A DNA stretch of 64,000 bases, taken from assembly GCA_023665555.1 (NCBI GenBank), contig JAMPDR010000001.1:62001-126000 (forward strand). The letters are read 5' to 3'. Positions 1 through 64,000 of this stretch are shown one piece after another. The translations under genes and the position numbers were made by a program. Every line of letters begins with the position of its first letter. The first letter of the stretch is position 1. The DNA is from Ruminococcus sp. (GTDB lineage: Bacteria; Bacillota; Clostridia; Oscillospirales; Acutalibacteraceae). The notes beneath the pieces are model-generated. The model made no database searches. It was not told the DNA's origin and was given only the letters and a program-made list of their open reading frames with translations.

Positions 1-527
1 TCTTTATCCTCTGAAGAATCCAGCTTCAGTTCAATCTTGTTTAAAATTAGATTGACCGTTTTTACCGTGTTCGGATGCATTTTAAATTTCTTTTTATTGG
101 TGTCATACCATTCAAAAATTTCTCTCACATTACTTTTCGACCAACTGAACGACCACCAATCGCAAATCATTTCGATTATGTAGTTATACGGCATCTCGAT
201 GACTGTTTCTTTGCCGCTGTCGTGATTCAAAACCCAGTGCTGCCAATGGTGAGGATTTCTGTGAATATGTATAAGCCATGCTCTGTCAAAATCTTCGCTT
301 ACCTTAAACGAACGCTTATTCTTGTTACCATAGAACCAAGCATCGTAAGCTTTGTATTCGTCTTCGTTATACTTGGACATATCATGATCCTGACAGATTT
401 GTTTTTCTAAACCGTTGACGTCATCGATTTCGTCAAAAAGTTCTGGGAGATTATCCTTAAGAAAATAAAAAGCCGCCATAACATACCTTTTATGATCGGA
501 GAGGTACTTGTTATACTGAACACTCAT
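1..527 (-). CDS. DUF5662-like phage/mobile-element protein, C-terminus cut by window edge
   Basis: This is an open minus-strand frame starting at ATG 527 behind an AAGGAGGG ribosome binding site. It runs off the left edge, so only about 175 residues are seen. The pairs DHDMSKY (near residue 49) and HRNPHHWQHW (near residue 92) resemble the DUF5662 family, which is common in Firmicutes phages and mobile elements and has no known function. Its start overlaps the end of the small zinc-ribbon gene upstream, so it belongs to the same transcript as the replication genes. The family name is from memory and the function is unknown. Confidence 0.7.
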   Translation of the reverse strand, partial: MSVQYNKYLSDHKRYVMAAFYFLKDNLPELFDEIDDVNGLEKQICQDHDMSKYNEDEYKAYDAWFYGNKNKRSFKVSEDFDRAWLIHIHRNPHHWQHWVLNHDSGKETVIEMPYNYIIEMICDWWSFSWSKSNVREIFEWYDTNKKKFKMHPNTVKTVNLILNKIELKLDSSEDK

Positions 528-678
528 TGGTTTTACCCTCCTTAATTTTCATAAACTCTTCCAATTCATGTTCACAACTTACACACAAATCGTATGTGCC
601 CGGTTCAAGTTCTACTGTATAAGCTGTAGTCGGTTTAATTATTTTCTTACATCTATCGCATTGAACCACCTTAGCCAT
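511..678 (-). CDS. 55-residue zinc-ribbon protein
   Basis: This is a short frame missed by length cut-offs. The protein has two CxxC pairs, CDRC (residues 7-10) and CVSC (about 32-35), and so probably binds one zinc ion. Its ATG overlaps the stop codon of the preceding gene (TAATG), and its own end overlaps the start of the next gene. Such couplings mark a real operon member. No specific function can be assigned; a nucleic-acid or protein-binding role is possible. Confidence 0.7.
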   Translation of the reverse strand: MAKVVQCDRCKKIIKPTTAYTVELEPGTYDLCVSCEHELEEFMKIKEGKTNECSV

Positions 679-908
679 TAGTCATCGCCCCTTTCGCTGA
701 TTTCGTCTCTTATCTTTTTCTCAGCTTCAAACAAAAATTCTTGAATGATTTTGCTTGTCGTATGGTTATCTGATATTGATTCATTAAGGAGGTTTTTATT
801 ATAAAAAGCCAATATTTCTACGGCTCTTGCGATTTTAATACATTCTTCTGCACTACAGTAGTCGACTATATCGCCTACAAGTGTTTTGATTCCCGATTCA
901 TTAATCAT
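678..908 (-). CDS. Small acidic hypothetical protein (76 aa)
   Basis: A 76-residue soluble, helical-looking protein with no recognised domain. Its ATG overlaps the stop of the upstream gene as ATGA and has a GGGGAG site eight bases away. Its stop overlaps the next start. The coupling supports expression. I do not recognise the family. Confidence 0.6.
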   Translation of the reverse strand: MINESGIKTLVGDIVDYCSAEECIKIARAVEILAFYNKNLLNESISDNHTTSKIIQEFLFEAEKKIRDEISERGDD

Positions 909-1279
909 TCGTCATCTCCCCTTTCACGGAGTTCAATACGTCTATCAACATTCATTTGTCCAAGAGATACAAGCGTGTCTGTAATTTTCATAAGATGCTC
1001 GTCGATTTCACCCGCACATGCAGCATAACCTGCCAAATCAACAAAACTGTCAGGACTGTGTCCTGTAGCGATACGTGCAACTTTCAAAAGAGCCATCATC
1101 GCTGCGACATCTTTTGGAGTGATGTTAATCGGCATCTTCAAGTGTGGATTTGTTGCGGTAAGATATGCTTCCCAAAATCGGCTGATAGTTGTGAAGTTAT
1201 CTTCAGGACTGCCGTAATCCCGCTCTCGCTGACCGCAAACACACTTTTTTGCTTCGTCTAAAATTTCTGATCTGTTCAT
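905..1279 (-). CDS. DUF6378-like phage protein
   Basis: The segment from NRSEILDEAKKCVCGQRERD through DYGSPEDNF and the later MPINITPKDVAAMMALLKVAR resembles DUF6378, a family of unknown function frequent in phage replication regions. I chose ATG 1279 over an upstream in-frame start at 1411. The longer version would overlap the preceding gene by about 130 bases, and an AGAAAGGA site lies at the right distance from 1279. It is directly downstream of an unrecognised gene that ends at 1281 and is likely cotranscribed with it. Confidence 0.7.
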   Translation of the reverse strand: MNRSEILDEAKKCVCGQRERDYGSPEDNFTTISRFWEAYLTATNPHLKMPINITPKDVAAMMALLKVARIATGHSPDSFVDLAGYAACAGEIDEHLMKITDTLVSLGQMNVDRRIELRERGDDE

Positions 1280-1280
1280 A

Positions 1281-1652
1281 TTATTTTTCATCCTTTCTAA
1301 ATTCAAATCCGTACTCAACATCCAATTCATCGGAATAATTAACGTATTTACCCTCTGCCGGTAATGGAATTTCATCCCAACGTTCCAACAGATATTCTTT
1401 GATTGCTTCATCGCCCTGATTACAAATTTTCACCGGTACTAACCATTGTTGAAGACCGCTCATAGTCCACATCATGTTAAAAGTGACAAGTTTATTGGGC
1501 TTTTTGAACGAAGCACCGTTGGGCATGTATTTACAACGCATAGCTTCGATACCTTCTCCTAAAATATCCGCTTTAGATTTTCCGGTCGTATCGGCTAAAA
1601 GATCTAAGATATCTAGTTCGGTATCATCCAAGTGAACGTGAGGTATTTTCAT
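1281..1652 (-). CDS. Hypothetical protein, possible ribbon-helix-helix start
   Basis: About 123 residues. ATG 1652 is preferred because GAAAGGA lies six to eight bases upstream; in-frame ATGs further upstream overlap the helicase gene. The first 45 residues (KIPHVHLDDTELDILDLL then TGKSKADILGEGIEAM) look like a short strand followed by two helices. This fits a ribbon-helix-helix DNA-binding fold, though only weakly. The remainder is unrecognised. It lies between a helicase and a DUF6378-like gene. Confidence 0.55.
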   Translation of the reverse strand: MKIPHVHLDDTELDILDLLADTTGKSKADILGEGIEAMRCKYMPNGASFKKPNKLVTFNMMWTMSGLQQWLVPVKICNQGDEAIKEYLLERWDEIPLPAEGKYVNYSDELDVEYGFEFRKDEK

Positions 1653-1672
1653 ACTTTTCATCCTTTCATGAA

Positions 1673-2881
1673 TCACCATTTAATATAGCGTGATTCGTTA
1701 AATTTTTTCTTTTCGTTTAATGCTTTGTTGATAGCCAAATCTATACCTGATCTGGTTCTCAAATGATAGTAATATAGGTCTTTATACGGCGTATTCAGCC
1801 TGTCTATTCGACCCGCGGACTGCTGCATAATCTTATATGAGTAGTTCTGAGAGTAAAATATAATAGTGTCCGTCTTGATGCAGTTCCAGCCCTCAGCTCC
1901 GGCTGTGTATTGAACCAAGTAAACCCATTTTTCACTCTCGGGTATCGGCTGATGCTTGTGACCGTTCCACTCTGCAACTTCAATATCATCACTGTATTTG
2001 ATAGCTTTTAACAGCTCCAATTCATAGTCGAAGTTATAGAATATAATTGCTCTCGGACTTTTCTCTAAAATTTCTAAGATTGCCACCATTCTGGACTCAT
2101 CGGAATTTACGATTTTTCGAAGCGTATAACAAAGTTCACTTGCATTTTTCAGTGGTTTGTTTTCATATGGATTCCACCGATTTTTCATGGTGTCTTTATA
2201 AAGTGCTATATCGTATTTCACGAATACATCCTCGTGATGCGATGTAGTCGTTCGCTTGAAGTCCATATCCACAAGAATGCGATTGCGAAGCCTGATAAGA
2301 CGACCCGTATTCACATATCTATCTACTTTAGGAAACTTACTGAATCTGCTGTAAATGATATGTTCACGAGTAAATTCGGTCTTATTTTTATAGAATCCGT
2401 TAGCAATAAATACAGGAATATAATCTTGCCAAGTATCACCCGGAGTTGCTGATAGAAGAATCCAGTCGTTGGCTTTGGCTATCTTTAGAAATGCTTTTAC
2501 CCATGCACCGTAACCAACCAATCTTTGTTCGTCAAAAATAAAGAAAGCACCCCTGACATCGGAGTACTTTCCTATATTGTTCCAGCTATCAACCACTATT
2601 TTGTTATCGTAATAGTTAATTTCTGAATTTGATGAAAAAAGGAACGGGGCAAAATCACACTCCCATTCCAATTGATCTCTTTTTCGAGCAGTTGTAATGA
2701 TATACAAATCCCTAGGCTTCTTTTTTATAGGTTCATATGGATCAAGACAGCCACCCTCTTGCAGGAAATAATAAGCCAAGGCAGTTCGAGATTTACCTGA
2801 GCCGACTCCACCAACCAAAATGCAGCCGTTTCTCATGTTTGCAACAGCAACTTTTTGATGCTCATATAGTTTTATGGACAT
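1673..2881 (-). CDS. Phage-type SNF2/DEAD-like superfamily 2 helicase
   Basis: A 402-residue protein with the helicase motifs in order: a Q-like LYEHQKVAV at the start, Walker A GGVGSGK (24-30), a DEAD-box equivalent DEQR (117-120), motif III SATPGDTW (144-151), and motif VI QQSAGRIDR (about 355-363). It lacks the nuclease or chromatin-binding domains of larger SNF2 proteins. It resembles the compact helicases of phage replication modules and probably unwinds or translocates on DNA during element replication. It overlaps the preceding gene by ten bases. Confidence 0.85.
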   Translation of the reverse strand: MSIKLYEHQKVAVANMRNGCILVGGVGSGKSRTALAYYFLQEGGCLDPYEPIKKKPRDLYIITTARKRDQLEWECDFAPFLFSSNSEINYYDNKIVVDSWNNIGKYSDVRGAFFIFDEQRLVGYGAWVKAFLKIAKANDWILLSATPGDTWQDYIPVFIANGFYKNKTEFTREHIIYSRFSKFPKVDRYVNTGRLIRLRNRILVDMDFKRTTTSHHEDVFVKYDIALYKDTMKNRWNPYENKPLKNASELCYTLRKIVNSDESRMVAILEILEKSPRAIIFYNFDYELELLKAIKYSDDIEVAEWNGHKHQPIPESEKWVYLVQYTAGAEGWNCIKTDTIIFYSQNYSYKIMQQSAGRIDRLNTPYKDLYYYHLRTRSGIDLAINKALNEKKKFNESRYIKW

Positions 2882-3405
2882 TGGTTTTCCCTTTCTGCCT
2901 CTTGAACAATGTCCTCCAGCATAGCTAATCTTTTATATATATAACCATATTGAACTGTACGATCTTTACGCCATTCAGGGTCAGTTAGTCTTTGGTAAGG
3001 CTTTGCCCATATTGATATTTGCTCTAACAGTCTTATCCTTGACTTAAAATTAGCCAGCACGTTGGTAGCCGCTTTAACAATTCGAGCAACGACATCCTGA
3101 ATGCTTTTTGGGGTTAATTCTTCGTCAGACAATTTGATATGTTCCTTGAATACTTTATGAAACTCAAATTCATTGCCAAACGCTTTCTTAGCAATCGCCA
3201 TAGCCAAGCCCTTCTCAGGGTCAAATGATTCATCGTGTACTTTGACTACTGTTTTAGTATTATCTTCCCATATCACAATAGTTGCGGGATAGTTAAATAT
3301 TACTTTTTTAATTCTGGGTAAATAATAATAAGATGGTGCCTGTGAATTTATGAACTGATAATAGCCTTGGTAGTCTACAGGTACAGCTGGTAATCTATTA
3401 TACAT
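2872..3405 (-). CDS. Conserved mobile-element hypothetical protein
   Basis: About 177 residues. ATG 3405 has an AAGGGAG site nine bases away; the upstream ATG at 3414 touches that site and is less likely. The segment from KKVIFNYPATIVIW to EKGLAMAIAKKAFGN resembles a widespread phage protein of unknown function in which a strand-rich part precedes a helical tail. It overlaps both neighbours, between a membrane protein and the helicase. Confidence 0.65.
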   Translation of the reverse strand: MYNRLPAVPVDYQGYYQFINSQAPSYYYLPRIKKVIFNYPATIVIWEDNTKTVVKVHDESFDPEKGLAMAIAKKAFGNEFEFHKVFKEHIKLSDEELTPKSIQDVVARIVKAATNVLANFKSRIRLLEQISIWAKPYQRLTDPEWRKDRTVQYGYIYKRLAMLEDIVQEAERENQCP

Positions 3406-3703
3406 GTTCGTCATCTCCCTTATACTTATATTCTTTTACGCACAATTCAAGCCACACGCTATCAAAAATAGCACGAAAGTCTCCAAATTCAAGCTTGCGA
3501 TTATATCTCTTAATCCTGCAATAGGCTTCTGACTGTATGCGAAGACGATCGTATTTTCCATCGACAACAGATGCTTTAATTGAGTGTTCGATCCAAAATT
3601 CAAGTTCATCACGCTCGAACCATTTTTTGCTCACAAAGACTAAATCGCCTATATAAATCGCAATTAAGAATAATGCTATTAATGTTAAAATTTGTATAAC
3701 CAT
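3398..3703 (-). CDS. Small single-pass membrane protein
   Basis: 101 residues with a hydrophobic N-terminal helix (about residues 4-24) followed by a soluble charged tail. An AAAGGA site lies eight bases before the ATG. No family is recognised. It is the first gene after a 106-base gap and overlaps the next gene by eight bases. Confidence 0.6.
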   Translation of the reverse strand: MVIQILTLIALFLIAIYIGDLVFVSKKWFERDELEFWIEHSIKASVVDGKYDRLRIQSEAYCRIKRYNRKLEFGDFRAIFDSVWLELCVKEYKYKGDDEHV

Positions 3704-3809
3704 AAAAACAATCCTTTCTTTCGGCTGTTTCCTCTTATCTCACTTTGATGCACCAAAGATTGATACCTTACTGGACATTTAACCGACATGCGAAGTCAGC
3801 ACCGATAAT

Positions 3810-4304
3810 TTAATCTTCGGGAAATTCTTCCTCTGCCAGAAGTTCTGCAAATCGGTCATATTTCTGCGTAACGTTCATACCTTTCAAATATGCTGTACGA
3901 CCGAATTTTTCGTCAGGTGTTCCCTCTTGAACAACCCAATCATAAGGACGAATATCCAAATCAACATTCAAAATATCAATATGATCAAGCATACTGACCA
4001 TGTCTTCTTCAAGTTTGATTCTTCTGCTTCCTGTCGTAAGACAAATAATAGGTCCGTGATCATTAAACTTTACCTTGACCGGCAAATACATGAACGGGTC
4101 TTCACCCTCTTCTCTGGCACTTTTAATTTTTACGTTCCAACCCATGTCAATGAGTTTATCTGCCGTTTCCTGATCAGGAATCACGACAGCAAAGTTTCTG
4201 TCGCCGTCACGATTAAATTTGGATTTCTCACCTGCGAAGTTACGAAATATAATTTTTGCATCGTCAATTTGCAAAATTTCTCTGGGTGCATATGTTATGT
4301 TCAT
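3810..4304 (-). CDS. Possible ssDNA-binding protein of the element
   Basis: 164 residues, strand-rich, with a strongly acidic tail (LLAEEEFPED). The core (KIIFRNFAGEKSKFNRDGDR, later DPFMYLPVKVKFND) resembles a family of small phage replication-region proteins. The acidic tail, size and position between the polymerase and helicase genes fit an ssDNA-binding protein. That is inference and no OB-fold can be proved from sequence alone. It has an AGGAG site ten bases upstream of the ATG. The 106 bases downstream hold only a weak hairpin. Confidence 0.55.
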   Translation of the reverse strand: MNITYAPREILQIDDAKIIFRNFAGEKSKFNRDGDRNFAVVIPDQETADKLIDMGWNVKIKSAREEGEDPFMYLPVKVKFNDHGPIICLTTGSRRIKLEEDMVSMLDHIDILNVDLDIRPYDWVVQEGTPDEKFGRTAYLKGMNVTQKYDRFAELLAEEEFPED

Positions 4305-4319
4305 AATTCAAAAACTCCT

Positions 4320-4613
4320 TTAAATAAAAATAAATAAACACCACAGACTGAGCAATGCTCTTTTTCCATGGTGCAATTTTTTGTTGTAATATTCCATATC
4401 CGTCGAATTTCTAAAGCCCAAGTTTTTTGCGGCGTCATTAAGACATTCAGCTTTCTTTTTCTTGTGCTCGATTATGTTGTCCGTAACCGTGTAATTATTG
4501 GATACAAGTTCAGATTGAGCAAGAGAGTCGTATGCATCGGCACACATCAAATCAATTTTTGCCTGTGCTTTACGTTTGCGACTGACAAATGGATTTCTAA
4601 ATATAATTTTCAT
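4320..4613 (-). CDS. Small basic hypothetical protein with hydrophobic end
   Basis: About 97 residues. ATG 4613 is chosen because GAAAGGAG sits seven bases upstream; the longer start includes that site. The protein opens with KIIFRNPFVSRKRK, has a charged helical middle, and ends in a short hydrophobic run (ALLSLWCLFIFI). It lies between the polymerase gene and the putative ssDNA-binding protein gene. Function unknown. Confidence 0.55.
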   Translation of the reverse strand: MKIIFRNPFVSRKRKAQAKIDLMCADAYDSLAQSELVSNNYTVTDNIIEHKKKKAECLNDAAKNLGFRNSTDMEYYNKKLHHGKRALLSLWCLFIFI

Positions 4614-4631
4614 TTTTGCTCCTTTCAATTT

Positions 4632-7600
4632 TTATCTTACATCAAATTGAGTTGATTGCGGTTCAATCCACGGCGGAGTATCAGGCATGTACGGTTCATC
4701 GGATACAAACCACTCGAAATCACCATATTGGGATATAGTGTCGATTGCATCGTTCACTAAGCCATCATAGTAAGAACGGTCGATATCTTCAAACTTATCA
4801 AGCTCTTCAACCATTTCAGATTCAAGCCAACGATAGCCTTTAGTGCCTGCTACAGCATAATATTTGCCGTTCTGTTCTCTAAAGAGTTCGCCACCACCGC
4901 AACCGGGCTTGATCGGACAGAATGAACCGACTTTGCCGATGAACTGATAGCTGTGACCGTCATTAATTTTTCGAATCATACAATCAAGTTCAGAATCACC
5001 ACTATTGCCGCTAAGATCCATTTTGGCATTGAACTCTTTAGCTTTTTTTACAATTCGTTCAAGAACTTTTTCATCTTCAGATACATCGGGTAAATTTTCG
5101 TTCATATCCAAATATAATGCTGATTTCACGCTCTTAGTTTCGCACATATCTACAAACCCAATTGACTCCTTACTAAACAAAGTCTTGAATACATAAGGTA
5201 CTTGGAATTGTGTTCCGGTTGCAGTCCAGTCACCGTCTTTATACTTTGCAATATACACCGCATCGTTTACAAGACACATTCTGTCATATGTAGCCTCGTG
5301 CTCAAAAGTGTAGCCATATTGTTTTCCGTAGTCCATTACATACTGAATTATTTCAGGCGTTGCATCAGGAATCTTTATTGAGTCCGTTTTTATATGTGCA
5401 ACTGTGAAGCCTTGCCTTTGGACTTCGTGTTTAAGATTAATCATAAATAACGCACCACGCTTGGCTACAATGTTATCCTTGTTGCGAAGATCCCTGAACG
5501 GATTCTCAAAATTAGCCGATGTTAAACCATAAACCGAGTTAATTGCAATCTTCAATGCTTGTGCTAAGTCAGATGCGGCATTTTCATCTTTCAGATACTT
5601 TGCTAATTTTCCATCCAGCATTTTTCGAGCCTTATCAAAATCCTTGTGCTTAATAGCAATTCTGGCATCAAGAATATCTTTAAATCTTAAAGTGTACTTT
5701 TCTCCGAAGAGCTGCTCCGCAACAATGCTGCTCGGATGCATCGAGGCAATGTCAAGCAATGCCACGTTACCATAGATGCCCGGTTCGGCATATACATAAC
5801 CACCTTCACCGACTGTTTCACCACGATACATCGAAACACCCGCTTCATACTTATATCCGGGAAATATAGGTCTGCCGTGTTCGTCAAATACAGTATATTT
5901 TTCATCGCCAAAGTTGTTAAACAAGTTATTGTCAGGTGTAGTGGTAAAATTAAATATAGCACTATCATCGGGAATGTATCCCATATCACGATAATTGAAC
6001 TGATCTTGTGGAGTGCGATTCTTACCAAATATAATTCTGGTGGTCAAACTGTTTGTCGTATCGTTTACAGTCATGCTTGCCAGATCTGCCAGAATTTGTC
6101 TTGCCAAGAAATCCGCTTTTCGTGCATTGAACACTGCTTCGGTTGCAATTACGTCATTATCACAATATTCAGCGACTTTCTTCCACATATGTTCAGGTAC
6201 AGGTTGATCCCACGGAAGTCCCAGTTCCTGATGATGTATACCCAGCTCAATCTCAAACTTTTTAAGAGATTGCTTTTTTGAACTGAAGTCGTATACATCG
6301 GTGTAAGAGATGTTATATGCCTCTCCAAAGAAAACATTTTTATCTCCGTTAATAATCTTTTGTGACAACTCATACAACTGCTGATTATCATATCCCATCA
6401 ATCGAGCATACAAAATATGATTATCATATCGTCTGCAATTAAATCCGACCAATCTGAATTTCAACAATTCTTCAACATCATAAGAACTTGGATTAATCAT
6501 TCTGACAACAGTTGCATTTTCGCCCTCATACTTCCAGTTAATTAAAAATAAGTTAGGAAATACTTCCACATCATAGAAAACCAATTTTGATTCATCGTTT
6601 CTCACCGAATCGGATATTTCATCGGATTTGAACCTCATTTTGTTGACAAGTTTGATGCAATAGTCAGCCTTGTTTGTACTTTGTGCTGCAAACGCAAAAA
6701 CAGCATTACGCATATCAGTGACATCGTAATGCAGTCCGCTTGTGTGAGCATCTTCGAGGATTTTATAAATGAAGTCAATGCTTGGTTTCGTTCCCGGATG
6801 TATTTCTTTATTAAGATTACGTTTAATAAGTGTTCTGAGTGCTTTTTCGCTTTTAATAGATTCAAAATTTACCATAGTTTTTTCTCCTTTCATCGGTAAA
6901 CCGGAACTTATAGTCGCAATCGGTAAATCGTTACATTTCGTTAGTTTTCGCCTTAATGAACTTTTACCGGTAAACACTTTGATTTCTATGTGGTCATCAT
7001 AAATTCTGCTGAGTAAGCGGGGATCTCCGGTATAAATATAATGAAGATGAATACCACTTCCGCTCTTGCTTAATTCCGCATAAGTAGCAGGCCATTTACT
7101 TGCTGCTTCAAGATTCTTTTCAAAGCACTTTTTGCCCTCATCATCTGTAAGGTCAAAATCTATGACAATGTGATTTTCAGGAACTTTTACAAAATGGATT
7201 CTTGAAGTATCCAAGTCGGATAATTTTGTTTTTGTCTTGTCCCATGCCGTAGTAGGAGTTTCCTTCGGTGTGGCATATTGTGCAGGACAGTCAGTACAAA
7301 ACTTATCAAATATTGAAGGCTGTTCTTTGAAACATATTTTATACTCCTCTGTCGCTTGGATTTGCTCGGCATCCCTTTTAAACTTATCACTTAAAAAACC
7401 GCTGTAATAGCTTCTGACACGAGTGCCGTTATCAAGGTTGAAACGCTCCTTATACTCTTTGAAATAGTTCTTTAGTTCCTCTTTAAAGACACGCTGCGAA
7501 AATGGGTACGCCACCTTCGCTTCATCGCAATAGGACTTATACATTTCCCATGACGCCTTTAGTGTAGTGCCATCTTCTTTGACAAACACGTGATATGAAT

Positions 7601-8675
7601 CAATAATGAAGTTATAGAAGTCATTAGAAGCTCCGAGCATGGTAATTGGAATATAATTGTCATACATTCTCGGATTACTCAAATAAACCTCTTGACAGTG
7701 GTAAGCTATCGCACCCAATTCAAATTCAATCTGTTTCATAATGGTCTGATACTCTTTTGTAGGAAGCTTATTTCCCGACGGTGAGACATCAATAAGTCTT
7801 CTGATAAGACCTGATTTGCCGTCAGTTATCTTAACAGGCTTATTTGTACCAATGAACAAGAAGCATTTGAATCTGTTGGTATAAGCTGTCTTGAACTTTT
7901 CATTTACTGTCATAAGTTCGTGAGAAACCAAGCTATTCAATCGAGTGTTGTCTTCAATTCTTGACAAATCGCCATCATGTTGGATAGCTACAAGCGGATT
8001 ACTTTTAAATGCCTCCAAAGCAAAAACATTACTCGATGAACCTAATGCTTTAGCATCAAACACCGAGTAATATCCCTCAAATAGCTGTTGAATTATATTA
8101 AGAACAGTAGATTTACCCGTTCCGGCAGAACCATACAAGACCATAAACTTCTGAAGACTTTTAGACTCTCCTGCTATAACGGATCCGATAGCCCACTCAA
8201 TCTTTTGCCGCTCCTCTTCAGAATATAATGTGGATAGCAGCTTGCCATAAGCAACAGTCTCGCCTTTTTCAAGTGGATACTTTAACCGCTTGCTGGCATA
8301 GTCTTTTTTATCCGTAACAGTGTTGGAGAATATAAGTTTTTCATCCAACATGTGGAACGAATCACGCATTTGCTTTTGACAATATTTATGCCATGTGTCG
8401 ATCATTCCTGTCTCGGCATCCCACATATGTAAGACTTTTACATCTGAATCAAAGTGCTTAAGATTTTCTTCTTTATATCGGTCGAGTTCTGCGTCAATAA
8501 GTTGCAGAGCATCTTGTTCATCTGTGGACCACAACTTTTTATCTTCCAACCAAATTGCATAGAAGTCGCCGCCTCTGATCATTAAATCGGAGCTTTTTTT
8601 AATAATAAACTTCGGATAGATTTCTATTACCCCACGCTTCGTGCTACGTGTTGAAATCATCAAAAAGTCGATCAT
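4632..8675 (-). CDS. Fused SF3 helicase – primase-polymerase – family B DNA polymerase
   Basis: This replication protein joins three enzymes. Numbering is from the longer ATG at 8681. The SF3 helicase part has Walker A GSAGTGKST (184-192), a B-like AIQHDGDL (232-239), sensor FIGTN (276-280) and RR (294-295). An archaeo-eukaryotic primase-like part follows: VIDFD (506-510), SGSGIHLH (540-547) and IEIK (565-568). The C-terminal half is a family B polymerase with a proofreading exonuclease: DVE (704-706), N748/D753 and YCDND (839-843), then motif A DIASMHPSS (977-985), motif B KIAINSVYG (1044-1052) and motif C KTDS (1098-1101). ATG 8675 fits the AAAGGAG spacing best. P4-type proteins put the primase before the helicase; here the order is reversed. 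It could copy the element nearly alone. Confidence 0.9.
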   Translation of the reverse strand: MIDFLMISTRSTKRGVIEIYPKFIIKKSSDLMIRGGDFYAIWLEDKKLWSTDEQDALQLIDAELDRYKEENLKHFDSDVKVLHMWDAETGMIDTWHKYCQKQMRDSFHMLDEKLIFSNTVTDKKDYASKRLKYPLEKGETVAYGKLLSTLYSEEERQKIEWAIGSVIAGESKSLQKFMVLYGSAGTGKSTVLNIIQQLFEGYYSVFDAKALGSSSNVFALEAFKSNPLVAIQHDGDLSRIEDNTRLNSLVSHELMTVNEKFKTAYTNRFKCFLFIGTNKPVKITDGKSGLIRRLIDVSPSGNKLPTKEYQTIMKQIEFELGAIAYHCQEVYLSNPRMYDNYIPITMLGASNDFYNFIIDSYHVFVKEDGTTLKASWEMYKSYCDEAKVAYPFSQRVFKEELKNYFKEYKERFNLDNGTRVRSYYSGFLSDKFKRDAEQIQATEEYKICFKEQPSIFDKFCTDCPAQYATPKETPTTAWDKTKTKLSDLDTSRIHFVKVPENHIVIDFDLTDDEGKKCFEKNLEAASKWPATYAELSKSGSGIHLHYIYTGDPRLLSRIYDDHIEIKVFTGKSSLRRKLTKCNDLPIATISSGLPMKGEKTMVNFESIKSEKALRTLIKRNLNKEIHPGTKPSIDFIYKILEDAHTSGLHYDVTDMRNAVFAFAAQSTNKADYCIKLVNKMRFKSDEISDSVRNDESKLVFYDVEVFPNLFLINWKYEGENATVVRMINPSSYDVEELLKFRLVGFNCRRYDNHILYARLMGYDNQQLYELSQKIINGDKNVFFGEAYNISYTDVYDFSSKKQSLKKFEIELGIHHQELGLPWDQPVPEHMWKKVAEYCDNDVIATEAVFNARKADFLARQILADLASMTVNDTTNSLTTRIIFGKNRTPQDQFNYRDMGYIPDDSAIFNFTTTPDNNLFNNFGDEKYTVFDEHGRPIFPGYKYEAGVSMYRGETVGEGGYVYAEPGIYGNVALLDIASMHPSSIVAEQLFGEKYTLRFKDILDARIAIKHKDFDKARKMLDGKLAKYLKDENAASDLAQALKIAINSVYGLTSANFENPFRDLRNKDNIVAKRGALFMINLKHEVQRQGFTVAHIKTDSIKIPDATPEIIQYVMDYGKQYGYTFEHEATYDRMCLVNDAVYIAKYKDGDWTATGTQFQVPYVFKTLFSKESIGFVDMCETKSVKSALYLDMNENLPDVSEDEKVLERIVKKAKEFNAKMDLSGNSGDSELDCMIRKINDGHSYQFIGKVGSFCPIKPGCGGGELFREQNGKYYAVAGTKGYRWLESEMVEELDKFEDIDRSYYDGLVNDAIDTISQYGDFEWFVSDEPYMPDTPPWIEPQSTQFDVR

Positions 8676-8677
8676 TT

Positions 8678-8911
8678 TCATTCTCCTTTTTCGCTTAATG
8701 CTTTTTCAAATTCTTTTTGCAGTTTTTTGATAGCTCGGCCATGCTTAACACTGTAAATTCCCATGACAGCCACATAAAGTGTCATAATGGTTGTAAATTT
8801 TGCAACTGTTTTGTTGATTCCCAACTGCTGCTTCAAAAGTTTCTGAATAGTGGTCATGGTAACATCGAACTTTTCCACTTTTTCAAAAATATAATCCATA
8901 AGTACAGGCAT
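8678..8911 (-). CDS. Small protein, possible membrane segment
   Basis: About 77 residues starting at ATG 8911, eight bases after an AGGAGG site; a GTG nine bases upstream is the alternative. It has a helical N-terminus, a modest hydrophobic stretch (FTTIMTLYVAVMGIYSV) and a charged coiled tail. The size and layout are holin-like but no family is recognised. Its stop overlaps the first possible start of the polymerase gene as ATGA. Confidence 0.6.
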   Translation of the reverse strand: MPVLMDYIFEKVEKFDVTMTTIQKLLKQQLGINKTVAKFTTIMTLYVAVMGIYSVKHGRAIKKLQKEFEKALSEKGE

Positions 8912-8945
8912 TTTCATCACCTCCTTGAGTTATTTTTCTTCGAGA

Positions 8946-9125
8946 TTAGTCATCGCTTAATTCTTCAGCTTTGAAATTTACACACGTAAAATCATCTGCA
9001 TCAAGAATATATTCACTGTTACGCCAAGCATCCTCTACTATTTGTTTTGCTTCAATTTTGTCAGTTGCTTCGACTTCAATTTCTCTTTCTAAAGTTTCTG
9101 TAATAATCACTTTGTACTTTTTCAT
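8946..9125 (-). CDS. DpnD/PcfM-like small protein
   Basis: This 59-residue frame falls below usual length cut-offs. The sequence begins KKYKVIITETLEREIEVEA and continues with IEAKQIVEDAW and YILDADDF. This resembles the DpnD/PcfM C-terminal family, first noted next to a restriction system and on conjugative plasmids and now common in phages. Its biochemical role is not established. A GGAG site precedes the ATG. Confidence 0.75.
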   Translation of the reverse strand: MKKYKVIITETLEREIEVEATDKIEAKQIVEDAWRNSEYILDADDFTCVNFKAEELSDD

Positions 9126-9138
9126 AAATTAATCTCCT

Positions 9139-9675
9139 TTACGCAACACTGTTCAAGTACCAGTTCATCTGATACCATATTTCAACCGATCGCATATCAT
9201 GCTTACAATCTCTGACTCGGAACAACCCGCCTTTTCCGTCACGCTCGTATTCGCGGTTTAGGAATCTGTTTACTACGTCTTCGACGTAAGCCGGATCAAA
9301 ATCTTCATTGGTCATATACCTCAATCCAAGATTTGAAATCATGCTCCAGAATATTTTTTCGGCTACATCGTCGTCACCTATGATCTCAACATTACATCGA
9401 ATAGCGAGTGCTACCATCATTTCAAGAATGCTGCATGGCTTATTATCCAAATATGCCGGAATCATAGCAGGTGAATAACCGAAATCCTGTGCAAACCTGT
9501 AACGCATATTTATGCCATCTTCAACTCGGTTTCCGTCCATACCGATGATATATGTGAACTCTGTGTTGTGCAAATGAATCAAAAGTTTGCGATAATGATT
9601 TCTTTTAATATCATTCTTACATACAGATTCACAAAGCCAATCGAAATATTCATGCATCATTGTGTTAGTATTCAT
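9139..9675 (-). CDS. Conserved mobile-element hypothetical protein
   Basis: 178 residues, soluble, rich in W, Y and acidic residues. Recognisable blocks (FTYIIGMDGNRVEDGINMRY, CSILEMMVALAIRC, RSVEIWYQMNWYLN) belong to a protein I recall as frequent in gut Firmicutes phages and islands, always without function. Its ATG overlaps the stop of the upstream membrane protein gene, which suggests the two are made together. Confidence 0.65.
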   Translation of the reverse strand: MNTNTMMHEYFDWLCESVCKNDIKRNHYRKLLIHLHNTEFTYIIGMDGNRVEDGINMRYRFAQDFGYSPAMIPAYLDNKPCSILEMMVALAIRCNVEIIGDDDVAEKIFWSMISNLGLRYMTNEDFDPAYVEDVVNRFLNREYERDGKGGLFRVRDCKHDMRSVEIWYQMNWYLNSVA

Positions 9676-10232
9676 TCATCCTCCATCGGATGTGGTTTGG
9701 ATTTGACAATGTCGGAATAGTTTCTCAGATCCTTAAGAATCTCATAGTCGCACTTATATCTGTCATTTCTGACAAATACCGAATCATCTTCGTATTCACC
9801 AAAGTGATTCAATGAATCCAATCCAACAACATCATCCACATCCTCAACCAATTCGTTGCAATCGTCAGTCAGAACGCCGTCTGCATAATATGTAAGACTT
9901 ATTGCTTCATAGCTGTCCAGTTCATCAAATTCTTCAGGAGAAATCACATAAGGTCTTTCGTTGAACGGTTCGTCCTCTTTGGTTAAAGCCCTTTGAGGTG
10001 ATGCAACATAATTAGAGTTACCGAGTATATCTATATACTCATCCATTTCGGTATCATCCTCTTTTTCAATGCCGCTATCAGGCTTTTCCTTTCTTGAAAA
10101 AGCCTCTTTTACAGACTGTATTTCTTCTTCTGCAATTTGTGCAAACTTCTTTTTAACGATTGCGTATGTCGATACTGCTCCGATTGCAGTACCCGACAAA
10201 AATATAATTGCATTTTTCATTCTGCTATTCAT
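9672..10232 (-). CDS. Membrane-anchored conserved mobile-element protein
   Basis: 186 residues. A transmembrane helix lies at about residues 7-25, followed by a long acidic soluble domain. The blocks RPYVISPEEFDELDSYEAIS, LTYYADGVLTDD and LNHFGEYEDDSVFVRND are typical of a conserved protein of gut Firmicutes mobile elements. An AGGAGG site lies nine bases before the ATG. Being tail-anchored next to many other membrane proteins, it could be part of an envelope or membrane complex; this is inference. Confidence 0.65.
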   Translation of the reverse strand: MNSRMKNAIIFLSGTAIGAVSTYAIVKKKFAQIAEEEIQSVKEAFSRKEKPDSGIEKEDDTEMDEYIDILGNSNYVASPQRALTKEDEPFNERPYVISPEEFDELDSYEAISLTYYADGVLTDDCNELVEDVDDVVGLDSLNHFGEYEDDSVFVRNDRYKCDYEILKDLRNYSDIVKSKPHPMEDE

Positions 10233-10389
10233 CTTGATTTTCCTCCATAGAGCTTGAAGTCATAAAAGTGAAAGCTAACCCACCGAAGAACAATGACAAA
10301 CTAAGCAGCATCCCGCCGACGATTCGTCCGTTCTTCTTTGTGCTGGTAGCATACTCAATGATAGATGCTATAAAATCAAAATTATCCAA
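10225..10389 (-). CDS. 54-residue single-pass membrane protein, TTG start
   Basis: A short frame beginning at TTG 10389, eight bases after AAGGGGG. It has a polar N-terminus, a transmembrane helix at about residues 24-44 (VGGMLLSLSLFFGGLAFTF) and an acidic tail. Its last codons overlap the start of the following anchored protein gene. No family is recognised. Confidence 0.55.
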   Translation of the reverse strand: MDNFDFIASIIEYATSTKKNGRIVGGMLLSLSLFFGGLAFTFMTSSSMEENQDE

Positions 10390-10391
10390 TT

Positions 10392-10484
10392 TTATAACCC
10401 CCTTGCAAATGATAACACTGCAACACCTTTAACGAAACAAATGCCCGCCATTGCTGCAAATACGTATGATACAACGTTTCTCAC
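10392..10484 (-). CDS. 30-residue hydrophobic peptide, GTG start
   Basis: The frame starts at GTG 10484 with AAAGGAG nine bases upstream and ends two bases before the next gene's TTG. Nearly the whole peptide is one membrane helix (VVSYVFAAMAGICFVKGVAV). Good spacing on both sides is the main support. Such tiny peptides are hard to prove. Confidence 0.4.
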   Translation of the reverse strand: MRNVVSYVFAAMAGICFVKGVAVLSFARGL

Positions 10485-10502
10485 AAATACAATCTCCTTT
10501 CC

Positions 10503-11039
10503 TTATACGCTTGCAAAATAGTGATTACCAACTTGGAACAGCGGTGTACCATATTTTCCAAATGCACCTGCTGTAAAATACACCACTGCATAACTAACCT
10601 GTGATTCAAGCTCCTCTCGAACCAAATCGCAAATATAATCAGACACGTCACATCTGTTTGAACGTCCGTTCCACATGGATGTAAACTGATTAGGTTGATA
10701 CACTACTTCATTTACAGTATCAGGCCACTTATCCGATTTCATCCTGTTAAGAATCGTGTCAATCACTAATCGTTTGCCAAATTCACACTCACCTTCGGCT
10801 TCTGCCATAGTAACCAACGCTATTAATTCAATTTCTTCAACCGAAAGTGTCATCTTCGGTTCAGTGTACTCAATAAAATGGAATTGTTCTGTTACCGGCT
10901 CGGGTTCGGCTTCTGTTTCGCATAATGCGGAAGTGATTTCTTTTTCGTTATCAATAGCTGGAAAGCTGCTGATAACTATTCCCGAAAAGCAGGCGAGTAT
11001 AAAAATCATCATAATAATAAAACTTATTCTTTTGCTCAT
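10503..11039 (-). CDS. SleB-type cell wall hydrolase with N-terminal membrane helix
   Basis: 178 residues. A hydrophobic segment (about 6-26) serves as signal or anchor. It is followed by a Hydrolase_2/SleB-like domain with the hallmark MAEAEGE (78-84, containing the expected catalytic Glu), the NQFTSMWNGR region and GNHYF near the end. SleB enzymes cut peptidoglycan in spores, and phage relatives act as lysins or entry enzymes. In this element it is the only recognisable lysis or penetration enzyme. The ATG follows AAGGAG by six bases. A strong hairpin lies just upstream. Confidence 0.8.
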   Translation of the reverse strand: MSKRISFIIMMIFILACFSGIVISSFPAIDNEKEITSALCETEAEPEPVTEQFHFIEYTEPKMTLSVEEIELIALVTMAEAEGECEFGKRLVIDTILNRMKSDKWPDTVNEVVYQPNQFTSMWNGRSNRCDVSDYICDLVREELESQVSYAVVYFTAGAFGKYGTPLFQVGNHYFASV

Positions 11040-11067
11040 TACAATCTCCTTATCTTTAAAATATAAT

Positions 11068-11106
11068 CACCCATGGGGGTACTGTTTTCACAAATACCCC
11101 CGGGTG
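11068..11106 (-). terminator. Strong hairpin between two element genes
   Basis: Arms CACCC(AT)GGGGGTA and TACCCCCGGGTG pair over 12 bp with a two-base bulge and a 13-base loop. It lies after the gene ending at 11122 and 29 bases before the hydrolase gene. It is bracketed by two copies of AAATATAAT (11059 and 11111). No long T tract follows, so it may be a terminator, a processing site or a protein-binding hairpin. Confidence 0.5.
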
Positions 11107-11121
11107 GCTAAAATATAATTT

Positions 11122-12057
11122 TTACATTGTTTCCCAAACGTTTCCGTCAACGTTAAAGTCTAAGACAATGGCACGCTCATATCCGTTTACAAAGTCTCTT
11201 GCTTTCTCGTTGTTGACGTCATACAAACCAAAATCAACATAGCTATCGCTTGTTCGACTTTCCGGATCATATACCCAACCGACAACTTGTCCTGCTTTAG
11301 TCGGTTCAAAGCCGAGTGCATCATAAACTTCATTCAGGAACAGTCTGCCTGTTACTCTCAATTTATCGTTTGCCCAGTTTTCAACCTGCTTGATGAACAC
11401 AAGATTATATTCGGCACTCTTTTTGTAATTGGGATTAGTTTCATCAAATACTTTGGCGAAATCGCTGTATTTGGGACGTGATGCAACTTTAGTGACAGTT
11501 TTCTCGGTTTTTGCATTACCATTTTCATCAACGGTAACTTCTTCTGACTCAACTTTTTCAATACCAAGTTTCAGTTCACGTTCAATTTCATCGCCAAAAC
11601 GCTCGGCAACACGTTTTCTATAGCTCTTAAAGCTGTCATTTACCGTTGCGAAAGCTGCTGTGAGAGCGACATTTCTCTCCTTAATAATGTGATGCGAACC
11701 GAGAATGCCTGTAACAGAAAGTACGCCGAGAATGAATGCCGGAGAATATAATTTAATAAATTTCAGTCCGGTCTGAACATATACAATAGTCAAATCTTTT
11801 TTACTGTCTTCAGCAGTATACTCTTGACCCTTGATTTCACCTTTTTCCACTCCGTTATGGATTTGGTCAACTTTTTCTTTTGTGCTTCCCAAAATTTCGT
11901 CCACTTTTGTTGTGGCAACGCAAGCAGTGACGATACTGCCGATACCGCAAACAATTCCCGCAGCAACAAGAAGTTCCGGACTGTGTTTTTTAAGTTTAAA
12001 TCCGACATTGCTGAGTTGTCTTGTGAGTTTTTCGTTTATAACTTTCATTTTTTTCAT
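11122..12057 (-). CDS. DUF6353-like two-helix membrane protein, paralogue 1
   Basis: 311 residues. Two hydrophobic segments lie near residues 29-50 and 100-125. The first follows the phrase HSPELLVAAGIVCGIGSIV and the second lies in LYSPAFILGVLSVTGILGSH. The same layout and motifs recur in the genes at 13453 and 14486, so the three are paralogues. After the second segment all share an ALTAAFATVNDSFKSYRKRV-like helix and a long soluble domain. I associate the family with DUF6353 of Firmicutes elements. The function is unknown; a structural membrane role is possible. Confidence 0.7.
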   Translation of the reverse strand: MKKMKVINEKLTRQLSNVGFKLKKHSPELLVAAGIVCGIGSIVTACVATTKVDEILGSTKEKVDQIHNGVEKGEIKGQEYTAEDSKKDLTIVYVQTGLKFIKLYSPAFILGVLSVTGILGSHHIIKERNVALTAAFATVNDSFKSYRKRVAERFGDEIERELKLGIEKVESEEVTVDENGNAKTEKTVTKVASRPKYSDFAKVFDETNPNYKKSAEYNLVFIKQVENWANDKLRVTGRLFLNEVYDALGFEPTKAGQVVGWVYDPESRTSDSYVDFGLYDVNNEKARDFVNGYERAIVLDFNVDGNVWETM

Positions 12058-12080
12058 GATTAATCAATCTCCTTATAAAT

Positions 12081-12413
12081 TTAAAATGATAAAGAATAAG
12101 TGTCTCCCATTTCTTGAAGACACTCTTTAACGGTTTTTCCTTTTACAGAAAGGTCTCGCTCAATAGGTAAAGGAACTTTTATTGACTCAAGTTCGTTTAA
12201 TGACACACTGCCCCATTCCCATTCGAAAATATGACAGTAGCCAAACAAGAACCAATCACCGTTTTCTTGCTTTTCAGCTTCGGTAATAAGCCATGTACCT
12301 GTACCCCACGGGTTAAAAAATTTCGCAATAACAATGGCGTTACCGCCCTTTTCATCTTGCGAACCATATGGATATTCAGTGAATATCTGCTCTAATTCTT
12401 TTGCCATTAACAT
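12081..12413 (-). CDS. DUF2958-like protein
   Basis: 110 residues. The order GTGTWLITEAEKQENGDWF, FGYCHIFEWEWGSVSLNELE and LPIERDL matches the small DUF2958 family found on plasmids and conjugative elements, function unknown. ATG 12413 has a GGAGG site seven bases upstream. It sits between paralogue 1 and a conserved element protein. Confidence 0.7.
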   Translation of the reverse strand: MLMAKELEQIFTEYPYGSQDEKGGNAIVIAKFFNPWGTGTWLITEAEKQENGDWFLFGYCHIFEWEWGSVSLNELESIKVPLPIERDLSVKGKTVKECLQEMGDTYSLSF

Positions 12414-12427
12414 TGATAGACCTCCTT

Positions 12428-13033
12428 TTAGTCGATCGGCAGAGCTCTCGGAAGCTTGATGACATATCCATCATGCACTCTCAGAACTTCTGCACTTGCA
12501 ATATCCGTCCAACCGTACTTATTGCTCGTATACGGCTGTTCAAGTCCTGCCATTTCATACATATCGGCAACACTCACCACATCATATTGGTCAATAATTT
12601 CGTCCATCTGCGTAAGTACTGCCTCTGCATCCCCTCTCGATCCAAATATAATATCGTTATAATCGAATCTTTTAGAGGAAGATGATGAATTGGAGCTCTT
12701 GCGAGTGCTTGGACTGTCATAATAGTCCCTGTATGAAGCTCTCGGTGATGTACCACGGATTCTGTTTCTCGCCTCATCTGCATCGTATACCATCATGTTG
12801 GCACCGTTTGAGATAATATCAACAAAAGCCCTTTTAACATTCGGGATGATGACATCATTTACGATATAAGACTTGACGTTACTGAAGTCGCCAGCCAAGA
12901 AAATACCGGTAATCTTTTTAAATAGACTCTTTTCTTTAGGTTTTGCGACACCTGCAACAACCTTTTCGATTTTCTTTTCCTTAGCCTTTTGCTCCTCTTT
13001 GTACTTGTGAGAATTTGGTGTGTAATTTGTCAT
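12428..13033 (-). CDS. Conserved mobile-element protein with Ser-rich linker
   Basis: 201 residues. A basic N-terminal part contains IFLAGDFSNVKSYIVNDVII. It is followed by a low-complexity Ser/Arg linker (about 110-125) and a C-terminal domain with YNDIIFGSRGDAEAVLTQMD and a final DGYVIKLPRALPID. I recall this combination in many gut Firmicutes islands, always unannotated. GAAAGGAG precedes the ATG. It may be structural, but nothing proves this. Confidence 0.65.
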   Translation of the reverse strand: MTNYTPNSHKYKEEQKAKEKKIEKVVAGVAKPKEKSLFKKITGIFLAGDFSNVKSYIVNDVIIPNVKRAFVDIISNGANMMVYDADEARNRIRGTSPRASYRDYYDSPSTRKSSNSSSSSKRFDYNDIIFGSRGDAEAVLTQMDEIIDQYDVVSVADMYEMAGLEQPYTSNKYGWTDIASAEVLRVHDGYVIKLPRALPID

Positions 13034-13061
13034 TTTTATACTCCTTTCGCAGAAAATAAAA

Positions 13062-13089
13062 GGAAAAGCACCCGTTTAAGGCACTTTCC
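13062..13089 (-). terminator. Imperfect terminator hairpin upstream of the 12428 gene
   Basis: On the minus strand GGAAAGTGCC and GGGTGCTTTTCC form a wobble-containing stem with a TTAAAC loop, followed by TTTTATTTT. It falls after the 13112 gene and before the 12428 gene, so the latter would need read-through or its own start. Confidence 0.5.
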
Positions 13090-13111
13090 CTTGTGAGAAC
13101 ATGATTCTTAA

Positions 13112-13381
13112 TCATTCGCCGTCTTTAACATCGACAACTTCAACATCATATTCCGCTGATTCATCTTTGGCTTTTGAAGCTGCTCTCTTCTGCTTTACCT
13201 TAGAGATAAGATTCGATACTTTTGGTTTAACGAATTTATCAATCAGTTTAACGGTAATCATACCGCCTACTGCTGCCAATCCGATTCCAATAATCGACAT
13301 ACCTTTCTCGTCGGAACTTTCAGTGATAACTTCAGTATCCTCAATAATCTCGTCATTAATCATGTTTGTGTTTTCGTCCAT
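13112..13381 (-). CDS. Small single-pass membrane protein
   Basis: 89 residues: an acidic N-terminus, one transmembrane helix (about 28-47, SIIGIGLAAVGGMITVKLI), a basic stretch and an acidic end. GAAAGGAG precedes the ATG. It is one of the ten genes preceded by the repeated 27-bp upstream motif. Unknown family. Confidence 0.6.
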   Translation of the reverse strand: MDENTNMINDEIIEDTEVITESSDEKGMSIIGIGLAAVGGMITVKLIDKFVKPKVSNLISKVKQKRAASKAKDESAEYDVEVVDVKDGE

Positions 13382-13424
13382 TGTAATAGACTCCTTTCGA
13401 ATTTAATTTTTTGAGTATGTTTCT

Positions 13425-13451
13425 CATAATACGCTGTGTAAATTTTGCGAA
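13425..13451 (-). promoter_or_regulatory. Repeated 27-bp upstream motif, copy 1
   Basis: Reads TTCGCAAAATTTACA, five variable bases, TATTATG in the minus direction. It lies about 45 bases before the start of the 13112 gene and directly after the stop of the 13453 gene. It matches nine other copies with identical spacing. Confidence 0.65.
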
Positions 13452-13452
13452 C

Positions 13453-14220
13453 TCACGCGAACTTCTGATAGTCGTATTTTGGTTCAACATTATAGTTAAT
13501 TACCAAGCACGGCTCATGTTCAGGTGTGAGCTGCGATGTGAAATATAAGTCAAGATAACCGCTGTTAATATTCCAACCGATATACTCACCGACACATATA
13601 GGTGGAATCCCAAGCTCATAATACAAATCATTTAACGAGATATACATTTCAGAAATCATACGTCTGTTCAGTTGATTCTCGGCTTTTTTAATCTTATCTA
13701 TATCGGATTTGAAATATCGTCCTGACAGAATGTCATAACATAACGTATCGCCCTTTTGTGTGATGATAACTTCCCTGTCTTTCACAGGATTAGCCATGAT
13801 TTTATCTTTCGCAATTTCATCTCTTATTGACTGTTCTTTTTTCTCGCCGATAGTTTCGACTACTTTTTCCTGATACTCTTTCAAAGCCGACTCCGATAAT
13901 GTATACGCAGTAGCCAGTGCCATATTTTTTCGTGCATTCTTTGCGTTTGCACCAATGATGCAGGCAATGGATGCCACACCCGATATGACAGTTGGAATAT
14001 AATATTTCCATGTCAGCTTAACCACTTCAATAGCAGAAAGTTTCTCATCTTTCGGAGTATTTTCTTCAAGAATTTTCATCGCTTTCGGCGTTGCTTTAAC
14101 TGCAAATATAACAGTGGTAACCATACCGGCAATGCCGATTCCCGTAAGTATTTCAGGACTATGCTGCACGATAGAAACACGCATTTTCTTTGCACATTGC
14201 GATAACTTAATTTTGTTCAT
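13453..14220 (-). CDS. DUF6353-like two-helix membrane protein, paralogue 2
   Basis: 255 residues from ATG 14220 (GAAAGGA nine bases upstream; ATG 14238 lies before that site). It has the paralogue signature HSPEILTGIGIAGMVTTVIF (first helix, about 22-45) and YYIPTVISGVASIACIIGAN (second helix, about 80-100), then an ALATAYTLSESALKEYQEKV helix. The C-terminal half includes LNRRMISEMYISLNDLYYEL and GEYIGWN, shared with paralogue 3. No 27-bp motif precedes it; a terminator at the end of the 14260 gene lies just upstream. Confidence 0.7.
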   Translation of the reverse strand: MNKIKLSQCAKKMRVSIVQHSPEILTGIGIAGMVTTVIFAVKATPKAMKILEENTPKDEKLSAIEVVKLTWKYYIPTVISGVASIACIIGANAKNARKNMALATAYTLSESALKEYQEKVVETIGEKKEQSIRDEIAKDKIMANPVKDREVIITQKGDTLCYDILSGRYFKSDIDKIKKAENQLNRRMISEMYISLNDLYYELGIPPICVGEYIGWNINSGYLDLYFTSQLTPEHEPCLVINYNVEPKYDYQKFA

Positions 14221-14248
14221 TTTACAAAATCCTTTCATAAAAAAATAA

Positions 14249-14270
14249 AAGAGCCTTTGTTAAGACTCTT
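14249..14270 (-). terminator. Terminator hairpin at the end of the 14260 gene
   Basis: AAGAG-C-CTT-TGTT-AAG-A-CTCTT forms an eight-pair stem with one mismatch, followed on the minus strand by TTTTATTTTTTT. The stop codon of the 53-residue gene is inside the stem, so the coding end doubles as terminator. Confidence 0.65.
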
Positions 14271-14421
14271 CTTCATTTGATTTTTCGGCTAATGCTTCAT
14301 TGACTTTTTCTTCAACGGTTGCTTCCATCTGTTTATCGCTCACCCAATCGCTTAAGAGTGTTGCACCCATACCGATAAGTGTAGCGGCAAATCCGATGAT
14401 TTTCATTAAATTTTTGCTCAT
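14260..14421 (-). CDS. 53-residue single-pass membrane protein
   Basis: A short frame starting at ATG 14421, eight bases after GGAGG. A membrane helix (MKIIGFAATLIGMGATLLS) is followed by a soluble acidic tail with EEKVNEALAEK. I recall similar small proteins as common in gut Firmicutes mobile elements. It is preceded by the 27-bp motif and ends inside a terminator, so it looks like a one-gene transcription unit. Confidence 0.65.
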   Translation of the reverse strand: MSKNLMKIIGFAATLIGMGATLLSDWVSDKQMEATVEEKVNEALAEKSNEEES

Positions 14422-14437
14422 GAATTTAACCTCCTTT

Positions 14438-14464
14438 CATAATATAAGTTGTAAAAAATGCGAA
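14438..14464 (-). promoter_or_regulatory. Repeated 27-bp upstream motif, copy 2
   Basis: TTCGCATTTTTTACA, five variable bases, TATTATG, immediately followed by AAAGGAGG and the start of the 14260 gene. It diverges from the other copies at the central A run (T instead of A), which may show which positions matter. Confidence 0.65.
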
Positions 14465-14485
14465 TCAAAGCCATATAGCATATTT

Positions 14486-15295
14486 TCATAAATCATCTAA
14501 AAATTCAGATGTCGGATTAAACACCATTTCAATCGTATAACACTCCAGCCCATCGTCATATACAACTTTTTGATGATCAAAGTCAATCCAATATATCTCT
14601 CCACTATAAGTTGACCAACCTATATCGTCGCCGCCATCAACAGGATCAAGTCCTAAAAATTCATAGAAATCGTTAAGACTTTCACACCCGAAAAACATGA
14701 AGTTTCTGTTAAGATGATATTCTGCGGCTATTACTCTGCCAAAAGTTGACTCGAAATATCTGTCGGAAAAAATATCATAAAACAGTCTTTTTTCTTCATC
14801 ATCTTCTTCAGGCGGAAGCAAATACGCATTTCCACACATTGTTTGTGCGTATATGGGAACTTCTTTACACTCAGATTTAGCTATTGAATCCACGATATTC
14901 TGATGTGCTTCCTCTCCATACAGTTCTTTTAGTTTAAGCTTGTACTTTTTATATGAGTTATCGAGTAAAGCATAAGCACTTGCAAGTGATGCCTGTTGCT
15001 TTTTGCTAAGAGCGTTTGTGCCAAATATGCAAGCCACTGTCGAAGCACCAATAACCACCGTAGGAAGATATACCGGAAATATAATTTTCATCTTTTCCGT
15101 AGCAGTGAGCTCGTCGCCCTTTTCCTTTACTGATTTTTTGAACAGGTCGTCCGCTTTAAGCGTCGCTTTCGATGCCGTAACAGCAACCGCAACCACTCCC
15201 ACAGCACTCATGCACGTGAGAAGCAACGGTGAGCCTCTTTTGAATTTTACCAATGCCTTTCTTCCAAACTGTTGAACTTTTGAACTACCTTTCAT
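14486..15295 (-). CDS. DUF6353-like two-helix membrane protein, paralogue 3
   Basis: 269 residues from ATG 15295, which follows GAAAGGAG; a 55-residue longer reading would run through the upstream motif and is rejected. Two hydrophobic segments (PLLLTCMSAVGVVAVAVTAS, and VYLPTVVIGASTVACIFGTN) and a shared ASLASAYALLDNSYKKYKLK helix mark the paralogue family. The C-terminal half has YHLNRNFMFFG, FYEFLGLDPV and DDIGWSTYSG, matching paralogue 2. The leader between the 27-bp motif and the start contains a hairpin with a T tract. Confidence 0.7.
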   Translation of the reverse strand: MKGSSKVQQFGRKALVKFKRGSPLLLTCMSAVGVVAVAVTASKATLKADDLFKKSVKEKGDELTATEKMKIIFPVYLPTVVIGASTVACIFGTNALSKKQQASLASAYALLDNSYKKYKLKLKELYGEEAHQNIVDSIAKSECKEVPIYAQTMCGNAYLLPPEEDDEEKRLFYDIFSDRYFESTFGRVIAAEYHLNRNFMFFGCESLNDFYEFLGLDPVDGGDDIGWSTYSGEIYWIDFDHQKVVYDDGLECYTIEMVFNPTSEFLDDL

Positions 15296-15314
15296 TTTGG
15301 TGTTCTCCTTTCGT

Positions 15315-15352
15315 AAAAAATAAAAGAAACAGTAGCACAAAGTCACCGTTTC
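15315..15352 (-). terminator. Leader hairpin with T tract before paralogue 3
   Basis: On the minus strand GAAACGGT pairs with ACTGTTTC (one G-U) around an 11-base loop and is followed by TTTTATTTTTT. It lies between the 27-bp motif and the gene's ribosome binding site. It is therefore an attenuator-like arrangement rather than an end-of-gene terminator. Confidence 0.5.
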
Positions 15353-15354
15353 TC

Positions 15355-15410
15355 CATAATACAACATGTAATTTTTGCGAAGAAAAAGAGAAGCCCTTGT
15401 TAAGGCTTCT
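15355..15410 (-). promoter_or_regulatory. Terminator plus 27-bp motif cassette, copy 3
   Basis: Terminator AGAAGCC/GGCTTCT (15389-15410, seven perfect pairs, includes the stop of the 15400 gene) runs straight through its T tract into the motif TTCGCAAAAATTACA, five bases, TATTATG (15355-15381). It would end one unit and begin the next. Confidence 0.7.
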
Positions 15411-15690
15411 TTTTGATAAGATGCTTTATATCTTCTTTGATACAATCCGCAGATACACATAAATCATAACAAGTGTTTATAAGCTTAAGGAATGTTGTGG
15501 CCGGAATCAATATATACCAGTCGGCTGTTACTCCTTTTTCAAATGCGTCACAAATACCATCCAAACTCTGCTTTGCTGCATCAATTTGGTCTTGTGAGAC
15601 ACCCATTTTTGCCGTCAAGTACACTGCTCTAGCACCTTCTGCTATAGCTCTTCTCGTTAAGCTATCTTCTACGTGTTCTTTAAATTTCAT
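15400..15690 (-). CDS. Small hypothetical protein (96 aa)
   Basis: 96 residues, mostly helical. The middle contains ARAVYLTAKMGVSQDQIDAA and a moderately hydrophobic ADWYILIPATTFLKLINTCY that may touch membrane. It starts after GAAAGGATGG and is preceded by a 27-bp motif. The family is not recognised. Confidence 0.6.
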   Translation of the reverse strand: MKFKEHVEDSLTRRAIAEGARAVYLTAKMGVSQDQIDAAKQSLDGICDAFEKGVTADWYILIPATTFLKLINTCYDLCVSADCIKEDIKHLIKKKP

Positions 15691-15707
15691 TTAAAACACC
15701 ATCCTTT

Positions 15708-15734
15708 CATAATATAAGTTGTAATTTTTGCGAA
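15708..15734 (-). promoter_or_regulatory. Repeated 27-bp upstream motif, copy 4
   Basis: TTCGCAAAAATTACA, five bases, TATTATG, then AAAGGAT and the start of the 15400 gene. It begins two bases after the stop of the 15737 gene, with no separate terminator. Confidence 0.7.
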
Positions 15735-15736
15735 TG

Positions 15737-16096
15737 CTAAACTTCCCTTCTGTCAAACAATGTTTCCCAGCGTTCTCGTTTAATCGGCTTCATCTTCAAT
15801 GCCCACATAATTTGCCTTATAGTAACTGTCGGATACAGTCCATTAACAGGTAATCCTGCTCGCTCATCAAAAAATGCTTTAAACTTCGGATGTAAATATA
15901 ATTCATCAGTCAGCCACGGATCCACCTCACTCCACCAAGTGGTTTTCTTTTTCTTGTCAAATCTTTGCTGAATAACAGCTAATCCTTTATCGCCTATCTT
16001 GAATAATGTGCATTTATCGTAGACAGGGTGTTTGCAAATATAATTTATTCCATACACAGATGCGTATATATCAGGTTTTTCATAATGGTATCTCAT
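15737..16096 (-). CDS. Hypothetical protein (119 aa), soluble
   Basis: 119 residues, basic and aromatic-rich, with GINYICKHPVYDKCTLFKIG early and WSEVDPWLTDELYLHPKF in the middle. I recall similar proteins in gut Firmicutes islands without function. The start is ATG 16096 with a weak GGAGACC site. It has no 27-bp motif; a terminator lies between it and the 16160 gene. Confidence 0.6.
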   Translation of the reverse strand: MRYHYEKPDIYASVYGINYICKHPVYDKCTLFKIGDKGLAVIQQRFDKKKKTTWWSEVDPWLTDELYLHPKFKAFFDERAGLPVNGLYPTVTIRQIMWALKMKPIKRERWETLFDRREV

Positions 16097-16117
16097 ACTG
16101 GTCTCCGAAGAAAAAGA

Positions 16118-16139
16118 AGAGTCCTTGTTTGGGGACTCT
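16118..16139 (-). terminator. Terminator after the 16160 gene
   Basis: AGAGTCC and GGACTCT form a perfect seven-pair stem with an eight-base loop, followed by TTCTTTTTC on the minus strand. Confidence 0.65.
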
Positions 16140-16159
16140 CTTTCATTTGTCTTTCAACC

Positions 16160-16333
16160 TTAGTTTGAATCATGATGTGAATACTTTTTTCGCATAAGTC
16201 CATAGCCAATAATGAAGCCAATCGTATAACAAATAACTACGAACAATGCATATCCTTTCCAATGCATACGCAGCCATTGTCTTGTTGGCATTATAACCAT
16301 TTCCTTGTAATCGCTGAAAAATCTTCTAATCAT
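16160..16333 (-). CDS. 57-residue single-pass membrane protein
   Basis: A short frame from ATG 16333, eight bases after AGGAGG. A basic amphipathic N-terminus (RRFFSDYKEMVIMPTRQWLR) leads into a membrane helix (about 27-46, GYALFVVICYTIGFIIGYGL) and a short basic tail. It is preceded by motif copy 5 and followed by a terminator, so it looks like an independent transcription unit. Confidence 0.65.
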   Translation of the reverse strand: MIRRFFSDYKEMVIMPTRQWLRMHWKGYALFVVICYTIGFIIGYGLMRKKYSHHDSN

Positions 16334-16365
16334 TATTTTATCCTCCTAAAATTAGATTTGTTTTT

Positions 16366-16421
16366 CATAATACAACGTGTAAATTTTGCGAAGAGAAAAA
16401 TAAAGAGCCTGAGGTAGGCTC
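16366..16421 (-). promoter_or_regulatory. Terminator plus 27-bp motif cassette, copy 5
   Basis: Terminator GAGCCT/AGGCTC (16405-16421) with TTTATTTTTCTC, then motif TTCGCAAAATTTACA, five bases, TATTATG (16366-16392). It drives the 16160 gene after ending the 16420 gene. Confidence 0.7.
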
Positions 16422-16593
16422 AATATTTATTGCGTTTATTATAAAGCTTTTTCAATATCCATACTATGATGAATATGCATACAATTACATCGCCAAATAC
16501 CATGATCGTTGCTGCCCCTGTCGTTGCTGTGACAAGTACAGTAAGAACCGCTAATATTGCCAATACAATTACTAAAATCGTAAATAGTATCAT
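16420..16593 (-). CDS. Very hydrophobic small membrane protein, probably two helices
   Basis: 57 residues from ATG 16593 (GGAGG ten bases upstream). About 45 residues are continuous hydrophobic sequence, broken by TTGAA, then a basic tail (KKLYNKRNKY). This fits two short helices in a hairpin. I recall similar proteins in gut mobile elements. A holin-like role is possible but unproved. Confidence 0.6.
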   Translation of the reverse strand: MILFTILVIVLAILAVLTVLVTATTGAATIMVFGDVIVCIFIIVWILKKLYNKRNKY

Positions 16594-16611
16594 ATCAAAT
16601 AAGCCTCCTTT

Positions 16612-16670
16612 CACAATATGGCGTGTAATTTCTGCGAGAAAAAACGAAAAGCACGTGTAATTAACGCACT
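16612..16670 (-). promoter_or_regulatory. Terminator plus 27-bp motif cassette, copy 6
   Basis: Hairpin AGTGCGT/ACGTGCT (16650-16670, with wobbles) and a TTTTCGTTTTTT tract precede the motif CTCGCAGAAATTACA, five bases, TATTGTG (16612-16638). The 16420 gene follows. Confidence 0.65.
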
Positions 16671-16692
16671 CTCCGTTCGGAACTATATTAGT

Positions 16693-17127
16693 TTATTTTT
16701 TAGTCGGTCTAAAACGATTGAATAATCCTTTAAATGTTGCAGATGTAAACGATCCTGTTTCTTCAAACTTCAACCCTCTTTTCATCCAGACACCGTAGAA
16801 TATCAAAGGAAGAATAAGTTCAGCACCGGCAATTCCAACCTTAACAAATCTGTCTCGTCTCTGCTCTTTTATCTGATCTCTTTTAAGATTTTCTTCGTTA
16901 ATATGGTTAATATCATCTATTTCAATCTTTCTATTATCCATATCACGCTTTTCTCTCTTATCTTCGATTTCAGATTCCATCTTGCATTCCTCAACATACA
17001 ATCTGTGAAGTGTTGCCAGTTTATCCATAGCCTCCTTCTGTTCTTTTGCGTCTGTCTGAGATGATTTCAAACCTTGAATTTCAGTTTTAATCTCCTCTTC
17101 TAACAAATTTTTGATTTCGTCACTCAT
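16693..17127 (-). CDS. Coiled-coil protein with C-terminal membrane helix
   Basis: 144 residues. Residues 1-95 are highly charged and helical, consistent with a coiled coil (EEEIKTEIQGL, MESEIEDKREKRDMDNRKIE). A membrane helix (VGIAGAELILPLIFYGVWM) lies near 97-115, and a basic tail follows. The arrangement suits a tail-anchored scaffold or envelope protein. It follows motif copy 7, with GAAAGGAG before the ATG. Confidence 0.6.
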   Translation of the reverse strand: MSDEIKNLLEEEIKTEIQGLKSSQTDAKEQKEAMDKLATLHRLYVEECKMESEIEDKREKRDMDNRKIEIDDINHINEENLKRDQIKEQRRDRFVKVGIAGAELILPLIFYGVWMKRGLKFEETGSFTSATFKGLFNRFRPTKK

Positions 17128-17159
17128 TTTGTTGCTCCTTTCAACAAATTATTTAGTTC

Positions 17160-17187
17160 CATAATAGAGCTTGTTATTTGTGCGTAA
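17160..17187 (-). promoter_or_regulatory. Repeated 27-bp upstream motif, copy 7
   Basis: TACGCACAAATAACA, five bases, TATTATG. It overlaps the last codons of the 17174 gene, and the 16693 gene starts about 33 bases further on. It is the most divergent 5' end of the ten copies. Confidence 0.6.
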
Positions 17188-17407
17188 TGAAATCTTCGTT
17201 CTTGACTTCGAGTATGACATATCTCTTGTTCGAGATTATGCTCAAAGCATCGTGAAACTCTAAGAAAAGACAAGGCGGCTCATCAGGCTCTGATCTGTCG
17301 ATTCGCAATGATCCAATGCTTTTGCTTTTCCAAATGAAAATAGCTATCACAATGCCTATCGCTATCGCTCCTGTTATGTATCCGCCAATAAAACTCATAA
17401 AGTTCAT
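17174..17407 (-). CDS. Small membrane-anchored conserved protein
   Basis: 77 residues: an N-terminal membrane helix (about 5-25, FIGGYITGAIAIGIVIAIFI) followed by a soluble domain with GSLRIDRSEPDEPPCLFLEF and KRYVILEVK. That soluble segment is a pattern I recall from many Firmicutes phages, unannotated. The 121-base leader upstream lacks the 27-bp motif. Confidence 0.65.
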   Translation of the reverse strand: MNFMSFIGGYITGAIAIGIVIAIFIWKSKSIGSLRIDRSEPDEPPCLFLEFHDALSIISNKRYVILEVKNEDFITHK

Positions 17408-17518
17408 ATCATAAACCTCCTTTCCGGTTAAATTTTGATATGTATAAAAATATCACACATTTCCGTCACCTGCGTACGGTAATTCGAAGTGCTTTTTAAT
17501 CTAGGTTAAAAAAAAGAA

Positions 17519-17536
17519 AGAGGCTTTGTTACCTCT
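17519..17536 (-). terminator. Terminator at the end of the 17529 gene
   Basis: AGAGG and CCTCT pair around an eight-base loop and are followed by a run of eight T with one C on the minus strand. The stop codon of the 17529 gene lies in the loop. Confidence 0.6.
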
Positions 17537-17717
17537 CCCATTTCTTCTTTTTCATTTTCAGTTCAATGGATTGTTTAATGTTTTGTGCTTTCATTGATAC
17601 CGCTTGTCGCACTTCCGGAATAGCCATAGTTGTAGCGGCTAAAGTTATAGCCGGAACAAAAATCTGTCCAATCCAAAGTCGTGCTTCTCTGCTTGCTTCA
17701 ATTTGTTTGTAAGTCAT
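17529..17717 (-). CDS. 62-residue small membrane-associated protein
   Basis: The start is ATG 17717, after AAAGGAG; a longer frame runs through the 27-bp motif and is rejected. TYKQIEASREARLWIGQI leads into a hydrophobic stretch (FVPAITLAATTMAIP), then a basic helix and KKKKWER. I recall it as a frequent small protein of gut Firmicutes elements. It has motif copy 8 and its own terminator. Confidence 0.65.
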   Translation of the reverse strand: MTYKQIEASREARLWIGQIFVPAITLAATTMAIPEVRQAVSMKAQNIKQSIELKMKKKKWER

Positions 17718-17744
17718 AAAAATGTCTCCTTTAAACTTTATTTT

Positions 17745-17800
17745 CATAATAGCACTTGTAATTTCTGCGAACAAAAAAGAAAGAGCCCCTGTTAGGACTC
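17745..17800 (-). promoter_or_regulatory. Terminator plus 27-bp motif cassette, copy 8
   Basis: Hairpin GAGTCC...GGGCTC (17783-17800), which includes the end of the 17792 gene, and a TTTCTTTTTTG tract. They are followed by the motif TTCGCAGAAATTACA, five bases, TATTATG (17745-17771). Confidence 0.7.
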
Positions 17801-18007
17801 TCCCATCGTTTGTTTAATATGGCTTATAGCCAATTCGATACCGATAGCATGTTGTATTGCCATTTTGTATAGTCGTTTATATCTGAATCGTCTAAGTGGG
17901 TTAAATGTTTTTTTTAACAAATTTCTACTCACTGTCGCAAGGTTCATTTCTTGCCTATACTGATAATCCAACATAGTCATAACGTTTTCGTAATTCTTTT
18001 CTACCAT
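17792..18007 (-). CDS. Small basic helical protein (71 aa)
   Basis: The start is ATG 18007 with AAGAAGGTGAT upstream. The protein is basic and helical, with NLLKKTFNPLRRFRYKRLYK in the middle and a mildly hydrophobic AIQHAIGIELAISHI near the end. It may bind membrane or nucleic acid. Unrecognised. It is preceded by motif copy 9. Confidence 0.6.
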   Translation of the reverse strand: MVEKNYENVMTMLDYQYRQEMNLATVSRNLLKKTFNPLRRFRYKRLYKMAIQHAIGIELAISHIKQTMGES

Positions 18008-18022
18008 ATAATCACCTTCTTT

Positions 18023-18080
18023 CATAATATCACTTGTAATTTTCGCGAGGAAAAAAGAAAGAGCCCTTGTAACAGGACCC
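18023..18080 (-). promoter_or_regulatory. Terminator plus 27-bp motif cassette, copy 9
   Basis: Wobble-rich hairpin GGGTCCT/AGGGCTC (18061-18080) with TTTCTTTTTTC, then the motif CTCGCGAAAATTACA, five bases, TATTATG (18023-18049), then AAAGAAGG and the 17792 gene. Confidence 0.7.
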
Positions 18081-18088
18081 TTTTGCTT

Positions 18089-18286
18089 TTAGTCTGTCGA
18101 GTTATCATTATGTTTGTTTTTGTAATGCTTTCGTGCTTTAGTAACAATCTTATATACAATGACTACCGCAACACCTTCTATGGCAGCCGCCCCAACAAAG
18201 GCGAGCCCCAACAAAGATTTCGCACTTTCATTTCTGAACATAAGCGCTGTTGGTTTTACTACTCGAACTACATTGCTGTTATCCAT
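18089..18286 (-). CDS. Small single-pass membrane protein (65 aa)
   Basis: One transmembrane helix (about 25-47, LLGLAFVGAAAIEGVAVVIV) between a polar N-terminus and a basic tail rich in K, H and N. AAAGGAGG precedes the ATG. It follows motif copy 10, the rightmost. Unrecognised family. Confidence 0.6.
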   Translation of the reverse strand: MDNSNVVRVVKPTALMFRNESAKSLLGLAFVGAAAIEGVAVVIVYKIVTKARKHYKNKHNDNSTD

Positions 18287-18302
18287 AAAAATAACCTCCT
18301 TT

Positions 18303-18327
18303 CACAATATGGCGTGTTATTTTCGCG
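18303..18327 (-). promoter_or_regulatory. Repeated upstream motif, copy 10 (rightmost)
   Basis: GCGCGAAAATAACA, five bases, TATTGTG, overlapping the end of the 18317 gene. AAAGGAGG and the 18089 gene follow directly. No copy is found to the right of it, so the regulated run starts here. Confidence 0.6.
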
Positions 18328-18736
18328 CCTCGCTAAGCAGCCAGAAAAATCGTCTGTAAAGTTCATAGTAAACATCTTTGCAGCACGGTATATTAAACCT
18401 AGCTTTCAAATGGTCATACGATAAACCTTCTGTTACAGCTTTTAAAATATAATACGATAAAGCGTAATCGGTATCTTCAGCGGCTTTTTCAACCATTTTG
18501 ATTTTTTCGTAATAGAACCATTGAGCTTCCACACATTGTTCAACAGGTTTAGCCATCAGATTTGTTTTTGACACACGCTCGTAGTCAATCAATCCATTAC
18601 GATAAACCTCGATGTTGTCGTAAGCTTTTTTCCAATTATGATACTGCAAACAAAAATGTTTCAGCTCATAATAGCGGTGTCTGTCAATCCAATACTTGTT
18701 CTTTTCGGATATTTCCGGGCGTATATTTGTTCCCAT
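18317..18736 (-). CDS. Hypothetical protein (139 aa), soluble
   Basis: The start ATG 18736 overlaps the preceding stop as TAATG, with GGAG upstream; the 14-residue longer frame is unlikely. It has aromatic and charged blocks (YWIDRHRYYELKHFCLQYHN, EAQWFYYEKIKMVEKAAEDT, CCKDVYYELYRRFFWLLS). The last block could form a helix pair similar to phage transcriptional activators, but no family is recognised. It is coupled to a small DNA-binding-like gene. Confidence 0.55.
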   Translation of the reverse strand: MGTNIRPEISEKNKYWIDRHRYYELKHFCLQYHNWKKAYDNIEVYRNGLIDYERVSKTNLMAKPVEQCVEAQWFYYEKIKMVEKAAEDTDYALSYYILKAVTEGLSYDHLKARFNIPCCKDVYYELYRRFFWLLSEARK

Positions 18737-18987
18737 TAAGTTCGTTCTCCTTTCCATACATAGCCGGTTTCTTCCCAAAGACGTTTAGGCGAGATATAAA
18801 AATTTATTCGCCCCTGCTTGGAATCCATTTCATTAATGTCCGTGATCAGTTTTCCGCCTCTTGTAGCTTTTCCAATCGGAAGCCACCCGGATATAATTCC
18901 TGCTCTTATCCAAGTTGCGTCTTTACCGTATACCTTAGCCGCCACTGAAACAGGAACTGAACCACGTCCAAATGTAACTGCGTTCAT
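18736..18987 (-). CDS. Excisionase-like small DNA-binding protein
   Basis: 83 residues. VPVSVAAKVYGKDATWIRAG (about 11-30) reads as a helix-turn-helix of the MerR/excisionase kind. It is followed by WLPIGKATR, a DINEMDSKQGRINFYISPKR segment and ETGYVWKGE. I recall this protein near integrases in gut Firmicutes islands. It probably binds DNA, as a recombination directionality factor or regulator; which of the two cannot be decided here. Confidence 0.65.
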   Translation of the reverse strand: MNAVTFGRGSVPVSVAAKVYGKDATWIRAGIISGWLPIGKATRGGKLITDINEMDSKQGRINFYISPKRLWEETGYVWKGERT

Positions 18988-19052
18988 TTGCTGTTACCTC
19001 CTTTCAACGGCTATTCTAGGATAGAAAGGACAATTTGTTAAACGGAAGTCGC

Positions 19053-19355
19053 TCAACGCATTTGCTTCTTCCATTCTTTTATAGTAGTTTCACAGGGATA
19101 ATCTTCATACTCTAAGTCGAATGACGTAATAGATCCGTTGACAAATCCTTTTATAATATTCGAATCATAATGCTTATAAGGTAACAAATTTTTCGGCAGT
19201 TCTCTATGCTCTGTACCGCATACAGCACAAACCATTCTTCGAATATGTATACGCTCAACTTTTCCGTATTGACTTCTTAATATGCGTTTCACCTTACCAT
19301 AATACTTTAGCTTTCCTCCGCAAATCGGACATTTTAATTCTCCCGCACTAACCAT
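19053..19355 (-). CDS. DUF6431-like zinc-binding protein
   Basis: 100 residues from ATG 19355, five bases after TTAGGAG. Zinc pairs CPIC (near 9-12) and CAVC (near 43-46) bracket a basic region. The C-terminus has DSNIIKGFVNGSI and ETTIKEWKKQMR. The pattern matches DUF6431 proteins, which often sit beside integrases and may have a transposase-like or regulatory DNA-binding role. It is divergent from the integrase gene, with a palindrome between them. Confidence 0.7.
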   Translation of the reverse strand: MVSAGELKCPICGGKLKYYGKVKRILRSQYGKVERIHIRRMVCAVCGTEHRELPKNLLPYKHYDSNIIKGFVNGSITSFDLEYEDYPCETTIKEWKKQMR

Positions 19356-19386
19356 ATTTACTCCTAAATTCATTTATTTTTACTGT

Positions 19387-19406
19387 TACTCCAAGGATAT
19401 GGAGTA
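19387..19406. promoter_or_regulatory. Candidate operator palindrome
   Basis: TACTCCA and TGGAGTA are perfect seven-base arms around AGGATA. It lies seven bases before the integrase -35 box and in the leader of the divergent zinc-protein gene, a good position for a repressor of both. Confidence 0.5.
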
Positions 19407-19412
19407 TATGAG

Positions 19413-19441
19413 TTGACAAAACCTACACCATCATATAGTAT
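19413..19441 (+). promoter_or_regulatory. Integrase promoter
   Basis: TTGACA, 17 bases, TAGTAT, then AGGAGG before the integrase start. The spacer contains CCTACA, the inverse of the TGTAGG repeats found downstream of the integrase. Confidence 0.7.
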
Positions 19442-19473
19442 CAATAAAAATAAATCAACGAGGAGGAATACGA

Positions 19474-20712
19474 ATGCTCATGAATTGTCCCGAATGCGAA
19501 TTACAAGTAAGTGATAAGGCCATACTTTGTCCGCATTGCGGTTATCCGATAAAACCAAATTCAGCAACTAAAATCGCACGCGGCTCAAACAAAAGAAAAC
19601 GCTTACCCAACGGATTCGGTCAGATAAGCGAAATAAAAAACAAACGGTTGAGAAATCCTTTTCGTGCTATGGTCACGGTAGGTAAAACACCGGAAGGCAA
19701 ACCAATTTGCAAGCCATTGAAACCTCAATCATACTTCCCTACTTACAACGATGCGTATGCAGCTTTAGTGGAATATAACAGAAATCCATATGATTTAAAC
19801 CCGACTATTACCGTACATGAATTGTACGAAAAATGGTCTGAAGAATATTTTAAAACAATTAAATCTAAAAATCGCATCGTGTCAGTACGAAGTGCGTGGA
19901 AATATTGTTTCTCGATATATGATATGCCAATATCGGAGATTAGAGCTCGACATATGAAAGGTTGTATCAACGATGGAACTATTATAGTTAAAGGCGAAGT
20001 ACGACATCCATCAGCAAATACAAAATATGAAATCAAAGAAATATTCAACATGTTATTCGATTACGCACTAGAATACGACTTAGTGGACAAAAATTATTCA
20101 CGATTATTTAAATTGCCTGCTGATGTTATAAAAGAAAAAACGACTGTAAAAAAAGATCATATTATTTATTCTGATGATGAAATGAACAAACTTTGGAGCA
20201 ATATAGATGCACATCCATTCACAGATATAATACTAGTTCAATGCTATTCCGGGTGGCGCCCCCAAGAAATTTGTTCATTAAAATTAGAGGATGTTGATTT
20301 AACAAATTGGACATTCAAAGGTGGCATGAAAACCGAATCGGGAACTAATCGTGTGGTGCCTATACATACCAAAATAAGGGATATCGTATTCAAAAAATAT
20401 CAAGAAGCAGTTTCTATGAACAGTAAATATTTGTTTAATTCATATGATGTAAAAAATCGTTCTCAGAGTTATAGACTAACTTATTACAAATTTAAATACA
20501 GGTTTGATAGTGTCATCACGGATCTTCACTTAAACCCTGAACATCGTCCGCATGATGGACGCAAACACTTTGTTACATTAGCCAAAAAATACGAAGTTGA
20601 CGAATATGCAATAAAATATATAGTCGGACACGCCATCACCGACATAACCGAAAAAGTATATACACAACGAGATATTGAATGGCTTAGATCGGAAATGGAA
20701 AAAATAAAATAG
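19474..20712 (+). CDS. Tyrosine recombinase (integrase) with N-terminal zinc ribbon
   Basis: 412 residues. A zinc ribbon (C5, C8, C19, C22) opens the protein. A basic arm-binding region (about 38-100), a SAM-like core-binding domain (about 110-215) and the catalytic domain follow. Catalytic residues are R262 (SGWRPQE), H360 and R363 (PHDGRKH), H386 (VGHA) and Y396 (KVYTQ), a complete set. It inserts and excises the element by site-specific recombination. It is the only large + strand gene of the element and marks its right boundary. AGGAGG lies seven bases before the ATG. Confidence 0.92.
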   Translation: MLMNCPECELQVSDKAILCPHCGYPIKPNSATKIARGSNKRKRLPNGFGQISEIKNKRLRNPFRAMVTVGKTPEGKPICKPLKPQSYFPTYNDAYAALVEYNRNPYDLNPTITVHELYEKWSEEYFKTIKSKNRIVSVRSAWKYCFSIYDMPISEIRARHMKGCINDGTIIVKGEVRHPSANTKYEIKEIFNMLFDYALEYDLVDKNYSRLFKLPADVIKEKTTVKKDHIIYSDDEMNKLWSNIDAHPFTDIILVQCYSGWRPQEICSLKLEDVDLTNWTFKGGMKTESGTNRVVPIHTKIRDIVFKKYQEAVSMNSKYLFNSYDVKNRSQSYRLTYYKFKYRFDSVITDLHLNPEHRPHDGRKHFVTLAKKYEVDEYAIKYIVGHAITDITEKVYTQRDIEWLRSEMEKIK

Positions 20713-20731
20713 TTTGTAAACAAAACAAAAA

Positions 20732-20775
20732 AGCCCGCTGTGAAAGTATCAAAAAGATATCTAACACAACGGGCT
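20732..20775 (+). terminator. Integrase terminator-like hairpin
   Basis: AGCCCGCTGTG and CACAACGGGCT pair over ten bases with one mismatch around a 22-base loop, just after the integrase stop. An A run precedes it and no long T run follows. It could stop minus-strand transcripts as well. Confidence 0.5.
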
Positions 20776-20796
20776 ATAAACATAAAAAATTGTTAG

Positions 20797-20849
20797 TGTA
20801 GGAATACAAGTATATAAATAATGTAGGAATAATATACGAATTACCTACA
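20797..20849. other. Candidate attachment-site region with TGTAGG repeats
   Basis: TGTAGGAAT occurs at 20797-20805 and 20822-20830, and the inverse CCTACA at 20844-20849, in the non-coding stretch right of the integrase. Such clustered repeats suit integrase arm-type binding sites. The matching left end lies outside the window, so the att core cannot be defined. Confidence 0.4.
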
Positions 20850-20936
20850 TTTGGCAGCAATTTATTACCACGTAACACTATATAAAACCTTTATTTTACT
20901 GGGATTTCCGCAATTTGTTGTATTTTGCAATTTATA

Positions 20937-20965
20937 TTGTAAATTTTTTACAAATGTGTTAGTAT
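20937..20965 (+). promoter_or_regulatory. Promoter of the acetyltransferase gene
   Basis: TTGTAA, 17 bases, TAGTAT, ending 23 bases before the start codon. It is a reasonable sigma-A type match in a 276-base intergenic stretch. Confidence 0.5.
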
Positions 20966-20988
20966 TTTTCGGAAAGGACTGATATAAA

Positions 20989-21486
20989 ATGAAACTTATG
21001 ATTCGTGAGTTTTGCCAGGATGATATTGAATGCATGGCTGAGATCTGGAATGAAGTTGTTGAGGATGGAATGGCATTTCCTCAAATAGATACATTGAACG
21101 CCGATGATAATTCGTGCATAGAATTTTTCGCTTCCCAGTCGTTCACTGGAGTTGCTGTTGATTGTGATTCAAATAAAATTTTGGGACTTTATATTTTGCA
21201 TCCTAATAATATCGGACGATGCGGTCATATTTCCAATGCAAGTTTTGCTGTTTCATCGAATGCAAGGGGGTTAGGTATAGGCGAAGAACTTGTTAAACAC
21301 TGTCTTGAAAAGGCGAAAGAACTTGGGTTTGGTATTTTGCAGTTTAATGCAGTTGTCAAAACAAACACTGCTGCCCATAGACTTTATAATAAGTTAGGGT
21401 TCGTTGAACTCGGAACAGTACCTAAAGGGTTTCTCATGAAAAATGGTCAATATGAAGATATTGTTTTATACTATCATACATTATAA
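20989..21486 (+). CDS. GNAT family N-acetyltransferase
   Basis: 165 residues, full length for the family. Features are the first strand and helix (LMIREFCQDDIECMAEIWNE), a VSSNARGLGIGEELVKHC segment that is the acetyl-CoA binding motif A (RGLGIG), and AAHRLYNKLGFVELG at the end. It transfers an acetyl group from acetyl-CoA to an unknown amine; the substrate cannot be read from sequence. It is the first chromosomal gene beyond the element and convergent with cca. Confidence 0.85.
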   Translation: MKLMIREFCQDDIECMAEIWNEVVEDGMAFPQIDTLNADDNSCIEFFASQSFTGVAVDCDSNKILGLYILHPNNIGRCGHISNASFAVSSNARGLGIGEELVKHCLEKAKELGFGILQFNAVVKTNTAAHRLYNKLGFVELGTVPKGFLMKNGQYEDIVLYYHTL

Positions 21487-21487
21487 T

Positions 21488-21529
21488 AAAAAAGCATCCG
21501 GCTGTTCTCAATCAACCGGATGCTTTTTT
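21488..21529. terminator. Bidirectional terminator between the GNAT gene and cca
   Basis: AAAAAGCATCCGG and CCGGATGCTTTTT form a perfect 13-base stem with a 14-base loop and A/T runs on both sides. It serves the two convergent genes. The cca stop codon lies in the loop, and its last codons form one arm. Confidence 0.85.
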
Positions 21530-22836
21530 ATATATTCAATCAATTTTGTTTTGTCATTTTCAACTTTATCTTCAACAACAGCATCAACAAGCAGATTTAA
21601 TGCACAGCCGATTTTTCGACCGCTATAACCGAGTGATATCATATCGTTTCCGTTAACGGCAAGTTTTTTTACACTGAAACACTGGTTTTCCGCCTTAACC
21701 TTATCAATCAACCGTTCCAGTTCATCAAATTTTTCTTGGCGAAATCGAAATTCCGTAGCCTGCCCTAAGTTATCTGCCCGTTGAAGAGCAATCAAATCTC
21801 GAAATAAGTCTTCACCCAAGCGATTAAGTTTTTTCTTGACCGTTATTTCATCTGCTTCAATTGGTGAATCATGAATTCTGACCAGCTTCTCTACTCTTTT
21901 CTTTGTGAAAGTGTCAAGTTTCAGATTATCCATAGCCATACGTGCTTTATCAGCACTTACAGATGCATGAGAATAAAAATGTCCTACTCCATGTTCATCC
22001 AGTGAAAAGCAATCAGGCTTTCCGCAATCATGAAAAAGTGCCGCAAGTCTGAGATGCGGTTTTGGCTCAATGCTTTCTGTCACAACAGCAGTGTGTTCAA
22101 GCACATCATAGATATGATGAAAATTATGCTGATTGAAGTTTTTCATTTTTGCAATTTGCGGAATCAGAAATGCTATTTCATCAAAATATTCCATCAATAC
22201 ACGTTTTACATCTTTACCCATAAGCATTTTTATAAGTTCAGATGCGACTCGCTCTTTCGAAAGATTTGGCATGAGTCTTTTGCAACTATGAATCGCTTTT
22301 TTTGTTTGCGTATCAATAGCAAAGCCTAATGTGCTTGAAAAACGTATCGCTCTGAGTATCCGCAAAGAATCTTCATTGAACCTATCTTCTGCATTACCAA
22401 TGCAACGTATTAAACGATTATTTATATCATCAATACCGCCGAAACGATCAACAATTCCGTCACGCGGATTATATACAAGCGCATTGATCGTAAAATCACG
22501 ACGGGAAAGATCGTCATAAAGACTGTTACTGAAACTCACTTTATCCGGATGTCTGTTGTCTGAGTATCCCGATTCGGTTCTGTATGTTGTTATTTCAATC
22601 GGATATCCATTTATAATAACGGTTATTGTTCCGTGCTTAAGGCCGGTTTCTATCACATGGTATGACGAAAAAACATCTGCTATCTGATTCGGCCTTGCAG
22701 CAGTTGTTATATCAATATCATGGCTGGGCACTCCCATCACCATATCCCTGACAAACCCGCCGACAAGATATGCTTCAAAGCCTTTGCTGTTAAGTTCATC
22801 TAAGGCAAGTTTTGCCTCTTTGGGTATTTTGTACAT
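21508..22836 (-). CDS. cca: CCA tRNA nucleotidyltransferase
   Basis: 442 residues. The nucleotidyltransferase head has VGGFVRD (about 21-27) and the metal-binding DIDI (about 36-39). The RNA-binding domain follows (ERVASELIKMLM), then an HD-type domain with LFHDCGKPD (about 266-274) and a C-terminal tail. The enzyme adds or repairs the 3' CCA end of tRNAs. HD-containing forms are normal in Clostridia. It is transcribed alone towards the acetyltransferase. Confidence 0.92.
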   Translation of the reverse strand: MYKIPKEAKLALDELNSKGFEAYLVGGFVRDMVMGVPSHDIDITTAARPNQIADVFSSYHVIETGLKHGTITVIINGYPIEITTYRTESGYSDNRHPDKVSFSNSLYDDLSRRDFTINALVYNPRDGIVDRFGGIDDINNRLIRCIGNAEDRFNEDSLRILRAIRFSSTLGFAIDTQTKKAIHSCKRLMPNLSKERVASELIKMLMGKDVKRVLMEYFDEIAFLIPQIAKMKNFNQHNFHHIYDVLEHTAVVTESIEPKPHLRLAALFHDCGKPDCFSLDEHGVGHFYSHASVSADKARMAMDNLKLDTFTKKRVEKLVRIHDSPIEADEITVKKKLNRLGEDLFRDLIALQRADNLGQATEFRFRQEKFDELERLIDKVKAENQCFSVKKLAVNGNDMISLGYSGRKIGCALNLLVDAVVEDKVENDKTKLIEYIKKHPVD

Positions 22837-22898
22837 AAGTCATCTCCGTTAATATTGTTAATACAATTATATACAAACGTAAATTTTTTTCAATAGTA

Positions 22899-22928
22899 TT
22901 GCTTTTTATATGTCTGATATGGTAGAAT
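22899..22928 (+). promoter_or_regulatory. Putative promoter of the DivIVA-like gene
   Basis: TTGCTT, 18 bases, TAGAAT on the plus strand, about 65 bases before the start codon at 22993. Confidence 0.4.
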
Positions 22929-22992
22929 TTTAACAGTAAATATGCCCGAATCACTCGCATAAATCGGGTAAAAGATTAGAGGAATTTTAATA

Positions 22993-23649
22993 ATGGAAAA
23001 TATTAACACAGCCATCCGCACTGCATTGTTTGGCGGATTCAACAAAGAGGACGTTATAAGATATATCGAGAACCTCAAGAATGAATTTTATGATTACCAA
23101 AAGAAAGCTGAAGCAAAAATTAGCGAACTTGAACAAAAAATCAGTATTCTTGAAAACTCAACTGCCGATGAAATCAGAAACTTGGAATTGATGGACGAGT
23201 TGTCAGAGGAGATTTTTACAAGAGAGGATATTCCTCAAACACCATCAACACCTGCTTCAGAAATTAATGCCGCTGCAAGCCAGCTTAAAGAAACAGCTGA
23301 TAACATCTGTGACTGTTTAAATGAATTCATGGATAAAATTGCTGAAAACAGTATCTCTGTCACAGTTGAGATGCCAGTGGAAGTTGAAACCGATGAAGCG
23401 GCGAAAGATGACGAAAAAACAGGTATCAGTTCATTGCTTTCTTCATTACTCACTTTTGACGAAGGCAAAAAGAATGATAACAGTGATAATAGCAACGAAA
23501 GTATATTCTCTCAAATTGTTTCATCAGTTGTTGAAAATCAAGATAACAATGCCGATAATCAATGTGACACAGTTGCGCTGGAAGAGTCTGAGGGGGAAGA
23601 CTCAATCCTTGACAAACTGCTACCAAATTCATTGTTCACGGTAAAATAA
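22993..23649 (+). CDS. DivIVA-like coiled-coil protein
   Basis: 218 residues. The N-terminus (LFGGFNKEDVIRYIENLKNE) is the DivIVA-type lead-in that normally binds curved membrane. It is followed by a coiled coil (about 30-60) and a long acidic, low-complexity tail rich in D, E, N and S. Members organise cell division or polar growth. It is transcribed alone just upstream of a large wall hydrolase gene and ends at a terminator. Confidence 0.6.
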   Translation: MENINTAIRTALFGGFNKEDVIRYIENLKNEFYDYQKKAEAKISELEQKISILENSTADEIRNLELMDELSEEIFTREDIPQTPSTPASEINAAASQLKETADNICDCLNEFMDKIAENSISVTVEMPVEVETDEAAKDDEKTGISSLLSSLLTFDEGKKNDNSDNSNESIFSQIVSSVVENQDNNADNQCDTVALEESEGEDSILDKLLPNSLFTVK

Positions 23650-23655
23650 AAATCG

Positions 23656-23690
23656 GTCTGACATGTTTATCTTTTGTTGACATGTCAGAC
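23656..23690 (+). terminator. Terminator after the DivIVA-like gene
   Basis: GTCTGACATGT and ACATGTCAGAC pair perfectly over 11 bases with a 13-base loop and are followed by TTTC. Confidence 0.7.
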
Positions 23691-23724
23691 TTTCAATATA
23701 AAAAATTACAGGAAGTGATATTTT

Positions 23725-26700
23725 ATGAATAAAAAAATTAACAAATTGTATCAAATTGTCATAACCACCATTATGGCGGCAGTCATATCCTTGATTTGTT
23801 TGATTCCGTCTTTTGCGGCAACAGACAGTGCTTTTGAAAAAACACTCTCAGGTTTTCCCGAAAGCTATAAGCCATATTTGAGAGAACTTCATTCTGCTCA
23901 TTCCGCTTGGAAGTTTGTTCCGCTTCAGACAGGCCTTGACTGGACTGCTGCTGTTGATGCGGAACAATCAAATAACCGAAGTCTTGTTCAAAATGGCAAT
24001 GCTTTTACAGACATCTTCAAAAGTAGAAATTCAGGTGACTATAACGCATCAAAAGGTACTTTTATTGAAAAAGATTCAGGATTTGTAACTGCCAACAAAC
24101 TTGCAGTTTCATATTACATGGATCCGAGAAACTTTCTCACAGAGGAAGGCATATTTCAGTTTGAAGATCTTTCGTTTAATTCTTCCTTCAATACTCAGGC
24201 TATTGAAAATGTTCTCAAAGGATCATTTATGGCTAACAAGACCATTAGTTATTATGACTCCAAGGGAAAACTTGTCAGCACTAAAGAAAAATATTCAACT
24301 GTAATTTATAATGCCGGTAAAACTTATAATATCAATCCCGTTTTTCTGGCGGCGAGAATCATGAAGGAAGTCGGTGCTGCCACTGCCGGAACAAGCGTAA
24401 GCGGAATTGATGAACTCTATCCGGGAATATATAACTTCTATAACATCGGTGCTAATGACGGCTCGATTTATATTTGTTCGAAATGCGGTTCAACATCAAA
24501 AGAAAGCGGAAAATGCTCAAATGATAAAACCGCAAGAATTTTACACTCTCCTGCACAGCGTGGACTTAGATCCGCACAAAACGACTCCGGATATTCAAGA
24601 CCATGGAACACACCGCAAAAAGCAATTAACGGCGGTGCTCAGTTTATTGCAGAAAAGTATATCAGCAAAGGTCAGTATACGGGATATCTTCAGAAATTCA
24701 ACGTTAATCCGAACGGTTCATACAAAGTATACGATCATCAATATATGACAGATCTTTCAGCCGCTGTTGTTCCGGGATATTCGAGTTACACTTCATATAA
24801 AACTAACGGCTGGCTTGAAACTGCATTTATCTTCTCAATCCCCGTTTATAACAACATGCCTGCCGCAAGCAATATGACAGGTACAATTCAAGCTGCAGAT
24901 GCTAAGAATCAAACAGCTACTATACGTAATGGAATTGCACGTTCTGTCAGAACTGAACCAACAACAGAACAATCAAATGTTATAACTTCTGTTGACGGTG
25001 GAGCATCAGTCGACGTTCTAAGCAAAAAGGCTACAACTGCCGTTGATCCAAAAAACGTTGCATGCTATCCATATTGGGGACAGATTCAATTCAAAAAAGA
25101 CTCAAAAACCTACAAGGGTTATGTTTACAGCAACTTTTTGAATTTGACAACAACTACCAATGTTCCTACGGGTAACTATACCCCAATTGAATTCAAAACA
25201 AACAAAGCACTTGAATTGCGATATATTTCATCAGACCCGTCAATAGCAACGATTGTGAACGACAAAACAATAAAGTTTCTTAAAAACGGAAAAGTTACGA
25301 TAACAGCATACGATTCCATCGGTCATTACGATGTTATAAGCTATAATGTATGCTCCAATGCATCGGATTTATCAGTCAGCGGTGTTGCTGTTAAAAATAT
25401 CGGTGATACAACTGCCACTGTATCATTCAAGAAAAACAGCAATTGCACGGCATACGAAGTTTATGTTGTTAACACAAACAACAAACTTATCACCTCAGCG
25501 GTTACAACATCAACATCTGTTGATGTAAAATCATTATCCGCTGAACAAAACTATAAGGTATATGTCAGAGGTCTTAAGCAGAGTGGAAACAATAAGTCTT
25601 ATTCCACCTATTGTGCACCTGTTTCGTTTACAACCGTTTCCCCTGCTCCGCCAAGCAAAGTCAGCGGTCTTAAGACTGCTGCCAAGGGATATGACACTGT
25701 CACACTGACGTGGACTAAGATGAGCAACATCACAGGCTATGAGATATACACTTACAATGCAAATACCAAAGAATATAAAAAACTGGCTTCCGTCGGCTCA
25801 TCGGCAACTTCATATGCAGATAAATCCGCCAATGCATTGTCAGCTACTCAATATTCAATCAGAGCATACAAGACATATAAAGGAAGCAACATTTATTCTC
25901 CGTATTCTTCGATTGTAACGCATAAACCTGCAACTATAACCGTCGGACAGGTTACAGGTCTTACACAGTCGAGCAGTACAAGCACTACTATCACTCTTAA
26001 ATGGAGCAGTGTTAAGGACGCAACAGGATATAAAGTTCAGAAATACGATGAGAAAAACAAAAAGTATGTTGATGTTGCAACTGTAAGCGGAAACACTTGC
26101 ACAATTAAATCACTTACTGCTAACAAATCATATAAATTCAGAGTCAGAGCCTATATCAAGGTTTATACTAAAACGGTTTATGGTTCATATTCATCTGTTC
26201 TGACCGGATATACCGGTCCTGACACAGTAAAAAAATTGACGCAGAGCAATACAAGTTCAACAGCATATAAAATTTCGTGGTCAGCTGTCAAAGGCGCAAG
26301 CGGATATAGAATTTATAAATATGATTCATCTTCAAAAAGCTATAAGAAGTATAAAGATACAACGTCAACTTCATTAACTGTTTCAAAACTTTCGGCAGGA
26401 ACTGTTCACAAATATCAAATTGCGGCTTACACAAAAAAATCCAATGTAACCTATTGGGGCAGTAAGAGTTCTGCTTTCACAATTGCAACAACTCCTGCTA
26501 AAACAACCGGACTTGCTCAAAAGAGTACTTCTTCCACTGCTTACACACTTTCATGGAAAGCTGTTAAGGGTGCGACAGGATACGGTGTATACAGATACGA
26601 CTCTTCGTCAAAAAGCTATAAGAAAATCGCAACAGTTAAAACCGCATCATATAAAATCACAAAGCTTTCTCCTGTTAAAACTGCTAAATATAAAGTAAGA

Positions 26701-27330
26701 GCTTATATAGACACATCAACGGCCACACGTTGGGGTGCTTACAGTGACGTTCTTTCGGCAACAACTGCACCTGATAAGGTAAAGACAATTTCTCAATCAG
26801 GTACAAGCAAAACAGGATATACACTTAAATGGTCTGCTGTCAAGGGTGCAACAGGATATCGAATCTATAAATATGATTCTTCATCAAAGAGTTATAAAAA
26901 GCTTAAAGATGTAACCTCAACATCTTATAAAATCACAGGTCTTTCAGCCGGTAAAACGGCCAAATACCAAATTAAAGCGTATATCAAAACGTCAACGGGA
27001 ACATATTGGGGTTCTTCAAGTGCTGTTTTCACCGCCGCAACAACTCCCGATATGGTTAAAAACCTGACACAAAGTGCAACAAGTACGACAGGATATACCT
27101 TGAAATGGAAGGCAGTCAGCGGTGCAACAGGCTACAGGGTTTACAAATATGATGCGGCATCAAAAAGCTATAAAAAACTCAAAGATGTAACTTCAACCTC
27201 ATGTAAAATTACAGGTCTTAAAGCAGGAAATTCAGCTAAATATCAGGTTAAAGCATACATCAAAGGAACAGGCGGCACTTATTACGGAACTGCAAGCACT
27301 GCTTTGACAGCAAAAACTAACACCAAGTAA
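23725..27330 (+). CDS. Secreted N-acetylglucosaminidase with SH3-like and seven FN3 domains
   Basis: 1201 residues. A signal peptide (1-31, cleaved near SFA-ATD) precedes a LytB/GH73-type glucosaminidase domain (about 45-400) with the probable catalytic E215 in ARIMKEVGAATAG. A CxxC pair (ICSKCGS) and a later GKCSN lie inside that domain. An SH3-like segment follows (about 400-480), then a Big2-like segment (about 490-545) and seven fibronectin-III-type repeats (about 550-1195); repeats four to seven are closely related. There is no sortase motif or transmembrane anchor. It cuts glucosamine bonds in peptidoglycan and probably acts in cell separation or wall turnover. The repeats probably act as spacers or binders. 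Confidence 0.85.
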   Translation: MNKKINKLYQIVITTIMAAVISLICLIPSFAATDSAFEKTLSGFPESYKPYLRELHSAHSAWKFVPLQTGLDWTAAVDAEQSNNRSLVQNGNAFTDIFKSRNSGDYNASKGTFIEKDSGFVTANKLAVSYYMDPRNFLTEEGIFQFEDLSFNSSFNTQAIENVLKGSFMANKTISYYDSKGKLVSTKEKYSTVIYNAGKTYNINPVFLAARIMKEVGAATAGTSVSGIDELYPGIYNFYNIGANDGSIYICSKCGSTSKESGKCSNDKTARILHSPAQRGLRSAQNDSGYSRPWNTPQKAINGGAQFIAEKYISKGQYTGYLQKFNVNPNGSYKVYDHQYMTDLSAAVVPGYSSYTSYKTNGWLETAFIFSIPVYNNMPAASNMTGTIQAADAKNQTATIRNGIARSVRTEPTTEQSNVITSVDGGASVDVLSKKATTAVDPKNVACYPYWGQIQFKKDSKTYKGYVYSNFLNLTTTTNVPTGNYTPIEFKTNKALELRYISSDPSIATIVNDKTIKFLKNGKVTITAYDSIGHYDVISYNVCSNASDLSVSGVAVKNIGDTTATVSFKKNSNCTAYEVYVVNTNNKLITSAVTTSTSVDVKSLSAEQNYKVYVRGLKQSGNNKSYSTYCAPVSFTTVSPAPPSKVSGLKTAAKGYDTVTLTWTKMSNITGYEIYTYNANTKEYKKLASVGSSATSYADKSANALSATQYSIRAYKTYKGSNIYSPYSSIVTHKPATITVGQVTGLTQSSSTSTTITLKWSSVKDATGYKVQKYDEKNKKYVDVATVSGNTCTIKSLTANKSYKFRVRAYIKVYTKTVYGSYSSVLTGYTGPDTVKKLTQSNTSSTAYKISWSAVKGASGYRIYKYDSSSKSYKKYKDTTSTSLTVSKLSAGTVHKYQIAAYTKKSNVTYWGSKSSAFTIATTPAKTTGLAQKSTSSTAYTLSWKAVKGATGYGVYRYDSSSKSYKKIATVKTASYKITKLSPVKTAKYKVRAYIDTSTATRWGAYSDVLSATTAPDKVKTISQSGTSKTGYTLKWSAVKGATGYRIYKYDSSSKSYKKLKDVTSTSYKITGLSAGKTAKYQIKAYIKTSTGTYWGSSSAVFTAATTPDMVKNLTQSATSTTGYTLKWKAVSGATGYRVYKYDAASKSYKKLKDVTSTSCKITGLKAGNSAKYQVKAYIKGTGGTYYGTASTALTAKTNTK

Positions 27331-27351
27331 ATTGTTTATCAGCTTTCACGG

Positions 27352-27380
27352 TTGACAAACATAATCAAAAACGGTAAAAT
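27352..27380 (+). promoter_or_regulatory. metG promoter
   Basis: TTGACA, 17 bases, TAAAAT, ending 38 bases before the metG ATG. The leader is too short for a T-box. Confidence 0.8.
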
Positions 27381-27418
27381 TATATGGTTAATATCTATTA
27401 AAGGAGAGATTTGAATAT

Positions 27419-29356
27419 ATGGATAAAGGAAAGTTTTATATAACAACCGCAATTGCATATACCTCAAGAAAACCGCACATCGGAAACAGCTATGAAATTG
27501 TTTTGACTGATGCGATTGCAAGATACAAAAGATTGCAGGGATATGATGTATATTTCTTGACGGGCACTGATGAACACGGTCAGAAAATCGAAGAATATGC
27601 AAAAGCAGAGGGTGTAACACCAAAGCAATATGTTGATAAGGTTGCAGGTGAAATTAAGTCTATCTGTGACACACTCAACACCACTTATGATAAATTCATC
27701 AGAACAACCGATGACTATCATGAAAAGGTCGTTCAAAAGATTTTCAAGAAACTCTACGATCAAGGTGATATTTACAAGAGTGAATATGAAGGTCTTTACT
27801 GCACACCGTGCGAATCATTCTGGACAGAGTCACAGCTTGTTGACGGTAAATGCCCGGACTGCGGACGCGAAGTAAAAAAAGCAAAGGAAGAGGCCTATTT
27901 CCTCCGACTTTCAAAATATCAAAAGCAGCTTGAAGAATATATTGAATCAAATGACAACTTTATTTATCCCGAAAGCCGAAAAAAAGAAATGCTCAACAAT
28001 TTCATTAAACCAGGACTTCAGGATCTATGCGTTTCAAGAACATCATTCAAATGGGGTATTCCTGTTACATTTGACGATAAACATGTTATTTATGTTTGGA
28101 TTGACGCTCTTTCAAACTATATCACTGCAATCGGATATGACCCAGACGGCAGTAGCGAACAATATAAGAAATATTGGCCTGCTGATGTTCATATCATCGG
28201 AAAGGACATTGTTCGTTTCCATACCATCTATTGGCCAATTATGCTTATGGCTCTCGGCGAACCGCTTCCGAAACAGGTATACGGTCACCCATGGCTGCTC
28301 TTCGGCACTGACAAGATGTCAAAATCAAAGGGAAATGTAATTTACGCTGATGACCTTGTTAAACTTATCGGTGTTGACGCAGTAAGATATTATCTGCTTG
28401 CAGAAATGCCTCACGCAAATGACGGTTCCATCTCTTACGGCACTATAATTGAGAGATATAATTCAGACCTTGCTAACACCCTCGGCAACCTGGTTAACCG
28501 AACAATTGCCATGACAAACAAATATTTCGGCGGTGTTATTCAAAGTTCACAGTATGTTGAGGATATTGACAATGAACTTAAAGCAGCAGCACTTGATGCA
28601 GTTGCCAAGGTTGACAAGAATATTTCTGATTATCATATGGCTGATGCAGTTGAAGCCGTTATTGCTCTTGCAAAACGTTGCAACAAATATATTGACGAAA
28701 CAGCTCCATGGGCGCTTGCAAAGGACGAGAGCAAAAAAGAAAGACTCGGAACAGTTCTTTATAATCTTCTTGAAGGCATCCGCTTCATTTCTGTTCTTCT
28801 TTCAGCTTTCATGCCGGACACATCCAAAGCAATTCTTTCTCAGATGAACTGCGATATTGATTCTTATGACAGTCTTTCATCTTTCGGAGCACTCAATGAA
28901 GGTACTGTTGTTGGAACAGCAACTCCTCTCTTCGCTCGTATCGATGCAGAAAAGATGCTTGCTGACATCGAGGCTAAGCAGAAGGAATCAGCCGCTAAAG
29001 AGAAAACTATTGAAGAAATTGAGGGTGTTGCAAAAATCACAATTGACGATTTTGCAAAAGTTGACCTTCGTGTTGCTCAAGTTGTAGATTGTGAGCCAAT
29101 TAAGAGAGCAAAAAAATTGCTTAAACTTACCCTTGATGACGGAACAAACAAACCGAGAACAGTTGCGTCCGGCATTGCTCAGTGGTATAAGCCGGAAGAT
29201 CTCATAGGTAAAAAGGTTATTGTTGTTTCTAACCTTAAGCCGGCTGTGCTTTGCGGTGTTGAAAGCCAGGGAATGATTCTTGCAGCTGATTGCAGCGAGG
29301 ACGATGTTAAAGTTGTTTTTGTTGACGGCATGCCGAACGGAGCGAAAGTAAGATGA
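27419..29356 (+). CDS. metG: Methionine–tRNA ligase
   Basis: 645 residues. The class I signature is HIGN (20-23) and the second signature is KMSKS (near 298). A zinc knuckle (CTPCE and CPDCG) lies near 126-145. The helical anticodon domain follows and a C-terminal EMAP/tRNA-binding domain starts near 535 (ITIDDFAKVDLRVAQV). It charges initiator and elongator tRNA-Met. It is followed by tatD with a four-base overlap, the usual order in Firmicutes. AAAGGAG precedes the start. Confidence 0.95.
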   Translation: MDKGKFYITTAIAYTSRKPHIGNSYEIVLTDAIARYKRLQGYDVYFLTGTDEHGQKIEEYAKAEGVTPKQYVDKVAGEIKSICDTLNTTYDKFIRTTDDYHEKVVQKIFKKLYDQGDIYKSEYEGLYCTPCESFWTESQLVDGKCPDCGREVKKAKEEAYFLRLSKYQKQLEEYIESNDNFIYPESRKKEMLNNFIKPGLQDLCVSRTSFKWGIPVTFDDKHVIYVWIDALSNYITAIGYDPDGSSEQYKKYWPADVHIIGKDIVRFHTIYWPIMLMALGEPLPKQVYGHPWLLFGTDKMSKSKGNVIYADDLVKLIGVDAVRYYLLAEMPHANDGSISYGTIIERYNSDLANTLGNLVNRTIAMTNKYFGGVIQSSQYVEDIDNELKAAALDAVAKVDKNISDYHMADAVEAVIALAKRCNKYIDETAPWALAKDESKKERLGTVLYNLLEGIRFISVLLSAFMPDTSKAILSQMNCDIDSYDSLSSFGALNEGTVVGTATPLFARIDAEKMLADIEAKQKESAAKEKTIEEIEGVAKITIDDFAKVDLRVAQVVDCEPIKRAKKLLKLTLDDGTNKPRTVASGIAQWYKPEDLIGKKVIVVSNLKPAVLCGVESQGMILAADCSEDDVKVVFVDGMPNGAKVR

Positions 29357-30123
29357 TGTACAGCGGTATTTTTGATACACATGCACATTATGACGATGAA
29401 AAATTTAATGAGGACAGAGCCGAGGTTCTGTCCTTTATTAAAGAGCAAGGTGTATGTAACATAATTAATTGCGGATGCAATCTAAAATCATCTCTAACGT
29501 CAATAGAACTTGCTGATAAATATGACTTTGTTTATGCGGCAATCGGTGTTCACCCAAGTGATGCGGAAGAAGCAACAGACGTGGATCTTGAAACACTAAA
29601 AAGACTATACAACCATAAAAAGGTTATCGCTGCAGGTGAAATCGGACTTGATTATCACTATGACTTTTCATCAAAAGAAAGACAGCTTGAAGTGTTTGAA
29701 TATCAAATTCAGCTTGCAAATGAACTTGATTTGCCTGTTATCGTTCACGACCGTGAAGCACATGAGGACACACTCAATCTTTTGAAAAAATACAAGCCGA
29801 AAGGTGTTGTTCATTGCTTTTCCGGCAGCACTGAAACAGCAAGAGAAGTGATAAACATCGGTATGTACATAGGACTTGGCGGTGCTGTCACCTTTAAGAA
29901 CGCAAAGAAACCTATAGAGGTCGCTAAATTTGTTCCTAGTGATAGAATACTGCTTGAAACAGACTGTCCATATATGGCACCTGTTCCTTTCAGAGGAAAG
30001 CGCTGTGATTCTTCTCTAATCCCCCACGCTGCTGCTGTTATTGCGGGAGTCAGGGGTGAGGATATACAATCTCTGATTGATACATGCAGAGAAAATGCAA
30101 ACAGATTGTTTTTAAATAAGTAA
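29353..30123 (+). CDS. TatD family metal-dependent DNase
   Basis: 256 residues, standard length. Metal-binding positions are visible: FDTHAHYDD (7-15), the conserved AAGEIGLDYHYD (about 93-104), PVIVHDREA (about 134-142), HCFSGS (about 156-161) and LLETDCPY (about 198-205). TatD enzymes cut single-stranded DNA and repair oxidative damage ends. It starts inside metG's stop region (ATGATG), so translation is coupled. Confidence 0.92.
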   Translation: MMYSGIFDTHAHYDDEKFNEDRAEVLSFIKEQGVCNIINCGCNLKSSLTSIELADKYDFVYAAIGVHPSDAEEATDVDLETLKRLYNHKKVIAAGEIGLDYHYDFSSKERQLEVFEYQIQLANELDLPVIVHDREAHEDTLNLLKKYKPKGVVHCFSGSTETAREVINIGMYIGLGGAVTFKNAKKPIEVAKFVPSDRILLETDCPYMAPVPFRGKRCDSSLIPHAAAVIAGVRGEDIQSLIDTCRENANRLFLNK

Positions 30124-30135
30124 TGACAAACGCAA

Positions 30136-30163
30136 AATCCCTACCGAGAAATCAGTAGGGATT
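30136..30163 (+). terminator. Terminator after tatD
   Basis: AATCCCTAC and GTAGGGATT form a nine-pair stem around CGAGAAATCA; weak T tract (AATTGCT). Confidence 0.6.
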
Positions 30164-30189
30164 AATTGCTATGTTTTATAATGAGTTGA

Positions 30190-31515
30190 TCAGTGCTTAA
30201 AGCAGGCATTGTATTGCTTTGCCCATTTGAGAACCTTGACTTTGTTGTATTCTTTTGGAAGTGCGTTTGTGACAATGGTTGCTTTTATCACTTCCTTACC
30301 CATGCGTATAACCTTTGAAAGAACATTTTTATTTCCAAATAAACCTTTTAACTTGATCTTTATATCATCAATTTTCATACCGCCAAGCATTGCAGTGAGG
30401 CTCGTTGAATCGGCACCTATTGTCATATCTTCGGCATTAAGTATGCCGTTTTCAAAAATATAATCAAGTTCACTGCCCTCTAATCTGGTAAGCATTAACT
30501 TAACGCATGCGAGCGGCGCAAGTCCGGCTCCGATTTCATTGTAGAAATCTCTCTGATATTTCCAGAGCGTTTCCGCACTGAAACACTCATCTTTATCGGC
30601 AACAACAGCATCGGCAAGAATTCTGCCGGCTTTAAGGCTGTTTGCGATACCGGAACCGATGATCGGAACTGTCATGAATGCGCTGTCACCAATTGCGGCA
30701 TAGCCATCGGCAACAAGAACTGCAAGCGGCTGACGTACAGGAATATTTACAAACTGACCGCCCCTCACCAGCTCAGTACCAAGGCAACTTTCCGTTTCTC
30801 TGAGAATGTTAAGCGTCCTGATCACTTCATCCATATCGAACGGTTCAAACCTGCCGATGAGCACATCAGTATATTCTTCTTCAGCGGCAACCCAGCAGAT
30901 GCCAAGTTTGTTTTGATGCAGCAACATCACCTTGAATTTATCTTGATCTACTTCAGCCGTCCTATTGAAAAAGCCACGATAAACATAAAACTGTTCATAC
31001 TCACCTATATTTTGTTGAATTCCTGACGATATAGGCATTTTACTTCTGAGAGGTGAATTTATACCGGCAGCATCAATAATCAAATCAGCGTACTCCACAC
31101 CTTTATCAGTTTCGACACCAACCACACGGTTACCGAGAAATATCGGTGAATTGACCGTGGTTTCAAAAACAAATTTTACTCCGTTTCTTTCAGCATGAGC
31201 GATAATATGCGCATATATATCCTTACGCTCCATCTGAATTTCGAGTTGATCTATCGGAGTATCCTGACGCAACGGTATTGAAAATGACGGACCGAAAAAA
31301 GTCATATCGTGCTTTAATTTAAATTTTTCCTTTTCGGGCAGTTCCATTTCAGCACAGATAAAACCATTCTTATCAAATATATCTGTCCAGTCATAACCCA
31401 TGTTTTCTCTTGAATTCCTTTCAATTACCGTAACATCGAAACCTCTTTTTGCAAGGATTGCGGCGGCAGAAATACCGCCATGTCCTCCACCTGCAACAAT
31501 AATACGTTTTGACAT
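30190..31515 (-). CDS. FAD-dependent oxidoreductase, geranylgeranyl-reductase-like
   Basis: 441 residues from ATG 31515 (AAGGAG nine bases upstream; a 23-residue longer frame is non-conserved). An N-terminal dinucleotide fold (VAGGGHGGISAAAILAKRGF, then VIERN) and a second FAD motif GDSAFMTVPIIGSGIAN (about 270-290) place it with squalene-epoxidase and geranylgeranyl-reductase-like flavoproteins. The substrate is unknown. It is transcribed alone, between tatD and spoIVA, with terminators on both sides. Confidence 0.8.
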   Translation of the reverse strand: MSKRIIVAGGGHGGISAAAILAKRGFDVTVIERNSRENMGYDWTDIFDKNGFICAEMELPEKEKFKLKHDMTFFGPSFSIPLRQDTPIDQLEIQMERKDIYAHIIAHAERNGVKFVFETTVNSPIFLGNRVVGVETDKGVEYADLIIDAAGINSPLRSKMPISSGIQQNIGEYEQFYVYRGFFNRTAEVDQDKFKVMLLHQNKLGICWVAAEEEYTDVLIGRFEPFDMDEVIRTLNILRETESCLGTELVRGGQFVNIPVRQPLAVLVADGYAAIGDSAFMTVPIIGSGIANSLKAGRILADAVVADKDECFSAETLWKYQRDFYNEIGAGLAPLACVKLMLTRLEGSELDYIFENGILNAEDMTIGADSTSLTAMLGGMKIDDIKIKLKGLFGNKNVLSKVIRMGKEVIKATIVTNALPKEYNKVKVLKWAKQYNACFKH

Positions 31516-31582
31516 AAATATTCTCCTTATACAATATTTTCTTCGTACATCAATATTAACATAAAACCAAATAAAATACAAC

Positions 31583-31620
31583 AAAAATCAGTCTGTAAAA
31601 TATAATACAGACTGATTTTT
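31583..31620 (-). terminator. spoIVA terminator
   Basis: AAAAATCAGTCTGTA and TACAGACTGATTTTT form a perfect 15-base stem with an eight-base loop; A/T ends make it work in both directions. Confidence 0.85.
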
Positions 31621-31652
31621 GCGGAGTGTAATTTAGAAAAAAGTAGATTTTA

Positions 31653-33131
31653 TTAAAGGATTATACAAATAAGTCCGCTGCATCCCTCGTTGATAACACG
31701 TTCAAGAGTTTCTTGGAGTTTGATTCTCGCATCAACGGGCATGTGATAAAGTTTATTATGAAGTCCCTCATTGACAAGACTATCAAGCGACTTACCGAAG
31801 ATATTTGATTCCCAGATTTTCGACGGATCTTCTTCAAAGCCTTTGAGAAGATACATAATCAGTTCCTCCGATTGCGTTTCTGTTCCTACAATAGGCGCAA
31901 CTTCAGTAGTGATATTAGCTTTGAGCATGTGTATAGACGGAGCGGATGCTTTCAAACGTACACCATAGCGTCCTCCCTGCTTCATTATTTCAGGTTCTTC
32001 AAGGCTCAGTTCCTGCATGGTTGGCATAATGATTCCGTAACCTGTTTTTTCAACCTCGTCAAGTGCTTCTTTGAAGCGCAAATAATCCTTTTTCATTGCT
32101 GAAAGTTCAATCATGCTGCTGAACAATTCACGGTCGTCTTTTATCTCAATACCGCACTTTTCAGTGAGCACTTTATAGAACAGTTCGGGTTTGACGGAAA
32201 GGTTAATTTTAACACTTCCGTTTGATAAATCTACCTTTTCAACCTTGCCATCTGTTATATCCTCTACCTCAAGCAGTTTTGAAAGGACGGTTTTGGAATC
32301 CTTGACTTTTTTCATTTCCTTTGCGGCTGAGAAAGCGGCTGAATATATTTCAGAGCGCAGCCAATGATTTTTATCAAGCCTTGATATCCACGGCGCAAAG
32401 TTGATTTTCATTTCACGAACAGGAAATTCATAGAGCAACATGCTGAGAATTTCGGTTATTTCGCTCTCGTCAAGTTCCATGCAATTTACAGGTATGACAC
32501 CAACAGAATATTTTGCACTTAGTTCTGCTGCAAGCTCGATTGCTGCTTTTCCATGCGGATCCGTACTATTGAGCAAAACAACAAAGGGCTTTTCTATTTC
32601 ACGAAGTTCATCTATTACACGTTCCTCTGCATCTGCATATTCACTGCGCGGTATATCTCCGATTGAGCCGTCAGTCGTTATGACAAGCCCGATTGTTGAA
32701 TGTTCGGTGATAACTTTTTTTGTGCCTATTTCGGCAGCCATGTTGAACGGTATATCTTTATCAAACCAGGGTGTTTTAACCATTCTTGGATTATCATTTT
32801 CAATATATCCGAGTGAACTCGGCACTATGTAACCGACGCAATCAATCATTCGAACATTGAACTTGGTCGTGTCGTCAATCGTAAGTTCAACAGCATCCTC
32901 AGGAATAAATTTGGGTTCGGTTGTCATTATCGTTCTGCCTGATGATGACTGCGGCAGTTCGTCAAGTGCTCTTTCACGTTTTGCATCGCTTGATATATTA
33001 GGGAGCACCAACACATCCATAAATCGTTTTATAAACGATGATTTACCTGTTCTGACAGGCCCGACAACTCCGATATATATGTCACCTTGCGTACGCACTG
33101 CAATTGAATTATAAATGCTTTGGTTTGTCAT
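31653..33131 (-). CDS. spoIVA: Stage IV sporulation protein A (spore coat ATPase)
   Basis: 492 residues from ATG 33131 (GGAGG seven bases upstream), normal family length. Walker A GPVRTGKSS (24-32) and the nearby GRTIMTTEPKF switch are typical of this TRAFAC-type ATPase, which polymerises on the forespore surface to form the coat base. The C-terminal localisation part ends in GCSGLICIIL. Its presence implies a spore former. A sigma-E-like promoter precedes it. Confidence 0.95.
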   Translation of the reverse strand: MTNQSIYNSIAVRTQGDIYIGVVGPVRTGKSSFIKRFMDVLVLPNISSDAKRERALDELPQSSSGRTIMTTEPKFIPEDAVELTIDDTTKFNVRMIDCVGYIVPSSLGYIENDNPRMVKTPWFDKDIPFNMAAEIGTKKVITEHSTIGLVITTDGSIGDIPRSEYADAEERVIDELREIEKPFVVLLNSTDPHGKAAIELAAELSAKYSVGVIPVNCMELDESEITEILSMLLYEFPVREMKINFAPWISRLDKNHWLRSEIYSAAFSAAKEMKKVKDSKTVLSKLLEVEDITDGKVEKVDLSNGSVKINLSVKPELFYKVLTEKCGIEIKDDRELFSSMIELSAMKKDYLRFKEALDEVEKTGYGIIMPTMQELSLEEPEIMKQGGRYGVRLKASAPSIHMLKANITTEVAPIVGTETQSEELIMYLLKGFEEDPSKIWESNIFGKSLDSLVNEGLHNKLYHMPVDARIKLQETLERVINEGCSGLICIIL

Positions 33132-33167
33132 AAACATTCCTCCATGCTCAACATTTTCTCTTTGTTA

Positions 33168-33198
33168 ATTGATATGCAGGCATGAGGTTGTTTATGAC
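33168..33198 (-). promoter_or_regulatory. Sigma-E-like promoter of spoIVA
   Basis: On the minus strand GTCATAA, 15 bases, CATATCAAT, close to the mother-cell sigma-E pattern (ATA-type -35, CATACAAT-type -10). spoIVA is a known sigma-E gene in Bacillus and Clostridium. Confidence 0.5.
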
Positions 33199-33244
33199 AG
33201 GCTTATTATGATATTATGATTTGTTTTATACAACAAATTATAAA

Positions 33245-33268
33245 CAGCAGGGTATCTCTACCCTGCTG
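33245..33268 (-). terminator. Terminator at the end of the long minus-strand gene series
   Basis: CAGCAGGGTA and TACCCTGCTG pair perfectly around TCTC, four bases after the DUF3795 stop; TTTATAATTTG follows on the minus strand. Confidence 0.75.
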
Positions 33269-33272
33269 AAAA

Positions 33273-33653
33273 TTATTGCTGTTTCTTGCCTGTGCGTATA
33301 AACTCAATGAGTTCGTTCACATCAACAAAATAATCATAGTCACCAATGATACCATTACGGTGATAGACAATTCCGTTTTTCTCATTGCGTTCCAAAGCAT
33401 CAAGCAATGCGTCAGTTCCGAATTTTTGAGCATACAAACTGAATGTATACGGTTTAATCTTATTAAGTAATCCGTTGCGGCACAAACTATCGCAAGCATA
33501 ACAGCCATCGATTCCTTTTTCAAGTGAACAACATCTATTTACGCACCATGCTTTATCCTTGCATAAGTCAGAATTGCAACCAGAACAAGTATCATTTTCG
33601 CTACACAAGCAACAAGCAAGACCGCATCTTGCGATGCCTAATTCACGTTTCAT
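33273..33653 (-). CDS. DUF3795 cysteine-rich protein
   Basis: 126 residues with 12 cysteines in the first 63, arranged as CGLACCLC, CSGC, CVNRCCSLEK and CYACDSLC, typical of DUF3795. The C-terminus is ordinary. It probably binds a metal or iron-sulfur cluster; the role is unknown. Its start overlaps the last base of the transketolase C gene. Confidence 0.75.
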   Translation of the reverse strand: MKRELGIARCGLACCLCSENDTCSGCNSDLCKDKAWCVNRCCSLEKGIDGCYACDSLCRNGLLNKIKPYTFSLYAQKFGTDALLDALERNEKNGIVYHRNGIIGDYDYFVDVNELIEFIRTGKKQQ

Positions 33654-34597
33654 TATTTCTTAAGCTTAATAGCCTCTTTAACTTTAGCTTCTATATGTTC
33701 AGCATCAAGGCCGAAAAGTTTAAGAAGTTCCAAAGCAGGTCCTGAACGTCCGAATGTATCTTCGACTCCAACACGAAGAACAGGTACGGGACAGCTTTCA
33801 GCTACAACTTCTGCAACTGCACCACCAAGTCCGCCGATTACACTGTGTTCTTCAGCAGTGACAATAACGCCTGTTTCTTTTGCAGCGTTAATGATAATTT
33901 CTTTGTCTATCGGCTTAATTGTGTGGATATTGATAACTCTTGCGTCAATACCGTCAGCCTTAAGATTTTCAGCTGCAATAAGAGCCTCATTAACCATAAG
34001 ACCGGTTGCAACAATTGTTACATCTTTACCCTCTTTAAGCTGAACACCTTTACCGAGTTCAAACTTATAATCTGCGGTATTTATGCGCGGTACAGCAAGA
34101 CGACCGAAACGCATATAAACAGGACCTTCATGCTCAGCGGCAGCATGAACTGCCTGGAAAGCTTCTATATCATCAGCAGGGTTTATAATTACCATGTTCG
34201 GAATTACTCTCATGAGTGCGATATCCTCACAGCACTGATGACTTGCACCGTCCTCTCCGACTGAAATACCTGCATGTGTTGCACCGATTTTTACGTTAAG
34301 GGCGGGATATGCAATTGAGTTTCTGACCTGCTCAAAGGCTCTGCCCGCAGCAAACATTGCAAATGAACTTGCAAAAACAGTGTAGCCGGTTGCGGCAAGA
34401 CCTGCAGCAATGCCCATCATGTTGCTTTCAGCAATACCTACATCTATAAATTTATCAGGATGTGCTTTTTTGAACATACCTGTCTTTGTTGCCTTATTAA
34501 GGTCAGCATCAAGAACAAGGATATCATCTCTGTTTCCGAGTTCTGCGAGTGCTTTTCCGTAAGCATCTCTTGTTGCACATTTAATTACATCTGCCAT
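33653..34597 (-). CDS. Transketolase C-terminal subunit
   Basis: 314 residues covering the pyrimidine-binding domain (ILVLDADLNKATKTGMF, GIAESNMMGIAAGLAATGYT with the catalytic Glu) and the C-terminal domain (GVIVTAEEHSVIGGLGGAVA). It pairs with the N-terminal subunit encoded two bases upstream. Split transketolases are common in Clostridia. The complex links the pentose phosphate pathway to glycolysis using thiamine diphosphate. Confidence 0.92.
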   Translation of the reverse strand: MADVIKCATRDAYGKALAELGNRDDILVLDADLNKATKTGMFKKAHPDKFIDVGIAESNMMGIAAGLAATGYTVFASSFAMFAAGRAFEQVRNSIAYPALNVKIGATHAGISVGEDGASHQCCEDIALMRVIPNMVIINPADDIEAFQAVHAAAEHEGPVYMRFGRLAVPRINTADYKFELGKGVQLKEGKDVTIVATGLMVNEALIAAENLKADGIDARVINIHTIKPIDKEIIINAAKETGVIVTAEEHSVIGGLGGAVAEVVAESCPVPVLRVGVEDTFGRSGPALELLKLFGLDAEHIEAKVKEAIKLKK

Positions 34598-34599
34598 GT

Positions 34600-35442
34600 T
34601 TATGCCTCCATTTCCGCTAAAGCCTTGTTAAGCTCGTCCATTGCCTGCGCATATTGCTCAGCATTGGGAGCAGAACCATGCCAGTCGCACTGATCTTCCA
34701 TGAATGAAACACCCTTACCTTTGATTGTTTTTGCAACAATGCAGGTCGGTTTACCTTTACATTCCTTAGCCTTATTGAAGGCATCTTCAATTTCATCAAA
34801 GCAATGTCCGTTAATACATGTTACATTCCAACCAAAAGCCTCAAATTTCTTATCAATCGGCATCGGTGAGTTAACTTCATCAAGCGAGCCGTCAATCTGA
34901 AGATTATTATAATCAACGATTGCAACAAGATTATCAAGTTCACGGTTACCCGCAAACATTGCAGCTTCCCATACCTGACCCTCTTCAATTTCACCGTCAC
35001 CCATCGGTACATATACTCTGTAATCCTTATTTCTGAGTTTTGCGCTCAAAGCCATACCAACAGCAGCAGAAATGCCCTGACCGAGTGAACCTGTGCTCAT
35101 ATCAACACCTGGGGTATATCTCATGCTTGGATGTCCCTGAAGAATTGAATCTGGCTTTCTGAGAGTTTTGATCAAATCCCATGAGAAAAAGCCTTTGAGC
35201 GCAAGTGCACCATAAAGTGCAGGAGCCGTGTGTCCTTTTGAAAGAACAAATCTATCTCTGTCGTCCCACTGAGGATTTTTCGGATCAACACGCATCTCTT
35301 GAAAATAAAGATATGTGATGATGTCTGCAATTGAAAGTGATCCGCCCGGATGTCCTGACTTTGCATTGAAAGTTCCTTCAATGATACCCATACGCACCTT
35401 GCAGGCAGTCTTTTTCAGTTCGAGTTTTGTATTTGTGTCCAT
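34600..35442 (-). CDS. Transketolase N-terminal subunit
   Basis: 280 residues with the thiamine-diphosphate binding domain: SGHPGGSLSIADI (about 29-41), the GDGEIEEGQVWEA motif (about 147-159) and the VDYNNLQIDG loop. It needs the C-terminal subunit encoded directly downstream. GGAGG precedes the ATG. Confidence 0.92.
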   Translation of the reverse strand: MDTNTKLELKKTACKVRMGIIEGTFNAKSGHPGGSLSIADIITYLYFQEMRVDPKNPQWDDRDRFVLSKGHTAPALYGALALKGFFSWDLIKTLRKPDSILQGHPSMRYTPGVDMSTGSLGQGISAAVGMALSAKLRNKDYRVYVPMGDGEIEEGQVWEAAMFAGNRELDNLVAIVDYNNLQIDGSLDEVNSPMPIDKKFEAFGWNVTCINGHCFDEIEDAFNKAKECKGKPTCIVAKTIKGKGVSFMEDQCDWHGSAPNAEQYAQAMDELNKALAEMEA

Positions 35443-35454
35443 GAAGTGCCTCCT

Positions 35455-36294
35455 TTATAAGTTATCATGGTTTGCAATGATATATTCAACTAAATCTGCA
35501 ACTGCACCATGATTACAATGGCAGGTTACTAATTTAGCTATTTTCTTCATTTCATCCGGCGCCTGTCCGCAACATGCAGGCAATCCCACGCTTTTCAGCA
35601 TTTGGTAATCGTTAAAATAATCACCGATTGCAGCAGTTTTGGATTTATCTATTCCAAGAATCTCGGCAACCTTGAGAACAGCGACGCCCTTATTTGTTCC
35701 CGCGTTTACAGTTTCAAAGCTGAACGGTGATGACATCATGAGATTATCGGTATCTCCGCTTCTTTCGGCAACATAAGCATGGATCTTTTTAACTATCCAC
35801 GGCATGCCCGTGAAAACAACCTTACACCAGTTTCCCTTAGGAATATCATCAAATGATTTGACATATTTACGCGGCAGTTTACTTGACAAAGCAAGAAACC
35901 ACGCGCCGATTTCAGGCTTGCAAAGATATGCAGCATCAGGTGTTATAACCTGCACACTTGCACCTTTAAATTTTTTAGCAGCATCACTGAGAATCTTCGT
36001 CAGTTCTTCATTAACGGCACTAAGCCAAATTATTTTTTCCTCACTGTAATCATAAACACCTGCACCGTTAATAAAAACAGCATAACCTGTGTTCAGATTA
36101 AGGTTCTTGAAATGCTTTCTCATTGATTCAACGGAACGTCCAGAAGAAAGAATGAAATTTCCGCCGTATTCATAAACATACTTCTGAATCGCATCATAAT
36201 TGCGCTTTGGAAGTTTTCTTGCTTTATTGTTAAGCGTTCCATCTATGTCAGATGCCACAAGCCAATCTGAAAGCTTCTTTTTTTCATCTATCAC
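35455..36294 (-). CDS. Cof-type HAD phosphatase
   Basis: 279 residues. The HAD motifs are DIDGTLNNKARKLPKRN (nucleophile D16), SSGR (50-53), a lysine near 212 and GDYFNDYQML (about 227-236), with a C2-type cap between them. It is a haloacid-dehalogenase phosphatase of the Cof family, probably acting on sugar phosphates or nucleotide derivatives. Its start overlaps the end of the RluA gene. Confidence 0.85.
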   Translation of the reverse strand: MIDEKKKLSDWLVASDIDGTLNNKARKLPKRNYDAIQKYVYEYGGNFILSSGRSVESMRKHFKNLNLNTGYAVFINGAGVYDYSEEKIIWLSAVNEELTKILSDAAKKFKGASVQVITPDAAYLCKPEIGAWFLALSSKLPRKYVKSFDDIPKGNWCKVVFTGMPWIVKKIHAYVAERSGDTDNLMMSSPFSFETVNAGTNKGVAVLKVAEILGIDKSKTAAIGDYFNDYQMLKSVGLPACCGQAPDEMKKIAKLVTCHCNHGAVADLVEYIIANHDNL

Positions 36295-37207
36295 TATTAA
36301 GTCCTCCTAAAAAATCTGTAAAGTAAGGCGGCAGTTCACTTGTTATTTCAATATATTTTCCGGTTCTGGGATGTTTAAATCCGATGAGTCCTGCATGAAG
36401 ACACTGACCGCCAAGCTTCGTTATGATCTTCTTCGGTCCATAAACCGGATCACCCGCAACCGGATGTCCAATATATGCCATATGTACTCTTATCTGATGT
36501 GTTCTGCCTGTTTCAAGTTTAACCCTCAAATGGGTAAAATCTTTGAATCTTTCTATAATATGATAATGCGTTACTGCATATTTAGAGTTTTTTTCAGTGA
36601 CAGTCATTCTCTTTCTGTCCACGGGATGTCTTCCTATCGGTGCATCAACCGTTCCCTCTTCCACCTTAAATCCACCGTAGACAACGGTCTGATATTCACG
36701 AGCAAAAGAATGAGCCTTAATTTGCTCAGAAAGATGTATATGAGCGAAATCATTTTTTGCAACAATCAGCAAACCACTTGTATCTTTATCAATTCTGTGC
36801 ACAATTCCCGGTCGGATAACTCCGTTGATTCCCGATAAGCTGTCCCTGCAATGATACAAAAGCGCATTAACTAATGTGCCATCATAATTTCCGGCCGCAG
36901 GGTGGACGACCATACCTTTGGGCTTATTCACAACAAGCAGATCGCTATCCTCATATCTTATATCAAGCGGTATATTTTCAGCTGTAATTTCAAGTTCACG
37001 CTTTTGCGGAAGTACGACAGAGATTTTATCACCGTTCTTCACCTTATAGTTTTTTGTTGCAACAACAGAACCTACTGACACAGAGCCTGTTTCAATTATC
37101 TTCTGAACCGCCGAACGTGAAAACTTATCATTAAACGCACAAATCACCTTATCAATTCGCTCACCTGCATGCGCTTCGTCAACAGTAAAAATATAAGCAT
37201 CAATCAT
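36284..37207 (-). CDS. RluA/RluD family pseudouridine synthase
   Basis: 307 residues. An S4 RNA-binding domain (about 15-75) precedes the synthase domain with the catalytic aspartate in HRIDKDTSGLLIVAK and the R-T-H-Q-I-R block near 240. Family members isomerise uridine in 23S rRNA. The position after lspA is the common Firmicutes order (as with ylyB). Start and end overlap both neighbours. Confidence 0.92.
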   Translation of the reverse strand: MIDAYIFTVDEAHAGERIDKVICAFNDKFSRSAVQKIIETGSVSVGSVVATKNYKVKNGDKISVVLPQKRELEITAENIPLDIRYEDSDLLVVNKPKGMVVHPAAGNYDGTLVNALLYHCRDSLSGINGVIRPGIVHRIDKDTSGLLIVAKNDFAHIHLSEQIKAHSFAREYQTVVYGGFKVEEGTVDAPIGRHPVDRKRMTVTEKNSKYAVTHYHIIERFKDFTHLRVKLETGRTHQIRVHMAYIGHPVAGDPVYGPKKIITKLGGQCLHAGLIGFKHPRTGKYIEITSELPPYFTDFLGGLNSDR

Positions 37208-37685
37208 CTGTTCTTACCTTTTTTCGTTTTGATTCTCTGACCATATCATATATTTCATATCCGATTATCAAAAAAGCCGAAACAGTAACAAGACAATCTG
37301 CAAAATTGAAAACATAAAAATCAACAAACAAAACTTCGATATAATCAACTACAAAACCGCGAAAAATTCTGTCTATGATATTTCCGAGGCCGCCTGAAAC
37401 AATCATAATAAGACAGGCATATAAAAAGCCAAATTTAATTTTTTTCGAAAAAATCAACGCAAACAGCACAACAAGAACAATGGCGGCTGCGATTATCATA
37501 ATTGTTGTTTTACCTTGCATCATACCCATCATCGCGCCGTCATTTTCAACATAACGAAACTGAATAAATCCGGGGATAAGCATCTGCTCCCCAATCGGCT
37601 TAAGAGAAGCTACAACAAAATATTTAATGATTTGGTCAATGCCAACTAAGGCGGCAATAAGCAACACTGTCATAATTTGAATCAT
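37200..37685 (-). CDS. lspA: Lipoprotein signal peptidase II
   Basis: 161 residues with four membrane helices and the catalytic aspartates in GNIIDRIFRGFVVDYI and FNFADCLV. The substrate-pocket motif VENDGAMMG lies near 51-59; the usual N-x-G-A-A-F is slightly changed. It removes signal peptides from lipoproteins at the membrane. It overlaps the RluA gene by eight bases. Confidence 0.93.
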   Translation of the reverse strand: MIQIMTVLLIAALVGIDQIIKYFVVASLKPIGEQMLIPGFIQFRYVENDGAMMGMMQGKTTIMIIAAAIVLVVLFALIFSKKIKFGFLYACLIMIVSGGLGNIIDRIFRGFVVDYIEVLFVDFYVFNFADCLVTVSAFLIIGYEIYDMVRESKRKKVRTDD

Positions 37686-37693
37686 ATAAACAA

Positions 37694-38770
37694 TTATTCC
37701 TCATCAAAATCAGTTAAACTAGAATCATTAAAACCAAATCCGTTACTTTCTCCGTCTGTGCTTTCATCACTCATATCACCGGATGATATATCGATCAGTT
37801 TATCAAAATCATCAAGACTTTTAAAAATCGATGCACTTAATTTTTCCGAAATAACAGAAGGATTTATTTCATCATCAGTGACAGTATCTTCCTGACCTTC
37901 GACTTCTGCAATTATTTCATCGTCCATGTCGGTATCATTTTCAATTGATTCGTTTTTCGTTGATTGACTTTCAAATTCTGATGCAGCATACGGATCAAAT
38001 TTAAAAGGTTCGAAATCCTCAATCGGCTGAACAACGGGTTCATTTTCTTCTTCGTATGTATTATCGCTAGATTCAAACGACGGCAAATCATCGGGAACAT
38101 CTATATCATCAACAACAGGTGTGATAATTGAAAGCAGACGTTTTGTTTCCTTTCTAAATTCAGCAACCTCAGCCTTTATCTCAACTAATTTTGCATTCGC
38201 TTGATTAACAATATCATCACAAGTATTTCTAGCCTTTTGCGCATCACCGTATGCGGCGGCAACAATCTTTGATGCCTGCTCATTAGCATTTGCTATTATA
38301 GCTGCTGCCTTTTCGTTAACCGATGCAATATACGCTTCGGCTTCTTTTGATGCCTTTTTCAAAACAGAATCAAGTTCACTTTCTGCTCTTGAAAGATATG
38401 AATCTGCATTAGCAGTTTTTTCGGCAGCGTATAAATCTGCTTCCTGCTTTTTTTGACCGAGAATCTGCTCGGCTTGTGAATTGGCTTCTGCAAGAATCTG
38501 CTCAGCCTTTTCATTTGCCTGATTAATTGTTTCGTCAGCGAATGACTGAGCTTTAATCATTGTTGTTGCAATTGCATTTTTTCCCTCATTATACTCTTCA
38601 ACAAGAGAAGCCAAGGATGAGAATTTACCTTTTACAGCAGAATGTTCTGAAAACAATTCACTGTATGCTGTATAAACTTTCTGCTTGAAAGCTTCAACAT
38701 CGGCTGCTTTATATGCACCTCTGCCCGCTGATTGAAAAGTGAAATTTTTTATTTGATTCGGAACTAACAT
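37694..38770 (-). CDS. DivIVA-domain division protein with long coiled coil
   Basis: 358 residues. The first 30 (FTFQSAGRGAYKAADVEAFK) form a DivIVA membrane-binding lead. A long Ala/Glu-rich coiled coil follows (about 45-210) and then an acidic disordered tail (215-358). The neighbouring sepF and lspA genes match the standard division cluster. It probably marks the division site or septum. The 119-base gap before it may hold its promoter, but no clear match is seen. Confidence 0.8.
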   Translation of the reverse strand: MLVPNQIKNFTFQSAGRGAYKAADVEAFKQKVYTAYSELFSEHSAVKGKFSSLASLVEEYNEGKNAIATTMIKAQSFADETINQANEKAEQILAEANSQAEQILGQKKQEADLYAAEKTANADSYLSRAESELDSVLKKASKEAEAYIASVNEKAAAIIANANEQASKIVAAAYGDAQKARNTCDDIVNQANAKLVEIKAEVAEFRKETKRLLSIITPVVDDIDVPDDLPSFESSDNTYEEENEPVVQPIEDFEPFKFDPYAASEFESQSTKNESIENDTDMDDEIIAEVEGQEDTVTDDEINPSVISEKLSASIFKSLDDFDKLIDISSGDMSDESTDGESNGFGFNDSSLTDFDEE

Positions 38771-38889
38771 AATAACGTCCCCTCCATGTAAAAGGTTTTA
38801 ATATTCCTTGTGCTTGTAATACAAATTTATATATTGATATAAGTAATCGACTATGTCGTATGACGGCGCCTTTACCAAGTTAAATTCTA

Positions 38890-39468
38890 TTAAAAGAACG
38901 CGCCTTGGCTTACCTGCTCATAAAAATCACCGGAAAGTTCAATTGATTGCGGTACTATAAGATAAATATTATCTATAATCATTTCAGTTTTTGACTTATA
39001 TATATATCTTACACCGTCAAGGAAATAAAGAACGCAAAGAGATTCATCTTTTGTAAGCTTGCTCATATCAAGAAGAACAACTGCATCCTGGGCAATCATA
39101 CAATCAGCAATATTGCGTGCATCATCAGGTTCTTCAAGATAGAAATAAACTACCCTTGTAACTTTGGACGGTGCTTTTGCGTTACTATTCATTTGATATA
39201 TATTTGAATTCTGCTTTTGAGTATACTTGCTTTCAAATGATGATTTTTGCTCCTGGGGTTCATAAGTCTTTCCGAAAGATGAGGAATTAGAAGAATATCC
39301 GAAATCATAGTTAACCTGTGAACCGTAATCATTGGTGCTCTTATCCTCATAATCATCTTCTACATCGTATTCGTCAATTTCATCTTCGTAAAATTCTTCG
39401 TCTTCATCAGATACTTCAACAACGTTCAGTATCTTGTCTTTTATTCCGCTGAAAAAATTATTTTTCAT
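38890..39468 (-). CDS. sepF: Cell division protein SepF
   Basis: 192 residues. A membrane-binding N-terminal helix (NNFFSGIKDKILNVVE) and an acidic Ser/Tyr-rich linker lead to the SepF/DUF552 core (about 103-188, VVYFYLEEPDDARNIADCMI, DAVVLLDMSKL, FLDGVRYI). SepF tethers FtsZ to the membrane and shapes the septum. It follows the YggS gene by 21 bases, as in other Firmicutes. Confidence 0.93.
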   Translation of the reverse strand: MKNNFFSGIKDKILNVVEVSDEDEEFYEDEIDEYDVEDDYEDKSTNDYGSQVNYDFGYSSNSSSFGKTYEPQEQKSSFESKYTQKQNSNIYQMNSNAKAPSKVTRVVYFYLEEPDDARNIADCMIAQDAVVLLDMSKLTKDESLCVLYFLDGVRYIYKSKTEMIIDNIYLIVPQSIELSGDFYEQVSQGAFF

Positions 39469-39489
39469 ACGTCAGTCCTCCATTTAAAT

Positions 39490-40215
39490 TTAATATAATC
39501 TCGGTCCGAAAATGGAAGAACCAACTCTAACCATCGTCGCTCCGCATGCGATTGCTTCTCTGTAATCCCCCGACATTCCCATCGAAAGAACAGACATATC
39601 TATATTATCTATATTTTGACCCTTTATGTCAATAAACAAAGCGTTCATTTTCTCAAAATATTCACATAATTTTTGATTATCATCACAAATAGGCGGTATT
39701 GCCATAAGTCCTTCAACTTTTATTGACTCAAGAGAAACAATTTCTTCAATCAATGGCATCACATTGTCATATGCAATTCCGCTTTTGCTTTCTTCTTCGC
39801 CAACATTAACTTCAATCAAACATTTTGTAACAACATTATTTTTAACACTTTGCTTTGATATCTCTCTTGCCAACTTAACGCTGTCAACAGATTGAATCAT
39901 CGAAACTTTGCCGACAATTTGCTTCACCTTATTTGTTTGAAGATGACCTATGAGATGAGCATCACATTTATCAAGCTTAAGATATTCCTCCTTTGATAAA
40001 AACTCCTGCACCTTGTTTTCACCAATCAAGTTGATACCGCAAGCGATTGCATGGTTGATAAACATCGGTTCAACTGTTTTTGTAACCGCCATCAAAGTTA
40101 TATCTTCTTTTGTTCTGCCGCTTTTTTTTGCAGCCTGCTCAATTTGGTCATTTATATATCTGAGGTTATGTTCAATGTTTAAGAACCTTTCCTCAACCGA
40201 TAAATTTCTGGTCAT
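39490..40215 (-). CDS. YggS/YlmE family PLP homeostasis protein
   Basis: 241 residues, full length. The PLP lysine lies in LMAVTKTV (about 42-49); further landmarks are IGENKVQEF, HLIGHLQTNK and SMGMSGDYREAIACGATMVR near the end. It is an alanine-racemase-fold protein without racemase activity that controls vitamin B6 balance. It is located directly upstream of sepF, as expected. Confidence 0.92.
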   Translation of the reverse strand: MTRNLSVEERFLNIEHNLRYINDQIEQAAKKSGRTKEDITLMAVTKTVEPMFINHAIACGINLIGENKVQEFLSKEEYLKLDKCDAHLIGHLQTNKVKQIVGKVSMIQSVDSVKLAREISKQSVKNNVVTKCLIEVNVGEEESKSGIAYDNVMPLIEEIVSLESIKVEGLMAIPPICDDNQKLCEYFEKMNALFIDIKGQNIDNIDMSVLSMGMSGDYREAIACGATMVRVGSSIFGPRLY

Positions 40216-41482
40216 GAAGATTTCTTCCTTTCACAATAACTTGGTCATACTGTTTGAGCGAATTTTTAATTTCTTTTTCTTCACCGTTTTCATCCCTTTC
40301 TTTAGGTGAAACAGCGATTGTATAAGAATCATTACTGTATAAAATGATAATTGGTTTGAAAACAGCCAAATTGCCTGAATGTACATACACACCGACTTGG
40401 CCATTTTCTGACACAATAGCATCGTTGCTGATTTTGAATCCGTTATAACTGTTAATTGTAATATCTGCCTTTTCTTTTCTAAGGCCAAGCAAATCACCAT
40501 TCATAAGCGAGCACTTAAAAATCACAGAAGCTACATCGTCATTAAGTTCAATTTTTTTAACCGTCATTTTCACTGACTGTATTCCTTTATCGGGAAAATC
40601 TACATTTACGGTTCCGTTGGTTTTAAGGTTTGCACAATCATTTGCCGACATATTACAAACAAAATACCAAACATGCTGACCAACTATTTTACCCAATACA
40701 TTCTCAGTGGATTTAGGCTCTGTTTGCATGAGTTTATCAATCTGTTTTTCAGTTATTCCGCTTTTCTCAAGTTTGTAATAGTCAAACGCTTCCTCATATC
40801 CGTCCGCCTTGCTCACAAAATATCCGGGAAACGGCGCTTTAACTGAACTTTTTGATGAAGCAAATTCTTCAAGTTCTTCTTTCTGCGCTGTCAGCGATTT
40901 AATTTCTTTTGAAAAATTGATGTCTGAACCTGTGATTATTTGTTTAGATGTCATTTTATAGTTCATTTTTTCAATGAGCTCATCTGCCTGAGAAAGATTG
41001 TTGCTGTCAACTATATTCATATAATTTGCAACCACCGATACAATTTCGGAGTTAAGCGTTGACACATCAAGATAGTTTAGATTCTTATTATTCTGCAAAA
41101 GTTTTAGCTGATCAATCCTATCTTGTAGTTCGCGGCTTTTTTCATAGTTTTCAGCCTGCTCCTTGCTGTCAAAGACATATGCGATTTTATCATTTTTTGC
41201 AACACTGCCGCCGTCAGAAACAACGGGAGAATATACACCGTTTGATGATTTCGTTAAAATGGCTTTGTTTGTGCCGTCTTTCATTTTCATTTCATCTCTG
41301 ATAACAAAACCATCAATGCTGATAACCTCGTCATAATCAGTTTCAAAGATATATTCAGTTCTTATTGCTCCGGTGCATCTGAAATATAAGCCTTGAACTA
41401 TATAACCTAAAACAATAGCCGACACCACAACCAATATTATTATGAATGTTTTTTTGCTACTTTTATTTTTCTTTTTAGTCAT
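40193..41482 (-). CDS. HlyD-like membrane fusion protein
   Basis: 429 residues from ATG 41482, preceded by GAGGG; the start overlaps miaA's stop region. An N-terminal membrane helix (about 14-36) is followed by a lipoyl-like half near GVYSPVVSDGG, a helical hairpin (about 95-215), and a second half (SVKAPFPGYFVSK). It resembles adaptor subunits of efflux pumps, but no ABC or RND partner is encoded nearby. Its overlap with YggS and miaA suggests an envelope or division role instead. Confidence 0.75.
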   Translation of the reverse strand: MTKKKNKSSKKTFIIILVVVSAIVLGYIVQGLYFRCTGAIRTEYIFETDYDEVISIDGFVIRDEMKMKDGTNKAILTKSSNGVYSPVVSDGGSVAKNDKIAYVFDSKEQAENYEKSRELQDRIDQLKLLQNNKNLNYLDVSTLNSEIVSVVANYMNIVDSNNLSQADELIEKMNYKMTSKQIITGSDINFSKEIKSLTAQKEELEEFASSKSSVKAPFPGYFVSKADGYEEAFDYYKLEKSGITEKQIDKLMQTEPKSTENVLGKIVGQHVWYFVCNMSANDCANLKTNGTVNVDFPDKGIQSVKMTVKKIELNDDVASVIFKCSLMNGDLLGLRKEKADITINSYNGFKISNDAIVSENGQVGVYVHSGNLAVFKPIIILYSNDSYTIAVSPKERDENGEEKEIKNSLKQYDQVIVKGRNLHDQKFIG

Positions 41483-42416
41483 AAGCATTACCCTCAAAAG
41501 TATGAATTATTTCAAGTGCATCATCTAAAAGCGATTTTTTTAAATCGTCAATATAAATCCAATTAATATTTTCGTTTTTTCTGAACCATGTAAGCTGCCT
41601 TTTGGCATAGCGCCGTGTCTGCATTTTTAAATTTTCAACAGCTTCATGCAAACTGATTTCATCGTCAAGATACGGCTTAAGTTCTTTATATCCAATAGCC
41701 TGCTTTGCAGTTGAGGAGTAATCATTGGTGTAAAACTCTTCAGTTTCGCGGATAATTCCGTCATTTATCATTGAAACAACACGTTGGTTTATTCTGTCGT
41801 AAAGTACCTGCCGATTCCTGGCATTTAAACCAATAATGCAAAAATCGTAGTCACTTTCTTTAAGATTGGAAACAGCACGCTGCTCAGATATTGTCTTACC
41901 TGTCGAATAATAAACCTCTAAAGCACGAACAATTCGCTTTGTGTCATTAAGATGAAGCTGTGACGCAGTTTCAGAATCAATTTGTTCAAGTTCAGTCATT
42001 AATTCTTCAATTCCGTTTTCGCTTACTCTTTGCATAAGTCTTTCTCTGATATCACTTTTTTCATAATCAAGGAAAACAGTATTATTCACAACTGTGTCTA
42101 TATACAAACCTGTTCCGCCCGCAATAATAGGCTGTTTTCCTCGACGCAAAATATCTTTTATTGCATCAAGTGCCATATCTCTGAACCGTGCAACGCTGAA
42201 AGTTTCATCGGGATCACAAATGTCAATTAAATGATGCCTTATACCGTCTTGCTCCTCTGCTGTCGGTTTAGCGGTAGCAATATTCATACCTTTATAAATT
42301 TGCATTGAATCAGCAGAAATAATTTCTCCGTCTAGCAATTTTGCAATTTTAACAGCAAGACTTGTCTTACCTGAAGCGGTCGGACCCACAATCACAATAA
42401 CAAGCGGTTTATTCAT
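41475..42416 (-). CDS. miaA: tRNA dimethylallyltransferase
   Basis: 313 residues from ATG 42416 (AAAAGGAGG upstream; a 24-residue longer frame intrudes into mutL's end). The P-loop GPTASGKTS lies near 10-18. ISADSMQIYKGM, AGGTGLYID and the RRYAKRQLTWFR tail are diagnostic. It adds a dimethylallyl group to A37 of tRNAs reading UNN codons, the step before MiaB. Both genes are in this cluster, with mutL and mutS between them. Confidence 0.95.
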   Translation of the reverse strand: MNKPLVIVIVGPTASGKTSLAVKIAKLLDGEIISADSMQIYKGMNIATAKPTAEEQDGIRHHLIDICDPDETFSVARFRDMALDAIKDILRRGKQPIIAGGTGLYIDTVVNNTVFLDYEKSDIRERLMQRVSENGIEELMTELEQIDSETASQLHLNDTKRIVRALEVYYSTGKTISEQRAVSNLKESDYDFCIIGLNARNRQVLYDRINQRVVSMINDGIIRETEEFYTNDYSSTAKQAIGYKELKPYLDDEISLHEAVENLKMQTRRYAKRQLTWFRKNENINWIYIDDLKKSLLDDALEIIHTFEGNAYD

Positions 42417-42438
42417 TTTGCGGATCCTCCTTTTAATT

Positions 42439-44358
42439 TTATTGAATTCTTCCGAATTGCTTTTCCAAATCATATTGCGACAATTCAATCAAAACAGGCC
42501 GTCCGTGCGGACAATATCTGACATTATCATCAAAGAGAACCTGTTTAGCAAGTTCTTCCAATTCATAAAGAGTATTGTTATTACCTGCTTTTATAGCCGC
42601 TTTACATGCCGTAGTATGGAAAATCGTATCTATTTTGTCTGACTGGACATCAGTTTTATTTAACATCAGATTGGCTGCGATTTCAACAACGGTATCCTGT
42701 GCATCGTCAACCGAAATCATCATCGGGCACTCTCTTACAATGACAGTTCCCTTACCAAAATCTTCAACAAGAAAACCGCAATCGGAAAATGCATCAAGGT
42801 TTTCAATTACTGTACTGTATTCATTTTTGCTAAGCGTCACTGTGACGGGTGATAACAACATTTGTGACGATTCTTTATGCTGTTTTTTTAATCTATTGAA
42901 AATCACACGCTCATGAGCAGCATGTTTGTCGATTATATAAAGCTTTTCGTCACATTCACAAATTATATACGTTTTGAATGCTTCACCTATTATCCTAAGT
43001 TTAGGCGGTAACTGTGTTTCAATTGCAACATTTGAAACGGCAGGCTCTTTGACTATCGCTTCAGTTGGTTTCAACGGCTTTTCATCAGCAGTCTTTACTG
43101 TTTGCAGCGGTGCTTTTTTAGGAAAAGTTCTCGGTATTAAATCCGGCTCATCTTCAGATAAAATATATGGATTTTCTCTTTTTGGTGAAGCTACCTGTGC
43201 AGCTGCTCTGTAATCCGCAGCAGAAACACTACGCCAAAAATCACGCTTCGGTTCAGATTTTTGATGAATCTGAGCGGTAACATGGTCATCATTCTCAACC
43301 ATTTGCAACTGAACAGCGGGGTCAATAGATTTCCTTGCAATTTTGTTTATATCAAGCTGCGGTCTTGTATCCAGTTCTTCAAGAGCAGACTTTGCAGCAT
43401 AATAAACAGCGCTGTAAACTCTTTTTTCATCGCTAAAGCGCACCTCTGTTTTGGCAGGATGCACATTAACATCAACATCATGGTTGGGAACAATTATATT
43501 AAGCACACAGCCGGGAAATTTTCCGACCATAATCGAATTTTTATATGCATTTTCAAGTGATGCAGTGCAAGAACGAGATTTAATATATCTTCCATTCAAA
43601 AAGAACACCTGCATAGTTCTGGATGCTCTGGAACAAACCGGCTTGCAGATAAGTCCGTTTACCTTTATTTCATCAAGTTCGTATTCCGTTTCGATAAGTC
43701 CGTCTGCAAACTGCTTACCATAAACAGCATAAACAGCCGAAATCAGCTTACTGTCACCGGGAGTAAGAAGTGCCTGCTTTCCATCACGAATAAAACGAAA
43801 ACTTATATCGGGATGTGAAAGCGCAAGTTTATCAACAACATCGGCAACAGCATTGGCTTCGGAAATATCCTTTTTCAAGAATTTCATTCTTGCAGGTGTA
43901 TTGTAAAATAAATCTCTGACAACTATTGTCGTTCCGTTCGGACAGCCTGCTGTTTCATATTGCAATTGCTCTCCGCCTTCAATGCAATAGCATGTTCCGT
44001 TATCTTCGTCAGGGCTTTTTGTGAACATCTCCACTCTTGAAACGACCGCAACAGATGCAAGGGCTTCTCCGCGAAATCCCAAAGTAAAAATACTGTTAAG
44101 GTCCTGAGCCGAACTCACCTTGCTTGTTGCATGGCTCAAAAATGCCTTTGGCACATCTTCGTGATATATTCCGCAACCATTATCAGTGATTCTGATATAT
44201 GTTATTCCACCGTGCTGAATTTCAACGGTTACGGTGGATGCACCTGAATCAATTGAGTTTTCAACAAGTTCTTTCACGACTGATGCAGGTCTTTCAACAA
44301 CCTCACCGGCAGCGATAAGTTCTGCAATATTCTTAGGTAAAATGTTTATTCTTGCCAT
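42439..44358 (-). CDS. mutL: DNA mismatch repair protein MutL
   Basis: 639 residues. The GHKL ATPase motifs are ELVENSIDSGAS (30-41), DNGCGI (57-62) and GFRGEAL (94-100). The C-terminal dimerisation domain holds an endonuclease-like ACKAAIKAGN region and CPHGRPV near the end. MutL connects MutS recognition with strand removal. It lies downstream of mutS with a 30-base gap. Confidence 0.95.
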   Translation of the reverse strand: MARINILPKNIAELIAAGEVVERPASVVKELVENSIDSGASTVTVEIQHGGITYIRITDNGCGIYHEDVPKAFLSHATSKVSSAQDLNSIFTLGFRGEALASVAVVSRVEMFTKSPDEDNGTCYCIEGGEQLQYETAGCPNGTTIVVRDLFYNTPARMKFLKKDISEANAVADVVDKLALSHPDISFRFIRDGKQALLTPGDSKLISAVYAVYGKQFADGLIETEYELDEIKVNGLICKPVCSRASRTMQVFFLNGRYIKSRSCTASLENAYKNSIMVGKFPGCVLNIIVPNHDVDVNVHPAKTEVRFSDEKRVYSAVYYAAKSALEELDTRPQLDINKIARKSIDPAVQLQMVENDDHVTAQIHQKSEPKRDFWRSVSAADYRAAAQVASPKRENPYILSEDEPDLIPRTFPKKAPLQTVKTADEKPLKPTEAIVKEPAVSNVAIETQLPPKLRIIGEAFKTYIICECDEKLYIIDKHAAHERVIFNRLKKQHKESSQMLLSPVTVTLSKNEYSTVIENLDAFSDCGFLVEDFGKGTVIVRECPMMISVDDAQDTVVEIAANLMLNKTDVQSDKIDTIFHTTACKAAIKAGNNNTLYELEELAKQVLFDDNVRYCPHGRPVLIELSQYDLEKQFGRIQ

Positions 44359-44388
44359 TCGGTTGTCACATCCTTTTCTTTTGGCTTA

Positions 44389-47013
44389 TTATCCGTTTCG
44401 CGCTTTATTCGATAATTGGCTTAAGGTTGTCAATGCCTCAAGCGGTGTAAGTGTGTCCGTATCTATATTTTTAAGCGTATCTATAATTTCATCGTCAAGG
44501 TTTGATCTGAGCGAAATTTGCAAATTTTCCGGTTCTGCAACAGTGTCGAAATCAGCAACAGACAATGGCCTTGTTTGAGCGGCTGAAGATTCGAGTTCAA
44601 ATAATATATCTCTCGCTCTTGCAACAACAGATGCTGGAACACCGGCCAGTTTTGCAACATCAACACCGTAACTGCCATCGGCACTTCCTCTAACAATGCG
44701 ACGCAAAAATGTTATTGTATCGCCCCGTTTTTTAACAGAGATATTATAATTTCTAACGCCGTCAATCGCGCCCTCAAGTTCCGTAAGTTCATGATAATGA
44801 GTTGAAAACAGTGTTTTTGCTCCAACCTTACGCTTATCGGCAATGTATTCAAGTACTGCTCTCGCAATACTCATACCATCAAAGGTTGATGTACCTCTGC
44901 CAACTTCATCAAGAATAATCAAACTGTGTTTATCAGCTGACTTCAAAATTGAAGCAACTTCATTCATCTCAACCATAAATGTCGATTGCCCTGAAGCGAG
45001 ATCATCCGACGCACCGACGCGGGTGAAAATGCTGTTAACAATTGAAAGATTGGCGCGTTTAGCAGGCACAAAAGAACCGATTTGTGCCATAAGGCATATC
45101 AAGGCAACCTGACGCATATATGTCGACTTACCTGCCATATTCGGTCCTGTGATTATTGCACATCGGCTGTCGTCACAATCAAGATAAGTGTCATTGGGAA
45201 CAAATGGCATATCCGTGAGCATTTTTTCAACAACAGGATGCCTTCCTTCAACAATTTCAATTACTGAACTGTCACACATGGTAGGACAAACATAATTGTT
45301 TTCGATTGCAACATTTGCAAGAGAGCAAAGAACATCTACCGCTGCAACCGCTGATGCTGTCAACTGAATACGGTTATACTCATTTGCAACACGCTTTCTG
45401 ACCTGACAGAAAATTTCATATTCAAGTTTAACGCTTCGCTCCTGCGCACCCAAAACCTTACTTTCAAGGTCTTTAAGTTCCTGTGTAATATATCTTTCGC
45501 AGTTTGCTAAGGTCTGCTTTCTTATGTATGTATCAGGTACTAGTGCTTTATATGAATTGCTGACCTCAATGTAATATCCGAAAACACGGTTATATCCGAT
45601 ACGCAGCTTCTGAATTCCTGTTTTTTCGCGTTCAGCTGTTTCGATTGCCGTAATATACTTTTTGCCGTTATGCTCAATATCACGAAGTGAATCCAATTCT
45701 TCATTGAATCCATCTCGAATCAAGCCTCCCTCGCGAATTGAAAACGGTGCTTCGGGATCAATCGCAGCCTCGATAAGAGAATGTACGTCTTCAAGCAAAT
45801 CAATTGCTGAATAAATCTGCTTAAGGCATGTTGAAGATGAATCTGAAAGTGCATTTTTAATTGCAGGAAGGTTTTCAATAGTTTGCTTTAATGAATTCAA
45901 TTCCTTAGCATTTGCACTTTCATAAACAACTCTTGTAATGAGTCGCTCAATGTCATATATATATGTCAAAGCATTGGTAAGCTCTGTTAATTTCATACTA
46001 TTGTTAACCAACTCATCAACTGCGTTGTGTCTTTTGGAAATCTGCGCAAAATTGATAAGCGGTTTTTCAAGCCATGAGCGAAGAAGTCTTTTGCCCATGG
46101 ATGTTTTTGTTTTATCAAGTACCCATAATAATGAGCCTTTCTTTTCTCGGTTACGCATAGTTTCAACTATTTCGAGATTGCGTTTAGTTGAAAAATCAAT
46201 TTTCATGAACTGATTTTCTGAATAAAAGTTGATGTCGGTAATACCTGCAACATCGTTTTTCTGAACATCTTTAAGATATTTTATCGCAACACCTACTGCA
46301 ATAACTGCCGCTTTATTATTTATTATTTCCTGTGCGGACAGTTTGTTTTCACCAAAATGCTCAATGCACACGTTAAGGCAGGATTCATAACTGAAATAGC
46401 TGTCATCAGGCATTTCACATGAAGCTTCAATTCTTTTGTTAATAAAAGCTGAAATTGACGAATTCTCGGCGCATTTTCTGTTGAGTACAATTTCACTCGG
46501 AGAGAAAACACCAAGTTCATTTATAATCCTGCTTTCAAGTTTTTTGCCCTCGAAGCAAGTGAGATTCAATGTTCCTGTTGAAACATCCGTAAAGCATACA
46601 CCTGCCGCTTTATCATCAAGATATATTGTGGTAAGATAGTTATTTTTTGAATCATCAAGCATGTTATTTTCGATGATACTGCCTTTAGTAATAACTCTTA
46701 TTACATCACGCTTAACAAGTCCTTTTGCAAGTTCGGGATCTTCAGTCTGCTCACAGATTGCAACCTTATATCCTCTGTCAACAAGTTTTGCAATATATGA
46801 ATCAGCACTATGGAACGGAACGCCGCACATCGGTGCTCTTTCTCCTTGACCGCAACTTCTTCCTGTAAGAGTCAGTTCAAGTTCTCTCGCCGCAGTTTTT
46901 GCATCATCGAAAAACATTTCATAGAAATCTCCGAGTCGGAAAAACAAAATAGCATCGGTATATTCTTCCTTAATTTCAAAATATTGTTTCATCATCGGCG
47001 TCATATCAGCCAT
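44389..47013 (-). CDS. mutS: DNA mismatch repair protein MutS
   Basis: 874 residues, typical length. The mismatch-binding start (KQYFEIKEEYTDAILFFRLG with GDFYEMF) holds the Phe-x-Glu wedge. Walker A GPNMAGKST (near 620), DEVGRGTSTFDG (near 700) and FSTHYHEL mark the ABC-type ATPase. It finds base mismatches and short loops. The operon continues with mutL and miaA. Confidence 0.96.
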   Translation of the reverse strand: MADMTPMMKQYFEIKEEYTDAILFFRLGDFYEMFFDDAKTAARELELTLTGRSCGQGERAPMCGVPFHSADSYIAKLVDRGYKVAICEQTEDPELAKGLVKRDVIRVITKGSIIENNMLDDSKNNYLTTIYLDDKAAGVCFTDVSTGTLNLTCFEGKKLESRIINELGVFSPSEIVLNRKCAENSSISAFINKRIEASCEMPDDSYFSYESCLNVCIEHFGENKLSAQEIINNKAAVIAVGVAIKYLKDVQKNDVAGITDINFYSENQFMKIDFSTKRNLEIVETMRNREKKGSLLWVLDKTKTSMGKRLLRSWLEKPLINFAQISKRHNAVDELVNNSMKLTELTNALTYIYDIERLITRVVYESANAKELNSLKQTIENLPAIKNALSDSSSTCLKQIYSAIDLLEDVHSLIEAAIDPEAPFSIREGGLIRDGFNEELDSLRDIEHNGKKYITAIETAEREKTGIQKLRIGYNRVFGYYIEVSNSYKALVPDTYIRKQTLANCERYITQELKDLESKVLGAQERSVKLEYEIFCQVRKRVANEYNRIQLTASAVAAVDVLCSLANVAIENNYVCPTMCDSSVIEIVEGRHPVVEKMLTDMPFVPNDTYLDCDDSRCAIITGPNMAGKSTYMRQVALICLMAQIGSFVPAKRANLSIVNSIFTRVGASDDLASGQSTFMVEMNEVASILKSADKHSLIILDEVGRGTSTFDGMSIARAVLEYIADKRKVGAKTLFSTHYHELTELEGAIDGVRNYNISVKKRGDTITFLRRIVRGSADGSYGVDVAKLAGVPASVVARARDILFELESSAAQTRPLSVADFDTVAEPENLQISLRSNLDDEIIDTLKNIDTDTLTPLEALTTLSQLSNKARNG

Positions 47014-47083
47014 TTTGTTCTTCCTCCCGTTTGATTTATAAATCCTTTAGAAAAAGCTAATTAGTTCAGAGTTTCCTAAACTA

Positions 47084-47497
47084 TCAGTGATGGCAGCTGC
47101 CGCCGCATTCGTGGCATGAGCCGTTGCAATCATGTTCTTCAGGCTCACATGTTGCAGGATCAGCACCATTGACGCAAAGACCGAGAATCTGCATGATATA
47201 GTTCATCATTGAATCAATTTCTGCTCTTGCTGCTTCATATGCCTGCATCTTTTCGTTTTCCATAAATTTACCATATGCTTCATTGAATTCTGCTTCGTAT
47301 GCAGTAAGTTTTGAAGTGTCAGGCTTTTCCTGGCTTGATTCACGCTGATAATTCATCTGAATAAGCTGAATTTGACCCATAAGATCAAGAAGCTCCTGAT
47401 CCTTTTCATTTGCTTGACGAATTTCGTCAAACTTGAGATAGCGCTCATCTTTCTGAATTGCTGCGCCAAGTTCACGTGTAAGTTTAATTACATCCAT
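47084..47497 (-). CDS. YlbF/YmcA family protein with Cys/His-rich tail
   Basis: 137 residues. The helical core (about 1-105: VIKLTRELGAAIQKDERYL, QIQLIQMNYQRES) matches the Com_YlbF family, whose Bacillus members RicA and RicF help RNase Y maturation, competence and sporulation. It lies between miaB and mutS. The last 27 residues add a tail with cysteine and histidine clusters (CEPEEHDCNGSCHECGGSCH) likely to bind metal or an iron-sulfur cluster. Confidence 0.82.
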   Translation of the reverse strand: MDVIKLTRELGAAIQKDERYLKFDEIRQANEKDQELLDLMGQIQLIQMNYQRESSQEKPDTSKLTAYEAEFNEAYGKFMENEKMQAYEAARAEIDSMMNYIMQILGLCVNGADPATCEPEEHDCNGSCHECGGSCHH

Positions 47498-47559
47498 TTG
47501 ATTTACTCCTTAAATAATATTTTTATAGTATATCAATAACACCATTTGGTGATATCTTC

Positions 47560-48987
47560 TTAAATTAGTTCACCTTTTAAAATCCATGTTTTCGGTTCGA
47601 TAACTTTAACAAAGCAAAATGAACCTATAAGGCTTTCGTCACCTTCAAATTCAATGATTATATTTCCCTCGGTTCTTCCCGAAAGCCATCCGTCCTGTTT
47701 GCTTTTTTCCTCAACAAGAACACGGTATGTTTTATCTTTCATTGATGCTGTTCTTTGACCGGCAATTGATTCCTGCAAACTTGTAAGTTCACTGAACCAT
47801 TTACCCTTTTCTGCGCGCGAAATCGGATCCGGCATTTCTGCCGCTTTTGTACCGGGCCGCGGAGAAAAAATGAAAGTGAACAGCGAAGTATATTTTACAT
47901 AGTCGATAAGACTCAAAGTGTCACAAAACTCATCATATGTTTCGCCGGGAAAACCAACTATAACATCACTTGTGATTGAAAGTTCCGGCATCAACTCATA
48001 GGCATAATCAATCAGCGAAAGATATTTTTTTCTGTCATAATGACGGTTCATCTCATTGAGCACTCTGTCATTGCCCGATTGGAACGGAAGATGAAGATGT
48101 TTTGCCACTTTATCACAACTTGCCATTGTTTCCAACAGTTCTTTAGTACAATCTCTCGGATGGGAAGTCATAAAACGGATGATGAAATCACCCTCAATAT
48201 CATTGATAGCTTTCAGAAGTGCAGGAAAGCGATATTCCTCGTCCAAATCCTTATTATATGAATTTACATTCTGTCCAAGCAAGGTTATTTCCTTATAGCC
48301 GTCCTTGACAAGCTGACTACACTCATTAACAACATCACAAAACTCTCTGCTTCGCTCACGTCCTCTTACGTAGGGAACAATGCAATATGAGCAGAAATTG
48401 TTGCATCCGTACATTATTGGAACCCATGCTTTAAAAGACCCATCACGGCTCACAGGCAATCCTTCAACAATGTTTCCATCGGAATCAGGGATTTCAAACA
48501 CACGCGATCCGCTGCAAAGACATCTATATATGAATTCCGGGAGTCTGTGAATAACATGAGTACCAAAAACAAGGTCAACATATCTGAAACTGTTGTTGAT
48601 TCTGTCAGCAACATATTTTTGCTGCATCATACAGCCGCAAAGAGCAATAATCATATTCGGATTTTCTTTTTTATATGCTTTCAGCGCACCTACATTTCCG
48701 AATACGCGATCTTGTGCATGTTCTCTAATTGCACAGGTATTATATAATACTAAATCCGCACCTTCAATTTGATCAGTAAGTTCATATCCCATTTCAATGA
48801 GCATGCCTTTAAGCCTTTCGCCGTCCGCGACATTTCCCTGACAACCATAAGTATGTACAAATGCCTTTGGCGGTATGACCGAAAATCTTGACGAAAGAAC
48901 GGTTCTGACAAGGTGTGTATATTCAGTTTGCTTTTTTAATTCCTCTTCCGGAACTGAAAACTTTATTTTTCTTTCTGTGCTGTTCAA
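47560..48987 (-). CDS. miaB: tRNA-2-methylthio-N6-dimethylallyladenosine synthase
   Basis: 475 residues. TTG 48987 is preferred because GGAGG lies eight bases upstream; the ATG at 49020 sits inside whiA and lacks a site. The N-terminal MTTase cluster cysteine is in YGCQGN. The radical-SAM triad CNNFCSYC is followed by a TRAM domain (about 410-470). It adds the methylthio group to the MiaA product i6A37. Confidence 0.93.
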   Translation of the reverse strand: MNSTERKIKFSVPEEELKKQTEYTHLVRTVLSSRFSVIPPKAFVHTYGCQGNVADGERLKGMLIEMGYELTDQIEGADLVLYNTCAIREHAQDRVFGNVGALKAYKKENPNMIIALCGCMMQQKYVADRINNSFRYVDLVFGTHVIHRLPEFIYRCLCSGSRVFEIPDSDGNIVEGLPVSRDGSFKAWVPIMYGCNNFCSYCIVPYVRGRERSREFCDVVNECSQLVKDGYKEITLLGQNVNSYNKDLDEEYRFPALLKAINDIEGDFIIRFMTSHPRDCTKELLETMASCDKVAKHLHLPFQSGNDRVLNEMNRHYDRKKYLSLIDYAYELMPELSITSDVIVGFPGETYDEFCDTLSLIDYVKYTSLFTFIFSPRPGTKAAEMPDPISRAEKGKWFSELTSLQESIAGQRTASMKDKTYRVLVEEKSKQDGWLSGRTEGNIIIEFEGDESLIGSFCFVKVIEPKTWILKGELI

Positions 48988-48988
48988 C

Positions 48989-49954
48989 TCAAATTCCTCC
49001 GTCTGTATCCTGCTGAGCATCTGATTTTATTTTGTTCTGATTATCATAAAACGAAAGTATTTTTTTTATTCTGTGGTTCACCGCCGAACGGGACAATGGC
49101 GGATCGAACATTTCACCAAGTTCTCTTAAACTGGCATCGGGATTATCAATTCTCACTCTTGCAAATGCTCTTAGTTCATCATCTAACGACTCAAAAGTTC
49201 CGTTTTTTATAAGCTTTTCTATTTTTTCAATTTGATCATATGCGGCAGAAACCGTTCTTGAAATATTCGCACAATTGAAATTAGTTATGCGATTGGATAC
49301 ATTCCTTATATCTTTATATATTTTTATATTCATTATTTCAAACGCTGCCATTTGAGCGCCCATTATATTAAGCAAGTCCTCAATACTTTCGCTGTCTTTA
49401 ACATAAATAACATTTGCGCCGCGCCTTACCATATGTTTGGCTTTTAAACCGTAATCAGTGAGCATCTTCATAAGATCAAAGCTTAACGTCCTAAAAGGAA
49501 CAACAAATTCAAGATGATACCCTTTATTCGGATCTGATATTGTTCCGCACGAAAGAAATGCTCCGCGCAGGAAGGCACCGTTACAGCAGTTGAAATCTTC
49601 TGTTGCATCACTGCTGCATTCATTTAGCAGATTGCCCCTGTTAATTCGCATAAACGCTTCGTTTCCGCTCACAAAGAACTCAGACAATACTTGTACTGCT
49701 TCTTCAGGGTTATCAACAGAAATAGAATATTTTCCAGCATCTGAAACCAGAAAATGCGGCGCGACATTTGTTGTTTTCTCAATCATAAGCGCATATTGCT
49801 TTGCAACACATTCATGTTCCGTCATCAGAGAAACTGATTTCAGATTGAATGAACGACCGAACAAGAGCATGCCATATGCCATTGCATGCAGACAGCATGG
49901 AGCAATATTTTCAATTTTTACAAGTTCTTCTTTAACCGTTGAAGAAAATGACAT
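48989..49954 (-). CDS. whiA: DNA-binding protein WhiA
   Basis: 321 residues. ATG 49954 is chosen with GTGAGG six bases upstream; the GTG at 49966 is an alternative. An N-terminal degenerate LAGLIDADG-like fold (FSSTVKEELVKIENIAPCCL, GAFLRGAFLSCGTISDPNKG) precedes a C-terminal helix-turn-helix (DPPLSRSAVNHRIKKI). In Firmicutes it affects division and envelope metabolism rather than sporulation hyphae. It is directly downstream of rapZ. Confidence 0.95.
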   Translation of the reverse strand: MSFSSTVKEELVKIENIAPCCLHAMAYGMLLFGRSFNLKSVSLMTEHECVAKQYALMIEKTTNVAPHFLVSDAGKYSISVDNPEEAVQVLSEFFVSGNEAFMRINRGNLLNECSSDATEDFNCCNGAFLRGAFLSCGTISDPNKGYHLEFVVPFRTLSFDLMKMLTDYGLKAKHMVRRGANVIYVKDSESIEDLLNIMGAQMAAFEIMNIKIYKDIRNVSNRITNFNCANISRTVSAAYDQIEKIEKLIKNGTFESLDDELRAFARVRIDNPDASLRELGEMFDPPLSRSAVNHRIKKILSFYDNQNKIKSDAQQDTDGGI

Positions 49955-49962
49955 GGCTAACC

Positions 49963-50814
49963 TCACTTCAAGATATCTCTATGGCTTACGCTTGATGAAT
50001 AATTCAAATTAAGATGTTTATATAGATTTTCCGCAAAGGTCACGGAACGATGATGTCCTCCCGTGCATCCGATTGCAATAATAAGCTGGCTTCTGCCTTC
50101 TTTTTGACACAATGGTATGATATAATCGACAAAATCAAACAGCTTCTTTTCATATTCTTTGGCATCGTCAGATTGCATAACATATTCATTCACTGCATTG
50201 TCAAGTCCTGTTAATTGTTTAAGTTCAGGAATGTAAAACGGATTCGGCAAAAAACGCACATCATAAACAAAATCTGCATCGTTCGGTATACCGTGCTTGA
50301 AGCCGAATGACATGCAGTGAATATGCATCTGACGGTTTTTATTTTCGCTAAACATGCTTAAAACACGAACTCTGCACTGTGTCGCAGAAAGATTACTTGT
50401 TTCAAGAAGATAATCAGCATTAGCTCTGGCTCCGGCAAGGAGTTTACGCTCTTCATTTATCGCATTAGCAATTGAATCATAATTGGACTGAACCAGCGGA
50501 TGCTTGCGCCTTGTTTCCTTATATCGCTTTACAAGAACATCGTCTTTAGCATCAAGAAACATTATTTTATATGAAATCTGCAATTCCCGAAGTGTATCAA
50601 GTGATTCAAAAAAATCCGAAAATGATTGACCTGATCTCACGTCTGTGACGACTGCAACTCGCTCACGTTCGCCCGATGACTGCAACAACTGTGCAAACAC
50701 AGGGATAAGTTTAGACGGCAGATTGTCAACACAGAAAAATCCGATATCTTCAAGTGAATCCACAACACAGGACTTACCTGCACCTGACATACCTGTTACA
50801 ATAACAAATTCCAT
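49963..50814 (-). CDS. rapZ: RNase adapter protein RapZ
   Basis: 283 residues. P-loop TGMSGAGKSCVVD (7-19), FFCVDNLPSKLI (28-39) and a C-terminal IGCTGGHHRSVTFAENL (about 248-264) are typical. In enteric bacteria it guides RNase E to glmZ and controls glucosamine synthesis. In Gram-positive bacteria the exact role is less clear, but the rapZ–whiA pairing with murB and hprK upstream is conserved. Confidence 0.95.
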   Translation of the reverse strand: MEFVIVTGMSGAGKSCVVDSLEDIGFFCVDNLPSKLIPVFAQLLQSSGERERVAVVTDVRSGQSFSDFFESLDTLRELQISYKIMFLDAKDDVLVKRYKETRRKHPLVQSNYDSIANAINEERKLLAGARANADYLLETSNLSATQCRVRVLSMFSENKNRQMHIHCMSFGFKHGIPNDADFVYDVRFLPNPFYIPELKQLTGLDNAVNEYVMQSDDAKEYEKKLFDFVDYIIPLCQKEGRSQLIIAIGCTGGHHRSVTFAENLYKHLNLNYSSSVSHRDILK

Positions 50815-50913
50815 AATAGATTACCATGCCTTGTCCGACTGCAAAAGTTAAAGCAAATGACCAATCCCTGTTACAGTCGCCAAGGAGTGACAGTATTTTA
50901 AACAATATATACT

Positions 50914-51810
50914 TTAAATCATTTTTACTTCGGTTTCAAGCCGAACTCCGAATTTATCAGCAACCGTTTCTTGACAAAATTCAATGAGGTCTTTGACATC
51001 TTTGCAGGTTGCTCCGCCGACATTCACGATGAATCCGGCATGCTTTTCGCTAACCTGTGCACCACCGATTTTTTTGCCCTTTAATCCGCTTTGCTCAATA
51101 AGCGCACCTGCAAAATAGCCTTCAGGCCGCTTAAAAATACTTCCTGCGCTCGGATATTCAAGCGGCTGCTTATCTTTTCTGCGCTGCATCAACTCATTCA
51201 TTTTCGCACGAATATCATCCGTGCTACCTTTTGCAAGTTTAAACACAACGGAAGTTATGATATATTCTCCGTTACCGTATACACTTTTTCTGTATCCGAA
51301 GTCAAGAGCGGATGAATCGAAACAGCCGATTTCACCATCCATACTTACATGACTGCAAGACTCCACGACGGTTTTCATTTCACCTCCGTATGCACCTGCA
51401 TTCATAAATGCAGCACCTCCGACTGAGCCGGGGATACCGTAAGCAAATTCAAGACCGGAAAGACCATTTGACAAAGCAAACTTGCAAACAGCAGCAAGGG
51501 AAACTCCTGCTCCTGCCTCAATCGTTGTTTCATCAACCATTCTGATAAAATCAAAACCATCAGATAAATGAATAACAACTGCATCGATTCCGCTGTCATT
51601 TATAAGAAGATTGCTACCGTTTCCGACAATGAAAAATCGCACATTTTCGCTTTTACACAAATTAACTAAAGCGATAAGTTCATCAACATTTTTCGGCATA
51701 ACGAACAGCTTCGCATTGCCGCCGATACGAAATGTTGTGTGATATTTCATTAACTCATCGGCAAGATAGCTTATGTTTTTACTTTCTAAAAAGTCTGTAA
51801 CTGTTTTCAA
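50914..51810 (-). CDS. murB: UDP-N-acetylenolpyruvoylglucosamine reductase
   Basis: 298 residues, type II form. The FAD domain shows YHTTFRIGGNAKLFV (about 23-37), GNGSNLLI (about 62-69) and GIPGSVGGAAFMNAGAYGGE (about 125-144). The active-site Ser is in YPSAGSIFKRP (about 219-229). It reduces the enolpyruvyl sugar to UDP-MurNAc in wall synthesis. It lies 14 bases before the end of the ROK kinase gene's frame and in the hprK operon. Confidence 0.95.
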   Translation of the reverse strand: MKTVTDFLESKNISYLADELMKYHTTFRIGGNAKLFVMPKNVDELIALVNLCKSENVRFFIVGNGSNLLINDSGIDAVVIHLSDGFDFIRMVDETTIEAGAGVSLAAVCKFALSNGLSGLEFAYGIPGSVGGAAFMNAGAYGGEMKTVVESCSHVSMDGEIGCFDSSALDFGYRKSVYGNGEYIITSVVFKLAKGSTDDIRAKMNELMQRRKDKQPLEYPSAGSIFKRPEGYFAGALIEQSGLKGKKIGGAQVSEKHAGFIVNVGGATCKDVKDLIEFCQETVADKFGVRLETEVKMI

Positions 51811-51823
51811 AAGAAAACCTCCA

Positions 51824-52771
51824 TTAATTCTCTACCAATGCCGCACCGATTATACCTGCGTCGTTGCCGAGTTTCGCACGGCAAATTTCGGTTTGAGTAT
51901 CGGCATATCTGCTGTAGCGGAACTCATTAATATGCTTTCTGATTCTTGAAAGAAGAGTTTCTCCCTCATTGCAGATTCCGCCGCCGAAACAAATCATATC
52001 AGGCTGCAAAGCATTGATAACATTTATTGTGCCTACCGCTATATATTTTATATACTTTTCAACAACAGATTCAGCAACAATATCGCCTTCACGCATACCA
52101 TCAAAAGCTGTGCGTCCGCTAACATTGTTAATATCGCCGTCTGTAAGCTGCCACATTTTACTTCCCGGATTTTCAAGCATCGCCGCTTTTGTCTGTCTAA
52201 CAAGTGCAGTTGCAGATGCATAGCTTTCCCAGCATCCCTCTCTGCCGCAGGTGCATTTTTCTCCGCCGATATCGATGACCATATGACCAAACTCACCGCC
52301 TGCGCCATTGCATCCTATCACAATTTTTCCGTCATGAATATATCCGGAACCAACACCTGTTCCGAGGGTGATTGCAACAAATTCTTTTTTACCTTTACCG
52401 CAGCCTGCAACCGCCTCACCCAAAGCGGCGCAGTTAGCATCATTTTCAAGATAAACCGGAACATCAATTTGGCTGCGAATCATTTCGGCTGCCGGAACAT
52501 GATGAAAATAGAGGTTGTTGGCAAATTCAATTATACCCTTTTCTCTGTCCACAGAACCGGGAGTTCCCACACCGATACTCGAAATTTCATCAATCGCTAT
52601 CTCAGCATCTTCTGCTGCTTTTTTTACACAATATACTATATCGTCCATTATTTCCTTCGCAGGCCTTGGAACGTTTGTTTTAACCTTTGCTCTTCCTATT
52701 ATTTCATAGTTGTCATTAATAACACCGGCAACAATATTTGTTCCGCCGAGATCTACACCTACTTTATACAT
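51824..52771 (-). CDS. ROK family glucokinase
   Basis: 315 residues from ATG 52771 (GGTGA five bases upstream; two in-frame starts upstream are less likely). The ATP site DLGGTNIVAGVI (6-17), the ROK zinc motif CTCGREGCWE (about 175-184) and the GLTGTGVGSG-like ITLGTGVGSGYI (about 134-145) are clear. It phosphorylates glucose. Placement after hprK ties sugar entry with the HPr regulatory switch. Confidence 0.88.
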   Translation of the reverse strand: MYKVGVDLGGTNIVAGVINDNYEIIGRAKVKTNVPRPAKEIMDDIVYCVKKAAEDAEIAIDEISSIGVGTPGSVDREKGIIEFANNLYFHHVPAAEMIRSQIDVPVYLENDANCAALGEAVAGCGKGKKEFVAITLGTGVGSGYIHDGKIVIGCNGAGGEFGHMVIDIGGEKCTCGREGCWESYASATALVRQTKAAMLENPGSKMWQLTDGDINNVSGRTAFDGMREGDIVAESVVEKYIKYIAVGTINVINALQPDMICFGGGICNEGETLLSRIRKHINEFRYSRYADTQTEICRAKLGNDAGIIGAALVEN

Positions 52772-52811
52772 ATGATTCACCATAGCCTTTCTATAAACAA
52801 ATTTTATTTTT

Positions 52812-53780
52812 TTAAAAAGTTCCCCAAATTTCGAGTTCATCCTCTTGCGGTATAATATCCTCAACCATACCGAGATTATGAAGCAATTCTCTTGCCGCGT
52901 TATATCCCATTGCTTTCTGCCTGTTGTTCATTGCGGCAACCTCAATAATAATTGCAAGATTTCGTCCAGGCTGAACAGGTACAACCGTATATGGAAGTTT
53001 AACTCCGAGTATCTCAAGATACTCACTTTCAGCACCCATTCGGTCATAAACTTTTTCGCTGTCCCATGGTTCAAGTTCAATAACCATGTCTATTTTCTTA
53101 GAAAGTCTGACAGCACCCATACCGAAAATTCGTCTTGCATTGATAATACCGATACCGCGCAGTTCAATGAAGTGCCTGATATTATCCGGCGCAGTACCAA
53201 CGAGTGTTTTAGCAGATGTTTTTTTGATTTCAACAGCATCATCGGCAATCAAACGGTGACCGCGTTTGATAAGTTCAACAGCTGATTCACTTTTTCCGAC
53301 TCCGCTGTCGCCGAGAATTAGCACACCTTCACCATATACCTCAACAAATACACCATGACGGGTTATGCGCTCAGCGAGTTCCTTGTTCAGATATGCAATA
53401 ATCGTCGCCATACATCTCGATGTTGTGTCAGTTGTACGCAGAAGCGGTACACCGTATTTCGGAGCAAGCTGCACAATTTCCACCGGGCACTCAAGTCCTC
53501 TTGTAACAATAACAGCAGCAGGACATTTAGACATGAAAGCCTCGATTCTGTTACACCTTTGTTCAGCTGTGAGGCTTTTCAAAAATTCAATCTCCGCTTT
53601 ACCGACAAAATTAAGCCTTTCATTATCAAAGAAATTTTCATATCCGGCAAAAATCAAACCGGGACGATTTACATCAGGAGTCTTAATTAAAATCTCCGAT
53701 GGCTCTTTAGGCATATACAGCATTTCAAACTGATTATCCTTTAAAAATTTCTTGAAGGATACCGTATATTCTGATGACAT
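52812..53780 (-). CDS. hprK: HPr kinase/phosphorylase
   Basis: 322 residues. The C-terminal catalytic domain has Walker A GDSGVGKS (157-164), the signature IELRGIGIINARRIFG (about 208-223) and the acidic motif DRMGAESEYLEILG. The N-terminal domain is of full length. It adds phosphate to Ser46 of HPr and removes it, setting carbon catabolite control. First gene of the conserved block, with its own promoter. Confidence 0.95.
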   Translation of the reverse strand: MSSEYTVSFKKFLKDNQFEMLYMPKEPSEILIKTPDVNRPGLIFAGYENFFDNERLNFVGKAEIEFLKSLTAEQRCNRIEAFMSKCPAAVIVTRGLECPVEIVQLAPKYGVPLLRTTDTTSRCMATIIAYLNKELAERITRHGVFVEVYGEGVLILGDSGVGKSESAVELIKRGHRLIADDAVEIKKTSAKTLVGTAPDNIRHFIELRGIGIINARRIFGMGAVRLSKKIDMVIELEPWDSEKVYDRMGAESEYLEILGVKLPYTVVPVQPGRNLAIIIEVAAMNNRQKAMGYNAARELLHNLGMVEDIIPQEDELEIWGTF

Positions 53781-53820
53781 GGCGCACCTCCGTTTTCATT
53801 GTACACAAATATACTGATAT

Positions 53821-53849
53821 ATTATAATATAAAATCTTTGATATTCCAA
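53821..53849 (-). promoter_or_regulatory. hprK promoter
   Basis: On the minus strand TTGGAA, 17 bases, TATAAT, ending about 40 bases before the hprK start. Confidence 0.65.
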
Positions 53850-53954
53850 CAGTTTTTTGAAAAAAATTGAAATAATTATTTTTAGCGGGTTTCGAAGTTT
53901 GCATATAGAAATAATGTAGGAATAAATCACGCTTAAACATGTCAAACAGCTTGT

Positions 53955-54056
53955 TTATTTTATTGTTATATACCCTGCCTGAGCGATGCACTTTTGTCCC
54001 TCATCAGTCAGCATCCAATCAAGAAATTTACCACCGGCTTTATCTTCATCGCCATG
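53955..54056 (-). pseudogene. Remnant C-terminus of a phosphate-type binding protein
   Basis: A 33-codon open stretch ends with TAA and reads GDEDKAGGKFLDWML, then TDEGQKCIAQAGY. This is the C-terminal pattern of phosphate/tungstate ABC-transporter binding proteins of the PstS type. A TGA stop lies directly upstream and no other part is found, so the gene is decayed. The surrounding 53.78-54.24 kb stretch has no other credible gene. Confidence 0.6.
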
Positions 54057-54195
54057 TCAGCAAAACCGATACCGAAATACTTAAAACAATGGCAGGGGCA
54101 ATCAAGCATGATGCACTCTTCTTTGGTTTAATATCATCATTATATCCGATTGTTTCTCTCCCGGCAACAAATTGGAAAAATTGCAATAAATTTGT

Positions 54196-54236
54196 AACAC
54201 TCCCCGAACTGAGTCGATTACTGTTCGGGGAGTGTT
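54196..54236 (-). terminator. Terminator after prmA
   Basis: AACACTCCCCGAAC and GTTCGGGGAGTGTT pair perfectly over 14 bases with a 13-base loop, five bases after the prmA stop. The minus-strand T run is short. Confidence 0.8.
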
Positions 54237-54241
54237 ATATT

Positions 54242-55168
54242 TCATTTCTTCACACACTCAAAGCATACCCAGCCTTTTTCGGTATGTCTTGCTTTAATGC
54301 TGAAACCATATTTTTCAAATGCATCAATAACATCCTGCTCTCTTGTGTCGATAATTCCCGACGTGATGAAAATTGCATCATCTTTCATAAACGAGGCAAC
54401 ATCCTTGCAGAAAAGAATGATTACATCAGCAACAATGTTTGCAACAACAATGTCGAACTTGCCACTCACTTTTTCGGCAAGATTTCCGTGTAAAACGGTC
54501 ATCTCTGGCTCGGAAAATCCATTTTCTTTGCCGTTTTCAATTGCTGTTTTAACAGCAAGGGCATCAATATCAACTCCTGTTGCACTCTTTGCACCGAGAA
54601 GAAGTGACGCAATGGAAAGTATACCGCTGCCACAACCTATATCAAGAACTGTTTTTTCCGGTGTAATATGTTTTTCAAGAGTTTCAAGGCAAAGTCTTGT
54701 TGTTTCGTGAGTGCCTGTTCCGAAAGCAAGACCCGGCTCAATATTCAAAACCTTGCGGTCACCTGCATCATATTCTTCTTCCCAAATAGGACGTATGAGC
54801 AGTTTCTCTCCAACGGGAATCGGATGAAAATACTGTTTCCAGTTGTTTTCCCAATCCTCATTGCAGCATTCGTTTGTAACAATTTCATTTTCAATGCCCT
54901 CACTTGTGAAACGCTCACGTAAAAAAGCAACTGCTTCAAGTGGATTTTCCTCGGGTGAGATATAGATGTGTACAAAGGCCTTGGTTCTGTCTTTAGCAAG
55001 CAATTCTTCATCAATTAAATCTATGCGCGCAATCTCCCATGCCTGCTGTTCAAGATTTCTGTAATCCTCAATATAGATTCCATAAGGCACGACCATCATT
55101 GCAATGTCGCCTGCTTTGTCAACATCGTCAGCATTTACGCAAATTTTAACTTCTGTCCATTCGCTCAT
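54242..55168 (-). CDS. prmA: Ribosomal protein L11 methyltransferase
   Basis: 308 residues. An N-terminal recognition domain (about 1-120) is linked to the methyltransferase domain by EPGLAFGTGTHETTRLCLE (about 143-161). The SAM motif LDIGCGSGILSIA (about 173-185) and VVANIVADVI (about 241-250) follow. It trimethylates ribosomal protein L11. The ATG overlaps the GH13 gene's stop by four bases. Confidence 0.93.
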   Translation of the reverse strand: MSEWTEVKICVNADDVDKAGDIAMMVVPYGIYIEDYRNLEQQAWEIARIDLIDEELLAKDRTKAFVHIYISPEENPLEAVAFLRERFTSEGIENEIVTNECCNEDWENNWKQYFHPIPVGEKLLIRPIWEEEYDAGDRKVLNIEPGLAFGTGTHETTRLCLETLEKHITPEKTVLDIGCGSGILSIASLLLGAKSATGVDIDALAVKTAIENGKENGFSEPEMTVLHGNLAEKVSGKFDIVVANIVADVIILFCKDVASFMKDDAIFITSGIIDTREQDVIDAFEKYGFSIKARHTEKGWVCFECVKK

Positions 55169-57033
55169 TGTTCTTTCTCCTTCTTTAAAATTGCAACGTC
55201 AAGAGCATTTATTTTAACAGCTGAACCGAGCATTTCGCCGTTCAGAACACATTCGGCATTATGCCAATGCTCCGGAAGATAATAATCTATTTCGTGCTCG
55301 TTGCGGTTGATGATAACCATAATTTCATCATCTTCACTCTGCCTTGCATATGCAAGGCATCCGAGCATTTCAGATATCGGAATAAACTCTCCGTCTTTCA
55401 GACATTTGCAGTTACTTCTGATTTTGCCAAGCTGCTTATACCAATTAATAAGTTCTTGATTTTCATTCCCCCACGGATAGCAAACTCTGTTAAACGGATC
55501 CTTATAGCCCTGCATACCCGCCTCATCTCCGTAATATATAGACGGCACACCGGGCAGAGTATACTGAATAGCCGATGCAAGTTTAAGCAGACTCACACCT
55601 TTTTTATATTGTTCATCGGTTAAGTATTTTTCACTTTGCCACTGACGATCTCTGTATTCACAGCTTTCGCCCACAAGCTGAGTGATTGCTCTCATGGTAT
55701 CGTGCGTTCCGATATGGTTCATCAGAACGTCGACAACACATTTCGGATAGTTTTCAAGTATTGTCATGATTTTATCGGTAAAGCCTTCAACAACACCTGT
55801 TCTTATAAAAGAAATTATCGCATCGGCAAACGGATAGTTCATAACGCTGTCAAGCTGTGCACCTTGAAGATATCTGCGTCTTGCACCATAGCTGTGCTTA
55901 TTAGACGCATCTTCCCACACTTCGCCAAGAAGCAATGCGTCAGTCTTCTCTTTTTTTATTGCCTTGCGGAATTCATCAAGGAACAAATCCGGAAGTTCAT
56001 CCGCAACATCAAGCCGCCAGCCTCTGACTCCTGTTTTCAGCCACTTTCGCGCTATACCATTTTCGCCTGTGATGAATTCAATAAATTCGGGGGATTCTTC
56101 AGTCACTTCCGGAAGAATATCTATTCCCCACCATGAGTGATATTTGTTCGGCCATGAGATGAATTTATACCAGTTGTAATACTTAGATTCGGTTGACTGA
56201 AATGCACCAACGCTGTCATATCTGCCGTATTTATTGAAATATATACTGTCATCGCCTGTGTGACTGAACACACCATCAAGAATAATTGATATACCGTATT
56301 GTTCTGCCTTACCGCAAAGATTCTTCAAATCTTTCTCCGTGCCGAGAATTGAATCAATTTTACTGTAATCAGATGTATCGTAGCGATGATTACTTTGAGC
56401 TTCAAAAATCGGATTAAGATAAATGCATGTTACACCGAGAGATGAAAGATAATCAAGCTTTTGCTCAATCCCCTTAAGATCACCGCCGAAGTAATCGTTA
56501 TTGAGGACTTTACCATCCTGTGTCGGTTTCCATCTCGGTTCACCGCCCCAATCTGTGCGTAAAACTCTGTCGGACGGAACATTTTGTTTTTTTTCACCTG
56601 ATGAACAGAATCTGTCAGGAAAAATCTGATATATCAGACCACCTTTAAGCCAATCAGGTGTTGCAAATTCACTGTCATAAACAGTAAGCTGCCACTGTTG
56701 TGTGCCGCCTCCGAGAATGCCCATACATGAACCGTTGTGCTTAACAGTCATGCGCCCCCACGGGGTGTCATATTCAAAATGATAGAAATAAAGTCCGGTA
56801 TCAGTCGGCTCATAATCAAGACACCACCATTCTTCATCACTGCCCTGCATGGACAGCCAAAAGAAGTTGTGATAAGTTGATTCACCGCCGTCACGATGAA
56901 TGACAAGTTCAACCTTACTGCACGAAAGATTTCTCGGTAAAACCACCTTAAATGTGATTTTTTCGCCACAGCGTACTGCTCCGAATGGACTTTTATGTAT
57001 TCTGTTTCGTGAATTATAGGGTATATAATCCAT
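55165..57033 (-). CDS. GH13 alpha-amylase (cyclomaltodextrinase/neopullulanase type)
   Basis: 622 residues from ATG 57033 (GAGAGGAG upstream; spacing a little long). An N-terminal beta domain (about 1-130) precedes the catalytic barrel. The nucleophile Asp lies in GWRLDVADEL, the acid/base Glu in LLGEVWED, and NHIGTHD near 455 completes the site; DGVFSHTG is region I. There is no signal peptide, so it acts in the cytoplasm on maltodextrins. The catalytic residues are complete. Confidence 0.9.
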   Translation of the reverse strand: MDYIPYNSRNRIHKSPFGAVRCGEKITFKVVLPRNLSCSKVELVIHRDGGESTYHNFFWLSMQGSDEEWWCLDYEPTDTGLYFYHFEYDTPWGRMTVKHNGSCMGILGGGTQQWQLTVYDSEFATPDWLKGGLIYQIFPDRFCSSGEKKQNVPSDRVLRTDWGGEPRWKPTQDGKVLNNDYFGGDLKGIEQKLDYLSSLGVTCIYLNPIFEAQSNHRYDTSDYSKIDSILGTEKDLKNLCGKAEQYGISIILDGVFSHTGDDSIYFNKYGRYDSVGAFQSTESKYYNWYKFISWPNKYHSWWGIDILPEVTEESPEFIEFITGENGIARKWLKTGVRGWRLDVADELPDLFLDEFRKAIKKEKTDALLLGEVWEDASNKHSYGARRRYLQGAQLDSVMNYPFADAIISFIRTGVVEGFTDKIMTILENYPKCVVDVLMNHIGTHDTMRAITQLVGESCEYRDRQWQSEKYLTDEQYKKGVSLLKLASAIQYTLPGVPSIYYGDEAGMQGYKDPFNRVCYPWGNENQELINWYKQLGKIRSNCKCLKDGEFIPISEMLGCLAYARQSEDDEIMVIINRNEHEIDYYLPEHWHNAECVLNGEMLGSAVKINALDVAILKKEKEQ

Positions 57034-57222
57034 AAATTGCTGTTTGCTCCTCTCATACAGACACTTTATACTTTGTTGGCATACAAATAAGTTAAGTGCC
57101 ATATATATTACTAAGATGTGCAACAAGGCTTTCGCCACTGCACTGTTAAATAGTATATTTGACTTCCATTGATATTATCACAATTGGTTTGGTAGCGTTC
57201 GCTGCAAGGAGGTATTTAACAT

Positions 57223-57249
57223 GTTTTCCCCGCCGCAGGCGGGGAAAAC
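57223..57249. repeat. Perfect GC-rich hairpin in a gene-free stretch
   Basis: GTTTTCCCCGCC and GGCGGGGAAAAC are perfect 12-base arms with a three-base loop. It lies in the 310-base gap between the GH13 and DUF4830 genes (57034-57344), in an otherwise AT-rich area. It directly follows an AAGGAGG and an ATG. There is no T tract on the plus side. It looks like a dispersed palindromic element or a structured RNA stem. Confidence 0.5.
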
Positions 57250-57344
57250 ACAAATTAAACTCCGCTTTTTGGGCACTTCTATTGACTTTTGAAATGTGAT
57301 TATTCAATGAGTAAATACAGTCGGAAAGGTATTGGTAAATCTTT

Positions 57345-57848
57345 ATGTTTGTTGTTTCTGTTAAATCATCCAAGTTAAAATCGGCCGCCGTCATTATGTT
57401 GGCTGTTGTTTTTGCAACAATCGGGGCTGTGTATTTTGTTTCTAAAAATGCCGATAAGCCTGTTTCAAAACAAGGAAGCATAATTCTCAAGGCAGCGACC
57501 GCCGAAGAAAGAGTTGCATTCTTTTCGCAGTTCGGTTGGGAAATCAATGAAGACCCATGCGAAGTGAAAGAGGTTGTTATACCAAGTGAATTCGATGATG
57601 TTTACACTTCATATAACGCAATTCAAAAAGAACAGGGACTCGACCTTGAAAAATACAAAGGCGCGAGAGTAAAACTATGGTCTTATGAAATCAAAAACTA
57701 TCCCGGATATGAAAACTCTTCGGGCATTATCAGAGGGAACATTCTCGTATATGAAGGTGTTATAATCGGCGGTGATGTTTCAAGCGTGGAACTGAACGGA
57801 TTCATGCACACATTTTATCAGCCAGATTCAACCGAGCAAGGCGGGTAA
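57345..57848 (+). CDS. DUF4830 domain protein, membrane-anchored
   Basis: 167 residues. A membrane helix (about 13-33) is followed by an extracellular DUF4830 domain with EERVAFFSQFGWEINEDPCE and GIIRGNILVYEGVIIGGDVS. The family is found next to envelope genes of Clostridia; function unknown. Transcribed alone on the plus strand and convergent with hflX. Its own GGAAAGG site is rather far from the ATG (16 bases). Confidence 0.75.
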   Translation: MFVVSVKSSKLKSAAVIMLAVVFATIGAVYFVSKNADKPVSKQGSIILKAATAEERVAFFSQFGWEINEDPCEVKEVVIPSEFDDVYTSYNAIQKEQGLDLEKYKGARVKLWSYEIKNYPGYENSSGIIRGNILVYEGVIIGGDVSSVELNGFMHTFYQPDSTEQGG

Positions 57849-57855
57849 ATTCATC

Positions 57856-59109
57856 CTAAGACGTAATTATCCAATCCTTTATTTCGTCAAGTAATGCTAT
57901 TTCAACCGTTGCTTTCATATAAAGTCCGTCTTCACGGTACTCCTCAAATTCAACAACGCCCTCGTTTCTTATTCTTGCCGCAACTGCGCCTGCCTTAAAC
58001 GGTATGAGCAGTTCGGCTTTTTTGCGTGTGGGCGGTAACTCCTTGATTATTGCATCAAGCAATTCATCAAAACCTCTTTCATTGAGAGCGGAGATCATGA
58101 CCGTTCTGCCGAAGGTCGGCATAGAATAGACATCACCGACTTTATCACACTTGTTCATGACAGAAATTACGGGTTTGCCTGCACAACCGAGTTCATCAAG
58201 CAGTTTGCGTGTAACTTCCAGATGTTCATTGCAATGCTCGTCTGATGCATCGCAGACGTTCAAAATAACAGTTGCTTCTGCCGCTTCTTCCAAGGTGGAC
58301 TTAAATGCTTCAACCAACTTATGAGGAAGCCGCCTTATAAGTCCTACGGTATCAACAAGCATAACGCTTCTGCCGTCGGGAAGAGTTAGTGCACGCGAAG
58401 TCGGATCAAGGGTTGCAAAAAGCTTATTTTCTGCAAGCACACCTGCTTTGGTTAAAGCGTTCATCAGTGTTGACTTTCCTGCATTTGTGTAACCGACAAT
58501 AGCAACAGTCTGCACACCGTCTTTGCTCCTGCGTTTTCTCAAAAGAGAACGGCGCTTTTCCATTTCTTTAAGATCATCTTCCAATTTTTGAATTCTGCGT
58601 CTGATGTGACGTTTATCGCTTTCAAGTTTGCTTTCACCGGGACCTCTTGTTCCGATTCCGCCGCCGAGCCTGGACATGGCTATACCCTGTCCTGCAAGCC
58701 GCGGTAAACTGTATTTAAGCTGTGCAAGTTCAACTTGTAGCTTACCCTCACTCGTTCTTGCTCTTGCGGCAAAAATATCAAGAATAAGCATTGTGCGGTC
58801 AATTACACGAACTCCTGTCAACCGTTCAAGGTTTCTTTGCTGTGACGGAGTGAGTTCACTGTCGAAAATCATAAGATCAACTTCGTTTGCCTGACAAAAC
58901 GCAATTATTTCCGATAGTTTACCCATGCCGACAAAGGTTGCCGCTTCCGGTCTTTCCTTTTTTTGAATGACCTTGCCTACAACAACTGCACCGGCAGTAT
59001 CTGTAAGTTCTTCAAGTTCATCAATTGACACCTCAGCATCAAAATCTCCTGTGTCAACACTGACAAGAAGTGCCTTTTCTTTTTCCTGTGTGTTTTCATG
59101 CAGTGTCAC
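57856..59109 (-). CDS. hflX: GTPase HflX
   Basis: 417 residues. The N-terminal HflX domain (about 1-190, with RLGGGIGTRGPGESKLE near 145) precedes the GTPase domain: G1 GYTNAGKST (about 206-214), G3 DTVGLIRRLP and G4 NKCD. HflX splits stalled or dormant ribosomes. Its neighbours are a membrane protein and an aminopeptidase P gene. Confidence 0.94.
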   Translation of the reverse strand: MTLHENTQEKEKALLVSVDTGDFDAEVSIDELEELTDTAGAVVVGKVIQKKERPEAATFVGMGKLSEIIAFCQANEVDLMIFDSELTPSQQRNLERLTGVRVIDRTMLILDIFAARARTSEGKLQVELAQLKYSLPRLAGQGIAMSRLGGGIGTRGPGESKLESDKRHIRRRIQKLEDDLKEMEKRRSLLRKRRSKDGVQTVAIVGYTNAGKSTLMNALTKAGVLAENKLFATLDPTSRALTLPDGRSVMLVDTVGLIRRLPHKLVEAFKSTLEEAAEATVILNVCDASDEHCNEHLEVTRKLLDELGCAGKPVISVMNKCDKVGDVYSMPTFGRTVMISALNERGFDELLDAIIKELPPTRKKAELLIPFKAGAVAARIRNEGVVEFEEYREDGLYMKATVEIALLDEIKDWIITS

Positions 59110-59138
59110 TGAATCCTACCCCTCTGCTCTTATAAAAA

Positions 59139-59618
59139 TTATACCATTTCTTTTAAATTATTATATATATCTGTCAATTCATCATAAAGCGAAGAAAATT
59201 CATTAAACTCGTCACTTGCAATGGCAATTGACGCATATGAACCACTGCCGTATTCGATGGCATTTGAGTTTTTCAAAAATTCAAGCTTGCTTTCGATTTT
59301 GTCTATAGCCTCAGAATAGTAATCGTCAAAGCTTTCAACTGCTTTATCAGCAGTGATATAATTTGACACTACATCATCCTTACACAAATCAGCGAGCAAT
59401 TCGCTTATCTGTTTTTTCATTTTCTCACATTCTGACTTTTTAGAATCTGCCAATTTACCAATTTCATTGCTCTTTTCGGCAACCGTAAGTTCAGAATTCA
59501 AAATCATATCAAGTTCACTGCTTGACTTGCTGACGTTTTTCATTGTTACAACAGCAGCAACAGCAATGATTGCAACAATAATTACTGTGACGATAGCTAC
59601 TGATTTTTTCTTGTTCAC
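59139..59618 (-). CDS. Membrane-anchored coiled-coil hypothetical protein
   Basis: 159 residues. A basic start and a membrane helix (about 7-28, AIVTVIIVAIIAVAAVVTM) are followed by an extracellular, Ser/Glu/Lys-rich helical domain, likely a coiled coil (about 35-158). No known family. It may be an envelope protein. It lies 29 bases upstream of hflX. Confidence 0.55.
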   Translation of the reverse strand: MNKKKSVAIVTVIIVAIIAVAAVVTMKNVSKSSSELDMILNSELTVAEKSNEIGKLADSKKSECEKMKKQISELLADLCKDDVVSNYITADKAVESFDDYYSEAIDKIESKLEFLKNSNAIEYGSGSYASIAIASDEFNEFSSLYDELTDIYNNLKEMV

Positions 59619-59739
59619 AATAAAGCACCTCTATATTATTTTAAAATCTCGTACTTAAATTTACCATAATCAACAATTTAAATATGCGGATAAGACCCTA
59701 AATTTTTTCAACGCACTCACCCGCATATTAATAATACAA

Positions 59740-60810
59740 TCATAAAACAATGAGTTCTTTTTTGCAGCATGTGAAGTTATAATAACCATCATCCGTAACA
59801 AGTACCATATCCTCGATTCTGACACCAAATTCTCCGGGAATATATATGCCCGGTTCAGCTGTTACAACGTTGCCGCTTTTCAAAAACGCATTGCTTTTCG
59901 GGGAAAGATTCGGATATTCATGAATTTCAATGCCGACTCCGTGGCCAAAACCATGGCCGAAGTAATCACCGTAACCCCTAGATTTTATAATATCTCTGGC
60001 GGCTTTGTCAACCTCTTTGCATGATGTGCCTGCTTTGATCATATCAAGTCCTGCTTTTTGAGCCGCAAGAACCGTGTTATAAACCTCAGTCTGCTTTTGC
60101 GATATCTCACCAACCGCAATTGTTCTTGTCATGTCACTGTGATATCCGTTAAAAACTGCACCAAAATCCATTGTTATAAAATCACCGCTGTTGATTTTTT
60201 TGTTTCCGGGAACACCATGCGGCATTGAGCCGTTTGATCCTGAAACAACAATTGTTTCAAATGAAAGCGCATCAGCACCTGCTTTTAGCATTGTGTAATC
60301 AAGTTCAAGAGAAATTTCACGTTCGGTTTTACCTACTGCAATAAACTCCAACATATGTTCAAAGGCATCTTCTGCAATACGCTGAGCCTTTTCGATTTTT
60401 TCAGCCTCTTGTTTGTTTTTGACGCTTCTAAGGCTGTTTATTTCGGCATCAAGCGAAGAATCCGTGATAAACTCAACATTTTCAAAATGCTTTTTAAAAG
60501 CGGCAAGCTGAGCAAGGTTCATTCTGCTTTGCTCAACGCAAATTGTTCTGATTCCAAGATTCGATACAAGCGGAGCAAGGGTTTGTTCAACAGATTTGAT
60601 TTCACATACCTCATCGCAAGTTTTGATCGTATTTTCAGCAGCTTCAATATATCGGCTGTCAGTCAGAAAAATTGACGTGTTTTCCGTTATAAGAAGATAT
60701 CCGTTGGTTGAAGAAAACGAAGTGAAATATCTCACGTTTTCTTCGCTAATGATAAGTGCGGCATCCGCTTTGCCTTTTAAAAAGTGTTTTATGCAATCTA
60801 TACTTGACAT
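59740..60810 (-). CDS. Aminopeptidase P family (Xaa-Pro) peptidase
   Basis: 356 residues, creatinase fold. Metal ligands are visible: MDFGAVFNGYHSDMTRT (two Asp), GHGFGHGVGIEIHE (His), AEPGIYIPGEFG and VRIEDMV (two Glu). It releases the N-terminal residue before proline or cuts Xaa-Pro dipeptides. Transcribed in the same direction as hflX; rpsU follows upstream. Confidence 0.92.
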   Translation of the reverse strand: MSSIDCIKHFLKGKADAALIISEENVRYFTSFSSTNGYLLITENTSIFLTDSRYIEAAENTIKTCDEVCEIKSVEQTLAPLVSNLGIRTICVEQSRMNLAQLAAFKKHFENVEFITDSSLDAEINSLRSVKNKQEAEKIEKAQRIAEDAFEHMLEFIAVGKTEREISLELDYTMLKAGADALSFETIVVSGSNGSMPHGVPGNKKINSGDFITMDFGAVFNGYHSDMTRTIAVGEISQKQTEVYNTVLAAQKAGLDMIKAGTSCKEVDKAARDIIKSRGYGDYFGHGFGHGVGIEIHEYPNLSPKSNAFLKSGNVVTAEPGIYIPGEFGVRIEDMVLVTDDGYYNFTCCKKELIVL

Positions 60811-60863
60811 GGTGTGCCTCCAAACTCTATAATCTTTTCTATATATTTATATTATCATTCAGC

Positions 60864-60886
60864 AAAAAAGCAGGCTTATGCCTGCT
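60864..60886 (-). terminator. rpsU terminator
   Basis: AGCAGGC, TTAT loop, GCCTGCT, followed on the minus strand by TTTTTT. Confidence 0.85.
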
Positions 60887-60896
60887 TTTGAGTTAC

Positions 60897-61073
60897 TTAT
60901 TTGTATTTGCGCTTACGAGCGGCTTCAGACTTCTTCTTTCTTGCAACAGAAGGTTTCTCATAATGTTCTCTTTTACGAACTTCCTGAATGATACCATCAC
61001 GTGAAGTCTGTCTTTTGAAACGTCTGAGAGCACTGTCCAAGGATTCGTTCTCTTTAACTTTTACCTGACTCAT
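60897..61073 (-). CDS. rpsU: 30S ribosomal protein S21
   Basis: 58 residues; a small frame missed by length cut-offs. The sequence opens [20 protein letters not shown], has [20 protein letters not shown] and a very basic end (ARKRKYK), all diagnostic. It helps mRNA binding on the small subunit. It has a consensus promoter and its own terminator, so it is transcribed alone. Confidence 0.96.
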
Positions 61074-61133
61074 CTATAATTCCCTCCCTCCGCCTGATAG
61101 CAGGGGTATATTTCCTATTAGGATACGGTGAAT

Positions 61134-61162
61134 ATTATACAGTAACTAAATCAACTTGTCAA
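61134..61162 (-). promoter_or_regulatory. rpsU promoter (perfect consensus)
   Basis: On the minus strand TTGACA, 17 bases, TATAAT. It lies about 60 bases before the start codon, in the 240-base gap between leuS and rpsU. Confidence 0.9.
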
Positions 61163-61274
61163 GAGAAAAATGGTGCTAATATTAAAAGATTTTGTAAATA
61201 TTTGCATTTTTTTCGATACTTATTGAAAAAATACAAGATTATCGACAAATGTAATCCTATTGCATAGAGAAAGA

Positions 61275-61299
61275 TCCTCATCAGATTTTATGATGAGGA
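61275..61299 (-). terminator. leuS terminator
   Basis: TCCTCATCA and TGATGAGGA pair over nine bases with a seven-base loop and are followed by TCTTTC on the minus strand, 15 bases after the leuS stop. Confidence 0.7.
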
Positions 61300-61313
61300 A
61301 CAATTTTGAAGTT

Positions 61314-63728
61314 TTATTTGACAACGATATTAACAAGTCTGCCCTTGATATAAAGTTCTTTAACGATGTTTTTACCGTTTATCTCTGCGGCAATTTTTTC
61401 ATCCTGCTTTGCAAGAGCAATTGCATCTTCTGATTCAATGTTTGCATCAACATTAAGTCTTGCACGAACCTTACCGTTAACTTGAACAGCAATCTCGATT
61501 GTATCATCAACACACTTGCTTTCATCATAGGACGGCCACTTCTGATCTGTGACTGTGCCGCCAAAGTTCATAACATCCCACAATTCCTCTGTCATGTGAG
61601 GGGCAAAGGGATTGAATAAAATTGTAAGCGTCTTAAGATCATCGCGTGAAACCGAGCCGATTTCATACATCTTATTAACAAGTGTCATCATTGCCGCAAT
61701 TGCAGTGTTAAACTTCAAGGAGTCAATATCTTCAGTTACCTTTTTGATTGTTTTATGCATGAGCGATTCAAGTTCAGAAGTATAACCATCTTTATCGTTC
61801 ACCATCTCCTGAATTGACCAAACTCTATCAATGAAACGTTTGCAGCCTTTAACGCCCTGCGGATTCCACGGAGCAGCCTTTTCAAAGTCGCCGACGAACA
61901 TTTCATAAGTACGCATTGTGTCTGCACCGAATTCATCAACAACCTCATCCGGGTTAACAACATTGCCGCGTGACTTACTCATCTTTTCGCCGTTTGCTCC
62001 GAGAATCATACCGTGACTTGTACGTTTCTTATAAGGCTCACTTGTGGGAACAACACCGATATCATAAAGGAACTTATGCCAGAAACGGCTGTAAAGCAAG
62101 TGGAGAGTTGTATGCTCCATGCCGCCGTTATACCAATCAACAGGCGACCAATATTCAAGCGCTTCTTTCGATGCAAGAGCGTTATCGTTGTGAGGATCGC
62201 AATAGCGAAGGAAATACCATGACGAACCTGCCCACTGAGGCATTGTGTCGGTTTCTCTTTTTGCTTTGCCGCCGCACTTCGGGCATGTTGTATTAACCCA
62301 ATCAGTCATTTTGGCAAGCGGAGATTCGCCTGTTTCAGTCGGTTCATAGCTATCGACTTTAGGCAGTTTGAGCGGAAGTTCGCTTTCATCAAGAGGTACC
62401 ATGCCGCATTTTTCGCAATGAACAATAGGAATCGGCTCACCCCAATATCTCTGACGGGCAAACACCCAGTCACGCAGTTTATAGTTGATCTTCTGATGGC
62501 CTACACCCTTTTCAGTCAGCCATTCAACAATTTTCACCTTGGCATCTTCAACAGAAAGTCCTGTGAGGAAGCCTGAGTTGACCATAACACCTGTTGCGCA
62601 ATCGGTGAATGCCTCTTTCTGAACATCGCCGCCGGAAACAACTTCGATTATCGGAAGTTCAAATTTCTTCGCAAACTCCCAGTCACGTGTATCATGAGCC
62701 GGAACAGCCATGATTGCACCTGTTCCGTAGGAAACCAGAACATAGTCTGAAATGAAGATAGGAATCTCTGTTCCGTTAACAGGATTAATAGCCTTAACAC
62801 CGTCAAGCATAACACCTGTTTTATCCTTGTTGACCTCAGTACGCTCGAAGTCTGACTTTCTTGCGGCCGCGGCCTGATATGCCTTGACCTCATCAAGGTT
62901 ATTGATTTTATCTGCCCATTTTTCAATGAACTCATGTTCGGGCGAAATAACCATATATGTAGCGCCGAAGAGAGTATCAGGACGTGTTGTGTAAATTCTG
63001 AGTGTGTCACCGACGGTGGTGTCAAAATCAACCTCTGCACCTGTTGACTTACCTATCCAGTTTTTCTGCTGAAGTTTAACTCTTTCGATATAGTCAAGAT
63101 CATCAAGGTCATTGAGAAGTCTTTCAGCGTATGCAGTAATTTTCAGCATCCACTGACTTTTGGTTTTATGAATTACTTCACTGCCGCAGCGTTCACAAAC
63201 ACCGTTAACAACTTCTTCGTTTGCGAGCACGCATTTGCATGAAGTACACCAGTTAACTGCCATTTCCTTTTTATATGCAAGTCCTTTTTTGAACATTTGC
63301 AGGAATATCCACTGTGTCCACTTATAGTAAGACGGATCGGTAGTATTGATTTCTCTGCTCCAGTCAAATGAAAAGCCGAGAGATTGCAACTGCTGTTTAA
63401 AGTGAGCAACGTTATTTTTTGTTACCACTTCAGGGTGAATGTGATTTTTGATAGCATAGTTTTCAGTCGGCAGACCGAATGCATCCCAACCAATCGGATA
63501 AAGGACATTATATCCCTCAAGGCGCTTCTTTCTTGCAATGATGTCAAGGGCGGTATAAGGTCTGGGATGTCCGACATGAAGACCCTGACCTGACGGATAA
63601 GGGAACTCAATCAGGCAATAAAACTTCGGGAGAGAATAGTCCTGCTTTGCATGGAATACTCCACTCTTTTCCCAGTTTTCCTGCCACTTTTTTTCTGCTT
63701 TTTTAAAATCGTAATACAAATTTATCAC
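61314..63728 (-). CDS. leuS: Leucine–tRNA ligase
   Basis: 804 residues, bacterial type. The HIGH-type motif is HVGH (51-54) and the KMSKS loop lies near 580 (EKMSKSRGN). An editing domain (about 230-420) sits inside the Rossmann fold, and zinc knuckles CTSCK/CERCG and CEKCG/CPKCG are present. It charges tRNA-Leu and edits wrong amino acids. It follows rsfS by 17 bases, a short gap, so no T-box leader is present. Confidence 0.96.
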
Positions 63729-63745
63729 TCCGTTTTTGATTAATA

Positions 63746-64000
63746 TTATTCAATTATATCGCTTAAATCAAGTGCGTTTGCATCTGACCATAGTCGTTCA
63801 AGATTATAATATTCTCTGCTTTCGCCTGTGAACACATGAACGATTACCGAGCCATAGTCAAGCAATATCCAGCCTGTGGCTCTTCCCTCAATGTGATTCG
63901 GCTTAACACCAAGCTGTCCGAGTTCATATTCAACCTCATCTGCAAGTGCTTTAACATGCGTGTTTGAAGTACCGCTTGCGATTATGAAATAGTCAGCCAC
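63746..64000 (-). CDS. rsfS: Ribosomal silencing factor RsfS, N-terminus beyond the window
   Basis: The last 84 residues are visible: [40 protein letters not shown] and [19 protein letters not shown], all typical of RsfS (Iojap). It binds L14 and blocks subunit joining in starved cells. The true start lies outside the right edge, so the first visible Met is internal. Confidence 0.93.

Follow-up and report, generated by a model that had tools for sequence, protein, structure and literature searches.

A recurrent, oriented 27-bp motif in a Ruminococcus prophage as the probable promoter of a predicted single-chain phage RNA polymerase

A 27-bp motif present in ten copies in a prophage of Ruminococcus sp. 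is best explained as a promoter read directly by the prophage's own predicted RNA polymerase, a single-chain protein of the two-barrel type, with transcription starting at the last base of the motif, G27, or at the next base. We assign this reading a probability of roughly 0.8, and we infer that the polymerase itself, not a co-factor, recognises the DNA. The motif array sits in a prophage of ~60 kb, and the window analysed is a stretch of 64,000 nucleotides.

All ten sites listed in the initial annotation were found on the minus strand between 13425 and 18329 when up to three mismatches were allowed. Dinucleotide shuffles gave an expectation of 0.06, and none of 100 shuffles attained ten matches. 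Relative to the consensus of that annotation, five copies have no mismatch, three have one, one has two, and the copy at 14438 has three. At the same tolerance, the whole genome (2.6 Mb) contains 16 matches, 12 in the prophage and four elsewhere; the latter all carry three mismatches, and a reversed control pattern gives three matches. A start codon had been placed 15-75 bases downstream of each site. The downstream placement holds, but the measured range is 15-59 nt, with ATG 16593 taken as the start for site 16612 (18 nt) in place of the scripted TTG call. The array comprises the following features.

13425..13451, minus strand: motif copy 1, upstream of the 89-aa gene 13112-13381; the SD begins 27 nt past the motif
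14438..14464, minus strand: motif copy 2, upstream of the 53-aa gene 14260-14421; three mismatches
15355..15381, minus strand: motif copy 3, upstream of a short hairpin and, after it, of the 269-aa DUF6353 gene 14486-15295; terminator 15389-15410 upstream
15315..15354, minus strand: predicted ~40-nt hairpin with T tract, beginning right at the end of motif copy 3
15708..15734, minus strand: motif copy 4, upstream of the 96-aa gene 15400-15690; directly adjacent to the stop of gene 15737-16096; SD immediately 3'
16366..16392, minus strand: motif copy 5, upstream of the 57-aa gene 16160-16333; terminator 16405-16421 behind
16612..16638, minus strand: motif copy 6, upstream of gene 16420-16593 (ATG 16593); SD immediately 3'
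17160..17186, minus strand: motif copy 7, upstream of the 144-aa gene 16693-17127; overlaps the stop of 17174-17407
17745..17771, minus strand: motif copy 8, upstream of the 62-aa gene 17529-17717; terminator 17779-17804 behind
18023..18049, minus strand: motif copy 9, upstream of the 71-aa gene 17792-18007; terminator 18058-18083 behind; SD immediately 3'
18303..18329, minus strand: motif copy 10, upstream of the 65-aa gene 18089-18286; overlaps the stop of 18317-18778; SD immediately 3'
19474..20712, plus strand: listed feature

A terminator, T tract or gene end precedes all ten copies, extending a placement previously described for six. Specifically, a called hairpin with T tract lies immediately upstream of four copies (15355, 16366, 17745, 18023), a T tract alone upstream of 16612, and five copies abut, overlap or fall within ~22 nt of the preceding stop codon (13425, 14438, 15708, 17160, 18303). 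This arrangement suggests a short transcript from each copy, in most cases covering a single gene. At least one array gene (17174-17407) has no motif match upstream. Terminator-like hairpins are in excess in 12000-20000 (15 versus 4.7 expected), and sigma-70-like promoters are not (28 versus 26.8 expected). The SD directly adjoins the motif in five of the ten copies; at 14438 it reads AAAGGAGG and follows the 3' end immediately. In the hairpin at 15315..15354, the base after G27 is paired (MFE -11.9 kcal/mol, from folding a single sequence), and the structure is predicted to be a small RNA or an attenuator. An Rfam scan of window positions 1-21500 gave no match at the gathering score.

The window motif is the local version of TTCGCRnAAWTTACA-N5-TATWATG-RRR. 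The search of related elements proposed in the initial annotation located it at 750 different sites in phages and prophages, with carriers among both Firmicutes and Actinobacteria phages; the cluster EL phage Count alone has 12 copies. At the DNA level, relatives of the array among annotated phages amount to one partial record. TATG occurs in 511 of the 750 sites and AATG in 153, G27 is present in 98% of 348 matrix sites, and the next three bases are each purines in at least 95%. Of the 750, only 297 are preceded by a T tract at a distance of up to 22 nt. The motif also directly precedes tRNAs and noncoding stems. It tracks the phage lineage and not the host, lies on the sense strand, and precedes tRNAs, small RNAs and genes, which gives computational support to the earlier reading as an alternative promoter that is read by something encoded in the element and yields many one-gene transcripts. 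No description of the motif was recognised in the open-licence literature searched, which does not establish its absence from print.

It is very improbable that the motif instead serves as a DNA element in packaging, replication, recombination or partition, or that it is tied to translation in the manner of the SAS of cluster K phages. Many copies per genome, a fixed length and the abutting SD in half of the window copies would fit such a role, but sites in sense and antisense orientation number 349 to 1, the motif stands before tRNAs and noncoding stems whose first base follows it, and the distance to the start codon varies (median 33 nt over 589 sites). A mobile cassette array or recombination site was rejected on the basis of the orientation and the tRNA and stem positions. 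The SAS/ESAS and intergenic repeats of actinobacteriophages are likewise short, oriented and located before small genes (PMC7302621), but their sequences differ from the present motif. The available part of that paper draws no link to a polymerase, and its section on cluster EL and Count mentions no motif (PMC7302621). SAS lie at ribosome binding sites of protein-coding genes, whereas the present motif also stands directly before tRNAs and noncoding stems.

The start of transcription is predicted from what follows the motif. In seven of eight Rfam matches, the tRNA starts 2-4 nt past the last G (3-5 nt past TATWAT), and 24 of 30 noncoding terminator stems start 0-1 nt past that G. Most stems tested start 2-3 nt past TATWAT. 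The stem test covered 122 of 129 noncoding sites; it needed 120 nt of sequence past the site and judged reading frames by a slightly different rule. These positions, together with the purine-rich next three bases, argue against a sigma-type -10 and match the T(-3)ATG(+1) of phiKZ. The 5' ends deduced in this way would fall at the end of TATTRTG, in line with the initial annotation, which had proposed transcripts beginning just after it. A sigma-type start lies ~7 nt past the -10, a geometry with which the tRNA and stem positions appear incompatible, and a sigma-A promoter is disfavoured accordingly. The claimed mismatch to a sigma-A pair was also confirmed: the motif contains no TTGACA-type hexamer and no -35/-10 pair 16-18 nt apart, and a 9-of-12 sigma-like pair overlaps TATTAT at two of the ten copies (14438, 15708).

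These data bear on an alternative that we consider unlikely, in which the host RNA polymerase reads TATWAT as a sigma-A -10 and a phage activator or sigma-like factor binds TTCGC-AAAWTTACA. In GC-rich hosts, the 3' part of the motif is TATAAT, a good sigma -10. However, a sigma-type start would land inside seven of the eight Rfam tRNAs, would leave the terminator stems without their initial bases, and would fall inside or beyond the start of the SDs at the 108 of 589 sites where these begin 0-4 nt past G27. A phage single-chain RNA polymerase is a likelier reader than the host polymerase with an activator, which modifies the earlier promoter proposal in this respect.

The candidate polymerase is an 899-aa single-chain protein with the peptide LSGADFDGD, encoded in the same prophage at C32:54636-57335, ~4.7-7.4 kb left of the first base of the window and ~18 kb from the motif array. 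It belongs to the family phrog_4291. Its predicted fold contains two double-psi beta-barrels and is nearest to RDR2/QDE-1, and no polymerase was matched in PDB sequence searches. The DxDGD metal-binding triad within LSGADFDGD is shared by the protein and all eight annotated relatives aligned, and the peptide is invariant in a set of 73 sequences, which were themselves fetched with it. At 90% clustering, the family has at least 7,999 scored relatives, annotated at present either as 'HTH regulator' or as 'RNA-dependent RNA polymerase'.

Among 80 bacterial-genome loci chosen solely for encoding the polymerase, 77 contain the motif, with 171 sites on the polymerase strand and one on the opposite strand. 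Conversely, of 68 contigs with the motif, the 40 measuring at least 20 kb were searched for the polymerase, and 13 of the 40 show none, which fragmentation may or may not explain. The N-terminal tag of the polymerase occurred on other proteins of the examined loci only in what appear to be cut polymerase genes. A motif copy also precedes the polymerase operon, with a terminator-like hairpin directly after it, suggesting that expression of the polymerase may be autoregulated and attenuated. Matches near the polymerase operon numbered 97, with 82 distinct sequences; a narrower range and one sequence per locus left 66 leaders, of which only 32 have a T tract by the pattern used. An alignment of 38 leaders with MAFFT shifted the 5' ends and was discarded in favour of per-sequence folding.

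Two further genes of the window serve to describe the lineage.

4632..8681, minus strand: primase-helicase/DNA polymerase, phrog_4210, a lineage marker
9139..9675, minus strand: phrog_4678 protein of 178 aa, encoded close to the DNA polymerase gene; a lineage core protein and candidate co-factor

The RNA polymerase, DNA polymerase, helicase, exonuclease and phrog_4678 protein co-occur, so the association of motif and polymerase does not single out the polymerase. If the host enzyme were the reader, its factor could be phrog_4678 or the two-barrel protein acting as a mere regulator. The former was present in all 21 motif-plus-polymerase records tested, out of 27 available, and a scan of part of Lactococcus phage P078, which lacks TTCGC, did not find it; the latter has a C-terminal helix-turn-helix domain that matches sigma-70 region 4 models. 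Against the former, nothing in the PDB matches its predicted structure significantly (the best match, at E 1.3, is chain F of T. thermophilus initiation complexes), and its relatives at E 0.001 are unnamed or uncharacterised viral proteins only. On the whole, the results speak neither for nor against an activator role of phrog_4678.

Some relatives of the polymerase occur with a diverged motif. In P078, whose polymerase is 39% identical, no site reaches the matrix threshold, but TTTTACATACCCTATAATGA or near variants are retained ten times without TTCGC. Lactococcus phage 1706 contains just five copies, all diverged and without TTCGC. A scan of 35 kb of SPBc2 found no motif; the best matrix score, near yonK, was 11.1.

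For recognition by the phage polymerase, TTCGC-AAAWTTACA would be the upstream recognition element, with the C-terminal helix-turn-helix as a candidate reader. TATWATG is the part predicted to melt and to contain the start point, like the TATG(+1) of the phiKZ non-virion polymerase. That enzyme uses late TATG and middle AAanTTACc promoters (PMC4666361). It belongs to the same two-barrel superfamily and starts at the G of TATG, right at the recognition sequence, as proposed here; its T(-3)ATG(+1) start motif is matched at sequence level, with the start position itself deduced. The middle motif resembles AAAATTACA. In contrast to the predicted single chain, the phiKZ enzyme is multisubunit, and its late and middle motifs form separate promoter classes rather than one composite motif. 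The middle motif is centred at ~-24, whereas the AAAWTTACA block would sit at ~-16, and no TTCGC element is reported in the available part of the source (PMC4666361).

Other phage polymerases are more distant. The gp96 and gp64 enzymes of Thermus phage P23-45 use AT-rich and GC-rich motifs, according to the available text (PMC10770324); gp96 is fused to the tape measure, the other enzyme is smaller (8f72, 593 residues), and neither was matched by a PDB search with the present protein. YonO of SPbeta, also encoded by a Firmicutes prophage, is a DNA-dependent polymerase of one chain with the aspartate triad, as predicted for the present protein; it drives one late operon, and its authors did not determine the promoter sequence (PMC5467207). 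Its hhalign probability with the present polymerase is 0.3%, which is not significant, although the catalytic motifs do align. The gp66 polymerase of the crAss-like phage phi14:2 is packaged in the virion and transcribes early genes. It is also a two-barrel single chain (PDB 6vr4), similar to the predicted model at a Foldseek E of 0.011, but it has 2166 residues, other hosts and no match in the PDB sequence search. For the present family, virion carriage is suggested by a database label, 'structural protein', on orf75 of phage 1706, 38% identical to the polymerase. If the polymerase were carried in this way, the motifs could be the first promoters to act upon entry.

A wider proposal, to which we give even odds, is that of a very large phage family in Firmicutes and Actinobacteria hosts, with a self-sufficient, virion-delivered two-barrel polymerase, sigma-like DNA-reading domains, one-gene/one-RNA units whose RNA starts at the edge of one composite 27-bp promoter, and an attenuated operon of its own. 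Such a system could, with equal chances for and against, represent a T7-like polymerase-promoter pair built on a cellular polymerase fold. If the promoter assignment is true, a widespread uncharacterised phage polymerase family would be matched to its promoter, a step left open for YonO. This would provide a compact polymerase-promoter system of cellular fold that can be compared with sigma and phiKZ initiation, and would allow testing whether phage two-barrel polymerases have TATG(+1) initiation in common as an ancient trait. For many phages of gut and soil, searching for the motif would then point to early genes and small RNAs.

The ten-copy motif lies in a prophage that occupies roughly 24–83 kb of contig C32, on which the window starts at position 62001. 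The virion genes of this prophage include a terminase and a head maturation protease, and its replication genes comprise a primase/DNA polymerase (phrog_4210), a helicase, and an ssDNA-binding protein, accompanied by many small genes. The DNA polymerase shares 59% identity with its counterpart in Faecalibacterium phage FP_oengus and about 50% with those of Gordonia and Arthrobacter phages. Further prophage genes are located in the window as follows.

Window 19474–20712: tyrosine integrase
Window 11122–12057: DUF6353 paralogue
Window 13453–14238: DUF6353 paralogue
Window 14486–15295: DUF6353 paralogue

Each DUF6353 paralogue was matched in 8/8 annotated relatives compared.

All ten sites reported in the initial annotation are present on the minus strand at 13425–18329, against a chance expectation of 0.06. 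The consensus they were said to share is exact in five copies, but the copy at 14438 deviates at three positions. Every site lies upstream of a start codon, at a measured distance of 15–59 nt instead of the proposed 15–75. Six sites had been placed behind a hairpin with T tract or at a stop codon; four follow a hairpin with T tract, one follows a T tract alone, and the remaining five overlap a stop codon, touch one or lie shortly after it. In five copies (14438, 15708, 16612, 18023, and 18303), a Shine-Dalgarno sequence starts right behind the motif. Allowing up to 3 mismatches, the 2.6-Mb genome contains 16 matches, 12 of which are inside the prophage, while the four outside all have 3 mismatches.

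IMG/VR contains the exact 26-base pattern in 72 stretches and its reversed form in none. A matrix was seeded with the ten window sites and iterated on the IMG/VR loci (348 sites), yielding the consensus TTCGCRnAAWTTACA-N5-TATWATG. At a matrix score of 15, the host part of the window (21001–64000) has zero sites. Eight annotated relatives were scanned over 38–50 kb of each.

Motif sites at a score of at least 13 in annotated relatives
FP_oengus (Faecalibacterium phage): 13
Secretariat (Gordonia phage): 10
ReqiPoco6 (Rhodococcus phage): 13
Circum (Arthrobacter phage): 9
Rainydai (Streptomyces phage): 10
Count (Microbacterium phage): 12
Yotsuba (Curtobacterium phage): 9

The sites in these seven phages are all in sense direction, and simulated sequence yields 0.0–0.2. 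The eighth relative, Lactococcus phage P078, gave 0 sites at this score in the part scanned. What P078 does have is TTTTACATACCCTATAATGA, present ten times when close variants are counted (chance expectation 0.05); this sequence covers the motif's 3' two thirds and lacks TTCGC. In Lactococcus phage 1706, TTTTACATACACTATAGTAGA is present five times, close variants included (chance expectation 0.23). The total set from phage and prophage sequences amounts to 750 distinct sites at a score of at least 15, with distinctness judged on the motif plus 25 nt. The terminator–promoter–gene unit seen in the window is common, not universal, because a T tract precedes only 297/750 sites at a distance of up to 22 nt.

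The motif recurs together with the prophage's 899-aa predicted two-barrel single-chain RNA polymerase (phrog_4291). Among the motif-bearing contigs of at least 20 kb (40 of 68), 27/40 encode this polymerase and 37/40 the DNA polymerase, where misses are not proof of absence since virus records may be fragments. Conversely, 160 loci were chosen solely for encoding the polymerase (the best 80 of 518 viral and the best 80 of 136 genome relatives). A site at a score of at least 15 is found in 146/160, including 58/58 loci of at least 20 kb, with 349 sites on the polymerase strand and 1 opposite. The viral set of 80 partly overlaps with the contigs used to build the matrix. The 80 bacterial-genome loci played no part in building it, and 77/80 of them bear the motif (the three misses are only 4–13 kb long), with 171 sites on the polymerase strand versus 1 and a single match to the reversed matrix. 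Site frequency peaks in the last 2 kb upstream of the polymerase gene, and a site about 0.9 kb upstream, before a nuclease-exonuclease-polymerase operon, recurs in many loci.

Prophage proteins common to all seven motif-bearing phages, compared with partial coverage of the virion-gene regions, are the polymerase, exonuclease, helicase, ssDNA-binding protein, DNA polymerase, phrog_4678, three DUF6353 proteins, and a 201-aa protein. The polymerase is the sole evident transcription enzyme among them. The 178-aa phrog_4678 was found in 21/21 records tested and may act as a partner.

Four signs, read from sequence like all statements on transcription from the motif made here, point to the motif's last base (G27) as the RNA start. 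Rfam was run on nine loci selected for an apparent tRNA behind the motif and identified 8 tRNAs: 7 start 2–4 nt past G27, and the remaining one, in P078, starts about 8 nt past it. ARAGORN, given the 150 nt that follow every one of the 750 sites, reported 9 tRNAs; 7 start 1–3 nt past G27, one starts 6 nt past it, and the ReqiPoco6 call was unusable (the record's own tRNA starts 8 nt past the motif). Of the sites, 122 have no reading frame behind them; a terminator-ended stem is present at 30 of these and starts 0–1 nt past G27 in 24/30, compared with a mean of 2.0 and a maximum of 5 for shuffled 5' ends. The third sign comes from the polymerase-operon leaders described below, most of which are base-paired right from the 5' end. 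Fourth, purines occupy the three positions past the motif, all of them outside the matrix, in 98%, 96%, and 95% of cases. In addition to these four signs, at 589 sites with a Shine-Dalgarno sequence and start codon, a set leaving out six actinobacterial phages, the former starts 0–4 nt past G27 in 108, 5–9 nt in 21, and further away in the rest. A sigma-type start lies about 7 nt downstream of a -10 element; counted from TATWAT, it would cut into most of those tRNAs and stems and the 108 ribosome sites.

Hairpins and apparently noncoding stretches follow the motif at a number of loci.

L017:16240 (locus with this prophage's polymerase): polymerase-operon motif site
L017:16188–16239: motif and terminator-like hairpin leader of the nuclease-exonuclease-polymerase operon
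L130–L289, locus positions 8,700–9,300: 66 distinct polymerase-operon leaders
L053:7440, L055:2940, L029:7754, L030:1003, L045:12877, L093:11512: examples of noncoding stretches

Pairing begins at the first or second base in 49/66 distinct leaders, and A-T, G-C, and G-T pairs swap at the same positions. The median folding energy of the 66 is -14.8 versus -8.35 in shuffles, and 32/66 contain a T tract as defined by the analysis pattern. Motif and hairpin together resemble a leader under attenuation and self-regulation, or else a small RNA. Elsewhere, seemingly structured noncoding stretches of about 70–110 nt, some of them tRNA-like, lie between motif and T tract; grouping by sequence puts 12 in one cluster and 10 in another and leaves nine pairs and 86 singletons, and some contain short reading frames. 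Directly 3' of the motif, L023:1141–1215 and L044:478–552 hold tRNA genes assigned by ARAGORN as tRNA-Stop with anticodon TTA, possible phage suppressor tRNAs.

The polymerase itself (C32:54636–57335; L017:12639–15335) has an invariant N-terminal H-x-G...SGRYP-x-GSG at residues 11–26, a low-confidence stretch of the structure model. Three other reading frames in the motif-bearing contigs G026 and G028 show short matches to this N-terminal end, and another prophage protein (C32:52215–52694) has the similar stretch HHGIKGMKWG. The N-terminal motif is possibly a packaging signal. Database labels in the family include "RNA-dependent RNA polymerase", "HTH DNA-binding protein", and "CsgD family regulator" (NC_048876, NC_041948, NC_023694, and further database proteins), and orf75 of Lactococcus phage 1706, 38% identical to the polymerase, is labelled "structural protein". 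Early timing of the genes behind the motif and virion packaging of the polymerase are guesses from gene position and the orf75 label. Five polymerase contigs (L239, L258, L259, L261, and L277) are in MAGs labelled Fermentimonas, Burkholderiaceae, Bacteroides, Kiritimatiellae, and Bacteroidaceae, differing from the Firmicutes labels of most others; a binning error is likely.

Known phage polymerases offer points of comparison. For phiKZ, PMC4666361 places the start site of the non-virion polymerase on the G of 5'-TATG-3' and gives AAanTTACc as part of the middle promoters; PMC7618050 describes a phiKZ subunit with a domain equivalent to sigma region 4. Work on P23-45 associates single-chain two-barrel polymerases with dedicated motifs (PMC10770324), and that on YonO of SPbeta leaves its promoter open (PMC5467207). 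Word searches for "promoter", "motif", and "RNA polymerase" gave no hits in two phage surveys, on Arthrobacter (PMC5513430) and Gordonia (PMC5559632), nor did one for "RNA polymerase" in the 2026 Rhodococcus survey (PMC13313380). In the Microbacterium survey (PMC7302621), section 21 covers Count and is silent on any motif. Motif and polymerase together would thus make up a phage polymerase–promoter pair, a known kind of system, whose putative composite promoter was not found described in the literature searched.
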